Source: Beroe forskalii (taxonomy: Eukaryota; Ctenophora; Nuda; Beroida; Beroidae). Taken from it: a stretch of DNA of 64,000 nucleotides. The translations under genes and the position numbers were made by a program. The stretch is taken from NCBI GenBank assembly GCA_011033025.1, contig WFMF01000011.1, positions 682,001 through 746,000 on the forward strand, written 5' to 3'. Under the pieces are notes generated by a model. The model was given only the letters and a program-made list of their open reading frames with translations, did not search any database and was not told the DNA's origin. This document shows, piece after piece, positions 1 to 64,000 of this stretch (positions are counted from its first letter, which is position 1; each line of letters opens with the position of its first letter).

Positions 1-537
1 TAAACATCGTAAATGCTTAAAACAAGTACTCCAAGAGTTATTAATGGTTTCATTTTCTCAGAATAAATACTCGTGTGTATTTTGAGTGGGTTGGTCATGC
101 GAAAACAGTAATTTTTTTGATGACTTTGACAAATAAAACTGGGATAACGATTTTGCTTCCACCCTTGTTATCACAATTGCCGTTGATTAACTTTTGATCT
201 TCCACGGCTTATTACTGACCATGGGTCAGCCTTCGTATATAAACTCCTCATCTCTACTCCTTTATATAACATTCGATCATAGATTTGTGTGCCTCAATGA
301 TTGGTCATTGTAGGTTACATGCGTGCGTCACGCGACTGCGCTGAACCAATAGCAGAGAAGGAGATAATTGAAATAACCGTAGTTTATCTTTGTTTCTATC
401 AAGTTCGGTCCAATCACGGTATATAAGTGGCGCCACTTAGATGCGGTTGATTGCTCCATCCATGTTTCAATGTTTATTTTGTTTCAGATTTGATTTCTGA
501 TTGGAGGATTGAAATAAAGATGACACAGTCTTGAAGT

Positions 538-1101
538 CCCAGTGGAATAATATGGGGAATTTAGGAATAAGATTCCCAGTCAAATTTCCAAATAAGAAAT
601 CGAAAAAAAAAGCTTAAATTCGAACGATATAAGCTTTTCTGGACACATTCTGTAATTGATGAACTCAAAATCGTGAAATTCATAGAGCTGAATACCATAA
701 TCGACCTTTCCCGGTGCCTAATCCGAATCGAGCAGCTGCATTCCCACCGCATTCCCAAACCAGCCATCACATTCCCAAACCAGCCACCGCATTCCCAAAC
801 CAGCCACCGGATTCCTAAACCAGCCGCGGTATTTCCTTGTGTTTGACTTTGGTCAAACTTTTTTAGTGAAAACTATCTAAATAGCCATCATAAACATTTT
901 AAACTAATTACCATATTCAATGAAAAACATTGTTGCACGTTTCTATTGTTTCTCTAGCCAGCAATTGAACATATTTTTTAAAATTTCGGTCATTTTAGTG
1001 AAAACATGTCAAAACCAGCTAGTCTTTACCCAAAGCTGAAAAAGCTTCTTTTTACTCTTAGTTACAGATTCCCAGCCACCTTTTAAAATTATTCCACTGG
1101 G
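538..1101. mobile_element. Non-autonomous hAT-type DNA element (MITE) with 8-bp target duplication
   Basis: The termini are inverted repeats: CCCAGTGGAATAAT at 538-551 and its complement at 1088-1101. Both sides carry the same 8-bp direct repeat CTTGAAGT (530-537 and 1102-1109), the expected footprint of an 8-bp target-site duplication as made by hAT transposases. The 564-bp interior has no convincing coding capacity. It includes a short tandem repeat with the core ATTCCCAAACCAGCC (about 740-826). The superfamily call rests only on duplication length, since P and Merlin elements also make 8-bp duplications. Confidence 0.8.
738..826. repeat. 20-bp tandem repeat inside the 538-1101 element
   Basis: About four imperfect copies of a 20-bp unit with the core ATTCCCAAACCAGCC. 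The array lies wholly inside the hAT-type element, so it is an internal property of that element. Confidence 0.7.
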
Positions 1102-1109
1102 CTTGAAGT

Positions 1110-1989
1110 GCTATGAATATGGTGTATACTTGTATAGCTCTGTTTGGTTCTAATTTATTTCATTTCCTTGTGACCGTATTTTGTGTGTCAGAGTTTATTT
1201 CTGATTGAGCTATTGAAATAAATAACATAATTCAAGATCGTGATGAATAAAATGTATACAAAAAAACCGTAGACAAGTGTCTGGTAAATGTCAGTTGTGT
1301 GATCTGAAATCGTTTTTGTTCTCGATACAGTATCAAACTAGAAATTTCATTGATATTTGAGTCCCGCATATCAACCACCCAATCGTTGAAGGGATGTGTG
1401 TTTGCTCCATCAGTGCTTTTCAGACCGTTAAGACTTTCAATACATATTTTGATCATTTGCTATTGAATTCATTCGTTGGATTGACCTTGACACGATGATG
1501 ATGTCACATTTTAGCTTTTACGACTTTTCAATTGGTGATTGACAAGTAAATTTACCCATTTCAGTCATGGAACATTGAAACATTTCAGTTATCTAACTGA
1601 TTTCGCTTGGTGAAATAGGCAACAGGAAACTCTAGCCAGTTAGAAAGCTGCTTCGAAGCTCGGTTTTGAGTATTTTCACACGAGTATTTTTCAATTTCAC
1701 TAACCTTTTACTTGGATTTAAAAAATACTCGAGCTGAGTTTAGTACGAGTTTGAGTCCAAACATGGCAATAATTACGCAAATTTCATGAATAGCAAATGT
1801 GAGTATCAGAAAAACTTAAGTAATTATTCGCTAGTAATTACTCGAGAAATACTTAGTTATTATGAATGACCCCTTTTGTATTGCTAGCATTACTTAGTCC
1901 AACCTATCCTGTAAAATTACATTCAATTCAATTACAGTCATTGTGTTTGTTTATTGTTATTCTGATAAAGTGATAAATCTTCCATCCAG
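1110..1989. other. AT-rich non-coding stretch upstream of the SMG8 exon
   Basis: No exon or recognisable repeat is supported here. Bases about 1190-1235 resemble bases about 484-535 (both carry TTTCTGATTG followed by TTGAAATAAA). The hAT-type element therefore lies between two degenerate copies of a local duplication. Otherwise it is likely SMG8 intron. Confidence 0.4.
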
Positions 1990-3037
1990 GAAACGAAAAG
2001 ATGGCTCTGGTTGTTCAGTGTGTGTCACTTTGTGGTGGTGATCCACCCCTCCCAATCCTTCGAGGTGGAGTACATCAGACTTTTCAGGGCTACTCACCTG
2101 CTGCTCCAGCACTTTGTTCCTAAAATCAAAGACTCTGAGATTCCGAACCTAGGCAGAGTGCTAGCTGGGGGTCGGATATGTGTGCCCCGACTCTTGTTTG
2201 TTTTCCAGAGCAATACTGCCAGCATGCACCTGCCTCCTAAGAAAGGTACGTGTTTTCAAACTGACAGCTTAACAGCTAATGCGTCGAGGTGGTGGCGGTT
2301 CAGGTATTTTTCTCATGGAATATGGGGGGGGGGGGGGTTTCACTGTCCCAATTGTCCCAAACTCAAGAAAAAGTGGATTGGGACAGGGACAATTGGGACA
2401 GTGAAACTCCCCCCAATATGTTAAGTACCCTTAAAAGGTAGGAGACTCAGGCGCACATTTTGGAAAAAATTGGGTGTTGGGTGTTAATAGCAAATTTATG
2501 AAAGTATCTGGGTACTGTTTTCAACAAAGATTCAGAGAAATTAGGAAGATTGATCCAATTTTCGCAAAATATCGAGTTTTTAAAAATGGTTAAAATTTAG
2601 ATACATTATCCAGGGGTCCTTAGATACAGCATTTGACAAGAAAACATCTAAGACTGAAATAAACATTGATAGATACATGGTTTTATTACTTATTTTGATA
2701 TATCATTAGCTCAGTAGGAATAGAACTCGGGATCTTTCGATCATGAGCCTGACTTGGAAGCATTACACCAACTCATTCCACGCAGGTAGGCAAGGGTTCG
2801 ATCACCAGTGCAAGAGACTGGGCATTGAAATGGAGACGCAGATATTCCACATTTTCAGAAAGTGTCGGCTGCTTCCCAAGCAGAGCAGTAGAAACGCAGC
2901 CCCCTCACTCGCCCCTTCCCTCCTGGACTTCGCTCACCTCTCACCACCCAATGAAGCTAAAGACCCATTCGTTCTCTTTCTCGATGGAAGAGGGAGGCCT
3001 TCAGCAGAAAGTCCTAATTTCAAACACGTAGACTCAG
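1990..3037 (+). CDS. SMG8: SMG8-like nonsense-mediated decay factor, two internal exons
   Basis: Seen: exon A 1990-2245 follows a CAG acceptor, opens in phase 0 and ends at a GTACGT donor in phase 1. Exon B starts at 2786 after CGCAG, and the junction restores a Gly codon in frame. Exon B stays open to a possible GTGCTG donor at 3038; that end is uncertain. The peptide has a hydrophobic block (LFSVCHFVVVIHPS), then CVPRLLFVFQ, then METQIFHIFRKCRLL after the junction. This order and spacing match the middle of SMG8, where human SMG8 has PPRLLFLFQ followed by an IYRIFRKSRVL-like segment. SMG8 partners SMG9 to restrain the SMG1 kinase in nonsense-mediated mRNA decay. Start, N-terminus and C-terminal half are not visible. 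Exons beyond 3037 may lie past the foldback element, be lost, or be too diverged to see by eye. Confidence 0.75.
2331..2413. repeat. Hairpin MITE with GTTTCACTGTCCCAATTGTC termini
   Basis: A G-run followed by TTTCACTGTCCCAATTGTCC on the left is mirrored by GGACAATTGGGACAGTGAAA and a C-run on the right. The whole 80-bp segment can fold on itself. AATATG occurs on both outer sides and may be a target duplication. It lies in the intron between the two SMG8 exons. Related sequence recurs at 38236-38335 and 39090-39230. Confidence 0.65.
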
Positions 3038-3671
3038 GTGCTGCAACGCTCATTATTCTGCTTTATTCACTACTTTAGCATGGAAGCCAACCTCTACCAA
3101 GTATTATTTGTTATGTTCCCCATCTCTAACGGTTGTAATGACTGTGAGTACTCCCATTCTCCTTAATAACAATGCCTCGCAGCACTCTACTACATTTCAC
3201 GTCTCTCGGCTACCGCCCCACTTTACAGTGGTGAGGCTAAGGAAGTGACCTTCAGCGCTTTTTTGAAAAGGAACATATTATCTACTCTGAGAATGCAGGA
3301 TACTATCTTACTATAGGACATAAATCAGGATTGCTTGAAATCTAGTAACTCGTTTTTTCATCCCCATACCTTAGTGGTAGAAATTAAGTGCGTACTAATT
3401 AAGGAGTGTACTAATTAAGGCAGTAAAATTTGTCTAAAAATCAGACAAACCCAGGACTTAATTTCACCTTGAGTCACCAATTTTCAAGTCAAATGACCGT
3501 TAACAAGAACTATTACTTTTATGAAAGGTTGGCCGATGATTGGGCTTGACCTTGAAGATGTGGAAGATGAGCAGGGAGACGAAATGCCTATAATTTCAAT
3601 CGAGTGATAATTATTTTAACTGAAAATTCCTTTCACTGAAAAATTATGAACCTGTATTAAAGGCACCCCTC
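3038..3671. other. Non-coding stretch between the SMG8 exon and the foldback element
   Basis: No further SMG8 exon was identified. The DNA is AT-rich with a few short direct repeats (TACTAATTAAGG twice near 3392-3420). Nothing else is supported. Confidence 0.3.
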
Positions 3672-5037
3672 CATGGCCCAACATTGATTGACCTGTTTCA
3701 CTGTTTCATCTGACAGTCCAGGTTGAGAAACACGGTTTTCACGTAAATGATCTGTCATGAGGTTTGTCACCTGATATGCGCGTGATCAGGCAGTATTTAT
3801 AAATATCCCCGGTTTTGGTGAGCAGGTTTGTTGAAATTGCACGGTTTTTTCACATCGCTTGTGGGGTATCGAATGTCAGTCATGCTCCTCACGTGATATG
3901 CACGTGATCATACAGCATATCTGTAAATTCGCTGCTTCTCCAGACAGTGCATTGAAAGATTCCCGGTTTTCACATCGCACAAGCAGTATCAGTTGCAGTC
4001 ACGTGCTGCACGTGACATACATGTGAACTGTAAAGGATGCTGTTGAGCCGACAGCCCATAGATATTTCCCCGGTTTTCACATCGCTGCTCCCATGTAAAT
4101 TGTAATCTAATCAGTAGACAGTTCGTTACACTCTTCACTGTTTTCACAGTGTAAGTGTAGAGGAATGTGTGTAAATTAGATTTACGGCTAAGAAATGCGC
4201 TTGAGGATTCATGGAGAAGTGCTGAGTGTCTTGTGCGATATGAAATAAAAATATATGCAATATTATGTACAATGTATATGTATTGTGCACTCACAATTCT
4301 CTGATCAGTTTGACACTATTTTACTCATCACGTTGACACCAGTTAACTGATCAATCTACGCTAATTTACAGATCAATTAACTACTTAACTACTTAAGCAC
4401 TTTTACGATACACTGGTTCACTGATTAATCTCACGCTTATAATTTCTGACCACTTTGACAGTTTAATAGATCAATGTTAATTTACTTTGACACCAATTAA
4501 CTGGTTAACCTTACACTGATTCACTTAGAAAGTTACTCTGATCTATTTGATGTTATTTTACTTATCACTTAGAAGCTTAGACACCAGTTCTCTGATCAAT
4601 TTACTGACTCAGGCACCAGGAGAGCAAGGAGCCCGACTTATAACCTCAGTCATTCCACATCACGGCACTTTATCTCTTACCATAGCCCTTACCTTGCCCA
4701 AACCCTTGACTCCATGACTTACCCTAACCATAAACCTAACCCCAACCCTAACCGTTGTCTACCTATAGTTGGCCCGTATGCACAAATTAAGGGAATATCA
4801 TGAGGTATTCGTAGGTGAAACAAATTTGAGGTGAAATGCCCATTCCCTAATTTAATAATTACTCAGACACCAGTAACCAGTTCATTGATCAATCCGACAC
4901 AAAATTACTGATCATTCAGAAACAAGTTCTCTTATCGATCAAATGCTAATTTTCTGTTCACTCACTCACTCAGACACCAGTGCATTGATCAATCTGACGC
5001 CAATTTATTCATACTGATGTGATGTCTGATCAATAGA

Positions 5038-5184
5038 ATACATAGACACGCGCCTATCGGGTCCATTTTGGGATACTTCCAGAGGGCGTTAGCCCGAGGG
5101 ATGTATCTGGTTTTGGCCCGAGCCCGTAGGGCGAGGGTCTAAACCAATATGGAACCGATCAGGCAAGTGTCTATATATACCTAT
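5038..5184. mobile_element. 147-bp MITE nested in the foldback element
   Basis: About 33 bp at each end form imperfect inverted repeats. The left arm has CATAGACACGCGCCTATCGG followed by GTCCATTTTGG. The right arm reads, in complement, TATAGACACTTGCCTGATCGG followed by TTCCATATTGG. The GC-rich centre (GCCCGAGCCCGTAGGGCGAG) is itself partly palindromic and unlike the AT-rich surroundings, which points to an insertion. Confidence 0.6.
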
Positions 5185-5706
5185 TATAGACCCGCATGAA
5201 AACGTCAGAGGGTTCTATAAGACAATAGAAACCAGTACAATGATCGATTTGACTCTTAAATTGCGATGGACTGATCGTTTTGCCGCTAATATACAGATGA
5301 CTCAGGCAACAGTTCACTGATCTATCTGCCGCTTATTTAGGGATTATTTTGACACCACTTCACTGAATCACTGATCAATCTGATGCTAATTTACTGATCA
5401 CTAGACACCCGTTCTCTGATCAATCTCACGCGAAGCTACTCACTACTGATCACTTAAACACCAGTTCACTGATCAAGTGACGCTAATCTACTTATCAATG
5501 TGAAAACCAGTTCATTGTTTTTTGACACGAATTTAACGAACACTGAGGCACCAATTAGCCAATTCACTAACCAATCTGATGCTAATTCAGTAATTTACTG
5601 ATCACTTTGACACCAGTTGACTGATCGATCCACGCTAATTTATAGATCACTGAGACACCAATTCACTTATCAATCTTACTCTGATTTACGATTTAGTTGT
5701 CACTTA

Positions 5707-5812
5707 GACAAGTCTCAGGCATTCGGCTGTTGTCAGTCCAGAGAACTGAGTTGAGACTCCAGCCTCAACTCAGTTCTCTGGACTGACAACAGCCGAATGC
5801 CTGAGACTTGTC
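5707..5812. repeat. Perfect 49-bp inverted repeat (hairpin) with 8-base loop
   Basis: Arms at 5707-5755 and 5764-5812 are exact complements, separated by an 8-base loop. They begin GACAAGTCTCAGGC and end GCCTGAGACTTGTC. No mismatch was seen over the 49 bp, in contrast to the degenerate repeats around it. This suggests recent formation or active gene conversion. Confidence 0.85.
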
Positions 5813-6489
5813 ACTTAGACATTTAGACAATTAGAAACCAGTTCTCTGATCAATCTGATGGTAATTTACTGATCACTTCGACAGCCGATAACTGATCAAT
5901 AGAATGAATAGTGTTCTTTATTCTCTTCTTAGCTCAGCGAAGTGAAACGAACGATAACTGATCAATCTGACGCTAATTTATGGATAACTAACCAATCTGA
6001 CACCGATTTACTTATCACTTACAACTCAAGAGATTGAAGTTTAAACGAAATAACTCATATGAGAGAATTGTAATCAGAAGCTTTCGAAAATCTTGTGATT
6101 ATCGTCGTCAGCTTAGACATTTCGACAATCAGACACCAGTTCTCTGATCAATCTGATGTTAATTTACTGATCACTTTGACAGTCGATTACGGATCAATCT
6201 GACGCTATTTTACTGATCATTTTGACACCAATTCACTGATCAATCTACGCTAATTCACTCTGACACCAGTTTACTTATCAATCTACGTTCATTTAGGTAC
6301 TCATCACTCTGAAACCAGCGTTCACTTTATCTGGCTCCTGCATTAGGGATACAGAAGTCCTATCTAAGGATGTACTACCTAAACTCTAAAATGGCAATGG
6401 ACCTGCGAGAGAAAGTCTCCAGAAAGCCCAAAGCCCCCAGGGGGAGGCCTCCATGACAACGTGGGAACTATATAATCAACCAATTAAGT

Positions 6490-6690
6490 ACCTAATTAGT
6501 TAAATAACGACCCTGACGGCGTGGCACGGGTTTGAAATCTCCTCTGTCTACATGCCGGGACAGCTGTTCTACCTATTGAGCTGTCTCCCTTATCTCTCCC
6601 TGAGATAGCTTAGTGGGTGGAGCAGCTGTCTCTGAATGCAGACAGTCGGGAGGTCTAACTCATCCCGCCGTTACAGCAGGTAGGGGCAAT
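6490..6690. mobile_element. Pair of opposed tRNA-like (SINE-head-like) segments
   Basis: Bases about 6600-6660 (+) start with ATAGCTTAGTGGGTGGAGCA, like the D-arm and A box of a tRNA. Bases about 6520-6600 read on the - strand also start AGCTCAATAGGTAGAACAGC. Neither folds convincingly as a functional tRNA, and no B box is clear. They are best read as decayed SINE heads in opposite orientation. Confidence 0.35.
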
Positions 6691-7775
6691 TACAATAATC
6701 ACTGTGACACCACGTGATTGACCATTCCGACATGGGACAGTTCAATGATTCTCTGACAAAAGTTCACTGATCAGTGATAGCTTTGGCAAAAGTTCAAAGA
6801 TCACCTGAAACCTCAAACAGGGAGGTCCCGAGCTGGGGTTTCTGTCTGGAAACTCGCCTGTTGATCCGTCCCCCATTTAGTAGTAGCAGTGGTAAAGTCA
6901 CTGATCAGTGATCACTAAAGACCCAATGTAGGTACGAACCTTAGTACCTATTTATTTGGTTACTTACTTTAAACTATTCAATGTGACTTTTTATCATATG
7001 ACATATCATTTAAGTAGACAATTATGAAGCCTGGATATCAAGATATCAGCATCTATCAATCGATACAGTTACTTAGTTGACAGTCATTACTCCATAAAAT
7101 AAGTATAATCTTATTTATTTATGAACATGTATTATAGACTTTGGCTATTTTACAGTACATTGTACAATGTGTACATTTATTGATTTCATATCGCACAACA
7201 CACTCAGCACTACTCCATGAATCCTCAAGCGCATTTCTTAGCCGTAAATCTAATTTACACACATTCCTCTACACTTACACTGTGAAAACAGTGAAGAGTG
7301 TAACGAACTGTTTATTGATTAGATTACAATTTACATGGGAGCAGCGATGTGAAGACCGGGGAAATATCTATGGGCTGTCGGCTCAACAGCATCCTTTACA
7401 GTTCACATGTATGTCACGTGCAGCACGTGACTGCAACTGATACTGCTTGTGCGATGTGAAAACCGGGAATCTTTCAATGCACTGTCTGGAGAAGCAGCGA
7501 ATTTACAGATATGCTGTATGATCACGTGCATATCACGTGAGGAGCATGACTGACATTCGATACCCCACAAGCGATGTGAAAACCGTGCAATTTCAACAAA
7601 CCTGCTCACCAAAACCGAGAATATTCAAACTGCTGCCTGATCACGCGCATATCAGGTGACAAACCCCGTGCAAACCTCGTGACAGATCAATTCTGTGAAA
7701 ACCGTGATTCTCAATCGGGACTGCTTGTTGAAACAGTGCAGAAATGTGATTTTTTCTTCAATGTTGGGCCATAGT

Positions 7776-8873
7776 ACCGCTAGATTCACTGACCCTATCC
7801 CTGCTAAAATAACCCAGGTTTAGTACTGCTAGATTCACTGACCCTATCCCTGCTAAAATAACCCAGGTTTAGTACTGCTAGATTCACTGACCCTATCCCT
7901 GCTAAAATAACCCAGGTTTAGTACTGCTAGATTCACTGACCCTATCCCTGCTAAAATAACCCAGGTTTAGTACCGCTAGATTCACTGACCCTATCCCTGC
8001 TAAAATAACCCAGGTTTAGTACCGCTAGATTCACTGACCCTATCCCTGCTAAAATAACCCAGGTTTAGTACCGCTAGATTCACTGACCCTATCCCTGCTA
8101 AAATAACCCAGGTTTAGTACCTAACCCAGATTCACTGACCCTATCCCTGCTAAAATAACCCAGGTTTAGTACAGCTACACTGCCCTAGATTCACCCAGGT
8201 TTACCCTATCCCTGCTAAAATAACCCAGGTTTAGTACCGCTAGATTCACTGACCCTATCCCTGCTAAAATAACCCAGGTTTAGTACCGCTAGATTCACTG
8301 ACCCTATCCCTGCTAAAATAACCCAGGTTTAGTACCGCTAGATTCACTGACCCTATCCCTGCTAAAATAACCCAGGTTTAGTACTGCTAGATTCACTGAC
8401 CCTATCCCTGCTAAAATAACCCAGGTTTAGTACCGCTAGATTCACTGACCCTATTCCTGCTAAAATAACCCAGGTTTAGTACCGCTAGATTCACTGACCC
8501 TATCCCTGCTAAAATAACCCAGGTTTAGTACAGCTAGATTCACTGACCCTATCCCTGCTAAAATAACCCATCCCTAGTACCCAGCTTAGATTCACTGACC
8601 CTATCCCTGCTAAAATAACCCAGGTTTAGTACCGCTAGATTCACTGACCCTATCCCTGCTAAAATAACCCAGGTTTAGTACCGCTAGATTCACTGACCCT
8701 ATCCCTGCTAAAATAACCCAGGTTTAGTACCGCTAGATTCACTGACCCTATCCCTGCTAAAATAACCCAGGTTTAGTACTGCTAGATTCACTGACCCTAT
8801 CCCTGCTAAAATAACCCAGGTTTAGTACCGCTAGATTCACTGACCCTATCCCTGCTAAAATAACCCAGGTTTG
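7776..8873. repeat. 49-bp minisatellite, about 22 copies
   Basis: The unit is 49 bp, with the core GCTAGATTCACTGACCCTAT followed by CCCTGCTAAAATAACCCAGG. Most copies differ only at one C/T position (TACCGC versus TACTGC). A few scrambled units occur at about 8118-8205 and 8570-8590. It starts directly at the right end of the foldback element. Each unit holds CTAAAAT, ACCCAG and GTTTAG, an order that resembles branch site, acceptor and donor. Confidence 0.9.
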
Positions 8874-8947
8874 CTTCATAATGTGGCATATTCCAACATT
8901 TGAAATTGTTAATTGGTCGCGGTTAATTGGATTAAAGACACTGCATC

Positions 8948-9822
8948 AGTGGCTTATTTTACCCCATGTCCCGGGTCAAAATGAGCCACCCTTGCAACTT
9001 TGTCCATAAGCCAAGAGAGACAATGTTTGCCTATTTGGAGGTCTTAGTACCATCAATGATGAAATTTCTCGATGGAAACTATTTGATGGAAACCATTTTT
9101 TTGACGTGCCCCAAACCACAAAATGGCTCAAATTACCCCATAAAAATTTTTCATTCAATTTAAGCATTGAAATGCACCCAGACACATTTAATAGACTCTT
9201 ATAAGTGATAAAAATTAAGAATGAGTGGTAGAAAATCTAAAACAGTAAAATAATAGGATTTTTAAAAGTGGCTCAATTTACCCCGCTGACGCTGGTAAAA
9301 TATATGAAACAGTCTAAGTTCATTGAAATCAATCATTATGTTAAATCAAAGGTTTGGTTTCATCACAATCATATTTAAATGATTGAAAATGCTGTTAAAA
9401 AGTTTAAAAATTCTTTTGATGAAATTGGGATTCATAAATTTTGCAACTAAACCATATATATACAATCATAAATTCTGAGAAAATTTTCTGAAATATTCAA
9501 AAAAGAGCTCAACTTGTACTAAAATAGGAAGTACTTTTTCATACAAGTACAAGGTAATTGGGAGATGCTCTTATAAATATACATTCATACATGCAAGTAC
9601 AGTGTTGTGTGAATCTACTACCTACAATTCAATCAATGAACATCAGTACATTTTTTACTCTCATTTGACAAATCTTCCAAATAGGAAGTAGATTTGAAAG
9701 TTAATCAATCAGGATTCATGTATTTTTGACTTCATTTGAATTCACTTGTCTTTGTTTGACCCTTTGATAATACTAACAGTGGTTTAGAATGGGTGGCTCA
9801 TTTTACCCCAGGACTGGCTCAA
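8948..9822. repeat. Dispersed GTGGCTCATTTTACCCC motif cluster
   Basis: Variants of GTGGCTCATTTTACCCC occur at about 8949, 9122, 9268 and 9793. A complementary copy (GGGTCAAAATGAGCCACCC) sits at about 8974. The outer copies could be the ends of a degenerate element of about 870 bp. No protein is supported inside; the overlapping short frames on both strands look like by-products. Confidence 0.4.
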
Positions 9823-12390
9823 ACAGGTATTGCTGGCTTCTTTACTGTAAGTTTATCCATCAACATTTGCTAAAAGTGATAAATAATTGGTTGAGTATAA
9901 TAAATTAACTATTTTAGAATTTTAGGAACTTATATGGTGTGCTTTTACTGTCATAATAAGATAAAGGGCTATCCAATATCCATAAGGGACATCTAGAAAA
10001 TTTCGGCCATTTTAGAGCCTCTCTCTCTCCTTGTCCACAAACTTCCACATTCGAAAGCCCCTCCCTCCGACGTCCAAAATTTCAGTCAAACAACCCTCCC
10101 CCTTGGAGGTGGAAGATGAGAGCAGAAAACAAGTGGAAGTGGTGCTATGTTACCGGGGTCTGGGAGTGGGAATTTAACCTCCGCAATGAATGCTTCAGAG
10201 GTGCTCTACCTCTGAGCTTTCCTGGCCCGTGATATCAGGGCTTATTTGAACGTCAACTGATAATTGAAGCATCATGCTTCAATAGTTCAATGTATAAGAT
10301 TTTAAGATGAAAAGGTGGTGTCGTCTTGTATTACATATTATATCGCAGCTTGTTCCATTTATGGGATCTCGTCACAGGATCGGATTCTCGTATGCAACGT
10401 GACCAACATCACAGGGTTGCTCCAGGACATCAATAATCACCACAAAAAATTTCAGGTCGAAAGACGATCGGGAAAAGCCACCTCCGGACCACGCCCTTTT
10501 TAGGCTTTCCTTATACAGGCGAAATTCCGAAAAGTGACGTTTTTCTTCCATTTTTTAGAGTTGAAACCATTTTTCTTTAATAAGCTTAGGAAGGCATTTC
10601 GTTTATTGAGGTTTTCAGAAGTCAATGACCACGCCCAAGCCGATTTTTGGTCACACCCAATTTGAATTTTCAATTGCTGGGACACAAAAATTAGCTACAG
10701 TAACCTATTCTTTGTTTCTTTTCGGCATGTTGCCATCATTCTTAATCATATATAATATGTTTCATTTCAATGATCTTGGAACCCTTGGTTATAAGGAAAA
10801 CTTTCTCCAGAACCTCGGGAGAGGAGGGTATTTTCTAGAGGGATTTGTCGGGTGAGATGATGGCAGGAGGATGTCCCCGTAACCGGCGTAGGTTCAAATG
10901 TCTCATTAAAGTGTTGTGAAACCTGGCAATTGACAGTGACATAGTAGACATTAATCATCATCAGCCAAATTGAGTCAGGTTAATACTTACATTGAATAGA
11001 AGGATATTATCAGAGTTATCACATGTATAATTATTAGACTCATAATAATTCATGATTAGGTATACATAAATTCATAATCTCTAGGAGGTCACGAACGAAT
11101 ATTCAAACATTTTTCATATGACAACTCATAATTCATAGTACCTATTTGCAATAATGCAATACGACGTCACTCCCATACGACTTCATGTTACCCTGTATGA
11201 AAAGCGTTTCTAAGTACTTAATGCGAATTTTTTCCATTTGATCCAGTATTTCTACATCATCTATTTTTGCGTATTTCGTCCACTCGTTTAAGCTCTTATC
11301 TTCCACTTCCACTTTTTGGCTTGTCAGCGTTCTTCCAGTCTGCCAAAATTCCATTTTAAGCCCAAAATAGGCCAGTGCCACTTTGGTCTGCACTTAGCAT
11401 GACCATAATTTCGTCGTTTTTCAACCAATTTCGACAAGACCACCGTCAAAATGTCGGTATGTTGGTACAAGTCCCGGCCATCATATCTCAAATTCGTGTT
11501 TCCCAACTTCCCAAAATATGAGGGGTGAACCCCCTTCAGTAAATCAATGACCAAAGACTAACAAAATTTATAACCTATTAAGCTATCATGTTCGAGCAGC
11601 TGTTGCATCAAGTGTTGGAATATAGAAAGTGTATTTCTCAACACAACCCCACAATCCAGATTGATAACTCTGGGCTTCCTATCGAATGCCCAGATTGCAT
11701 AATTGTAATGCCCAATTTATGTTAAGAGATGGAGTACAAATAAAGTGATAATTAGTTTACTTATTATACGTTTTACTGCTAATAATAAGGCTTACCAACC
11801 AGATAATAATTATATTCAAAAAATCGGTCGGTATTCAACAAAAGGGTCGATATTTTTATTCAATAAAAAAGTGTTCACTTATTAAAACAATACAATTATA
11901 TGATATTGTTATTGAATTAAAACATCTACAAACATACCAAGTTCACGCTACATTTTAGAATTTTAATAAAGATAATCCCAGGATAAATTAAATAATTCAA
12001 ATATCAATTCAACTTAGATCGATCTTAACTCTCTACAGACCTCTATTTCTCTCTCAGTAGGATGGTATTGCCCTGGCCATGACAGGAATCAGCTTCATAG
12101 TTCATAATTAAATCGTTTCAAAATACAGCATTATTTCACTTCTCCAAATTTTCGGAAAAAAACAGGTTAATTAATTTCAAGTAGTCAATAATCAAGGAAT
12201 TTCAATTAGTCAATAATCAAGAAATAAGATAATATTATAATACCTCATTTTTAAGGGCATGTTTAGCACATCGATCAATCGAATGGAATTGATTGATCAA
12301 TCAACCTCATTTGATTAACTGATGTTTTTACACACAGAAAATCTTTGACCAGTCAGGTAATATTACCTAATTAAACACGACTAATTTTTA
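9823..12390. other. AT-rich region without a recognisable gene
   Basis: No exon is supported. A - strand tRNA-like SINE head is present near 10130-10245. Two overlapping - strand frames at 11142-11554 join across a frameshift around the phrase KWHW and may be a decayed transposon protein, but I cannot name the family. The rest is AT-rich sequence. Confidence 0.3.
10130..10245 (-). mobile_element. tRNA-derived SINE head, decayed
   Basis: Read on the - strand, AGCTCAGAGGTAGAGCACCT resembles the D-arm/A-box region of a tRNA. It is followed about 25 bases later by GGAGGTTAAATTCCC, a weak B-box and T-arm. The acceptor stem does not pair, so this is not a working tRNA gene. Confidence 0.4.
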
Positions 12391-12545
12391 CGAGTGTACA
12401 GTTTCCTGTACACTCGGCTGAGTGAATTGTGTGGCTGCTCAGGTGAGACTTATCATCCGTAGCAAGTTAGCACAATAGGCACGGCTGGGAATTGAACCAC
12501 CAACCTCTTGATTGAAAGTATGATGCCTAACAACCAGGCCAAATA
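12391..12545 (-). mobile_element. tRNA-derived SINE, truncated copy, reverse orientation
   Basis: On the - strand this contains GAGGTTGGTGGTTCAATTCC (B-box region), then GAGCAGCCACAC and TCACTCAGCCGAGTGTACAG. These are the same successive blocks as in the SINE at 41442-41775. It is a diverged copy lacking the 3' tail. Three copies in one window indicate an abundant family. Confidence 0.75.
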
Positions 12546-12651
12546 TGGTTGATGATCAAGTATCAAGTTAATAAGCACTATTTAAATATCAGTTAAAAAT
12601 AACACATAAAACTCAATCTAAAAAGTCTAAAACTCTAAAAGTTTTCATTGC

Positions 12652-12825
12652 TTATTTTGATGTAATATATTTGAGAAATCCAAGTAGAACTATCGTAAAA
12701 ACAACAAGAACTGGAATGCCATGGGATACCATTCTTGAATGTCCGTCTTTGATTAGAGCTCGCCTTTTCTTTTTATCGCTGGCAGTGTCTTTCTTGGTCT
12801 GAGAAGCAGCTTTATATTTAGGCAT
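12652..12825 (-). CDS. SMCO4: SMCO4-like small single-pass membrane protein
   Basis: Seen: a 57-aa frame with the start at 12825, five bases after a CTCTTTCTAG acceptor. The 5' UTR therefore lies in an upstream exon and the CDS is a single exon. The N-terminal half is basic (TKKDTASDKKKRRA). The C-terminal half is one hydrophobic helix (VLVVFTIVLLGFL) with a short KYITSK tail. Layout and length agree with the SMCO4 family (about 59 aa: KKxTxxDKKxR, then LPxL and one membrane span). A longer frame upstream of this Met crosses the acceptor and is probably intronic. The molecular role of SMCO4 is unclear. Another basic tail-anchored small protein is a possible alternative. Confidence 0.6.
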   Translation of the reverse strand: MPKYKAASQTKKDTASDKKKRRALIKDGHSRMVSHGIPVLVVFTIVLLGFLKYITSK

Positions 12826-12854
12826 CGAAGCTAGAAAGAGAAAAAATGAAAATA

Positions 12855-12928
12855 GCTTACGGTAATTCTTAGTCTTGTTCATGAGTATACTCATGAACAA
12901 GACTAATTAATTACTGAAAGCTATTTTA
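12855..12928. repeat. Palindrome around TCATGAGTATACTCATGA
   Basis: AGTCTTGTTCATGAGTAT is followed directly by its complement ATACTCATGAACAAGACT. Outside these, AATAGCTT and AAGCTATT continue the symmetry with interruptions. It lies immediately upstream of the SMCO4-like coding exon, in its putative 5' intron. Confidence 0.7.
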
Positions 12929-13284
12929 ATGAATGCATTCATGTGATTATATTAAGCGGTTACATGTCGAAGTGGTGACTGTATACCACAACTTACATGG
13001 TCGAGGCGACAGCCGAGACTGTGTAAGTTGGATAATGGACGAGGCATGCAGATTTCATTATCGAAGGTATACAATCACAGCTGAGATCATGGAACCGGAT
13101 TATACCCCGATAATAAATAGCTGAGACCGACTTTCCTCCTATCAAGCAACAGTATTTCTTCCCACTTGGGTCTGACGACCCTCGTCGGAATTCAATTATT
13201 TAATGCTTCAGTAGATTTTTGAGTGCTCCTTCATAAAATCAACATTAATTTTATTAAGCTTTGTTGCACTCAACAAAGCTTTAA

Positions 13285-13610
13285 AAATGGTATAATTTCT
13301 GAACAGGGTCAAAAATCCTCAGCGAAAATGGTACCATTTCAGGAAAGGGTCAAAAATCTTCAACTGAAATGATACCATTAAAGGAAAAGGATCGAAAATC
13401 ATCAACAAAAATGTTACTATTTCTTTAAAAAAAAGGTCAGAAATCCTCAGCAAACATGGTACCATTTCAAAAATGGGTCAAAAATCCTAAAGTCCTACGC
13501 AAAAAATAGTACCATATTAAAACAAGGCCAAAATTCTCAATGTTGAAATAACACCAATTGTGGGGAGAGTTGAAAAATGAAAATCCAGAACTAAAGTGGT
13601 ACCATTTCGA
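13285..13610. repeat. Degenerate tandem repeat with GGTACCATTTC core
   Basis: About six units of roughly 45-55 bp share the pattern AAAATGGTACCATTTC, a short spacer, then GGGTCAAAAATCCTCAGC. The same family recurs at about 26690-26800 in an intron of the KMT2E-like gene. It abuts the left candidate terminal repeat of the hAT-like gene region. Confidence 0.6.
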
Positions 13611-13819
13611 AAGCTTACCTTACAAAACTCGGTAGCAGGAGTAGCACTGCTACCGAGGGGATTTTTTTCAAAACCGAGGGGATTTTGAGGTTGAGTTGCA
13701 CGCACGCGCAGCGTGCGTGCCGCGCCAAAATCTTGAATTGAAATTTGATAAAAATCATGTCTTTTCACAACTTAGAAGCATTTTAGTAATAGTATGAAAG
13801 ATGTTTGGTGATATTAGCA

Positions 13820-14440
13820 TAGGCGAGGGGAAGAAAGACGAGGGGAAGTTAGGTGAGGGGAAGTAAGGCGAGGGGAAGTTAGATGAGGGGAAGTAAGGCG
13901 AGGGGAAGTTAGGTGAGGGGAAGTAAGGCGAGGGGAAGTTAGGTGAGGGGAAGTAAGGCGAGGGGAAGTTAGGTGAGGGGAAGTAAGGCGAGGGGAGTTA
14001 GGTGAGGGGAAGTTAGGCGAGGGGAAGTTAGGTGAGGGGAAGTAAGACGAGGGGAAGTTAGATGAGGGGAAGTAAGGCGAGGGGAAGTTAGGTGAGGGGA
14101 AGTAAGGCGAGGGGAAGTTAGGTGAGGGGAAGTAAGGCGAGGGGAAGTTAGGTGAGGGGAAGTTAGGTGAGGGGAAGTTAGGTGAGGGGAAGTAAGGCGA
14201 GGGGAAGTTAGGTGAGGGGAAGTAAGGCGAGGGGAAGTTAGATGAGGGGAATAAGGCGAGGGGAAGTTAGGCGAGGATAAGTTAGGTGAGGGGAAGTTAG
14301 GTGAGGGGAAGTTAGGCGAGGATAAGTTAGGTGAGGGGAAGTTAGGCGAGGGGAAGTTAGGTGAGGGGAAGTAAGGCACGGGGAAGTTAGGTGAGGGGAA
14401 GAAAGGCGAGGGAAAGTAAGGCAAGGATTGAGGGGAAGGT
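13820..14440. repeat. 15/30-bp minisatellite (GAGGGGAAGTTAGGT type)
   Basis: A basic 15-bp unit GAGGGGAAGTTAGGT alternates with GAGGGGAAGTAAGGC, giving a 30-bp higher-order period over about 620 bp. The - strand frame through it (repeated [10 protein letters not shown]) is a by-product of the period. It ends about 100 bp before the first visible exon of the hAT-like gene. Confidence 0.9.
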
Positions 14441-14547
14441 AGGTTAGCAGAATAGAGAGATGTGGCTTGGCAGGTTAGGGGAAGCAACATGTCACACTAA
14501 AGGAAAATACTAACGCATTGTATACTTCTGTAATAGCTCAATGACAG

Positions 14548-17500
14548 ATGGACAGGAAGCGTCTGTGGCTAGAAAAGGATCGAGAGAAAAGAATTGAGGA
14601 CATTCAAAATAAGATTATCGAGAAGAATCAAACTTATCAGTAAGTCTCTCAGTCCACAGAATCCATAATATATAAAATACAATACAATTTTCATATTACT
14701 CTTTCTGGTATCTTTGGATGCTTCTACAGTTTTTGAAAATTTAATTCACTGCTTCAAACAACATCGAAATTGTTGACTCAAATCGATCGTATCCTCAGGT
14801 CAATACACATATATTTATTGAATACGTAAGTAAGGGGACTATTAACTATTTGATATAATAGAGCCCAATGCTTCATGCTTCATGTTTTATGTGATTGAAT
14901 GGCATTTTTTATTTGAATGGCTTTTTTCGAATGGCATTTTATTTGAATGGTATTTAAGAAAGAAGTAAGCATGGTTTTGGATGCTGTATGCTGAATGTTT
15001 ATTGCTGAATACATAATCCAACTGCTGTATGTTAATTATCATTTTTGAACATTATAATAAAATCGACTGCAACTCGAAGCTTTACCTAAAGCAATCTTAT
15101 GTTAATCGATTCTAAATTTCAATTAGCAAAGCTTTTGATTGGCATGGTATAAGGGTGAATAACTTAATAAGATATTGCTAATTGCTTGCTTATAGATGAA
15201 GTTTATTTCACTGGCCCAATCCTTTTCATTAATCATTTCCATCCCTCAGTGCAAAAGATCGTTCAAAGGAGTACATTGGCTGCTTTAAGTGCGTCACAGA
15301 TGGGTTCACTAAACGGACAAGTCTTGTTCCAGTGATGCAAAGGTAGATTGTAAATCACACATTATTATACTAGATTAAGAGATTATAATATATTTAGAAC
15401 TAGTTTTAAATTCCTTATATATTTGATATATTTATCAATTATCAAAATTTCATCAATTGGATTTTGGCCTTAGGCCTATAGTTTTCATCTCTCAGGTGGA
15501 AACTGAAAGATCACTACACCACTCATCACCCTGGAATCCATGTCGAGGAATGGACTGGGCTTTCAAGTAGCAAGCGCCAAAAGTTGCTGCCGGTAAGTAT
15601 CCCTTTTTTGGTTAACTCCGAATTGTTGCTTCAGGTTTCTTTACTTTGAAGAAATTACGCGTTTCATATTTTCATATTACATCAATAGTAGATAAGATGA
15701 AAATGATCTAATTCAACTTTATTCTGAAATGTTTTATCATCTATGAACACTTATACGATAATTCATCAGGGCCTTGACAAGAATGAATCAGAGAGAGATC
15801 AACAGCAGGCTGGTGAAAGTAGCCAAGAGCAGCTTGAGATCGAGATTCTTCCGGCTGCTATCGACACAGAGGCTCATGAGGAGATCGAGATTCTTCCGGC
15901 TGCTATCGACACAGAGGCTCATGAGGAGATCGAGATTCTTCCGGCTGCTATCGACACAGAGTCTCATGAGGAGATCGAGATTCTTCCGGCTGCTATCGAC
16001 ACAGAGGCTCATGAGGAGATCGAGATTCTTCCGGCTGCTATCGACACAGAGGCTCAGGAGAGAAAGTCAGGGCATTCCGAGGAGTACATGGGACTCAGAT
16101 CTGAACTTTCAGATTACCAGTCACACTCTGCATCTGCTGATGGTGATTCTGTTAAGGAAGTTCAAGGTACTGCTGTTACCCCTGCTAGATATGAAAACAA
16201 AGTGATGAGCTCGTTGTCAAGAATAGAAGGAGCCATAGACACTGGTAGTACCACTGATAAGGATATTCTTGCTGCTATCAAGGAACAAACTGACATACTA
16301 AAGATGATAGCAGAGAAGCATAGGATAACTATTAATCCTGTTATGTATGATTATGGTACCTATGTAATTCTTAAGGAAGGGCATCTTGAATTCGAACAGG
16401 AAAGACTGTCATATGATATTAAGGCATGCAGCAACATTGGTGATATCATTAAGATGCTGCCTTTTCTAGGTCTCTCTGATGATGAAACAAGAGTTGTCTG
16501 TGAATTCTGCCCTGGAGTAACAGTACCTTTTTATCCCTGGAAAAGTTCAACCTCTCAAAGATTTGGGAATACTAAAAAGATGGTTGAGACCCATGTTCTA
16601 TCTAAAACTCACAAAGACAACGTTGAGCGTGATTTCAAGACACACGAGGACAATAAAAAGGCACTGACTAAAGACAGAAAAGTTGGTGAGAGAATCTTCA
16701 AGATTGTTTACAGAGCTATGAAGAAGGGTTCATCTTTTTCACAGATAACAAGTGACCTTTCTCTTGTGCATTCTTTTGGAGTTGATGTTGGCAACATAAA
16801 CCACAGCAATGGAACAATTAAGAAGATAAAGGATGTACTGGCACGAGAATTAAGGTCAGATGTAAGAGGGAAGCTAGGTTCAGATTTAGCTGCAACAGGG
16901 AGACCACGTCCGTTGTCTGAGCTTTTTGACAAAATGACCACGATACACAAGGTTGGAATCATGCCCATATTTAGAATTTAGATACTTCCAATTGAATTTG
17001 ATCGTAATTATCAATTACTGTTTTCGTATTGGCTGTTGATTTTACATTCTAAAATAGTGTAATGCTCACATGACAAGCCTAATTTTAAATTTCAACTTAA
17101 CTTTAAAAGTCAATTTTTTTCAGACAGGGCAAATGCAGCTAGTGATTGCACCGTTAATGAATAACTACGAACTGCTCACAGCTGTATACCTTGACAACTA
17201 CCTCACTTCACCTGAGGCAAACAAGTACGAACACATGATTCAGATGGTGCGGGATACTGGAGATTCTTATTATGCCTCAACTCAGGTTGAGAACGGTGCA
17301 GCTGATGGGGCATATGCAAAATCTGACAACACTAATCAGTACTACAAAGAATCTCTTCAGATTCCAGCTGGTTCAGACTGGGTGAGGCTGAAGTGGGATT
17401 TCGCTCATTTGGTTGACTTGGCTGAGAGCAAGTGCAGGGACAATGAAGCTATAAAGACTCATTTTGACATTGCACAGGTCGTATCAAAGGTTTTCCGCTG

Positions 17501-18737
17501 GGGCAAATCCTATCATGAAGCATTTTTGGATAGTGATGACATGGAGCAGCGCTGTGTCTCACTAGCAGACTTGATGAAGACAGGAGACAACCATGAGGAG
17601 GAGGAAGAGGAAGTTGAGGATCCTGAGCTTATTGGTCTTGCTACTCTGCAACCTGTGCTTATGAGTAATCTGAAATTTGCATCGTATGGGAAGAAATTCT
17701 GGTATAATTATATCAGAAACCTTCCCCACTACGTTTTGGTACTGAATGAGAAACTGGTTAGTGATCAAACAGATGCCAAGAAAAAAGAGCGATACAAGGG
17801 ACTCTTGGCAAAGATCAATATCTTCCATGTCTCAATGGCCTACCAGTTGTATGAAATCTATTCCGTGTTAGCAAAGGGACAACATGGAGTTTGCAAAATA
17901 AATCAGCTTCCATGGCACTACCATGATAGAATCAGGAACCTGATATCTGATCTTGAAGCAATTACGAAAGATGATTATGAGGGTCCATTAAAAGAGGAGA
18001 AAATCATGTTAAAAGAGGGGCTCTTCAAAACTGGAACACTTGTTGTCACTGAGGAGCGTCGAGCTACGAGAACAGTCCCATCAAACCTCAGCACACCAGC
18101 AGAAATTGTCAAAACGTCAAACGAAACAATCAAGGAATTTGTAAATGTGCTGATTTTGCATATAAACGAGAGAATATCTGATGATCATGTGGTTGAATTA
18201 ATGAGGCAAACCTTTGTTGAATTCAAATCAGATAGTTTGTTCAACTTGCTAGAGATTGCAAACTCTTCTGGGAGAGACTATGGCAATTTCGAGGACTTGA
18301 AGGACCAGCTTGAAAAACTAGAGAAACGGTTCAAATCAACTCAAGCTACAGACGAAATGGTAAAATGGCGAATGATATTCACCAAGAAAAATTTGTTTGA
18401 CAAAATACCTGACATCTTACATTTCGCCCTTTGTTGTTTCATGAAGGCACCTCTTGAGGCCACAGCGGAAACCGTGGGATCTGTGATTAATCAACATGGG
18501 TCCAAACAAAGATACAGTCTCAAACCAGCAAGTCTGTCATCTGAAGTTCAGGTTGCATGGAATGGCCCATTTGAACACTCGTCTGCAGCTGCTAATCTAC
18601 TAAACCGGTCGATGGATGCTTATTTCAATGAACACACTAAATCTGGAGCAGTCAGATTCCATGTATCAAGCAAGATCAAACTCGTTAGTTCCACAATCAG
18701 CAACCATCTCAAAACCAGATCAAGGATAGAATTCTGA
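14548..18737 (+). CDS. hAT-like zinc-finger protein, five exons (~1025 aa)
   Basis: Exons: 14548-14639, 15250-15342, 15496-15592, 15770-16951, 17124-18737. All junctions keep phase; donors are GTAAGT, GTAGAT, GTAAGT and a weaker GTTGGA. The Met at 14548 lies right after an AG, so a 5' UTR intron is likely. Domains: a basic N-terminus; a BED-like zinc finger (C42, C45, H68, H72/H73); five 15-aa EIEILPAAIDTEAHE repeats (aa 117-191); a second Cys2-His2 pair (C338, C341, H369, H375); then a long C-terminal region with FDKMTTIHKTGQM near the last junction. The C-terminus (EATAETVGSVINQHGS, then LSSEVQVAWNGP) recalls the dimerisation tail of hAT-like transposases, but the full catalytic triad was not traced. 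It may be an intact or domesticated transposase-derived gene. Intact frame and clean splicing argue against a pseudogene. Confidence 0.7.
15836..16060 (+). repeat. In-frame 45-bp coding repeat, five copies
   Basis: Five almost identical 45-bp units encode EIEILPAAIDTEAHE. Differences are an Ala-to-Ser change in copy 3 and His-to-Gln at the end of copy 5. The unit is a multiple of three, so copy-number change keeps the frame. It lies between the BED-like finger and the second zinc motif of the hAT-like protein. Confidence 0.95.
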
Positions 18738-19440
18738 TTAAGCTCCTTCAGATTTCACGTCTATACTACTCAATTTGAATTAGACTTTTGTTGTCGTTTT
18801 GAAGCTAAATCGTTTTCACTTGGTTAACATTGGTTGGGCTGGCGCCTGGCGGTTGCCATCTTTGGCTTTGATTTAAACATTTTCCATTTAATCATTTGAC
18901 ACTGTGTAGCTGATCTGGATCATTAAGACTTGAAGGCACGTATTTGTTTTATATTTAACTATTTATGCAAAATGCAATTTTAACATTATTTCAAATTGGT
19001 GCGAAGTTTTAAATTTTAATTTAATGGTTGTTTATTCAAGGTTATTGACTGTTGAGTGTTGGCACAGGTTACCAATTGTTCAATGATTATAATCTATATA
19101 ATATTAATTCATTTATGGATGCATTTTTAAATCCATTTTAAGGATACATTTGTTATCAAATTTATATTAATGACTCGAATTTGAATTCACACTTGTCTTT
19201 ACTCAAATTATGGGTTCACAATCTCATAATCATATTTTCAACTTGTATGGAAAGTAATTTTTGATGTGTTCTCGTATTTACATAGAGGATTTTTGCAAAT
19301 ATGAACTATCCAAAATTTATATACTTGATTAATACGATGCCACAAATTGGAAAATTCATCTCTGGTTGCCATTTCAATAAGTAAATTATTCTGACATTTT
19401 CAATGCTCAAATTGCTCTCAGGGCCGCCAGAACACACCAT
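18738..19440. other. AT-rich 3' flank of the hAT-like gene
   Basis: This presumably includes the 3' UTR. No repeat structure or second gene is supported. Confidence 0.35.
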
Positions 19441-19448
19441 TTTTGCCA

Positions 19449-19620
19449 AAAATTTTCCCCCGCCGGGGCTCTGCCCCGGACCCCGCTGGGGGCTCCGCCC
19501 CCAGACCCCTGGAAACGGGGGGCTCCGCCCCCCTAGCCCCCCGCCGGGGCTTCGCCCCGGACCCCACTGGGGGCTCCGCCCCCAGACCCCCAAATTAACT
19601 GCTCGGCGCTTCGCGCCGAG
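19449..19620. repeat. GC-rich palindromic cluster (GGGGCTCCGCCCC type)
   Basis: Short hairpins follow each other: CCGGGGCTCTGCCCCGG, GGGGGCTCCGCCCCC (twice), GGGGGGCTCCGCCCCCC, CCGGGGCTTCGCCCCGG and CTCGGCGCTTCGCGCCGAG. Most share a 3-5-base loop. The blocks are joined by GACCCC. The cluster is far more GC-rich than the surrounding DNA. It resembles selfish GC clusters known from organelle and algal genomes, but here it sits near the right end of the candidate transposon. Confidence 0.85.
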
Positions 19621-19685
19621 CTACTTCGAAACCGTGGGGATTTTGAAATCTGCTACCGAGGGGATTTTACGTTTTGTAAGGTAAG

Positions 19686-21060
19686 TCTTTGATGAAATTG
19701 AGGTCAATATGACTTGGCCTATGATCCATCTTTTCAGGACTTTTTCCAAGTTTTGAAAGCTGTTGATCAAATCTATTCAGGTTTGTGGTGAGCTGTTTTG
19801 TGATTTCACTCATTTCTTTCACAAGGTTTTTATTTTTTTGTTCAGGCCAAAATTATGCTAACTTACACGTTAAATAGCTACAGCACTGAGGGCGTGAGGA
19901 AGGAGTATGGGATCGTCACGCCAGCCCCAGGAGGGGGCTCCTCAACGGTAAAGCTACTGCCTTCGATGCCTACTGCTCCGAACTGAGCGTGCTTCGCTGT
20001 CACTCCGCTTGCTCTCTCGCAATCTCGTTATCAGTATAATCACAGGATTCCGTTATCGTTGATGAGTTTCAGGATCTTCCTTTTTTCTGATTGGCTATGA
20101 GGTCTTTTAGGGGAGACGGGCAAAAGCCCAAATCAAAACATTAATTAAACTATTATAGAAAACACAGAGTGAGTCAATCAAAGCTCTAAATTAACTTTCT
20201 TTTAACCATGGCAAATAAATGGAGTACGCATAACTATATGTTCAAAAATAGACGACAATACTTCATCAAAATAACAGCTTAAAAACTATGAATAACGTCA
20301 TTCTTGCTGGCCGTCAAGTTACAGGGCAAGTATGCAGCGTTATAATTGCCTCTTAAAGATATTAATTGAAAATAAAATAAAATAAAATAAAATTGAATAA
20401 AATTGAATAAAATAAAATAAAATAAAATTGAATATGCTTCTATACGCAGCACTAATTAAGATAAAGTAATATACGGATTAAATTTAAGTGCTCTATAAAT
20501 CGTGGAACTAAGAAGTCACGAATCTAGGATTATAATTAAAATATACTTAATTACTTAATTACTAAATAAAACAGAAAAGGCTAAGGCCGGAGGGCTTAAC
20601 ACTGGCCACATTTCGATGTTTTATTAAAGTATTATTAATTTTATTATAGTAGTCTCATGACAGGGTAGTACTAGAGGGTAGTACTATATGCGTAGAGTCG
20701 TGTTACCACACGCGCTTTATATCATGTGTTTGTTATGACACACTGTAATTTAATACCAATTTAAATGTAAATCTATGCAACCTTTGCTTTTGCGTTGCAA
20801 AAATGTGCATATCTCCGAGGTTTTTTGAGCAAACTTGATGAAACTTTCAGGATATCTAGAGCTTCATAAAAGCAACATCTCGGTGAAGTTTAGATTCATT
20901 TTTGAGCTCCAGAAGCGGAGTTATGACCGAAAAGCCAGTTATTAAGCGATAACTTTTAAACATAAAACCGGTTTATTTAAGATATCTCAATTTCTGAAGG
21001 TCAAAAATGTTAGCTACTCTAGGATTATATTGGTCATATGTTGCCCGTAATATCCTGAAA
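19686..21060. other. Non-coding region with simple repeats
   Basis: An (AAAAT/TAAAA)n stretch lies at about 20373-20432. A CG-richer patch at about 19880-20030 lacks an interpretable frame. No gene is supported. Confidence 0.35.
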
Positions 21061-22140
21061 GGTGTGTGTACGCGCGCGGCGCTTCCCTGAGGAAGCGCGT
21101 TGTCTGACGTTGACAGACCCTCTCGAGAATCAGCGCCGCGCGCGCGGCGCTGATTCTCAGCCGCTGACTCAGCCGCTGACTCAGCCGCTGATTCTCAGCC
21201 GCTGATTCTCAGCCGCTGATTCTCAGCCGCTGATTCTCAGCCGCTGATTCTCAGCCGCTGATTCTCAGCCGCTGATTCTCAGCCGCTGATTCTCAGCCGC
21301 TGATTCTCAGCCGCTGATTCTCAGCCGCTGATTCTCAGCCGCTGACGCCAGCCGCTTCGCGGCTGGCGTCAGCGGGCCATACAACGTATGGCAAGAAGCG
21401 CGCTGCGCGACGATAACAGGGATATACGTGTTTAGCAAACCCGGCCAGCCCCGTATTGCCTGAATGCCTGGCACCCTGCGCGCGCCCCGACTCGCATTTT
21501 GAAAAAAATATGGGGCAGACAACGTCTGGCAAGCCTTGTAAAATGTTTTACCAAAATATGTTGCAGCTGGCCCTCTGCGCGCTCGTCAGACCTCTTCGAC
21601 AACGTCTGGCAGTGGCAACTCCACATTTGGACGGTCACGGAAATAGATAAAGATGGGCATTGGGCTCGAAGGATGTTACCCTACCCTCGCGCGCGCGGCG
21701 CAACGTTCCACATTTGGTCTTTGGACGTCACTTTGCGCCTTCAGAAGAAAGGAACGGACATCGCCCGTCGACATTGGGCTTGCCCAACGTTGCCTGACCC
21801 CCTAGCTGCGTTGTCAGAGGTCGTCAGACAATAGCTGCGTGCGCGCCCCGAAAAAAATATGGGGCAGACAACGTCTGGCAACGTCCGTCGATACCCGGTC
21901 CCGCACAACGTTTGCGTTCCACATTTAATTTGACGGTCACATGATATGCACTTTAGCCCGGACATCACGTATATCATCAGGCAGGGAAGGTTTTTTCAAA
22001 TGATTACGTTTGATTACGGGGAGGTTGCTAAACACGTATATCCCTGTGTGGCTCGCGCGGCGCGCTTCCCCAGCAGGGAAGCGCGCGGCGCGTACACACA
22101 CCTATGCGGGCTTAGGAAACGGGGAGGGGGTTTTGGTGGT
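21060..22140. repeat. GC-rich repetitive island with 14-bp array
   Basis: Bases about 21140-21345 hold about 14 copies of the 14-bp unit CCGCTGATTCTCAG. They are bracketed by GCGCGCGCGGCGC-type runs and a hairpin at 21346-21373 (GACGCCAGCCGC and complement). Downstream, GGGGCAGACAACGTCTGGCAA, which is partly palindromic, occurs at about 21512 and 21861 with related fragments between. The block ends with another GCGCGC run near 22055-22090. No protein is supported; the short frames on both strands share the same repeats. Confidence 0.7.
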
Positions 22141-22447
22141 TGATTGCGCTATCAAAATGCATCAAATTTTCGACACATTTTTGGCACAAATTCTCTGTAT
22201 TTTTTGGCAAAATTTGGTAATTGAAAATGGCCAAAGTTTGATAATGATTACGTAACTAATACGTGGACGTATTAAGCAATACGAGCGTGTGCCCGTGATC
22301 TTGTTAATAAAAGTGTTATCATTGCGCAATAAAATACGCTGTTTCATTTTAACTGAGTTCGCAAATCATAGTACTGTAGAAATAGAAATTATCCACTTCC
22401 AGAACACGTACAGTAAATTAGGATGTTTTCAAATTTCAATCCTAAGC

Positions 22448-22603
22448 CATATGTGAGCAGATCGCTCCATTGAAAAAGGCCTCGATAAAGACGAGCAAAA
22501 TTGTGCGCTTTTGAAGGAATTTATATTGAAAGTTGCAGCGTGCGGAGGAAATCCGCACGTCTTTATCGAGGCCTATGTCAATCGAGCGGTCTGCACACAT
22601 ATG
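22448..22603. mobile_element. 156-bp MITE with ~46-bp terminal inverted repeats
   Basis: Both ends begin CATATGTG. The inverted arms run through GCAGATCGCTCCATTGA (left) versus GCAGACCGCTCGATTGA (right, complement) to AGGCCTCGATAAAGACG, which is identical in both. The centre is about 60 bp. The element is compact and could form a stable stem. Confidence 0.75.
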
Positions 22604-22790
22604 CGTAATATTTCAAAATGCGTATTAAGATACTGCTTTTAACTTTCTCATATGATCATGGTGTATATATTCTCCTGCATGAGCTTGCTGCAAGAGCTTC
22701 ATAAAATACTGCTTCACAGATTCGGTACAGGCCACCACTATATTATGAAAATCAACATTTAACACTGAGATTTGGAAGATATATCTCTTG

Positions 22791-23289
22791 GGGAGCCGTC
22801 ACATATTACGTCATCACTTTTTTGCCCATTTTTAAACCCCTCCCCCCGTCTGTCATCATTTGTCATCATTGGCTGACCCCCTCCCCCATGCCGACGTCAG
22901 CATCGACCAAACCCCCCTCCTTTTTCAGAACAAATTTTGATTATTTCAAATTGAAACAACAGACATGAAATATCAATCATGAACGTGTGGTGTATTTCAT
23001 ATGGTTGAACTCGTTAATAACAAGCAAAAATTGTTATAGACGAACCTCATTCAATCATAAAATGACCTTTCACGTGCCCAGTTAGTTTGGAAAAATAGAT
23101 ATCATATTGCAGAAATGAAATGGGTACTCCAAAACAAAATATTGTGAACAAAAAAGTTGGTAATCGTAAATCAAAAATTCAGAATTTTTGCTGACCGTCA
23201 GCAAACCTCAAACCCCCTCCCTCCCCCCTGTCAGCATTTGAAAACCCCCTCCCCCGGGTCGAGTGATGACGTAATATGTGACGGCTCCC
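22791..23289. mobile_element. 499-bp Harbinger-like MITE with TTG flanks
   Basis: The ends are perfect or near-perfect inverted repeats: GGGAGCCGTCACATATTACG then TCATCACT on the left, and the complement on the right. TTG directly flanks both sides, consistent with a 3-bp target duplication. Inside each end is a C-rich stretch (ACCCCCTCCC). Terminal sequence and 3-bp duplication suggest the PIF/Harbinger group, but no transposase is present. Confidence 0.75.
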
Positions 23290-23495
23290 TTGGTAACGGT
23301 AACCTATCACTTGAAGGTGATAATTAAACATTGTATAAAAATAAAGTTTGGAGTTGAATTGTTTGACGTGTACCAAATCTGTCAAAAACAATAATACATT
23401 GATACGGTTGATGAACGTCAAATAGCCTATATACCTAAGCTAGTATTAATTGACACGATGATACACTGTAGGAAATATGAATTAAATACCTAATA

Positions 23496-23641
23496 GGGAA
23501 TCGTTCATGCATTACGTAAATTTTGGGTTCATCTTAAACCCCTAATTCTCATGTTTACAGTTTTAATTATGATACAATCGTTATCATTTGAAATCCCCTA
23601 CCCCCTACTTGATTAAGCATTAAGCAATATGTGAACGATCC
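23496..23641. mobile_element. Short MITE related to the 22791-23289 element
   Basis: The left end GGGAATCGTTCATGCATTACG and the complement of the right end (AGGATCGTTCACATATTGC) form an imperfect inverted pair. They resemble the termini of the element 200 bp away (CGTCACATATTACG). CCCCTA-rich segments lie inside both. Boundaries and target duplication are uncertain. Confidence 0.55.
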
Positions 23642-24050
23642 TTAATTGACAACCGTACTTCCTAGAACAGCAGCACTCAGTAAATCGTTAATTCGAATAT
23701 ATATCCATAAATGGCAATTCTTCATTCTACAATTGAAAATGAAGGACTGACCCTTACAGAGGCGTGATATTAGATTTTTAACTGCATCAAACATTATACA
23801 ACTACATCGATATTCGTTAGCAAAATCTAAAATGGGGTCACAGTACTCATAAATCAAAATGAATATAATTTTAATTTTCTAATAGCAAAATGAGCCCAAG
23901 TACAAGACTTGCTTCTTAGATATACTCTTGTTACGAATAGGAGCGATATGCCAACGATCAACAGTACCTGGAAAGCGAGAATATACATCTTAAGTTCACA
24001 CTAAGAAGTGAACCATAATTATACTCTCTAAAACATAAAATATCTGCTTT

Positions 24051-25052
24051 TGATACGAGAATTTAATATTACGAACATGTGTTAAGCTTAACATAAAAGT
24101 ATATAAACATTTGAAACCTGGCCAAATTCCTGGCCCATCCACTGAGCATTTCAAAACAAGACAAGATTCAATATAATATGTCAAATGAACGAATGCTATA
24201 AGGGTGCACATATATAAAAGTATAAAATAACTTAAATTATTTGGGACAAAGCTACCTCTTTTCATCTTCTTTAAAATATTTCGAACCGTAATCAGAATGA
24301 CCTACGGACGGCTTCAATCGTTTATTTTCGCGACTATACATTTCATCTGAATACTGACTGGAATACTGGTATTTCTTTACTGAGGAGGCGTTGGGATCGT
24401 ACATCTTTAAGATTGACTGAGAAACATTCAAGTTATTTGGCGGAACGAAACCTGGGTTGCGCTGGGATAGAATCTCTTTGATTTTAGAGAAGGTATCTTC
24501 AGGTAAGACATGGGATTGAGGGGGTGTGTGATTAGAACTTGTGCCATTTTGTGATACGAGAATTTAATATTACGAACATGTGTTAAGCTTAACATAAAAG
24601 TATATAAACATTTGAAACCTGGCCAAATTCCTGGCCCATCCACTGAGCATTTCAAAACAAGACAAGATTCAATATAATATGTCAAATGAACGAATGCTAT
24701 AAGGGTGCACATATATAAAAGTATAAAATAACTTAAATTATTTGGGACAAAGCTACCTCTTTTCATCTTCTTTAAAATATTTCGAACCGTAATCAGAATG
24801 ACCTACGGACGGCTTCAATCGTTTATTTTCGCGACTATACATTTCATCTGAATACTGACTGGAATACTGGTATTTCTTTACTGAGGAGGCGTTGGGATCG
24901 TACATCTTTAAGATTGACTGAGAAACATTCAAGTTATTTGGCGGAACGAAACCTGGGTTGCGCTGGGATAGAATCTCTTTGATTTTAGAGAAGGTATCTT
25001 CAGGTAAGACATGGGATTGAGGGGGTGTGTGATTAGAACTTGTGCCATTTTG
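24051..25052. repeat. Exact-looking 501-bp tandem duplication over the KMT2E-like 3' end
   Basis: Bases 24051-24551 and 24552-25052 appear identical over their full length by eye. The unit covers the last 100 codons of the KMT2E-like gene, its stop codon and about 200 bp of 3' UTR. The junction is a short TTTTG overlap. The upstream copy in gene orientation (24753-25052) completes the gene. The downstream copy is a spare gene end within the 3' UTR region. It is either very recent or an assembly artefact. Confidence 0.9.
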
Positions 25053-28000
25053 ATAAAGAGAAGAGTTGCTGTTGTCAGGCTGTGAGGAGGAGAGGGCAGC
25101 ATCTTCCGCTACCCCCTCGTGCACCGAACCGCTGAACTCCAGCTTCCGCAACTTATTGGGTTGTATGGACTCGTCAGATACGGTTTCAGATAGACTCGGT
25201 CGAGTAAACTCTTCAATGAGGGAGTTCTGCGAGGGTTCAGTGCTTTGTTTGTCAGGGTCACCAGGAGAGATGGGCTCGAAGACGGGATGGGCGGAGGGCG
25301 AGCAATCCACCCCCTCACCCTTGTCATTCGATGCACTCAGCGGTTTGCTAGACCGAGACTGCAGCCTCTTCCGGTAGTCGGCCAGAGTTACTTTCTTCTT
25401 TTTCTCATTGGCAGGGGTTGAACTAACAGAAGGTGTATCGGGCTCAGATACTTCTGAAGACGTAGAGACATTGGCTGGGTTCGCGGAACATCCAAGAGAT
25501 AGGTTAGGGGAGTCCAGAGTAACGGGACAGGGCGGGGTATCATTGAGTTGAGAAGTGTCCATGGTGTTGTCTGGTTCGGCAGTGGTTGCTGCTTCATTAC
25601 CCGTCTCATCTGAAATGTTGAGGGTCCTGGTCGCAGCCTCCAACGTCTCCTCTTCGCTAGGACCTGCCTGAAAAACATGATTATGTGAGTACACCATGAT
25701 ACGAAGATGGTGTGGGTAGAACGCGACAAATTTCTATTCGCGACAAATTTCTATTCGTTTCAGCTGATCCCACAAAAGGACAGCAAGACATCTTACGAGT
25801 CCACAATCCAATAACAAATCAAGCACGCATGACAAATGCACCGCTTCTCTTAGGCTACACAATGCCTGTTTAAACGAAGTAAAAGGCGTTGTCAACAATA
25901 TACAACAACCAACGAATCGTTGAACATCAGGCCATCAATTTACGGGTAACTTACCATATATGGGCATGAAAGACTGTGGAAGCTACGTTGTCAGTATAAC
26001 AAAATGTTGTTCGCGCGCGCTCACCAGTACGCTTACACTACGCGTCACGACTGTTGAGGATATGGCGAAATTTCGAGAAAGCTCCGCAATCCTAAGTCAA
26101 CAAAGAAAATAATGCTGAGATCAGCGGAAATCATCCGATTGAATATTTTCCGTGAATGAAGAACGCATATACATCACACTATAGTGTTTGTTGATGTCCC
26201 GAAACTCAATCGAACTGTGTTTGTACCTGCCAACGGAGACCCGTTATAAGAGCCAATCTGGGCCAATTGTAATATTTTGATGGCTGGAGTTTTATGAGGC
26301 ATTATTTAAAGACTATCTTATATAACATCAAGATCGAAGATGAAAGTACTGTGTTGGCATCAAATGTCAAACGCAAGGAAACTTCTTAATTATCCTTAAC
26401 ATATGAATACAGCATTTGTCACAGTAGTCGTTCGGGTTTAAGATTAGCCTGAAAAACTCAGTGAATGTCCTTGCTTAACGGCATGTTAAATCAGATTTTC
26501 CTGGATTTGAGATCAAGTCATGCAAAATATTTCCTGGGTTTGCAGATTTTCACAACTAACTGCCAAATTTGGCCTAATTATCGATAACTTTATCAAAATT
26601 TGATACTGGCTGCGTCACTGTTATAGGGGTCACTTTACTGTGAGATTTGGGTCAGTGTGTCACACCAGAGAGACTTTTCCGATTCAGCACGGTACCATTT
26701 GAGATAGGGCCGAAACTGCTCAGCAAAAAAGGTACCATTTCATAAAATGGCCAAAATTCCTCAACAAAAATGGTACCATTCTGTGAAAAAGCCAAAAATT
26801 GTGAAGAAATATTATCACAAAACAGCCAAATTAATCCCTCGGGAGTTTGTGGGGACTGGCCCACCAGTTTCGCTCTTCCTGGCTACAAATTTGTCACAAC
26901 TTAATAAACAGTTAAATACCTGTGAAATGGGCGAGAGGAGTTCCTCCTTGTCAGAGGGACACGGATCTTTGGAGGGCGAGAGAGGGGGGTGTTTTGGCGA
27001 CTGCACAGGAGACTTGCAAACTCCGCCCTCCTTGATGAAGTTCTCCAACCAGCGCTTCTTAGAGGTTTTGTAGGTGGTAGCCGGGGCTTTAGGTTTGGTA
27101 TTGAGAAAGGAACCTAGGATCGGGACAATGAAGCCGTCTTTTCGCACTGAAAAACACGACATAAGATTATACCTCAAATCTGTTATCATGTCTAAAATCT
27201 GTTATCATGTCCAGCCATGTGAAGAAACATGACGTGAAGTTGCAAGGTTTTAGTATGGGTTTTGGCAGTGGTTACTGTAAAGTACTTTAGTACATCCCCC
27301 ATGTAAGCTTTAAACTTAGGTACAAATCACCCAAACCACTCAACGAAAGGCAGGGAAAGTTTACAAATATGGGATGATCATATTAAAATGCTTGACAACG
27401 CGTGCCATGTCATGCTTATAAGCATATCATAAAGCATTACGAGAACCTCATAACATCCTTTCTCCATTGAATGAAGGTCAATTCTTGAATGAGGCAGATA
27501 ATTACATTCCTTTTCCATTGTTACATTTCTAGGACATAAAAGCCGCAAATTTTTCTTCGAAATCGTATTTTCTGGCATAAGATCATCATTCCATACGTAC
27601 AAGAAGCAAAAGTAATGTGATACACTAATACCAATCATAACCTCAAGACCTCAATAAAGCGCAATTCTAATCTAAGGGATTACAAGACGTGTATTGAATG
27701 AATTCTCGCGTAATGCTATGATACGTATAATAGCCTGTCAAAACATCCTCGAAGGTCTTAAAATGGGAGCTTTAATAAAAGTTCTAAAGAGAGTGGCAAT
27801 TCAAACTTTCCTATGTCCTTTTATTTCATGGAGTAGCTCTAAAACCAACGGACCATCATAATGTAGTTATAAAACAAAATATAAAAGTTAGCGACTGGCA
27901 GTTAACTATTGATAAATGCTTGTCAGTTATCAGTCAGTCAGTCATTTTGTGACATCGCAGACAATTAACATTAAATAGCGATCACATACTTCTGCAATAA

Positions 28001-31000
28001 TCAATAATCATTAATTTTTAACCATCACCCTGGCTTTCTGGCAAGACTTACTTTTGACGGGAGTGATCAGAGAGTTATTGCTTCTCAGCTGCAGGTTCAG
28101 TCTCCTGTTTTGGGAGAAGGGAGTAGTGTTCATTGGACGCAGGTGTATGTCTGTAGCGTACCCGTTACACTTCACATGATGCTTTGTTAACACTGGTTCC
28201 TGGGAAATGTTACAAGGTAACATCCTCAATATGAGACATGTTACACCAGTGACCAGACAACATTATAATGCAAACAATGGGATCTACGTTAAATGTATCA
28301 TATATGACTTGCAATATTCTCTTCTTGGCTCGGCGAAGAGAAACGATTTAGGTTAGGAATTCTTCAATTCTTCAATACGTTAAGTTTAAGATCAGAAAGA
28401 CGGCGTCACGGCGCTAGCCCTTCGATTGCATTACACGTTAGTACATTACACCTCAGTTCATTGCACCTTAGTACATTATACGCTTAGAGCATGGCTGGGA
28501 ACATTACACCTCAGTTGACCATTGCATGCCTTAGGAGTGCAATATTACTTATTGCACACATACAAGTACCCTCAAAATTGGCTAATACATTACACTTAGC
28601 ACATTTAGCATGCGCTAGCCCCCTCTAGTTCATTACACCTTAGCAGGCGGTTGAATGTGCTCGCTGTTAGTAAATTGTAAGTGTTATAACACATTAGTAC
28701 ATGATGTGTTGCAACATACTTCAATGACGTACATCTCACGTGGTATGAACAGTGAACACACTACGTATTACATCATATACATAATATAATTATTATGAGA
28801 GAAGGAACAATTGTAGGATCATTGTAGGTAGAAGTGAGGTGAGGGGTGGTTGTTATGGTAACGAGGAATGGGCTTCAGACAATGGCACAAACAGAGGTAG
28901 AATGTAGAACCAGAGGGAAGCTCATTCCAGATCAAGTTGTGATGTAACCTGCCTAAGTATCTACAATTTGGAAAGCTGACTTCGGTATCACTGCGCTTCG
29001 TTGAATAGACAGCCTGAACTAGATATAAACCACTTATTCTGTAACACAACCTCAAGCTGGTATTCTCAAGTTTTTAGAACGGTGTGTTTTTTGATATTGT
29101 AGCAGTAGATGTTGTATTATGGTATATGCTGCGCATGCGGTGTTCATATTTGACATCTCAGATCAGAATCAAGGGTTCCCTCTCCAACAATAAACGTAAT
29201 CCATGCTACCATTGTCCAATTCCATTAAACAATAATTATATCGTCGAGCAACGGGGAATCTGAGAGCAGCGAGCTACGCAATATGTTGTGAATTTCAATC
29301 AGCGTATGTGATTTCGTGCAGCAAACATTCAAATACAAACATTCTTAGTTCTTACCATGATTGTTGACAATCCAGGGTGATAACTATTGGTTATTTCCCA
29401 CTCAGATACAGAGATACACCCAAAAATGACAGTGAAATGTCGGCGATTATCATATCCATTGATGGGAAGTTTCTGAGTTACTCAAATATCGATCAGATGT
29501 TTTGCTGCCATTAATGAAGCGATTATATGTCACTGGAGTATATAATTCCAGTGAAATGAAAATACCGATTTAGGAGGACTGACATCACTGCGAGAATTTC
29601 AAGTAGATTTTATTTACAAGTATAATAACCTGTCAATGATTGACGTAATCTCAGCTCCTGTTGCTTGGTGACATGTTCGATGTATTAGAATTATCGGAAG
29701 CAATCATTGACCGGAATGTGACAATGTGACACGTCTTTGTCAGTGTGTGCGTGTGTATGAGAAGTTATGATGCATACACGCCTTACGCGGTATGTGTGTG
29801 AATAATGAGGAAATATTCAAAACTTGAAAGTCTGTGATTGAATTACTCAAAAACCCACAGAGACATGAGTTGATCGAATCAATGCACAGTTCTTTGTACT
29901 GTGTTTTGTAGATTGAAAAACTAAAATTCATCAAAATTGAGGGCAACAAATTTGTCATGTGATATTCAGCGGACGAGCATATACATAGAGCTCTCAATCA
30001 ATACACACATTCAATACAATATGTTACACACCATCCATACACACAATCAATACAATATGTTACACACCATCCATACACACAATCAATGAAATATGTTACA
30101 CACCATCCATACACACAATCAATACAATATGTTACACACGATCCAAACATCGAATGTATACAAGACTTGTAAGCTTGTATCTCTTGTATACTGTACGCAC
30201 CATGCAAGACTTGTAAGCTTGTATCTCTTGTTACATAAGGTTCGCATCATGCAGTTACTACTAACTACAACGCAATGTATACATAATATAATATGCTACA
30301 GTACAGTAAAACATTGTATACTTGTACACAATGTATGCAGGTGAAGTAACTATACACTGTACACATTATATGCATTACAACTACACAATGTACACAATGT
30401 ACACATTGTTTACATACTGTATACTATACATTACCTGTACATTGTATGCGGGTGCAGCAACTATACAAGGTACACAGTACACACTGTATACTATACATTA
30501 CCTGTACATTGTATGCGGGTGCAGCAACAACAGGATACGGCTGAGCGGGTTGTGGTGGAGTAGGACTGTGCACAGGACTGCACAACGTACTGTTCGCTCC
30601 CGACTCAAAGGTGAAGTGGTCCGGGGACTTGGCCGTGATGCTGGACGTGGCACTAGCTCCCGAGTTCTTGCGGGCCTTCTTTCCACTCCCCTTCCGCTTC
30701 CTAAGAACAGGAGGGGTTAGTGACATATTGTGCTTACTTTATCTCTTTATCTTTAGGCAGTATTATCAGCCATATCAGAATAGAATAATTAGAATTTATA
30801 ACCAGCCTTCTCGATATATTTAAATTACGTCTAACGATATATTGCCAGGAAATGGAAATTATTGACCGGATATCGATCAGATTATTATTAATCATGCTCA
30901 AAGTAAACGTTTCTCAACTTCACATTAAGTATTTGAATTTGAAAGACAGGGTACCTCTTGTTGGCACGAGATGGCGTGTTTGAGTCCTCCACTTCGGTGG

Positions 31001-34000
31001 CAGTGGAAGTGCTACTTCCCACCGGCGTGACACCTGTTTCAGTGGTGGCAGCAGGGGTGGTGACAGCAGGACTCTTCTCACTCAGCACTCTCTTCCTCTC
31101 CTGGTCCCGCTCTATCTTCTCTATCACCTGAATTTAATGATTATTATATAATGATTTAATGATTATAAAATGATTATAAAGGGGAGACAAGGATGATGAG
31201 GGGTGAGGAATCATGGGAGGGACGGGACTCGTTCGATTCCACAGAAATAATGACTGTGCCTCTTGTAGAGCTGTCCTCCTTTTAGTACTTTGGGTGATGA
31301 GTGAGTGTATAGGTGAGTGAGGAGTGAGGATAAGTGAGTATTGAGCAAGCCTTGCCTTTTCTAACTTGCGCAGTGGGCCTGGCAGAGCAGTGTCAACGAA
31401 TAAAGAGATCATTTTGTAACGTGAACGGGGGATGTTGTAATCAGGCAGGGCCGGGAGTTAAGGGAGAGTTTAAGCCGTGACATGTTAAGCAGTAAGATAT
31501 TTAATGAATCCATTTAACTTTGATAGATGTTCGTTGCCATATATGGGGAGCAATAAATTTGCAGCCACAATCATTTGATTGCCCGCGAGGAAATACATCA
31601 TCATCAAAGTGGTTACTGGTGAGTGTATTGTGTACAATGTACTCTGTACATGTATTCATCATCACCGTGGTTACTGGTGAGTGTGTTGTGTACAATGTAC
31701 TCTGTACATGTATTCATCATCACCGTGGTTACTGGTGAGTGTGTTGTGTACAATGTACTCTGTACATGTATACACGCCAACATTACACACAGCAACGGCC
31801 GCTATGGAATGCAGTACACCTATTAACATGTATAAGGGGATGCATGTGAACACACAAAGGTACAAGTGATGTAAGAGAACGTCTCTTTCTCTGGACCTCT
31901 CTCTCACACTCTCTCACTCGCGCTCCTTTTGTGCCAGTAACACAATGGTGAGAGCGCCAACCTCCAAAGTTCGCAGAGAAATTCTCTTCAGTGAGTGTTT
32001 CTAACCAGCTCCAATAATATGTCCTTTCATGGCGATTGGTTTTTCATCTCGACTAGAAGACAATCAGAGTCTTACGTTTACTTTTACATCTCCCCCACCT
32101 TTTTTCTACAAATTATCCAGAATTAATAAGTTACTTGTCTATCGTAGGTACTATACCTGTATGTAACTTTGCATCTTCACTTCTTCACGACTCTGAAAAC
32201 AGCAATTATGAGTGTAAAATTGTTAAAGGACTTCATCTTTTTCTGACACTAAAACATCGTCATTTTTACTTTTTACGAGAAAAATTGCTTTCAAGAAAAT
32301 GTAAACATGGTTTTTCTGCAACATCGCAGGACTATATATAATATTCAATTCGTTCATGTCACGAACCATCTTGATTTTGTTGCTCTTCTCCTCGTTTCCG
32401 AATACGCTCTCAGTGCTGTTGTGTCTGGAGAAGGAAGAGGAGGACGAGGGCTTCTTGACTCGTGACGTCATCGACTCGTTGTGTTTGAGCACGAGGCACG
32501 AGGCAGTGGAGCACGGACACCCCAACGTGAACTGACTGCAGGGAGGAGAGGGAGTGACTGGTGTGGAGGGAAGCAGGAGTTAACATCAGTGAAAGAGCGA
32601 GAGGGTTACCTTGGTGTCTCCACGTATTTGAGGCGCTTGGGTGCTTTTTTAATGCGTGTTCAGCATCGAAAGTACTTTGTGTGAGCTGTCACGCGCAGCA
32701 AAAAGCACCATGGCGCGGCGTAATACGCCTTGCCTCAGAAGGTCAGGACACCTGAGTTAGAGGGTGGGGGCACTACTACTTCCATCCAGGTAATCACCAA
32801 GTCCAAAAAGAGTATTACATTCAAGAAAGATGGAATAAACACTGGGATTAAACTAACTATTGATCAATGGAGAAGTTGAAAGGTATTGTTATCTCAGAAT
32901 TAGCGGTGATCGTTTCTTTAGCGTAGATGCCAATGTGTAGCTTGCCATCTTGGAGGTAAGATTTAGCGATCGAGTTAGCCTGGCAGGACCGCCTACAGAA
33001 TCGTGCTATGTTCCCATACTCCCTGTACGTTGGTGAATTTCATGAAATGACATGTAAAAGTTACAACCATGACAAGATATCATTAAGTCGTTACCAGATC
33101 AGATTCTAGTTAGGTTGTTCTGATAATAATCAGTATGAACTGGAACATTCAACATTCCGATCATGAATTCATCAATTATTATTATCCAGAATCCAATGAA
33201 CTTGAGCTCAGTTTCGTGGCGTATTTTCATTTCGCCGTGTTACGTTAGGCTCATTAAGTATTATTCAATTTCATACCGTTTACTGAGCTTATTGGTTAGG
33301 CAGGTTTCAAACATCACGTACCTATTGTAAGCTGTCTGTAGATAGAACTAAGTGTTACTTATTCAAGTAAATTAACAATATTCGTACCAATTGGCTGTAC
33401 ATTTTCCATCCAAATATCAACATACCTCGTATCAACACAGATATCTAGTTGTGGGTAGTGAAGCACGTAGTTCATGGGTTGTTTATACAACGTAGACTTG
33501 CCCCCTATCTCCTCGTACAACTCAGAGAGTTGCTTGAAATGTCCCTGTGTAGGTGGTAAGTGAACGACAGTCCTACGTAAGTATTTTGTAGAAACCTTGA
33601 AATTAATTTTACATTATGAACAACCAATTGGCCTGCTTATTTACGCAATTTAAGCTCTTAAGAGAATCCCACTAACCATGAAGTCCGATATGAAAGCCCC
33701 CGGTTTGAGAGTCTGCCTGGTAACGACTATCTTCGCAGGACCCTGGTTGAGGACGTGGAGCATGGCCGGGTATTGGATGACGGAGTGAGAGAAGCCCGTG
33801 GCCTGAGGCTGGATGCGGGCCACCCCTGGCGGGCTCATCCCACAGGAGGGCAGGCCCTCCGTCCTGGGCTCCAGTCGGTGCTTGATCGACGGAGAGTACA
33901 TGTTCTCACGGACTTCTCTGTACGTTCTCAGACAGTCAGACCTAGGGAGAGGGTTAGAGATAACATACTTCAGAACATTTCAAACGATACATGTCTCAGA

Positions 34001-35017
34001 GAATGTTACAGTTTACAGTTAGAAGTACATTCACCAATGCTGGTCGTGAAATTCCTTCAGTTTGTTAGAATACAGACGCCAAAACATTCAGACAGATCAC
34101 AAGCTCGAGCCTTGAAATCCGTTACTCAAAAAGGATGATCCGTTATATTTAACGCACACATAATACCAAAATACGTCATATATGTATGATGTATAGAATC
34201 ATTGAATTACTGTCATTCGTTTCCTGAAATTAAATCCATCTGATGAACTGACAAGTACAACTGCTATCATTTTGTACCTTTTGCACGAGCACAAAGACTC
34301 AAATAAAGCAATGTTAAATACGAGTAACATCATATCATGTTGTCATGTTAGCTCTATTGATCTAACCTGTCTTCACACTCATTAGCCGACTCTTCCGACT
34401 TGACTGAAGTTGACGAGGTTCTCCGGGAGCGGTGCTGCTTCACGGTGGTTTTAGGGGTGGTAGCTGCGTGACTATTCCGGGGGTTGGGGGTCGCCACCCC
34501 TCCTTCCTCCTCCGAGCTTGTCATCTCCTCTCTGAGGTGGAGTTGGTGCTGGACTGCCTTCTCCTTGTCCAGGTCCCGGGGGTTGCACTGCTCGCACTCG
34601 TAGACTTTAGGGACCCGGTTAGGGTGCACCCCCATGCATCGCATATGTTGCCACACACTGCATTTGTCACAGCAGATAAAGTCTCCGATGCCCGGGTTGA
34701 AATCACTGAAATAATTGTTCTGTCAGAGGTAGAATAAGAAAAGAATAAGTGGATAAATTGCCCAAGAACCCACATATTATTCAATATTATTGACATATTT
34801 TTATGTACATATTATGTACATGTACAATTACAATTCCCCAAAAAACATCATACTATATTAGGTGAATTATCAAGTGACAAGTTAAATGTTAGTTCAAATT
34901 TTGAAGGGTACAAAATTATGGTCATAATTGTTTGAATGCACTACTGTGGCAATGAAATCAATGAAATCCAACTAACCATATGCAGCGTGTTATATCTTTT
35001 TGGGCATTTCTTTTCAT
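24753..35017 (-). CDS. KMT2E: KMT2E/SETD5-like PHD- and SET-domain chromatin protein
   Basis: Eleven - strand exons in order: 34977-35017, 34367-34705, 33677-33941, 33426-33544, 32858-33022, 32367-32535, 30955-31127, 30502-30700, 28052-28199, 26920-27146, 24753-25667. Every junction agrees in phase and has AG/GT borders; together they give 919 codons plus stop. A PHD finger is followed by a SET domain, then acidic/basic low-complexity sequence. Conserved family phrases later are [19 protein letters not shown] and [14 protein letters not shown]. This order is that of KMT2E (MLL5), SETD5 and fly UpSET, which act in the nucleus on H3K4me3-marked chromatin and are weak or inactive methyltransferases. 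It is shorter than the human members. The true start is upstream of 35017 and was not found. KMT2E and SETD5 probably share one invertebrate ancestor gene, so the symbol is approximate. Confidence 0.88.
25668..26919. other. Intron of the KMT2E-like gene
   Basis: A 1.25-kb intron. It contains a GCGCGCGC patch near 26013 and, at about 26690-26800, three units of the GGTACCATTT repeat family also found at 13285-13610. No nested gene is seen. Confidence 0.6.
28200..30501. other. Intron of the KMT2E-like gene with local repeats
   Basis: Bases 28430-28640 hold a degenerate cluster of TTAGTACATTACACCTCAGT. Bases about 29998-30145 hold four 36-bp units (ATACAATATGTTACACACCA). A segment at 28315-28355 (CTCTTCTTGGCTCGGCGAAG) resembles one in the foldback element near 5920-5950. 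No additional exon is supported. Confidence 0.5.
29998..30145. repeat. 36-bp minisatellite, four copies
   Basis: The unit is TACACACAATCAATACAATA followed by TGTTACACACCATCCA. Copies are nearly identical apart from one ATGAA variant. It lies in an intron of the KMT2E-like gene. Confidence 0.85.
30424..30530 (-). repeat. Duplicated exon end and splice donor (period 67 bp)
   Basis: The sequence around the donor of exon 30502-30700 (GCAGCACCCGCATACAATGT, then ACAG and GTAATG on the - strand) recurs 67 bp further into the intron. The intron therefore starts with a second copy of the exon end and a second GTAATG donor. Confidence 0.75.
31134..32366. other. Intron of the KMT2E-like gene
   Basis: This holds a three-copy 58-bp tandem repeat at about 31610-31775 (core GTGTACAATGTACTCTGTAC), whose TTACTGGTGAGTGTG portion is donor-like on the + strand. 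No nested exon is supported. Confidence 0.5.
31610..31775. repeat. 58-bp tandem repeat, three copies
   Basis: The unit carries CACCGTGGTTACTGGTGAGT followed by GTGTTGTGTACAATGTACTC and a CATGTATTCATCAT end. The copies are almost identical. GTACA palindromes occur inside. Confidence 0.85.
32367..33941 (-). other. SET and post-SET domain of the KMT2E-like protein (four exons)
   Basis: The domain runs through [69 protein letters not shown], and ends with the post-SET-like FTLGCPC. Spacing matches KMT2E segment by segment. The canonical NHSCxPN motif is RRSCQAN, so both the Asn-His and the Pro are changed. The catalytic Tyr region is FNFSID. The substitutions fit the view that this family has little or no methyltransferase activity. 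Confidence 0.88.
34367..35017 (-). other. PHD finger of the KMT2E-like protein (two exons)
   Basis: The 41-nt exon 34977-35017 ends DITRCI plus TG. Joining to the T at 34705 makes the second Cys of the finger. Ligands follow the C4HC3 pattern: CIC, then [12 protein letters not shown], and YECEQC. The phrase [10 protein letters not shown] is the family signature for H3K4me3 readers of this group. A basic/acidic linker (RDLDKEKAV) continues as in KMT2E. The split of the zinc ligands across a 41-nt micro-exon makes the exon essential for the fold. Confidence 0.9.
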
Positions 35018-35217
35018 CTGAAAGCATATAATGTTACAAAAGTCTGCAATTATTGCCAAATAAACTGAAAGTGGTTGAATAATTTATAATTACTTTATGA
35101 CTGATGATTAATATCTCACAAAGAAACCTCAATGGTCGATGGGAAAATGACTAGACCATTCGTATAAAACTATAGAGAATAAGTGAACCCAATTCAATGA
35201 CAGAAAGTCATCTTTTA

Positions 35218-35321
35218 CATAGCTTCCGACCCTTGAAAATCCGTTCGGAGGGCAGTTTTTGGCCCAAAAAGGAGGGCAAATCAACGAAAAAGGAGGGCAA
35301 TATGCTACCAAAATGTGGCGA

Positions 35322-35360
<39 letters not shown>

Positions 35361-36052
35361 GCCGCCTCAAAAACGCAATCCGAGATAGTGCTTGTTAGGT
35401 GTATTTTCAGAATAATATGGGTGTATTTCAGGAACAAAAGGTGTATTTTAGGTGATTCAGTAAAAGTGTATTTACAAAATCAATCCGAGATAGTGCTTAA
35501 TATGTGTATTTTCCAAATCATGGGTGTATTTCAGGAACGAAAGGTGTATTTTAGGTGAATTCAGTAAAAGTGTATTTGCAAAATCAATCCGAGATAGTGC
35601 TTATTAGGTGTATTTTCCAAATCATGGGTGTATTTCAGGAACGAAAGGTGTATTTTAGGTGAATTCAGTAAAAGTGTATTTGCAAAATCAATCCGAGATA
35701 GTGCTTATTAGGTGTATTTTCCAAATCACGGGTGTATTTCAGGAACTAAAGGTATATTTTTGGTGAATTCAGCAAAAGTGTATTTACAAAATTAATCCGA
35801 GATAGTGCTTTTAAGGTGTATTCCCGAAAAATATGGTCGACCTTTTTTTTTTTTTTTTTTTTGGAAACCGCCGAAAAAAGACCTATTTTAGGCCGTGGAT
35901 TATAAGTGTATTTTAGGAAGGGTCAAAAAGGAGGGCAAATTGGGCCTTAAAGAGGGCAAAAAGGAGGGCTCGGAGGGCAAGACCCAAAAAGGAGGGCAAA
36001 AAGAGGGCATGAGAGGGCGCCCTCTCAAAAAGAGGGCAGTTCGGAAGCTATG
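35218..36052. mobile_element. 835-bp hAT-type non-autonomous element with 8-bp target duplication
   Basis: The termini are perfect 12-bp inverted repeats (CATAGCTTCCGA left, TCGGAAGCTATG right). Identical ATCTTTTA 8-mers flank them at 35210-35217 and 36053-36060. A CA start and 8-bp duplication are hAT hallmarks. Inside are GGAGGGCAAA-rich subterminal repeats, a 30-base T run, and about four copies of a roughly 113-bp unit with CAATCCGAGATAGTGCTTAT and GGTGTATTTCAGGAAC. No transposase is present. Confidence 0.88.
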
Positions 36053-36060
36053 ATCTTTTA

Positions 36061-37383
36061 TTATGCATACCCATTACCCAAATAGCATAAAGAATTGCAG
36101 AAAAATCATATGCTTCATATCCAAGAAACTTACTCCATTAATAGCTATATTTCTCATTCGTCTGATACCATGATGACTGACATTGCTCAAATTTGAATTG
36201 GTAAGCTATTAGCATTGAGTAATGGTTACATTTGAGAGTGCCTTGATGTCACTATTGAAATTACAAGGGGCTGGGACATTTGGAGACTTCAGGTAAAATC
36301 CCCAAATTTCTTTCCCCATAAATATGTTTCATAAGGTAATTGGTTTAAATTCATAATGGAAAACTACAGTAAGGTATAATAAACCTTATTACTTTATTAT
36401 TATTACTAGAAAGGCCCGTTGGGCCTGCCAGATGATACATGACCAAATAATAAGCTCTCAAAAAGTTTATGAAGGAGCAAACTTGACCACTATTCTTTAG
36501 TTACTTTTAGTGATGCTGGACCGTGCAAGTTTTGATCATTATAATTTGCTCTTGTATGATGAACTTAATCTGAAAATTAAAACTGAGTATCGTACTCATA
36601 CTGAACGTTGAATCAAAGCATTGATTTACGCCAAGAGCAGTATTCCAAAAGTGCAATGTGCTATGCCCAAATTCGATTCAATTTGATTTTGATTTTGTTC
36701 AATCTTAAATTGCTATAAATTCACATTTTTCTTTTAACCATCAACTCAGCATTGATTTAAATCGACCAACGTCTGTCATTGATTTATGAAGAGATGCTAA
36801 CGGAAATAGCCTCCACGATGCAAGCCATACCCGTTCTCTATTTCCAGATCTTGAATTTCAAATGAAAACAGTAAACACTTCGTTCGTTCAAACGCTAAAA
36901 GCAGCAATCAACAACGTATCAGAAAACCTGCATAGAACTGATCATAATCTGCACGTGCAGAATATCTGTATCCATAGCAACGGCGCAACTAAGCCCAGCT
37001 TAGCCTTGCTTTCTCTTGATATCATCTTGGCAAGTTCAAATTTGATTGTGTACGGTGGCACAAACATTATTCACATGTGAATTCATTTTATATTAAAGAT
37101 TATAAACCAAAAAGCGTCACAGGGTAAAAATTGAAAATCAAAATGAAAAGATGTGAATTATCATTGCTCTGATTGTCCTAGTACTACAATGAAAAGATGT
37201 AAATTATCATTGCTCTGATTGTCCTAGTACTACACACTAAAGTTATCAATATCATATTTACACTGATTTGGACTGGACTTAGTGTGGACTGATAACGTGT
37301 ATAAAATACATTAAACTATTCATATTTGACCCCACAAAGGTCTCAGAACTATCAAAATGAAAATTAAACATGAAACAGGTTAA
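36061..37383. other. AT-rich flank of REXO4, no gene identified
   Basis: A short direct duplication at about 37142-37233 repeats ATGAAAAGATGTGAATTATC plus the following GATTGTCCTAGTACTAC. A 72-aa + frame at 36862-37080 has no recognisable similarity and is not supported as a gene. No upstream KMT2E-like exon was found here. Confidence 0.4.
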
Positions 37384-38190
37384 TCACACCTGATTCTTAG
37401 TGTCTGATTCTTCAATAGCATTTTTTTCATTATATTTCTTCCTATGTTTCTTTATGCTTCTTTCCCATGCAGCCCTGTGTTTCTTATATAATTGCAGAGT
37501 AGCTATGGCATCTTCAACAGAATTATGTACACCATTCTGAATGTCATAATTTAACATGAGTTGGCAAAGTTTTTTGAGGGATGGTGTTTTTCCTTTAGAA
37601 GCCACACGAAAGGGTTTATATTTTGCTGTATCCCGTATCAAACTCTTAGGATGTGAGAATCCCAGACAGCTGAAGTCGTGTTTTATGTCATGACCAATAA
37701 TTATTCTACCATCAATCATATCTGCAACTTCTTTTTGGACTTCCTTGAATGCTCTCCCCTTTTTAGAAATTGTTTCTTTATCTAATCCTGTTATGCTGTG
37801 TCTATAATCAGTCACATTTTCTCGAGGAAGAACTATCTGGTCATAAACAGTATGGCCATGAACATTGACAATAGAAACTCTGGCTAATTGATTGGTTGCT
37901 CCAGATGGTCCAGATCCAACCATCTCACAATCTAGTGCAAGCCGTTGAGTTATGATTTCACTTGTTTGGGAGCAAGAAGGTTTAGATATCAGCTCACATT
38001 CATCAGTTTCTCTTTCTAAATCCTTGTCAGATTGTAAAATCATCTTTGAAGCATCCCCAGTTTTGGCTTTGTGTGGACTGTACTTTTGGTTTGATGTTTT
38101 ACTTGAAAGTTCTGCATAAAGTCTATTCCAATTCCTAGCACCAATGGCATCCTTGGAAGCTGCTGGTGTTTTTCTTTTCCTTTTTGCCAT
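37384..38190 (-). CDS. REXO4: REXO4-like 3'-5' exonuclease, intronless
   Basis: An uninterrupted 268-aa frame with a strong DEDDh exonuclease fold. Exo I is LALDCEMVG (D87, E89). Exo II is IIIGHDIKHDFSCL (D172). Exo III is HNSVEDA (H222, D227). The N-terminal 80 residues are basic and low-complexity, as in REXO4, and a basic tail (KKHRKKYNEKN) follows the domain. REXO4 is a nucleolar RNA exonuclease linked to pre-rRNA processing; ISG20 is a shorter relative. All catalytic residues are present, so it should be active. Unlike its neighbours it has no intron, which suggests a retrocopy, although no poly(A) remnant or target duplication was recognised. It lies on the same strand between the Tudor-like and KMT2E-like genes. 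Confidence 0.93.
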   Translation of the reverse strand: MAKRKRKTPAASKDAIGARNWNRLYAELSSKTSNQKYSPHKAKTGDASKMILQSDKDLERETDECELISKPSCSQTSEIITQRLALDCEMVGSGPSGATNQLARVSIVNVHGHTVYDQIVLPRENVTDYRHSITGLDKETISKKGRAFKEVQKEVADMIDGRIIIGHDIKHDFSCLGFSHPKSLIRDTAKYKPFRVASKGKTPSLKKLCQLMLNYDIQNGVHNSVEDAIATLQLYKKHRAAWERSIKKHRKKYNEKNAIEESDTKNQV

Positions 38191-38235
38191 ACAGTAGAAT
38201 AACTCAATAGCAATTTTGTCTAGTTCAAGCTTTTA

Positions 38236-38335
38236 AGGGGGGGAGTTTCATTGTCCCAATTGTCCTATTCCCAATTTACTTTTTCTTGAGTTTGGGAATG
38301 GTTTTTGAGGCAACTGGGACAGTGGGACAATCAGA
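38236..38335. repeat. Copy of the GTCCCAATTGTC hairpin element upstream of REXO4
   Basis: GGGGGGAGTTTCATTGTCCC followed by AATTGTCC opens this copy. CAACTGGGACAGTGGGACA closes it. It begins about 45 bp upstream of the REXO4 start codon. It is less symmetric than the copy at 2331-2413. Confidence 0.6.
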
Positions 38336-39495
38336 CAAACAACAAATGATATAAAATCAGTAATTTATTAAATGTAATGAAATCAAAATAATCTTTACAG
38401 CACAATTACAGTATATATTTTCCTGCAGTTATATAAAGAAGATTCATGGTTGTGCTGAGGGAAAGCACTTAGCCAATCTTAAAGACTATTAACAAGGCTA
38501 CCCTTATGGCTTATAAATTGATCCAAGTATTTTATAATCCAAGTGCTTTATAATTTTGACTATTTCTGTATTGGATTTATAAGTCTGAATCCATGATAAG
38601 CATGTTTGGTTGTTTGTTTGCAGTGTTTAAGCTTTCTCTACTTCAAACCCATAGGGAAAAATAGCAGTTTCAATATAGCAACTGCTGCTATGCCACTACA
38701 TTGCAACTTTTCATTTCAAAAAACATTGAAGTGACATTGCAGCAGTTGTTGCTTTAGAACTGACATTCTTTCTGATACCATTTTGGGTTGTCACTTGTGA
38801 GGTGAAGAATGCTGAACTTCCACTAACAACCACAACCAGAGCAAGTCTGTTTTTTCTGGTTTATGCTTTTAAGGGTTATTTTCATGCAATTGCCAGAATT
38901 GTCTATGGTTGGGGCCCAAGCAGTAAAATATCCTACTCATTATCAGATACCTTGTCATGTGCAGTTGTATACTATTTGGCTTCAATGGGTTTCAAGGTGA
39001 ATTTGGCTATAAATATATAACATGCTTTAGCTGGTACATTACTGAATTCACTTTTTGAGTCCCATAGGCATATATCTTGAAAACCTTTGTCTCAAATGTC
39101 CCATTTGAGGCCAATTTGTCTCTGTCCCATTTGTCCCAATTGTCCTGTTTGTCACGGGAAATGTCCCAATTGTCCCCAACCCAATTCACTATTTTTGGAG
39201 TTTGGGACAATTGGGACAGAGGCACCCCCCTAAGAATAACCAATGAAAATGTATGCAAAATAGAAATAATCACATGATTATTGTTCTTTTACTTCAATAG
39301 TAAAGCCTGATAAGCATAATTTCTATTTGGGTAAGAATGGCAAACCCCTCACAGTGCGGAGAAAAAAAAAACAAAAACAAACAAACAAACAAACAAAAAC
39401 AATAGTGTGAAAGGATGCATCTGAGAGCTTCAAAACCTATCTTAGTACTGTCAAGTGCAATGACCAGTGACCACCTAACTGAATGAAAGTTAAAA
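38336..39495. other. Non-coding region with a third GTCCCAATTGTC element
   Basis: Bases about 39090-39230 are rich in TCCCAATTGTCC and its complement and belong to the same hairpin family. An (AAAC)n run lies near 39380. No exon is supported. Confidence 0.5.
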
Positions 39496-39885
39496 TTGCG
39501 GCATAATAGGCCGCGAACATTAGTTCGCCGCGAACCCGGGCGAACTCAGGCGGGTCCCATACGAACTCCTTGGGTTCATAATATGCCGACAGTTCGCCAA
39601 TTTTTTCCTTGGCGAACTCCACTGAAGTTGCCGAGAGTTCGCCAGATGTTTGCCGAACTCCGGGCAGAACTCGAACTCAGGCGAACCAGCATGAGTTCAC
39701 CGCAAACTGGCGAACTAGTTCGCCGCGAACTAATTCCAGCGAACTTAAATTTTTGGTTGGCGAACGATTTTTTGAGTTCGGCCGGACTCGTTCAGCCGAG
39801 CGAGTTCGCAGCCGAACAATTGGCGGACTAGTTCGCCGCGAACTTTCTAAGTTTGCGGCGAACTAGTTCGCGGCGAACTCTGTCA
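39496..39885. repeat. GTTCGCCGCGAAC palindrome cluster
   Basis: Many overlapping GTTCGCCGCGAAC, GGCGAACT and AGTTCGCC motifs over about 390 bp, several of them perfect palindromes. The block is GC-richer than its flanks. Both edges carry CCGCGAAC-type sequences. It looks like a self-complementary repeat element; the frames inside are by-products. Confidence 0.7.
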
Positions 39886-39911
39886 ACGTTGTCTGACCCC
39901 TTTGCCTTCCG

Positions 39912-40075
39912 TTAGGGTTTGGGTTAGGGTTGGGTTGGGTTTGGGTTGGGTTTGGGTTGGGTTTGGGTTGGGTTTGGGTTGGGTTTGGGTTGGGTTTGGG
40001 TTAGGGTTTGGGTTAGGGTTTGGGTTAGGGTTTGGGTTAGGGTTTGGGTTAGGGTTTGGGTTAGGGTTTGGGTTA
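39912..40075. repeat. Interstitial telomere-like array (GGGTTTGGGTTAGG)
   Basis: About 160 bp of TTGGG, TTTGGG and TTAGGG units in one orientation. The left half is TTTGGGTTGGG and the right half TTAGGGTTTGGG. It differs from a pure TTAGGG telomere and lies directly next to the 30-bp splice-donor array, inside the Tudor-like gene. Confidence 0.9.
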
Positions 40076-40076
40076 A

Positions 40077-40200
40077 GTGCTGCAATAAGCCAACCTGAAC
40101 ATAGAAGTGCTGCAATTAGCTAACCTGAACATAGCAGTGCTGCAGTAAGCCAACCTGAACATAGAAGTGCTGCAATAAGCTAACCTGAACATAGAAGTGC
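40077..40200 (-). repeat. 30-bp array built on the splice donor of the 40185-40310 exon
   Basis: Four units. On the - strand each is 15 bases of exon (CACTTCTATGTTCAG) followed by 15 intronic bases (GTTAGCTTATTGCAG). Candidate donors therefore recur at exon ends 40185, 40155, 40125 and 40095. The intronic half begins GT and ends AG. The reading frame stays open through all units (ten residues per unit), so readthrough would be in frame. Confidence 0.9.
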
Positions 40201-43200
40201 CCAGCATTATGGATGGCTGACACGTAAACGAGTGAGGAGCCGTTGGGGAGGAAGGCTGATTCTGAAGGTTTAGGGGATTCCACATAGGACCGGTAGTTCG
40301 TGTACACTATCTGGAACATTAATCATCACCAAAACACGAGAAGAATGTAGAATCAAATCGGGCGGAAATTAAACGTAATTTTGTATTTGCAACTAGAATT
40401 GATAGACGACTTGAGAACACTAATAGATAAGGGACGCGACTGATTACAATTTACCAGTCTCAGTGCGCCGGTGGTGGGTTAAGAGTGGAAGTAATGCAGC
40501 AGAATCTAGGGTGGAAGTAATGCAGCAGAATCTGTACCTGATCACAGTGGAGTTTTACTCGGGGGTACTTGACGGCTTTATTGGCTCCCATGTTCTCCTG
40601 AGTGACTGTCAACACTTTGCCTAAGATGTCAGAGTCTCTTGTCTTGATGCAGGGTCCACTGTCCGCTATACTCACACAAACCGCTGAAATTAGGAGGGGT
40701 TTCTACAGCTGAAATTAGGAGGGATTTCTACAGCTGAAATTAGGAGGGATTTCTATGGCTGAAGGAGATAAGGGATTTCTACAGCTGAAGGAGATAAGGG
40801 ATTTCTACAGTTGAAAGGAGATAAGGGATTTCTACAGCTGAATGAGATAAGGGATTTCTACAGCTGAAATAGATAAGGAATTTCTACAGCTGAAGGAGAT
40901 AAAGGATTTCTACAGCTGAAGGAGATAAGGGATTTCTACAGCTGAATGAGATAAGGGATTTCTACAGCTGAAGGAGATAAGGGATTTCTATAGCTGAAAG
41001 AGATAAGGGATTTCTGCAGCTGAAGGAGATAAGGGATTTCTACAGCTGAAGGAGATAAGGGATTTCTACAGCTGAAGGAGATAAGGGATTTCTATAGCTG
41101 AAATAAGGAAGGGTTTCTACAGCTGAAGGAGATAAGGGATTTCTACAGCTGAAGGAGATAAGGGATTTCTATAGCTGAAAGAGATAAGGGATTTCTACAG
41201 CTGAAGGAGATAAGGGATTTCTACAGTTGAAGGAGATAAGGGATTTCTACAGCTGAAGGAGATAAGGGATTTCTATAGCTGAAAGAGATAAGGATTTCTA
41301 CAGCTGAAAGAGATTTCTACAGCTAAGAATGGTTACCGCGCACGGACAGTTACCGGTCTGTTGACGGACACTTAACGAACGGACAGTTACCGGTCGGTTA
41401 CCGCCCACCGACAGTTACTGGTCACTTAATGGTTGGTTAAGTGGCCAGGTAGCGCAGTGGTTTAGGGCGTCGTGCCTCCAATCGAGAGGTTGGTGGTTCG
41501 ATTTCAGGCTGTGTTTAATGTTTATCGTGCTAAGGGTGAGAACTCTCACCTAAGCAGCCACACGGTTCACTCAGCCGAGCGTACAGGAAACTGTGCGGGA
41601 GGGTTAATTAAATGAGGAGCTGCCCATTGCAGCGAAGTCTCGGGCGAAGAAAGTATGGATTACACTTCCTTAAACGTCACACGCTTGATTACCCTTGAAT
41701 CCTTCGATTCCTGTCATTGACTGTTACAGCTGTTGGAATAGAAGTAAAACCATCTAAATAAATTTAAAAAAAAAACAGACGGTTACCGCCCACGAAAAGA
41801 TAACGGTCGGTTAACGGACAGTTACCACCCATGGACAGTTTGAGTTACCAGTCAGTATACTACTGACTCCCTGGTGAACCCCTACCTAACGCCGTGGTGA
41901 ACTCCTACTGAACCCCTGGTGAAACCCTACTGAACACTTCCTGATCATTATTCTAACACTTATCATGACTGATTTAAAAGCACTTAAAATTGATGACACT
42001 TTACTGGTCAATGACCAGTCAACCATAAGATCATAAACGCACTCAAATTTAAGTAAGTTATGACTTGACAAACTTGATTTACTGACTTGACTAATATAAC
42101 AAACTTAAATTTGAGTGCGTTTATGATCTTATGGTCGACTGTTAAATGACCAGTAAAGTGTCATCATTGACCAGTAAATTGTCATCAATTTTAAGTGCCT
42201 TTAAAACAGTCATGAAAAGTGGTAGAATAATGATCAGGAAGTGTTCAGTAGGGTTTCACCAGGGGGTTAGTTGGGGTTCACCAGGGAGTCAGTAGTGGGT
42301 CACCACGGGGTTAGTAGTGGGTCAGCAGGGGGTCAGTAGGGGTTCACCACGGGGTTATTAGTGGGTCACCAGGGAGTCATTAGTATACTGACTGGTAACT
42401 CAAACTGTCCGTGGGTGGTAATCGTTCGTTAACCGACCGTTAAGTGACTGGTAACCGACCGGTCACCGACCGTTAAGTGACCGTCGACAGATTACCAAGC
42501 TGCCCCGTCACATCTCAGCTCCTGAAGTACGAAACATTTCTACAGCACTTTTATCAGGAAAAAAGAACACGACAAGTCATGAAATGGTTTAGAAAGTGAC
42601 AGCAAGCAGAAAAGCAGATTTCAAATAGGTATGTAGTGATGTTTTGCTTTCATAAAACGCATGTAACAATGGGCGTGGCCCGTGCAAACTCTTAAACAAC
42701 TTGTTTTCGACAAAAAGTTATTTCTTCCATTTTTGCGAGTTCTAAAGCAAAACATCTGACGCCAAATGCGAGTTGTGTTGTTGTGAAAAGATGAAAGACG
42801 TTATATTTACCCGTGTCAAGTTGCGCACACTGCTGGATAACAAATGAGAGAGCTGTAGCAATCAATGGAGAGTAAAGACGCGGAAAGGCAAGCTATAATA
42901 ATAAAGGTTAAAAGAGTGTGAGAGTAAGAGAGCAGCAAGCACGACGAGCTAGAGAGATTTAACACTCTCTCTCTCTCTCGTATATATACAGGACCTGATA
43001 ACGTTTAAACAGGGCACCTGCACAAGCAACTACTCTAAGAAGGAGGAATAGTACAATAACAAGTTTAGCAAGGACGCAGTTTAAAGAGAGGAGCATTAAA
43101 ACACACACAGGGTGTTATAACGCAGTGTAAATCGTAAATCACACATTCACTAGCAGGCCATATTATGTGGATATAACGCACATTAACTATCTAATATTAC

Positions 43201-46200
43201 TATCTAATATTACCACGGGTTATGCTTACTTACAAAATGGGGAATGCTTAATGATTTGCTAACCACGAAGTACTTTTAGTATTGATCGCTCATCAGAGAG
43301 TCAAGTAAAAATTATATTCTACCAGATTCTATTGTTCACGCGTTAATATCTATTAAATTCTACAATGCGCTCTCATTTATGATTTCGGATATTTTTCAAC
43401 ATTATACTTTGAATGGTAAGCAAGATTTCTGAGAACATGGATCAGGTATAATATTCTCCCTGAGAAATGTCTTGCTCACATAACGAGGAAACATATGGGT
43501 TCCAAAGTAATTGTTCAAAATATTAGAAGTGTCTAACGAGGACACACTAGTGTCATGACAACACCAGAGAAATACCATGACAACACCACAGTGATACCAT
43601 GACAACACCACAGTTATACCATGACAACACCACAGTGATACCATGACAACACCCCTGTAATACCATGACAACACCACAGTAATACCATGACAACACCACA
43701 GTGATACTATGACAACACCCCTGTAATACCATGACAACACCACAGAAATACCATGACAACACCACAGTAATACCATGACAACACAGTAATACCATGACAA
43801 CACCACAGTGATACCATGACAACACCACAGTGATACCATGACAACACCACAGTAATACCATGACAACACCACAGAAATACCATGACAACACCACAGTACT
43901 ACCATGACAACACCACAGTAATACCATGACAACACCACAGTAATACCATGACAACACCACAGTCACACCATGACAACACCACAGTAATACCATGACAACA
44001 TCACAGTGATACCATGACAACACCACAGTGATACCATGACAACACCACAGTAATACCATGACAACACCACAGTGATACCATGACAACACCACAGTAATAC
44101 CATGACAACACCACAGTAGTACCATGACATACCATAACAATGTAGTGGTCGATTTGGGCAACACCGAAAGTCCTGACCATGACAACCCCACCAGTAGCAC
44201 TGAGACAACACCATGAGAGATTTATATCGAGCCAATGCAGCTCGACGATTCACTCAGCCGAGCGTACAGGAAACTGTGCGGGAGGGTTAAATGAGGTGAT
44301 CCCCATTGCAGCGAAGTCTAGGGCGAAGAAAGTTTGGATTACACTTCCTTAACAGTCACTGGCTTGATTACTTGCTTCGATTGGCTGTACAGCTGTTGGA
44401 ATAGAAGTAAAACGTTCAAGATAAACCGCCATCTTGTCACAAACCTGCAGCAGGGAGATTGGTGATGTCAGAGGGCAGGATGTAGAGACAACGGACAGGG
44501 ACACACAGGAACTGGCCGCTATCCAAATCACAGCAATCCACCAGCGTCCTGGATACCCACTGCAGAGTGCACACCCGCCTTCTCCTTCCAGAGGACAGGT
44601 CCCAGAACAGGTAGTGTACGTACTGAGGGGGTACATGTCAAGATACTAGGCAGGTGACAGGTCCCAGAACAGGTAGTTTACGTACTGAGGGGATACGTGT
44701 CAAGATACTGGGCAGGTAACAGGTTCCAGAACATTTAGTGTACGTACTGAGGGGGTACATGTCAAGATACTGGGCAGGTGACAGGTCCCCAACATGTACA
44801 CACATGTACTGAGGGGTAGGTCAAGACACTGGGCAGGTGACAGGTCCCAGAACATGTAGTGTACACTACCCGTGTTTTGGGAGGTGACAGGTCCCAGAAC
44901 AGGTAGTGTACGTACTGAGGGGGTACATGTCAAGATACCGTCCTGGTGACAGGTCCCAGAACAGGGTGTACGTACTGAGGGGTACGTGTCAAGATACTGG
45001 GCAGGTGACAGGTCCCAGAACAAGTAGTGTACGTACTGAGGGGTACGTGTCAAGATACTGGGCAGGTGACAGGTCCCAGAACATGTAGTGTACGTTCTGT
45101 ACGTACTGAGGGGCAGGTGTCAAGATACTGGGCAGGTGACAGGTCCCAGAACATGTAGTGTACGTACTGAGGGGGTACATGTCAAGATACTGGGCAGGTG
45201 ACAGGTCCCAGAACAGGTAGTGTACGTACTGAGGGGTACATGTCAAGATACTGGGCAGGTGACAGGTCCCAGAACAGGTAGTGTACGTACTGAGGGGGTA
45301 CGTGTCAAGATACTGGGCAGGTGACAGGTCCCAGAACATGTAGTGTACGTACTGAGGGGCATGTGTCAAGATACTGGGCAGGTGACAGGTCCCAGAACAT
45401 GTAGTGTACGTACTGAGGGGGTACATGTCAAGATACTGGGCAGGTGACAGGTCCCAGAACAGGTAGTGTACGTACTGAGGGGGTACGTGTCAAGATACTG
45501 GGCAGGAGACAGGTCCCAGAACAGGTAGTGTACGTACTGAGGGGGTACGTGTCAAGATACTGGGCAGGTGACAGGTCCCAGAACAGGTAGGTGAGGGGGT
45601 ACGTGTCAAGATACTGGGCAGGTGACAGGTCCAGAACAGGTAGTGTACGTACTGAGGGGGTACGTGTCAAGATACTGGGCAGGTGACAGGTCCCAGAACA
45701 TGTAGTGTACGTACTGAGGGGTACATGTCAAGATACTGGGCAGGTGACAGGTCCCAGAACATTTATTGTACGTACTGAGGGGGTACGTGTCAAGATACTG
45801 GGCAGGTGACAGGTCCCAGAACAGGTAGTGTACGTACTGAGGGGTACATGTCAAGATACTGGGCAGGTGACAGGTCCCAGAACATGTAGTGTACGTACTG
45901 AGGGGGTACGTGTCAAGATACTGGGCAGGTGACAGGTCCCAGAACAGGTAGTGTACGTACTGAGGGGGTACGTGTCAAGATACTGGGCAGGTGACAGGTC
46001 CCAGAACATGTAGTGTACGTACTGAGGGGGTACGTGTCAAGATACTGGGCAGGTGACAGGTCCCAGAACAGGTAGTGTACGTACTGAAGGGGTATGTGTC
46101 AAGATACCGGGCAGGTGACAGGTCCCAGAACAGGTAGTGTACGTACTGAGGGGGTACGTGTCAAGATACTGGGCGGGTGACAGAATTCAGAAATATGAAT

Positions 46201-49200
46201 TGGTTCAAGATGATCCGAGATCTTGTATTACCTACCTACCTGTATTAGATCAGAGATAAATAACATGATCAATGACATGACGAATAATTAACTTTTAACC
46301 ACAAAAGACCGGTTGCATCTAACAGGTCAGACAGAAAAGGTGGATATTCTCATGATCCATCATTCTGTACACGAGAACTATATTTGTATTCTCTGTATAA
46401 AATCCACAAGTTGAGTAAGGAACAGATCGATAACAAAGTCATCCCCTCAAATCGCATGGTTACTTCATCAGTGGGTGGTCCTACATATCGCATTGGAAAG
46501 GGCTGTAGAACCCAGTATCAGAGGAGTTTTGTAAAGGGGAGTTGATAAGGGATACCCCGGATTTTCCAGAACCACCATGTATGTCAAGCCAACTGACGCT
46601 ACCCGGTATTTGAACAGGAGGAGTTGCCACAGTAGACATACATTCTCTGGAAATACCCTATTCTCAATTGAGGAGGGCTGCTGTTATATGTTCAGACACA
46701 CAGAGTAGGGAAGCTTGCATAGCAAGAATAGAAATGAAGTTTTCGAACAGTGGGTACAAAATGCAAGATTTAGTTGATGCTAAGCAAAAGGCACTTTCCT
46801 TGAACAGAGATGAACTATTGAACACAAAGAAATAACCGTGTTCAAACCATTTGTGATCAACCAACACCCTGATCTCAGAAAGGAATTATCTAAGTTCTTT
46901 GAGGTCTATGGGGAAAAAGTTCGCACTCCATTGGCTGATGTTAAGATAGTCATTGCTGAAAAAAGGCATAAAACACTACATTGGTTCAGAAATCAGGCTT
47001 CTCCAAAAACAGATTACCTGTCTTTGTCTACTACTAAACGGGGGATGGATCCACGAGAGATCCAAACAGAGTCTCTACACGGGACCTCCCGCTGGGAGGT
47101 CCTGTTGCTAGGGCTACTGTGGATGGGAACGAGTCCCGTACCTCCTCAGGAGGACCAAGATGCCGGGCATCTTGGTGAGGCCAACATGGTTACGGGAAGG
47201 GAATTCTTTGCCCAGTGTTGAGATCCAGGGTACCGTCGGGTCCTAACCCGGGTCAGGACCCGTGGTACTCTTTAAACTGGATCTTCCTGTCGCAAGACCA
47301 GGAGGATCCTAAGGTTAGTTTGCTGCAGGATCGTTGTCGGCTTTTCTAGGTTCCAGTCGCCCAGTCCTATGAGCGTAGCTAAATGTCCCTGTTTATCTTG
47401 AACTTGTCGAAGATGTCGGTCCCCGAGCAGTAGTACCGAAGAACCTGCCCTAATACTGCCCAGGACAGGCACATTCCGAGAAATGTGACACCGTCTCTTC
47501 TTCACTCAGGCAGAGGGATGTTGTATTCAGCGGGGTTCAGTTTTTTTTGAGGTGGTTTAGGCTGCGGGCCAGTCAGAAGTTGAGTGGCCACTCAGGTCCC
47601 TTCTACCCATGCTGCGCAGCTCCTTAGTAAATCTGTCCCTCCACATAATGCCGAACATTCTGGAGGGTCAGCCTTGAAGGAGCTGGTCCAGACTCTCAAA
47701 CGTCTTCCCTTTAAGAGCCGCAACAGACGTTACGCGGAATAGGGAGTAAGACACTGGTGGCGTTAAAGAAGCCATTGGCCGACCCAGCTGCCGTAAGGTC
47801 GGCTAACTCGTTTCCCCTCAAACTACCATGTGGCCGGTATCCAACCGAGTGTTACGTCATTGGATTGGCCCAGTGTTGAGGGAGTTTTTTGGCCCTGAGG
47901 GGTATCTTGTTCTTGATAATCGTGCTGTTAATCGCATGATAGCAGATTTACTGTCACAGTTTATCAAGATCTTGCTGTCCTTCAGTGTGTTCCTGTAAGA
48001 TTTCGGCTTTTTGCGACTGCAAAGACTTCCGCTTGGAACACTGTACTGTGTTTACCCAGGTGGTAGGGTTCACTGTGATTCAGGTGGGCCAAATGTGGCC
48101 CTCCACGTATCACCACCCCTGCTCCTGATTGTCGTGTTAATTCTAGATCCATCAGTATACACACAATGTCATAGTTACCTTCCTCCGGTCCTCCATACTC
48201 GTCCCTCGAGGGGAAGCACACGGTGAACCGCTGGTCAATACTAAGAATTGGCGTTATTGATCGTGTTCCGAGGAGGCTACGCCCCTGGCAGTGCCCTGAG
48301 GAGCTGTTTGTGTCAATGTGGTTAGCGATGCGGACGAGGGTTTCCCAGGCGGCGGAAGACACCAGTGACCATTGGTCTTCAGCCGTAAGGCCTCCCTGCT
48401 GCGCACCCTCGTTAATCCACAAAGTTATTGGGGGCATTCCCGTGATCACATCCAGTGCTGTGTTGGGTGTCAGGAGGGCATGGCTCCTGTTATTAGAACA
48501 TTTGCCAAACTCTGTACCCCCGTAAGCAGTTTCTGGTTAGGTTGTTTCGCATGCCAGTAATCCAGATGGTCGATCCGTACGTGAGTATCGGTCTGACCAT
48601 CACCTCGTAGATCCAGCGCATGGTAGTCGACCATGCCCCAGGTGGGTCCCACCGCTTTCCTGCACTGCATCAGCAAGGCTTGGACTTTGCATGCATATCA
48701 CGTGATCGTTCCACGAAAGTTTCGAGTCAAGAGTGATACCCAGGAATTTCGTGGTCGTTCGCATTTATCTCTACGCCATCCACTTTCAGGGGCCTGGTGA
48801 ATGACCAGTTCTCCTGTTAGTGAACATGACGCAGTGTGTCTTCACGTGGCTCAAGGTGTCTGTGCGATTTGCACCACTGGTTGATATTGTTACACTTTTC
48901 TGCGTTACCTCTCTCAAGGTATCCGCATCAAAGCCTTGGATGTTACAACCTGCTGGTTTTTGGGGTAGACCACAGAGACCAGGGAGATGTCGTCCGCGAA
49001 CCCTTTGCAGGTCGGCGAATCTTATCCCTTGTACTCTAGAAGGTCGTTTATCACGAGGTTCCATAGGAATGGGGATAGAATCTCCCTGGGGACACCCGCG
49101 TAGTATGGCTATGACTTTTCCCTTCCCTGCATCCAACTGTAGGTGCCGGCAGCGGATCATTGACATGATCCATCTGTCTCACACCCCAGATTTGCAGTTC

Positions 49201-52200
49201 TTGGATAGGCATTGCCTATGGAGTCAAACGACACATTGTCGAACGCTCCTTCTATGTCTAGGAAAAAAGTTCCGAGTGCCATTCCTTTGTTAAGGAGAGT
49301 CATCTCGATTTTCCTGACTAGCTTGTGGATAGCGGGCGTTGTCGAGTGGCCCGCTTGAAACCAAATTGTTTTTGCTGAGCCTCTCGTAGATTTTGAGATC
49401 CGCTTCCCATATGTTACAGTATCACCCGCTCCATCCACTTTAAGGATGACGGGTGACAAGGTGATTGTCCTAGCGACTTGGGATTCTGCAATCATCCTTC
49501 CCAGGTTTTGGCAGAAAGATACCACTGGAGTTTCTCCATGTTTCAGGAGTGTGCCCCAATTGGTAGCTTGCTCTAGCAATGCTAATGAAAAGCGTCGCTA
49601 CACTGCCCCAACCCCTTCTGAAGCATGATAGGCCGTATCCTGTCCGACCCACAAGCCGATAGAGGACTGAACCCCTGCAGTGCCCTTTTCACTCTATTCT
49701 CAGAGAATATGTGACCGAGGCCCACGGCTGCTCAGTCCTCATTACGTTTCCTGTGGATTGCTATCCACATGGTTCCCAAGGTCGCCAGTGTATTCTCCGT
49801 CATGCGCCCAGCAGTTTCTGTCGGGGTCTCGGTGAGACTCCCGTCTTTCTTCCTTACTGCGCACAACTTTGTGTCCTTGTTGTCCTTGATGAGGCTAGAG
49901 ATTCTTTTTCGATTCGGATTTGACTCCAATTTCGCGCAGAAATCTCGTATTTCTCGGAGATCACCCGATCCCGGAGTTTTTTCGTATTTTTCCGAGAGTC
50001 CTTTTTCAACGAGTTGAGGTTAGGGTCTCGGTTTTTTTTTAGATGCCTTCCTGATCCTTCCTCTCATCTTCTCCCTCGCATCCTTCACTTCGGCCGTATC
50101 CCACGGTGGGAGTTTAACCTTCGCTGACACGTGCGTCAGCTCGGCAGCCGTGTTGAAGGACGCGATGATGTTTGACGAGAGCAGATCTGCCGCCACGTCC
50201 AGCTTCTCCGATGAATCGATGACGCTGAACGCATTGGCGGGTTTTGACATCCTCTGGCCAGGTCAGACTCAAAGACTTCCCAATTGGTTTTCGAGATGTC
50301 TCTGAAGTTCTGTCTGTCAAGGAGAGTGCTTCCTGTTGATTGGAATGTGATGAAACGGTGGTCCGAGGAGTGCTCTAGTCGATCCTCTCGTGCACCTCCA
50401 GTCCGACACTAGTTTGTGTCCGACCGGTTGGCGATCGGAGGTCTTATAGAGTTACTCCAGCGGCCGTTGTCAAAGGTGGGAGAGTTCCCACATTTCCTCA
50501 ATAAACAGGTCGTTCGCAGTATGTATTCGAGGAGTTTATCTCCTCGTTCCTTGCGTTTTTATCACAGATCCTGCTCTTCCATGCCGTGTTATGGGCATTG
50601 GGAGTCAGTGCCTATGATTAGCGCGGATGTTATGCTTCTTCGCATGGCTGACAAGGTTCTGAAATCCTGCGAGGGGCATTCTACATCGTTGCCGTCCATG
50701 TAGCAAGACGCAACTAGTGTCTCCGTTCCATCCACCTTGGTCTGCACAACTGCACAGTCCCCTGGGGTAGTGATAGAGTCCTTCGACCATACCTGCCGCT
50801 CCATGGATTTGTGGAAAAGATGCTAGCTCTTACAGGTTTCTTAGGGTTCTTGCAGGTTGAAGCCCGCAAAGCAATAAGATCCCTTGAGATCACACCTTCC
50901 CATTGACGTGAGTTCCTGTACAAGTATCAAGGGCTTTTCTATCTTACGAATAAAATAGCCCAAGTCCTTGGAGGCCTGACGTTGTTTATTCAAATTGATC
51001 TGGACAAAGCCCAGACTTTCTTTTGAATTTCTGCCCACCCTTTGCGGCAAACCATAGGTTTTTTTCCGTTGGTATTTTTCTATTAGTCTTAGTGTCGGTC
51101 GGTGGAAGAATCGCAGTTATTCATGGAGGGTAATGGAGTCCAAAAGTCTCCCACCCTCCAGCGAGTGGATTTCCAGTCTACGAACCTTGGCCGACCTATT
51201 ACCCGGGGGTACAGATCACCACGGTTCGCAAGTACATGGAAAATCCAAGCACCGACCCTAGTGAGCACTCTATGACAGCCACGCGCACAAGATGCTGTGT
51301 ACACGTTAATTGATTTTTATGCGCATTAGACCTGTCGAGGAAATCGCGGCGCCGTCCATCATAGTCTTAAAAAGATAAGATACATGACGTGTCGGCTAGA
51401 TATTCCTTATCAGCCTTTTGATATGCACATAGTACATGATCTATCCGGCTGTAACTGCAATCTAGATTACACGAGATAATCCAGTATACAAGCACAAGCC
51501 AGACAGATGTGTACCCGTAGCTTTGTCCAGCCAGTATCCCTGTGTGGGACCACTGTGGGACTGGGTTACGGGTATTTTCTATCGTAGCAGAACCCTCCTC
51601 CAGGGGGGAGAGCCCCCAGCCGCAGCAAGTTCGACCCATCGTAGCAGAGTCTTCCTCCGAGGGAGGAAGTCCTAGCCACAATATGCCTCAGCTCGCCGCA
51701 GCTGAGAACCCCCTGCCTGTGGGAGGTCCTAGCAGCGATATGGTTTGCCGTATCGCATCGAATCCCTTATTTCAGGGTGGGAGTCAACATGGCACGCCTC
51801 AGCCCATCGCCACAGGGTCTTTCTCTGAAGAGAAGCCCCTGCGTCAATGTGTTTCAGCTCACCACGAGGTGCTCCCTTCCTGCTAGTGATCCTAGTGTCG
51901 ATACTGTTTGTCTCATCATAGAAGAGCCCTCCCCTGGGTGGTGCCCCCTGCAGTATAAGCCCCGTATTCACGGCCGCAGAGTCTTCTTCCGAGGAGAGAA
52001 GTCCTAGCAGCCGCAAACTCAAGCCCGCTGTCGCAGGGTGCCCCCTCCCTATGAGAAGTCCTAGCTATGATGAGGTTTGCCCCACAGAATCTCGGGTAGT
52101 GATGGAATATGCCACTTACACTGTTCCCGCCGCTGTGATGCTCTCTTTTGAGACGGTTAGAGTGTCTTCAGCCTCCAGAGGAGGGCCGATAGGATACACT

Positions 52201-55200
52201 CTTACCGTTCCCAGGGTGAGTTTTTAAACCTTATGAAAAGCATAATGTTCATAAAGCGGGAAAAAGGAGGCATAAGCCGAAATAAAGGGTAGAAATGCCA
52301 CTCGTAGGTATAACGGATGATACCCGTCCGGACCGTGGCGCCGAACCAACAGGAGGGCGAGAAAAGGCATTCCGGCTGCCAGTGCAACATCAGCGCAGAC
52401 TCTGATGATAGTAGAGTCTGCCAGTTGCGCCGCGATGGGACCCCCCCGAGAGCCAATAGGTGCCCACTCTAGCTCTCGGAGTTTACCTTCGTTCCTTTGC
52501 CGCCTCCGGGGAAAGGAATCCCCAAGTCTTACCTTGGTGTCCAACATTCCCGGAGGCAGCCCTGTAGCTGGTTTGATAGGCTTGCACGAAGTAATCCACT
52601 GTACCAAGATCAGGTCCAGGCAAGCCTAGACCCGTACTCAGTCAGCAGACTACCCCCCACCTGTCTTTGTCAACTGAGAGGGTTAATGGGAAGAAGTGAG
52701 CTTCAGATAGTACTTGGCCAAATGTAAGATTTGTGATGATCCTCAATCAAAATCCAGCTTCTACTACTCAGTGTCACAATCGGATGAAGAGATGCAATGG
52801 TCGCAGAATGCGAGCGAAGAGTGGTCTCTCCACATTCAAATCCGAGACGGACAGAACCAGGTCGCAACAGGGTTAGGAGGGTTTTGATGCCTCGCCCTCT
52901 GCAACTTTCTAGTCGTTGAAGTTCGGCTGATTACAGCGAATTATGCGCGCTCGTAACGCGCGTGGAGCGAGTTTTGCAGATGGTCCTTGCTACGGGAAAA
53001 TGTCGTTTGTCGTTCGCGTCCAGAAGATGATTCCGTGGGTCATATGATCTTTCCCCAAAAGTGGAACAAATGTCAGATGTGTAAAAATTTGTCGGCATAT
53101 GTCTGAGGCCAGAGTTTGGTTTGGATTGACTTTTTGATGATCTTAATGTGTTGTAGGGGGATTGAATCGATAGTATTGATAAGTTTTTGGTGCTGAATTT
53201 CCACCCTATCTATTAATCGTTAGAAACACTTTCTTAAACATCTCTAGCATCAATTTGATAACCTATGACCCACCTTCAACCGTCAAAAGTACATAGAATT
53301 ATGGGTTATACGTGTTTGGAAATAGGTGGCTTTGGCGGCTATCTGGTGGTATCAGGGTGGCAATTCAGCACCAAAAACTTATCAATACTATCGATTCAAT
53401 CCCCCTACAACACATTTAGATCATCAAAAAGTCAATCCAAACCAAACTCTGGCCTCAGACATATCCCGACAAATTTTTACACTTTTGTTCCAAATATGCT
53501 CAAACATTTGTTCCACTTTTTTGGAAACTCGGCTACGCCTCTGAAATCAAGTATAAAGGTTATGTACCATCTATTAATCGTAAGAAACACTTCCTTAAAC
53601 ATCTCTAGCATCACTTGAGTACCTATGACCCACCTTCAACCGTCAAAGTACATAGAATTACGAGTTATACGCGTAAGAAAATAGGTGGCTTTGGCGGCTA
53701 TCTGGTGGCATCAGGGTGGCAATTCAGCACCAAAAAGCTTATCAATAATTATCGATTCAATCCCCTACAACACATTTAGATCATCGAAAGTCAATCCAAA
53801 CCAAAACTCTGGCCTCACACATATGCCGACAAATTTTACACTTTGTTCCAAATATGCTTAAACATTTGTTCCAATTTTTTAGAAACTGGCTACGCCTCTC
53901 AAATCAAGTATAAAGGTTATGTACCATCTATTAATCGTTAGAAACACGTTCTTAAACATCTCTAGCATCAATTTGAGTACCTATGACCCACCTTCAACCG
54001 TCAAAAGTACATAGAATTACGGATTATACGCCAATGAAAATAGGTGGTTTTGGCGGCTATCTGGTGGCATCAGGGTGGCAATTCAGCACCAAAAACTTAT
54101 CAATACTATCGATTCAATCCCCCACAACACACATTAAGATCATCAAAAAGTCAATCCAAACCAAACTCTGGCCTCAGACATATGCCTACAAATTTTTGTC
54201 TTTGTTCCCAAATATGCTTAAAGAATTGTTCCACTTTTTGGAAACTCGGCTACGCCCTCAAATCAAGTATAAAGGTTATGTGTACCATCTATTAATCGTT
54301 AGAAACACTTTAAACATCTCTAGCATCAATTTGAGTACCTATGACCCACCTTCAATCGTCAAAAAGTACATAGAATTACGAGTTATATGTTTGAAAATAG
54401 GTGGCTTTGGCGGCTATCTGGTGGCACCAGGGTGGCAATTCAGCACCAAAAACTTATCAATACTATCGATTCAATCCCCCTACAACACATTAAGATCATC
54501 AAAAAGTCAATCCAAACCAAACTCTGGCCTCAGACATATGCCGACAAATTTTTACACTTTTGTTCCAAATATGCTTAAAGAATTGTTCCACTTTTTTGGA
54601 AACTCGGCTACGCCTCTCAAATCAAGTATAAAGGTTATGTACCATCTATTAATCGTTAGAAACACATTCTTAAACATCTCTAGCATCAATTTGAGTACCT
54701 ATGACCCACCTTCAACCGTCAAAAGTACATAGAATTACGAATTATACGCGTTTGAGAATAGGTGGCTTTGGCGGCTATCTGGTGGCACCAGGGTGGCAAT
54801 TCAGCACCAAAAACTTATCAATACTATCGATTCAATCCCCCTACAACAAATTTAGATCATCAAAAAGTCAATCCAAACCAAACTCTGGCCTCAGACATAT
54901 GCCGACAAATTTTTACACTTTTGTTCCATTTTTGTTCCATTTTTGTTCCAAATCGGCGAAACATTGACTCCCGTGGGTTGGATGCAAATTGGGAAAATCC
55001 GCGCGCGCTCGATATATGCGATTCTGTAGTTGGGAAAATTTTACCAATTTCTTAAAAGTGACTCAGACTGATTGAATATGATTGAATAGCCGGATTAGAA
55101 TATAATTGAATAGATGATGGTTGGTTGGTAAAGCCACTTTAAGGAGACTTAGCCGTTTTAGGATGCCAGATTGAGGCAAAATACCGAAAACATTTACCCA

Positions 55201-58200
55201 ATTTGACTTGTATCGAATAAAATTTATTTAAAGACATCTATAGAAAAGGTCCGTTTATTTCCAGCCAAAATTGAATCATTTCACTTTTAAAACTCGGGCT
55301 GAAAATTGCCCCTGGGGATCCATAAATTTTCGAGAAAAAGGGGTGCTTTTTTGAAAGTTTTTAGCCTGTTTTTTATGAAAAGATTTTAAATGGTTAAAGG
55401 GATGTCACGAGTCCGCCCCTTTTGGGGTTTTTCCACCGGGCCTATTGGGCGAAAGGCCCATTTAAAAATTTCTATATTTACACGTTTTTAAAAAACCCCC
55501 GAATTTTCTGTTTTCCGGGGCAAAATTTTACCCAAAAAAGGGTGCTCCGTGGTTTTTCTGAGGGGATGATTTTCCCCAAAAGGGAAAAGGTTTTTAGCCG
55601 AAGATGAAAATGATTTTCCCAAAAGGTTGGGAAAATGTTTGTTTAAAGCACAGTCCCAGAAAACTTTTTAAATTTTAAATACCCGGGCCATATTGAAAAC
55701 CAGTGAAAAAAAATTCGAAAACCGAATGACCAAATGTTTTTAAAACTTGAGCATTTGGCCCCTTTGGTTTTTATTTTTTTTTGGTCTCCAATCCTCTCAG
55801 TGGATGGATGCATTTTCCCAAAATTGGGAAAATGGCTTTTCAGCCTGTTTAATGAACTGAAAATGATTCCAAATGGTTGGAATATGTTTGTATAGATGAT
55901 ACACGAGTCCTAGGACCGCTAAAAAGCCATTTTCCCAATTTTGGGAAAATGCATCCACTTTTTCTCGGACCAAATTTCGCACTTGGATGCATCCATTTTT
56001 GTGAAAAATAAAGCAATTTTCACCCGGAAAACGACGCAGAATGACTTCTAGGATGTTTATAAATACATTTGAGTCAATAGAAATCAATTTTGAGCAATTT
56101 TAATTTTCGGCTTTTTTCGGCCTTTTTCGCCCATATCGGCTCTCAGTGATGGCCAAGTTTTCCAAAAACGGTCCTAGGACTCGTGTATCATCTATACAAA
56201 CATATTCCAACCATTTGGAATCATTTTCAGTGCATTAAACAGGCTGAAAAGCCATTTTCCAATTTGGGAAAATGCATCCACTTTTCTCAGACCAAATATC
56301 GCACTTGATGCATCCATTTTTGGGAAAATAAAGCAATTTTCACCCGGAAAACGACGCAGAATGACTTCTAGGATGTTTATAAACACATTTGAGTCGATAG
56401 AAATCAATTTTGAGCAATTTTAATTTTCGGCTTTTTTCGCCCATATCGGCTCTCAGTGATGGCCAAATTTTCAAAAACTGGCCTAGGACTTGTGTATCAT
56501 CTATACAAACATATTCCAACCATTTGGAATCATTTTCAGTGCATTAAACAGGCTGAAAAGCCATTTTCCCAATTTGGGAAAATGCATCCACTTTTTCTCA
56601 GACCAAATATCGCACTTGGATGCATCCATTTTTGGGGAAAATAAAGCAATTTTCACCCGGAAAACGACGCAGAATGACTTCTAGGATGTTTATAAACACA
56701 TTTGAGTCGATAGAAATCAATTTTGAGCAATTTTAATTTTCGGCTTTTTTCGCCCATATCGGCTCTCAGTGATGGCCAAATTTTCAAAAACTGGCCTAGG
56801 ACTTGTGTATCATCTATACAAACATATTCCAACCATTTGGAATCATTTTCAGTGCATTAAACAGGCTGAAAAGCCATTTTCCCAAAATTGGGAAAATGCA
56901 TCCACTTTATCTCAGACCAAATTTCGCACTTGGATGCATCCATTTTTGGGAAAAATAAAGCAATTTTCACCCGGAAAACGACGCAGAATGACTTCTAGGA
57001 TGTTTATAAACACATTTGAGTCGATAGAAATCAATTTTGAGCAATTTTAATTTTCGGCTTTTTTTTCGGCCTTTTTTCGCCCATATCGGCTCTCAGTGAT
57101 GGCCAAGTTTTCCAAAACGGTCCTAGGACTCGTGTATCATCTATACAAACATATTCCAACCATTTGGAATAATTTTCAGTGCATTAAACAGGCTGAAAAG
57201 CCATTTTCCCAAAATTGGGAAAATGCATCCACTTTATCTCAGACCAAATTTCGCACTTGATGCATCCATTTTTTGGGAAAAATAAAAGCAATTTTCACCC
57301 GGAAAAACGACGCAGAATGACTTCTAGGGTGTTTATAAACACATTTGAGTCGATAGAAATCAATTTTGAGCAATTTTAATTTTCGGCTTTTTTCGGCCTT
57401 TTTCGCCCATATTGGCTCTCAGTGATGGCCAAATTTTCCAAAAACTGTCCTAGGACTTGTGTATGATCTATACAAACATATTCCAACCATTTGGAATCAT
57501 TTTTAGTGCATTTAACAGGCTAAAAAGCCATTTTCCCAATTTTGGGAAAATGCATCCACTTTTTCTCAGACCAAATTGCACTTGGATGCATCCATTTTTG
57601 GGAAAATAAAGCAATTTTCACCCGGAAAACGACGCAGAATGACTTCTAGGGTGTTTATAAACATTTGAGTCGATAGAAATCAATTTTTGAGCAATTTTAA
57701 TTTTCGGCTTTTTTCGGCCTGCCATATTGGCTCTCAGTGATGGCCAAATTTTCCAAAAACTGTCCTAGGACTTGTGTATGATCTATACAAACATATTCCA
57801 ACCATTTGGAATCATTTTTAGTGCATTTAACAGGCTAAAAAGCCATTTTCCCAATTTTGGGAAAATGCATCCACTTTTTCTCAGACCAAATTTCGCACTT
57901 GGATGCATCCATTTTTGGGAAAAATAAAGCAATTTTCACCCGGATAACGACGCAGAATGACTTCTAGGATGTTTATAAACACATTTGAGTCGATAGAAAT
58001 CAATTTTGAGCAATTTTAATTTTCGGCTTTTTTCGGCCTTTTTCGCCCATATCGGCTCTCAGTGATGGCCAAGTTTTCCAAAAACGGTCCTAGGTCTCGT
58101 GTATCATCTATACAAACATATTCCAACCATTTGGAATCATTTTCAGTGCATTAAACAGGCTGAAAAGCCATTTTCCCAAAATTGGGAAAATTTTCCCAAT

Positions 58201-61200
58201 TGCATCCAAGTGCATCCAATTTGCATCCATTTTCACGGAATCATGAACTCTTCGCGTCCCAAAGATGACATGTTAGGAATGCTCAAACAAAATGTCAGAA
58301 TGTTTAAAACATCATTCCTAAACTTTTGAAAACTCTGACGAGCTTTCAAATTTTGTTCCAATTTTATTCCAAAAGGTCGAAAACATCAACTCAAGGTGGC
58401 AGCCTTGCCTATGAGACTTGTTTCCATCCACCCCATCTCCTAATAAGTCCCACTTGACGTACTAAACACGGCCATTGACTAGCTGGTAACCTGAACAAGT
58501 TGAATTAGTACTGTAATACTCGCAAATCATTTTAAGAGTGATAAAGACCCACCAGTTTTATAGTATCTGGAATGTCAAGGTTTAAGGGAGCGTGTAGTCC
58601 AGACAGGACCGTTTGCAAGGTGTCATGGATCACAACCCATACATGAGCACAGCAGTCTGCAGCAGTAACAGTCCCAGTGAACTCCCCAACCAATTCAGGA
58701 GCTTCTGATATGGCTGCAAAAGATGGGTGTCAACAAACACAGGTGATGGGTTCAATAAAGTGTAACAAACCAGGCAGAAAAACATGTGTTTAATACTTTA
58801 ATATTCTGTAAATTTCATCACTCATTCAAGTCAACAAGACTACATCACTGAAAGGAAAAAGGGTAGACTAAAAAGACTTACGATTGTGGCAAGAGTAGAC
58901 ATCACAGTGGTTCAGAGGGTCAAAAGTTCGTTCGGCAGTCATCGCGTCACCGGACTTCTCTTCACTGAAACAAGTACAAACCTTATCACACTGCATATTG
59001 ACTGGTCTCCGAAATTCACTTCTAGCTTTCTAGATCAATAAATCGCGATGGTATTTCAAACAACTGTTTTACATCGTCTCCTGCAACCCATTTGTTTTCG
59101 TTACTCACTCTGTCTGCAAGCCGAGCATGGACTTGAGGTTGTTAGTTACTCACTCTGTCTGCAAGCCGAGCAAGGACTTGAGGTTGTTAGTTACTCACTC
59201 TGTCTGCAAGCCGAGCATGGACTTGAGGTTGTTAGTTACTCACTCTGTCTACAAGCTTGAGGTTGTTAGTTACTTGTCGAGAGCATGGACTTGAGGTTGT
59301 TAGTTAATCACTCTGTCTGCAAGCCGAGCATGGACTTGAGGTTGTTAGTTACCACTCTGTCTGCAAGCCGAGCATTGGGTTGTTACTGCCTGAGGTTGGA
59401 CTTGTATTGTTAGTTACTCACTTTTTTGGCAAGCCGAGAATTTGACCACCAGTTTGCAAGCCGAGCAAGGACTGACTTGAGGTGGACTGAGGTTGTTAGT
59501 TACTCACTCTGTCTGCAAGCCGAGCATGGACTTGAGGTTGTTAGTTACTCAGTTAGTTACTCTCTGTCTGCAAGCCGAGCATGGACTTGGTTGTTAGTTA
59601 CTCACTTGTCTGCAAGCTCTGTCTGCAAGCCGTGAGCATGGACTTAAGGTTGTTAGTTACTCACTCTGTCTGCAAGCCGAGCAAGCGGACTTGAGGTTGT
59701 TAGTTACTCACTCTGTCTGCCGAGCATGAATTGAGGTTGTTAGTTACCACTGTCTGCAAGCCGAGCATGGACTTGAGGTTGTTAGTTACTCACTGACGAG
59801 CATGGACTTGAGGTTGTTAGTTACTCACTCTGTCTGCAAGCCGAGCATGGACTTGAGGTTGTTAGTTACTCTGCAAGCCGAGCATGGACTTATACTTGAG
59901 GTTGTTAGTTACTCACTTGCCCTGCAAGCCGAGCATGGACTTGAGGTTGTTAGTTACTCACTCTGTCTGCAAGCTGAGCATGGACTTGAGGTTGTTAGTT
60001 ACTCACTCTGTCTGCAAGCTGAGCATGGACTTGAGGTTGTTAGTTACTACTCACTCTGTCTGCAAGCCGAGCATGGACTTGAGGTTGTTAGTTACTCACT
60101 CTGTCTGCAAGCCGAGCATGGTTAGTTAAGGACTTGAGGTTGTTAGTTACTCACTCTGTCTGCAAAGCATGGACTTGAGGTTGTTAGTTACTTGGAGGGT
60201 TGTTAGTTCTGTCTGCAAGCCGAGCATGGACTTGAGGTTGTTAGTTACTCACTCTGTCTGCAAGCCGAGCACTTGAGGTTGTTAGTTTACTTGAGAGGTG
60301 GTTAGTGACTTGAGTTGTTAGTTACTCACTCTGTCTGCAAGCCGAGCATGGACTTGAGGTTGTTAGTTACTCACTCTGTCTGCAAGCCGAGCATGGAATT
60401 TGAGGTTGTTAGTTACTCACTCTGTCTGCAAGCTGAGCATGGACTTGAGGTTGTTAGTTATCACTCTGTCTGCAAGCAAGCCTGAGGTTGTTAGTTACTT
60501 CATAGACTTGAGGTTGTTAGTTACTCACTCGCAAGCCGAGCATGGACTTTGAGGTTGTTAGTTACTCACTCTGTCTGCAAGCCGAGCATGGCGGGACTTG
60601 AGGTTGTTAGTTACTACTCTGTCTGCAAGCCGAGCATGGACTTGAGGTTGTTAGTTACTCACTCTGTCTGCAAGAAGCTTGAGGTTGTTAGGTTACTACT
60701 TGCCTGACTTGAGGTTGTTAGTTACTCACTCTGTCTGCAAGCCGAGCATGGACTTGAGGTTGTTAGTTACTCACTCTGTCTGCAAGCCGAGCATGGACTT
60801 GAGGTTGTTAGTTACCACTTGCCCGTGCTTGTTACATGGACTTGAGGTTGTTAGTTACCACTCTGTCTGCAAGCCGAGCATGGACTTGAGGTTGTTAGTT
60901 ACTCACTCTGTCTGCAAGCCGAGCATGGACTTGAGGTTGTTAGTTACTCACTCTGTCTGCAAGCCAGTTACTCACTCATGGACTTGAGGTTGTTAGTTAC
61001 TCACTCTGTCTGCAAGCTTAGTATGGACTTGAGGTTGTTAGTTACTCACTCTGTCTGCAAGCCGAGCATGGACTTGAGGTTGTTAGTTACTCACTCTGTC
61101 TGCAAGCCGAGCATGGACTTGAGGTTGTTAGTTACTCACTCTGTCTGCAAGCCGAGCATGGACTTGAGGTTGTTAGTTACTCACTCCTGTCTGCAAGCTT

Positions 61201-63966
61201 GAGCATGGACTTGAGGTTGTTAGTTACTCACTCTGTCTGCAAGTTGAGGTTGTTAGTTACCACTCTGCAAGCCTTGTTAGTGAGCATGGACTTGAGGTTG
61301 TTAGTTACTCACTCTGTCTGCAAGCCGAGCATGGACTTAAGGTTGTTAGTTACTCACTCTGTCTGCAAGCCGAGCAAGGACTTGAGGTTGTTAGTTACTC
61401 ACTCTGTCTGCAAGCCGAGCATGGACTTGAGGTTGTTAGTTACTCACTCTGTCTGCAAGCCGAGCATGGACCAGGTTGTTAGTTACTACTCTGTCTGCAA
61501 GCTGAGCATGGACTTGAGGTTGTTAGTTACTCACTCTGTCTGCAAGCTGAGCATGGACTTGAGGTTGTTAGTTACTCACTCTGTCTGCAAGCAATGCTTT
61601 GTTAGAGCATGACTTGAGGTTGTTAGTTACTCACTCTGTCTGCAAGTTTGAGGTTGTTAGTGTTACTCACTCTGTCTGCAAGCCGAGCATGGACTTGAGG
61701 TTAGCTCACTTGCCTGCAGCCGAGCATGGACTTACTTGAGGTTGTTAGTTACTCACTCTGACTGCAAGCCGAGCATGGACTTGAGGTTGTTAGTTACTCA
61801 CTCTGTCTGCAAGCCGAGCATGGACTTGAGGTTGTCTAGTTAAGGTTGTTAGTTTACTCACTCCGTCTGCAAGCCGAGCATGGATGGACTTGAGGTTGTT
61901 AGTTACTCACTCTGTCTGCAAGCCTAGTATAGACTTGAGGTTGTTAGTTACTCACTCTGTCTGCAAGCCGAGCATGGACTTGAGGTTAGTTAACTCTGTC
62001 GAAGCCGAGCATGGACTTGAGGTTGTTAGTTACTCACTCTGTCTGCAAGCCGAGCATGGACTTGAGGTTGTTAGTTACTCACTCTGTCTGCAAGCCTAGT
62101 ATAGACTTGAGGTTGTTAGTTACTCACCTGTCTGGCAAAGTTTATGGACTTGAGGTTGTTAGTTACTCACTCTGTCTGCAAGCCGAGCATGGACTTGAGG
62201 TTGTTAGTTACTCACTCTGTCTGCAAGCCGAGCATGGACTTGAGGTTGTTAGTTACTCACTCTGTCTGCAAGCCGAGCATGGACTTGAGGTTGTTTGAGG
62301 TTGTTAGTTACTCACTCTGTCTGCAAGCCGAGCATGGACTTGAGGTTGTTAGTTACTCACTCTGTCTGCAAGCCGAGCATGGACTTGAGGTTGTTAGTTA
62401 CTCACTCTGTCTGCAAGCCGAGCATGGACTTGAGGTTGTTAGTTACTCACTCTGTCTGCAAGCCGAGCATGGACTTGAGGTTGTTAGTTACTCACTCTGT
62501 CTGCAAGCCGAGCATGGACTTGAGGTTGTTAGTTACTCACTCTGTCTGCAAGCCGAGCATGGACTTGAGGTTGTTAGTTACTCACTCTATCTGCAAGCCG
62601 AGCATGGACTTGAGGTTGTTAGTTACTCACTCTGTCTGCAAGCCGAGCATGGACTTGAGGTTGTTAGTTACTCACTCTGTCTGCAAGCTGAGCATGGACT
62701 TGAGGTTGTTAGTTACTCACTCTGTCTGCAAGCCGAGCATGGACTTGAGGTTGTTAGTTACTCACTCTGTCTGCAAGCCGAGCATGGACTTGAGGTTGTT
62801 AGTTACTCACTCTGTCTGCAAGCCGAGCATGGACTTGAGGTTGTTAGTTACTCACTCTGTCTGCAAGCCGAGCATGGACTTGAGGTTGTTAGTTACTCAC
62901 TCTGTCTGCAAGCCGAGCATGGACTTGAGGTTGTTAGTTATTTACTCACTCTGTCTGCAAGCCGAGCATGGACTTGAGGTTGTTAGTTACTCACTCTGTC
63001 TGCAAGCCGAGCATGGACTTGAGGTTGTTAGTTACTCACTCTGTCTGCAAAGCCGAGCATGGACTTGAGGTTGTTAGTTACTCACTCTGTCTGCAAGCCG
63101 AGCATGGACTTGAGGTTGTTAGTTACTCACTCACTCTGTCTGAGGTTGTTAGTTACTTTCACTCTGTCTGCAAGCCATGGACTTGAGGTTGTTAGTTACT
63201 CACTCTGTCTGCAAGCCGAGCATGGACTTGAGGTTGTTAGTTACTCACTCTGTCTGCAAGCCGAGCATGGACTTGAGGTTGTTAGTTACTCACTCTGTCT
63301 GCAAGCCGAGCATGGACTTGAGGTTGTTAGTTACTCACTCTGTCTGCAAGCCGAGCATGGACTTGAGGTTGTTAGTTACTCACTCTGTCTGCAAGCCGAG
63401 CATGGACTTGAGGTTGTTAGTTACTCACTCTATTTGCAAGCCGAGCATGGACTTGAGGTTGTTAGTTACTCACTCTGTCTGCAAGCCGAGCATGGACTTG
63501 AGGTTGTTAGTTACTCACTCTGTCTGCAAGCCAGGCATGGACTGGAGGTTGTTAGTTACTCACTCTGTCTGCAAGCCGAGCATGGACTTGAGGTTGTTAG
63601 TTACTCACTCTGTCTGCAAGCCGAGCATGGACTTGAGGTTGTTAGTTACTCACTCTGTCTGCAAGCCGAGCATGGACTGGAGGTTGTTAGTTACTCACTC
63701 TGTCTGCAAGCCGAGCATGGACTGGAGGTTGTTAGTTACTCACTCTGTCTGCTAGCCGAGCATGGACTTGAGGTTGTTAGTTACTCACTCTGTCTGCAAG
63801 CCGAGCATGGACTTGAGGTTGCTAGTTACTCACTCTGTCTGCAAGCCGAGCATGGACTTGAGGTTGTTAGTAAGCCGCTTGTTGACACCTTGTCCTGAGA
63901 TCACACTAGAGAGAATCATCGAGTTAGGTGGGGTGTTGGGAACCAACGTCTCCATGCTTTCAGATC
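40185..63966 (-). CDS. Multi-Tudor-like domain protein, six exons, incomplete at both ends
   Basis: Exons in order: 63834-63966, 58882-58964, 58553-58713, 44445-44622, 40538-40683, 40185-40310. All five junctions agree in phase and have AG/GT borders, 827 nt in total. Reading through them gives GEFTGTVTAADCCAHVWVV, then YVHYLFWDLSSGRRRR, RTLVDCCDLDSGQFLCVPV and LYILPSDITNLPAA, then DILGKVLTVTQ and YPRVKLHCD. This order fits an extended Tudor domain (barrel core plus SN-like strands). SSLVYVSAIHNAGHFYVQ would begin a second one. The aromatic cage is poorly conserved (VDCCD for VDYGD), so ligand binding is doubtful. Tudor proteins of this kind act in germline RNA granules, but no orthologue is claimed. 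One intron is 13.9 kb. Further exons below 40185 were not found, and a link to the KMT2E-like exons cannot be excluded. Confidence 0.62.
40684..41325 (-). repeat. 26-bp array built on the acceptor of the 40538-40683 exon
   Basis: About 23 copies of a 26-bp unit; on the - strand CTGTAGAAATCCCTTATCTC followed by CTTCAG. The array touches the exon. The unit next to the exon ends CTCCTAATTTCAG, the real acceptor. Each unit is thus a pyrimidine tract plus a TTCAG acceptor-like end. Confidence 0.9.
41330..42490. mobile_element. Foldback element interrupted by a SINE
   Basis: The left arm (about 41778-42053) and right arm (42104-about 42425) are long imperfect inverted copies. Both hold GATCATAAACGCACTCAAAT or its complement and GTTCACCAGGG/CCCTGGTGAAC repeats. 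Outer parts at 41330-41440 and 42415-42490 share GGTTACCGGTCGGTTA-type sequence in inverted orientation. The SINE at 41442-41775 splits the left arm, so the SINE is the younger insertion. Confidence 0.7.
41442..41775 (+). mobile_element. tRNA-derived SINE with poly(A) tail
   Basis: The tRNA-like head has an A box (TAGCGCAGTGG at 41450-41460) and a B box (GGTTCGATT at 41495-41503) at tRNA spacing. A body follows with GAGCGTACAGGAAACTGTGC, then GCAGCGAAGTCTCGGGCGAA, ending in TAAATTTAAAAAAAAAA. This is the fullest copy in the window; parts recur at 12391-12545 and 44247-44416. It interrupts one arm of a foldback element. Transcription would be by RNA polymerase III, with mobilisation in trans by a LINE. 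Confidence 0.88.
42491..43550. other. Intronic stretch without recognised features
   Basis: This lies in the 3.8-kb intron between the exons at 40683 and 44445. A (CT)n run sits near 42964-42980. No exon, repeat array or RNA gene is supported. Confidence 0.4.
43552..44140. repeat. 22-bp minisatellite (ACCATGACAACACCACAGT type)
   Basis: About 26 copies of a 22-bp unit, core ATGACAACACCACAGTGATA plus CC, with A/G variation (GTAATACC, GTGATACC). The - strand frames through it (CCHGITVVLSWY and similar) follow from the repeat period of three units per 22 residues and are not genes. Confidence 0.92.
44247..44416 (+). mobile_element. 5'-truncated copy of the tRNA-derived SINE
   Basis: It starts within the body at TTCACTCAGCCGAGCGTACAGG and follows the 41442-41775 copy to GTTGGAATAGAAGTAAAACG. 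The tRNA-like head is missing. It ends about 30 bp from the Tudor-like exon at 44445. Confidence 0.85.
44623..46175 (-). repeat. ~61-bp array built on the acceptor of the 44445-44622 exon
   Basis: About 25 units of 60-62 bp. On the - strand each reads TATCTTGACACGTACCCCCT CAG, then TACGTACACTACCTGTTCTG GGACCTGTC, then ACCTGCCCAG. The exon at 44622 begins with the same 29 bases (TACGTACACTACCTG through GGACCTGTC). Every unit therefore repeats the acceptor and the first 29 exon bases, encoding YVHYLFWDL. Long open frames on the - strand result from this. Confidence 0.92.
46176..47035. other. Intronic stretch before the retrotransposon
   Basis: AT-rich. A + frame at about 46838-47035 (YGEKVRTPLADVKIVIAEKR region) is cut by the retrotransposon and may be a remnant of an older coding element. 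I do not recognise it. Confidence 0.3.
47036..52759 (-). pseudogene. Decayed non-LTR retrotransposon (R1/LOA/I-like, with RNase H)
   Basis: Reading on the - strand from 52.7 kb down. An endonuclease start (SLGFVQINLNKQRQASKDLG, then LILVQE) lies near 51.0 kb. A Pro-rich linker with LPPWDTAEVKDAREKMRGR follows near 50.1 kb. Reverse transcriptase comes next, with WRNSSGIFLPKPGKDDCR near 49.5 kb, IWFQAGHSTTPAIHKLV, FLDIEGAFDNVSF near 49.25 kb, and a GFADDISL box near 48.99 kb in another frame. A thumb region follows near 48.6 kb. An RNase H-like part (SGAGVVIRGG, then STVFQAEVFAVA) lies near 48.1 kb. Frameshifts and stops break every domain, so it is dead. A 9-bp TCTACTACT at 47027 and 52760 may be the target duplication. 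An RNase H domain after an APE-type endonuclease and RT suggests the R1, LOA or I group. Confidence 0.88.
52996..53205. repeat. Inverted partial copy of the 358-bp satellite
   Basis: Bases about 53080-53205 are the reverse complement of the middle of the satellite unit that follows (TTTGTCGGCATATGTCTGAG through AGTATTGATAAGTTTTTGGT). It sits head to head with the array. Just outside, CACGGAATCAT-type sequence (complement) at about 53025 recurs in the opposite orientation at about 58232, past the second satellite. Confidence 0.75.
53206..54965 (+). repeat. ~358-bp satellite, five copies
   Basis: Units start at about 53265, 53626, 53983, 54342 and 54701, measured at ATGACCCACCTTCAACCGTC. Copies differ by small indels. 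Recognisable blocks are GGTGGCTTTGGCGGCTATCT, ACTTATCAATACTATCGATT and TGGCCTCAGACATATGCC. The frame through copies is not conserved because of the indels, so coding is unlikely. Confidence 0.92.
54966..55797. other. Spacer between the two satellites
   Basis: It starts with a GC patch (CGCGCGCGCTCGATATATGCG) and continues with degenerate CCCAAAA/TTTTGGG-rich sequence that looks like an old relative of the following satellite. No gene is supported. Confidence 0.45.
55798..58215. repeat. ~315-bp satellite, seven copies, first copy inverted
   Basis: Units begin at about 56150, 56459, 56771, 57100, 57422, 57741 and 58066, measured at CTCTCAGTGATGGCC. Blocks include CATATTCCAACCATTTGGAA, TTTTCACCCGGAAAACGACG and GGGAAAATGCATCC. 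Bases 55800-55925 hold the same sequence in reverse orientation, then flip at TAGGACCGCTAAAAAGCC. ATTTTCCCAAAATTGGGAAAAT palindromes lie within units. The array ends at 58190-58215 in broken CATCCA repeats. Confidence 0.92.
59085..63876 (-). repeat. 45-bp array (~100 copies) built on the donor of the 63834-63966 exon
   Basis: On the - strand each unit is 38 exon bases (ACTAACAACCTCAAGTCCAT, then GCTCGGCTTGCAGACAGA) plus the 7-base donor GTGAGTA. The exon end is identical to the first unit. The part next to the exon (about 62145-63876) is almost perfectly homogeneous. The far part (59.1-62.1 kb) is scrambled by many indels and partial units. The 45-bp period keeps all frames open (MDLRLLVTHSVCKPS on +), which explains the large spurious frames. 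Confidence 0.95.
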
Positions 63967-64000
63967 CTGAGATACAGATACAAGATGAGACACAGAGACA

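Follow-up and report, generated by a model that had tools for sequence, protein, structure and literature searches.

Tandem arrays at exon-intron borders of a predicted Tudor-like gene in the ctenophore Beroe forskalii resemble amphioxus mirages

The question raised by this locus is why several exon-intron borders of one predicted gene lie in or against tandem repeats, and whether this calls for a mechanism that acts at borders. The window, a stretch of 64,000 nucleotides from Beroe forskalii contig WFMF01000011.1, holds six putative exons on its minus strand. They form one open frame with phases that agree at all five junctions, and a six-exon model of the gene is plausible as judged by frame and phase (slashes mark splice points).

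63834..63966, minus strand: exon E1, 5' edge putative; donor CAGACAGA/GTGAGTAAC after 63834; phase 2 junction to E2
58882..58964, minus strand: exon E2, from open frame and phase
58553..58713, minus strand: exon E3, from open frame and phase
44445..44622, minus strand: exon E4, start putative (alternative start 44559); weak similarity to a Tudor domain, second half
40538..40683, minus strand: exon E5, from open frame and phase; acceptor TTTCAG/CGG
40185..40310, minus strand: exon E6, from open frame and phase; end ...GHFYVQ/GTTAGC
47031..52672, minus strand: non-LTR retrotransposon-like insert in intron 3, with reverse-transcriptase-like ORFs recognised by eye

An earlier note on this DNA had called the gene Tudor-like. 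The Tudor assignment is weak: E4 matched PF00567 with an E value of 5e-4 in one joined query and of 0.01 to 0.09 in three other joins, and there was no Pfam match for E1-E3 alone or E5-E6 alone. When the E4-E6 protein was used as a query for further copies, the only match was the gene itself. An Rfam scan of eight sources gave no match. A let-7-like hairpin scored 46 bits, under the cut-off of 53.5, and searches for mir-17 and for the GFP family returned no match, a result that by the search tool's own warning does not prove absence. A codon-usage exon finder was also tried, and was dropped when it did not tell real from reversed sequence. Three introns of the gene are long (4869, 13930 and 3761 bp).

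There are 11 inner exon borders in the model, and four of them (63834, 44622, 40683 and 40185) lie in or flush with an array.

59100..63871, minus strand: 45-bp array over the E1 donor, 99 recognisable units, about 4.8 kb
44594..46183, minus strand: 62-bp array (TRF) running into putative E4, with 29 putative exon bases
40683..41320, minus strand: 26-bp array flush with the E5 acceptor (TRF 40695-41314, 24 copies); units end TTCAG
40075..40200, minus strand: 30-bp array over the E6 donor, 4.2 copies; 15 exon and 15 intron bases per unit
39911..40075, plus strand: telomere-like (GTTAGGGTTTGG)n array, abutting the 30-bp array

Much of what the earlier note had described was recovered, including the 30-bp units over the 40185 donor, the flush 26-bp array at 40683 and the 29 putative exon bases (edge 44594) in the array at 44622. 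The unit at 44622 was found to be 62 bp, not 61 bp, and the four affected borders had been counted out of ten. Four of 11 borders is a lot for one gene, a counterpoint to the mirage reading discussed below.

The E1 donor gave the clearest view of how such an array relates to a border. Part of the gene is duplicated at a distance of 122-134 kb, and this partial duplicate carries the E1 border once. The end of E1 and its GTGAGT donor are present there (C110:611326-611461, 98% identity), E2 differs at 1 of 83 bases, and E3 differs at 11 of 161 bases, with 4 of 53 residues changed and identical splice sites. The 45-bp unit, made up of 36-38 exon and 7-9 intron bases, occurs once in the duplicate and 99 times in the window, in a comparison of two paralogous loci, not alleles. 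Intron 1 is 145 bp long in the duplicate and 4869 bp in the window. A search with the unit returned nothing beyond the window array and the one copy in the duplicate. Because the unexpanded paralogous copy has the border once, we take the comparison to show that the 63834 array is a multiplied local exon-intron border, with a corresponding difference in the length of intron 1. Intron 1 is present in the duplicate too, so no new intron has appeared in a formerly continuous exon at E1/E2. The retrotransposon-like insert of intron 3 is absent from the duplicate, where 54 bp separate the flanking matches.

The duplicate may have come down to its one copy by contraction, and the ragged middle of the 45-bp array may reflect assembly errors. 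Microhomology at the breakpoints comes to two bases (AC), and the duplication mechanism therefore bears no clear mark at 63834. The unit starts and ends with TAAC; TAAC microhomology was considered and rejected, since the array junctions retain both TAACs (GTGAGTAACTAACAACC, 79 times).

We think that the arrays are probably mirage-type minisatellites that would have formed by ordinary repeat growth in short introns, the array at 44622 being a dispersed family instead. A short tandem duplication would arise in or across the end of a short intron (introns without an array are about 100-260 bp). Single-copy and multiplied states were both seen for 63834, and we infer a similar origin for 40683 and 40185. 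The duplication would be tolerated if the splice site beside the untouched exon stays usable, with the extra copies counted as intron. Unequal exchange or slippage would then multiply the unit, and the intron would gain kilobases; for intron 1 the difference is observed, and its direction and the process are presumed. Duplications without a usable outer site would be lost. Because introns are short and unusable duplications would be lost, many arrays could lie on borders without a border-specific mechanism, and special border seeding would not be needed.

The four arrays differ in how they relate to their borders. Units at 63834 and 40185 hold the border together with exon bases (36-38 and 15, respectively). 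The 26-bp array is flush and not spanning: E5 and the unit have no more than one C in common, counted as 0 exon bases, and the only match returned for this unit was the window array. The 30-bp unit also forms arrays across 8.5 kb of contig C170 (31.9-40.4k; longest 34168-37565), and a Tudor half-exon ORF sits within that region. Repeats of the 62-bp kind were found at five other places (C110:604k, which is in the duplicate, and contigs C325, C2, C201 and C289), along with two short pieces. At L018 and L019 the sequence flanking the 62-bp array on both sides is common to the two loci over about 3 kb, and about 0.5 kb of this sequence recurs at L017. The array at 44622 is thus different from the other three: judged by these matches, it is a dispersed 62-bp family in intron 3 that abuts or supplies the start of E4. 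Since its unit belongs to a dispersed family, an origin from the local border does not apply to it. The description of the arrays as arrays of the splice sites themselves therefore holds for 63834, with its single-copy duplicate, and not for all four.

These distributions raise the possibility, which we regard as a serious one falling a little short of probable, that the repeats of 62 and 30 bp are satellites, mobile or dispersed, which inserted at exons and came to serve as splice sites. The other occurrences of the 62-bp repeat, the shared flanks, as in copies of a larger dispersed element, and the extent of the 30-bp arrays on C170 are all consistent with this. Against it, the 45- and 26-bp units look local. 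In addition, the residues HFYVQ, which the 30-bp unit contributes to the end of E6, would by eye fit the start of a Tudor domain, so that this unit may derive from a Tudor exon.

The earlier note had given 44622 as the acceptor. There is an array at this position, and the acceptor is putative: an alternative one at 44559, outside the array, is also in phase 0 (score -0.7, compared to 0.4 for 44622), and E3 joined to 44559 or to 44622 gave nearly equal Tudor scores (13.3 and 13.8 bits). The Tudor similarity of E4 begins after the repeat-derived part. Whether the 44622 array spans a border therefore depends on the choice of acceptor. It is also conceivable, and in our judgement rather doubtful, that the borders are partly artefacts, with the gene truncated or misassembled at 40075 and E4 starting at 44559, which would leave one or two true border arrays. 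The properties of 44559 and the Tudor half-exon ORF among the C170 arrays fit this, as does the finding that no further exon of the gene was seen among the ORFs between 40075 and the exonuclease gene at 38232. Arguing the other way, phases agree at the borders of E5 and E6, and the duplicate demonstrates the E1 border.

We analyzed an independent sample of Tudor loci for association of arrays with borders. Of 30 loci fetched, 23 were used; six with long open frames (L022, L023, L025, L026, L031 and L035) and one that was cut off (L030) were left out. Splice sites were chosen by score and by hand, not from RNA, several of them not being the top score. Seven of 36 arrays were at most 10 bp from a border, compared to 1.7 expected by random re-placement (P 0.001). 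Two of the 36 contained a border (L032 acceptor at 1507; L032 array 6 bp from the site). At L044 and L045 the repeat takes in an acceptor and part of a Tudor exon, 36 and 33 coding bases, respectively; the L045 exon matches PF00567 with an E value of 1.1e-8. Other Tudor exons in this genome also have arrays at their borders.

The excess was not significant when the short lengths of introns were taken into account. With introns of 107-264 bp, units of 14-49 bp and both strands scanned, 7 of 13 arrays were near a border compared to 5.1 expected (P 0.20; an array inside an exon at L024 was left out of the 13). Without the paralogue L045 the result was 6 of 12 compared to 4.5 (P 0.26), and removing the two worst-supported intron lengths gave P 0.13 and 0.19. 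This null used nine intron lengths. Sites were poor for two of them (107 and 112), and the lengths from the BK channel are approximate. A further length, 87, whose donor is poor, was excluded, as were the three long introns of the window, taken as swollen. When introns were doubled in length, 2.5 were expected compared to the same 7 of 13 (P 0.005). Whether there is a border excess hangs on the original intron length, because P is 0.20 at the measured lengths and 0.005 at doubled lengths.

The earlier note had considered chance location unlikely and had proposed a mechanism seeded at borders. The first claim holds against random placement and not against measured intron lengths. For the second, a process with a preference for starting where exon meets intron (through R-loops, breaks coupled to transcription, or slippage at repeats that resemble splice sites) would fit the random re-placement result, the doubled-intron result and the four affected borders of 11. 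It seems unlikely to us given the measured lengths, and the array units themselves do not favor it. Among 102 distinct arrays (period 15-120, at least 2.5 copies; from the window, L009-L021 and 29 Tudor loci), units held two donor-like motifs at a score of at least 4, compared to 9.0 expected in shuffles. Acceptors numbered 8 compared to 6.0 at score 4, and 3 compared to 1.0 at score 6 (P 0.08). The test is a weak one because the proven 45-bp unit itself scores 2.8. Triple AGGTRAGT strings were fewer in the genome than the reversed string (1518 compared to 4532), counts that repeat families appear to dominate.

Reinsertion of splicing by-products (lariats, spliced or back-spliced RNA), also suggested earlier, would be expected to leave copies at borders, yet found no support and is highly improbable: the units are contiguous genomic exon plus intron, not spliced RNA, and their exon bases (36-38, 29, 15 or 0 in the window; 36, 33, 2 and less in the sample) keep no fixed register to the splice site.

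With mirage-type growth as the preferred reading, the two gene copies, whose intron 1 is 145 bp with a single unit and 4.9 kb with 99 units, illustrate cleanly how an intron is built up out of its own border. Should mirages prove common in this genome, it would lend itself to measuring intron growth and to finding out whether spare splice sites ever give rise to new introns. The larger proposal, that tandem duplication here is biased to exon-intron borders and that mirages, beyond the amphioxus lineage, are a main way for the short introns of this animal to expand to kilobases, is one to which we give little credence.

Tandem repeats that span exon-intron borders are already known as mirages in amphioxus, where they have been proposed as a route of intron gain (PMC3087553, PMC3902484). 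There, units are 10-72 bp (Adh3) or 150-160 bp (globins), lie on the donor or acceptor side, and do not disturb splicing (PMC3087553). As in the amphioxus cases (Adh3, globins BflGb6 and BflGb9, troponin C and PGBD5), a unit here extends over a donor or acceptor next to a normal exon, and splice signals are repeated. Unlike them, one window array has 99 units over 4.8 kb, and splicing here is predicted from sequence. Tandem duplication across or near a splice signal is described as supplying copies of splice sites, and a duplication in potato RdRp crosses an intron-exon boundary (PMC4974935, PMC3443670). In contrast to such intron gain, the difference here is in the length of an existing intron. 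In human segmental-duplication genes, minisatellite units of about 30 bp on average vary in number between paralogues, partly at exon-intron boundaries; half of the repeats are in coding exons and some create new introns (PMC2812944), whereas the gene model puts the extra copies of the window gene in introns. By analogy with these systems, and contrary to the earlier suggestion of a new kind of intron growth, the window arrays resemble a further case of the known mirage kind.

The window corresponds to positions 682001-746000 of contig C110, and the genome sequence available to the searches amounts to 216 Mb. The Tudor-like gene lies on the minus strand, and its six putative exons (E1 to E6) form a single open frame, with phases agreeing at 5/5 junctions.

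Putative exons of the Tudor-like gene (basis for each: open frame and phase)
ends at 63834, minus strand, exon E1
58964-58882, minus strand, exon E2
58713-58553, minus strand, exon E3
44622-44445, minus strand, exon E4
40683-40538, minus strand, exon E5
40310-40185, minus strand, exon E6

Assignment to the Tudor family is weak and comes from sequence similarity: E4 matched the second half of PF00567 with an E value of 5e-4 in one joined query; three others gave 0.01 to 0.09. Neither E1-E3 alone nor E5-E6 alone had a match in the domain search. Four of the 11 inner borders were in or flush with a tandem array, and about half of 39911-63871 consists of tandem repeats, as summed from the repeat annotation of the window. 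The four border arrays described in the earlier note were mostly confirmed, and one case, the 63834 donor, is well documented. A single-exon 3'-5' exonuclease gene (RNase_T match; best PDB match ISG20-like 2) lies at 37387-38232, and two tRNA-derived-looking SINE copies, one partial, were recognized by eye in intron 4 (41430-41760 and 44240-44410).

The 45-bp array at the 63834 donor has 99 recognizable units. Outside its own array, the only match that a genome search returned for this unit fell within contig C110 itself (~604-615 kb), where part of the gene is duplicated. The duplicate has E1, E2 and E3 with their splice sites, and differs from the window at 1/83 bases in E2 and 11/161 bases in E3. 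Its E1 border occurs once, as ...GCAGACAGA|GTGAGTCACGAAAAC; the window has ...GCAGACAGA|GTGAGTAAC, then repeats, then GAAAAC. Intron 1 measures 4869 bp in the window but 145 bp in the duplicate. The unit has TAAC at its start and end and the junctions retain both, so only 2 bases (AC) are common to the breakpoints. Identity to the border unit is 97-99% for units 1-40, on the exon side, and for the final three; the middle units are ragged (87-95%, with numerous gaps), perhaps through assembly error. The single border in the duplicate may instead be the result of contraction. The duplicate (of window 44594-65477; L014/L015) is 122-134 kb distant, does not have the retrotransposon-like insert (47.0-52.7 kb) or the 327-bp array (55.9-58.2 kb), and ends inside the 62-bp array.

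The 26-bp array ends exactly at the 40683 acceptor, and a genome search with its unit returned no match beyond the array itself. The 62-bp unit at the 44622 acceptor belongs to a dispersed family (C110:604k, in the duplicate; contigs C325, C2, C201 and C289; short pieces on C443 and C271), and this array is therefore probably not derived from the E4 border. The C201 and C289 copies have ~3 kb of surrounding sequence in common, and the C2 copy has ~0.5 kb of the same; these three copies (L017, L018 and L019) look like a dispersed element bearing 62-bp repeats. An alternative in-phase acceptor, 44559, is outside the array and scores about as weakly as 44622 (-0.7 vs 0.4). Joining E3 to either gave about equal Tudor scores, and the Tudor similarity of E4 starts only past the repeat-derived codons.

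The 30-bp unit at the 40185 donor was also found in arrays within C170:31.9-40.4 kb, the longest being 3.4 kb. These adjoin exons of a BK channel, which were joined by eye and whose best PDB match had E 3e-22, and an ORF scoring as Tudor second half (E 1.5e-4) lies inside the same repeat region, in which unique sequence is broken up by repeat fragments (L060-L068). In the window, a telomere-like repeat follows directly on the array, and the ORFs inspected below the array included no other exon of the gene. Either translocation or a misjoin (misassembly) may be involved.

Searching the genome with PF00567 returned 34 matches, and 30 loci; the test sample was 23 internal exons (46 borders). Of 36 merged arrays, seven were ≤10 bp from a border, compared to 1.7 expected from random re-placement (P 0.001). 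The seven include those at L044 and L045, where the acceptor is repeated with 36 and 33 coding bases; because the two are alike, they are perhaps a single event. Both loci are in a cluster of many Tudor exons (C234:247-336 kb), several with arrays at or near borders (also L036, L038 and L043). Array-free introns are short (145 and 154 bp in the duplicate, 168 and 227 bp in the window, ~107-264 bp elsewhere), so a randomly placed unit would often touch a border. Under a null using nine intron lengths and the observed unit sizes, with the ≤10 bp criterion, the excess was not significant: 7/13 nearby arrays were near a border vs 5.1 expected (P 0.20), or 6/12 vs 4.5 without L045 (P 0.26), and omitting the two poorest lengths gave P 0.13 and 0.19. 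Doubling the intron lengths made it significant (7/13 vs 2.5 expected, P 0.005). Short introns and tolerance thus suffice if the array-bearing introns once resembled the others. The claim of a new border-seeded mechanism is not supported. Donor motifs were not enriched in array units, nor was the tripled donor string genome-wide, both weak tests. A true bias of duplication towards borders is a less likely possibility.

In the best-supported account, a tandem duplication falls in, or extends over, the end of a short intron, and the unit then expands. The duplication would be retained because the outer splice site still functions. The single and multiplied states of one border, the 63834 donor, were seen directly; the sequence of steps, splicing from the outer site and the way in which the unit expanded are inferred. 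Reinsertion of splicing by-products, suggested earlier, is disfavored because each unit is an unbroken stretch of genomic sequence whose register relative to the splice site is not constant.

Intron gain via tandem duplication has been described (PMC3443670; PMC4974935), and human paralogues are reported to differ in repeats at exon-intron boundaries (PMC2812944). In the open-access literature searched, no report using the term mirage for an organism other than amphioxus was recognized. A search of the present genome for GFP-family proteins gave no match, which is weak evidence against amphioxus as its source. In amphioxus, the reports describe these border-spanning tandem repeats on donor and acceptor sides, with splicing undisturbed, and propose a model of intron gain (PMC3087553; PMC3902484). 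What had been put forward as a new kind of intron growth is, at the Tudor-like gene, a known kind of phenomenon, resembling the mirages of those reports.
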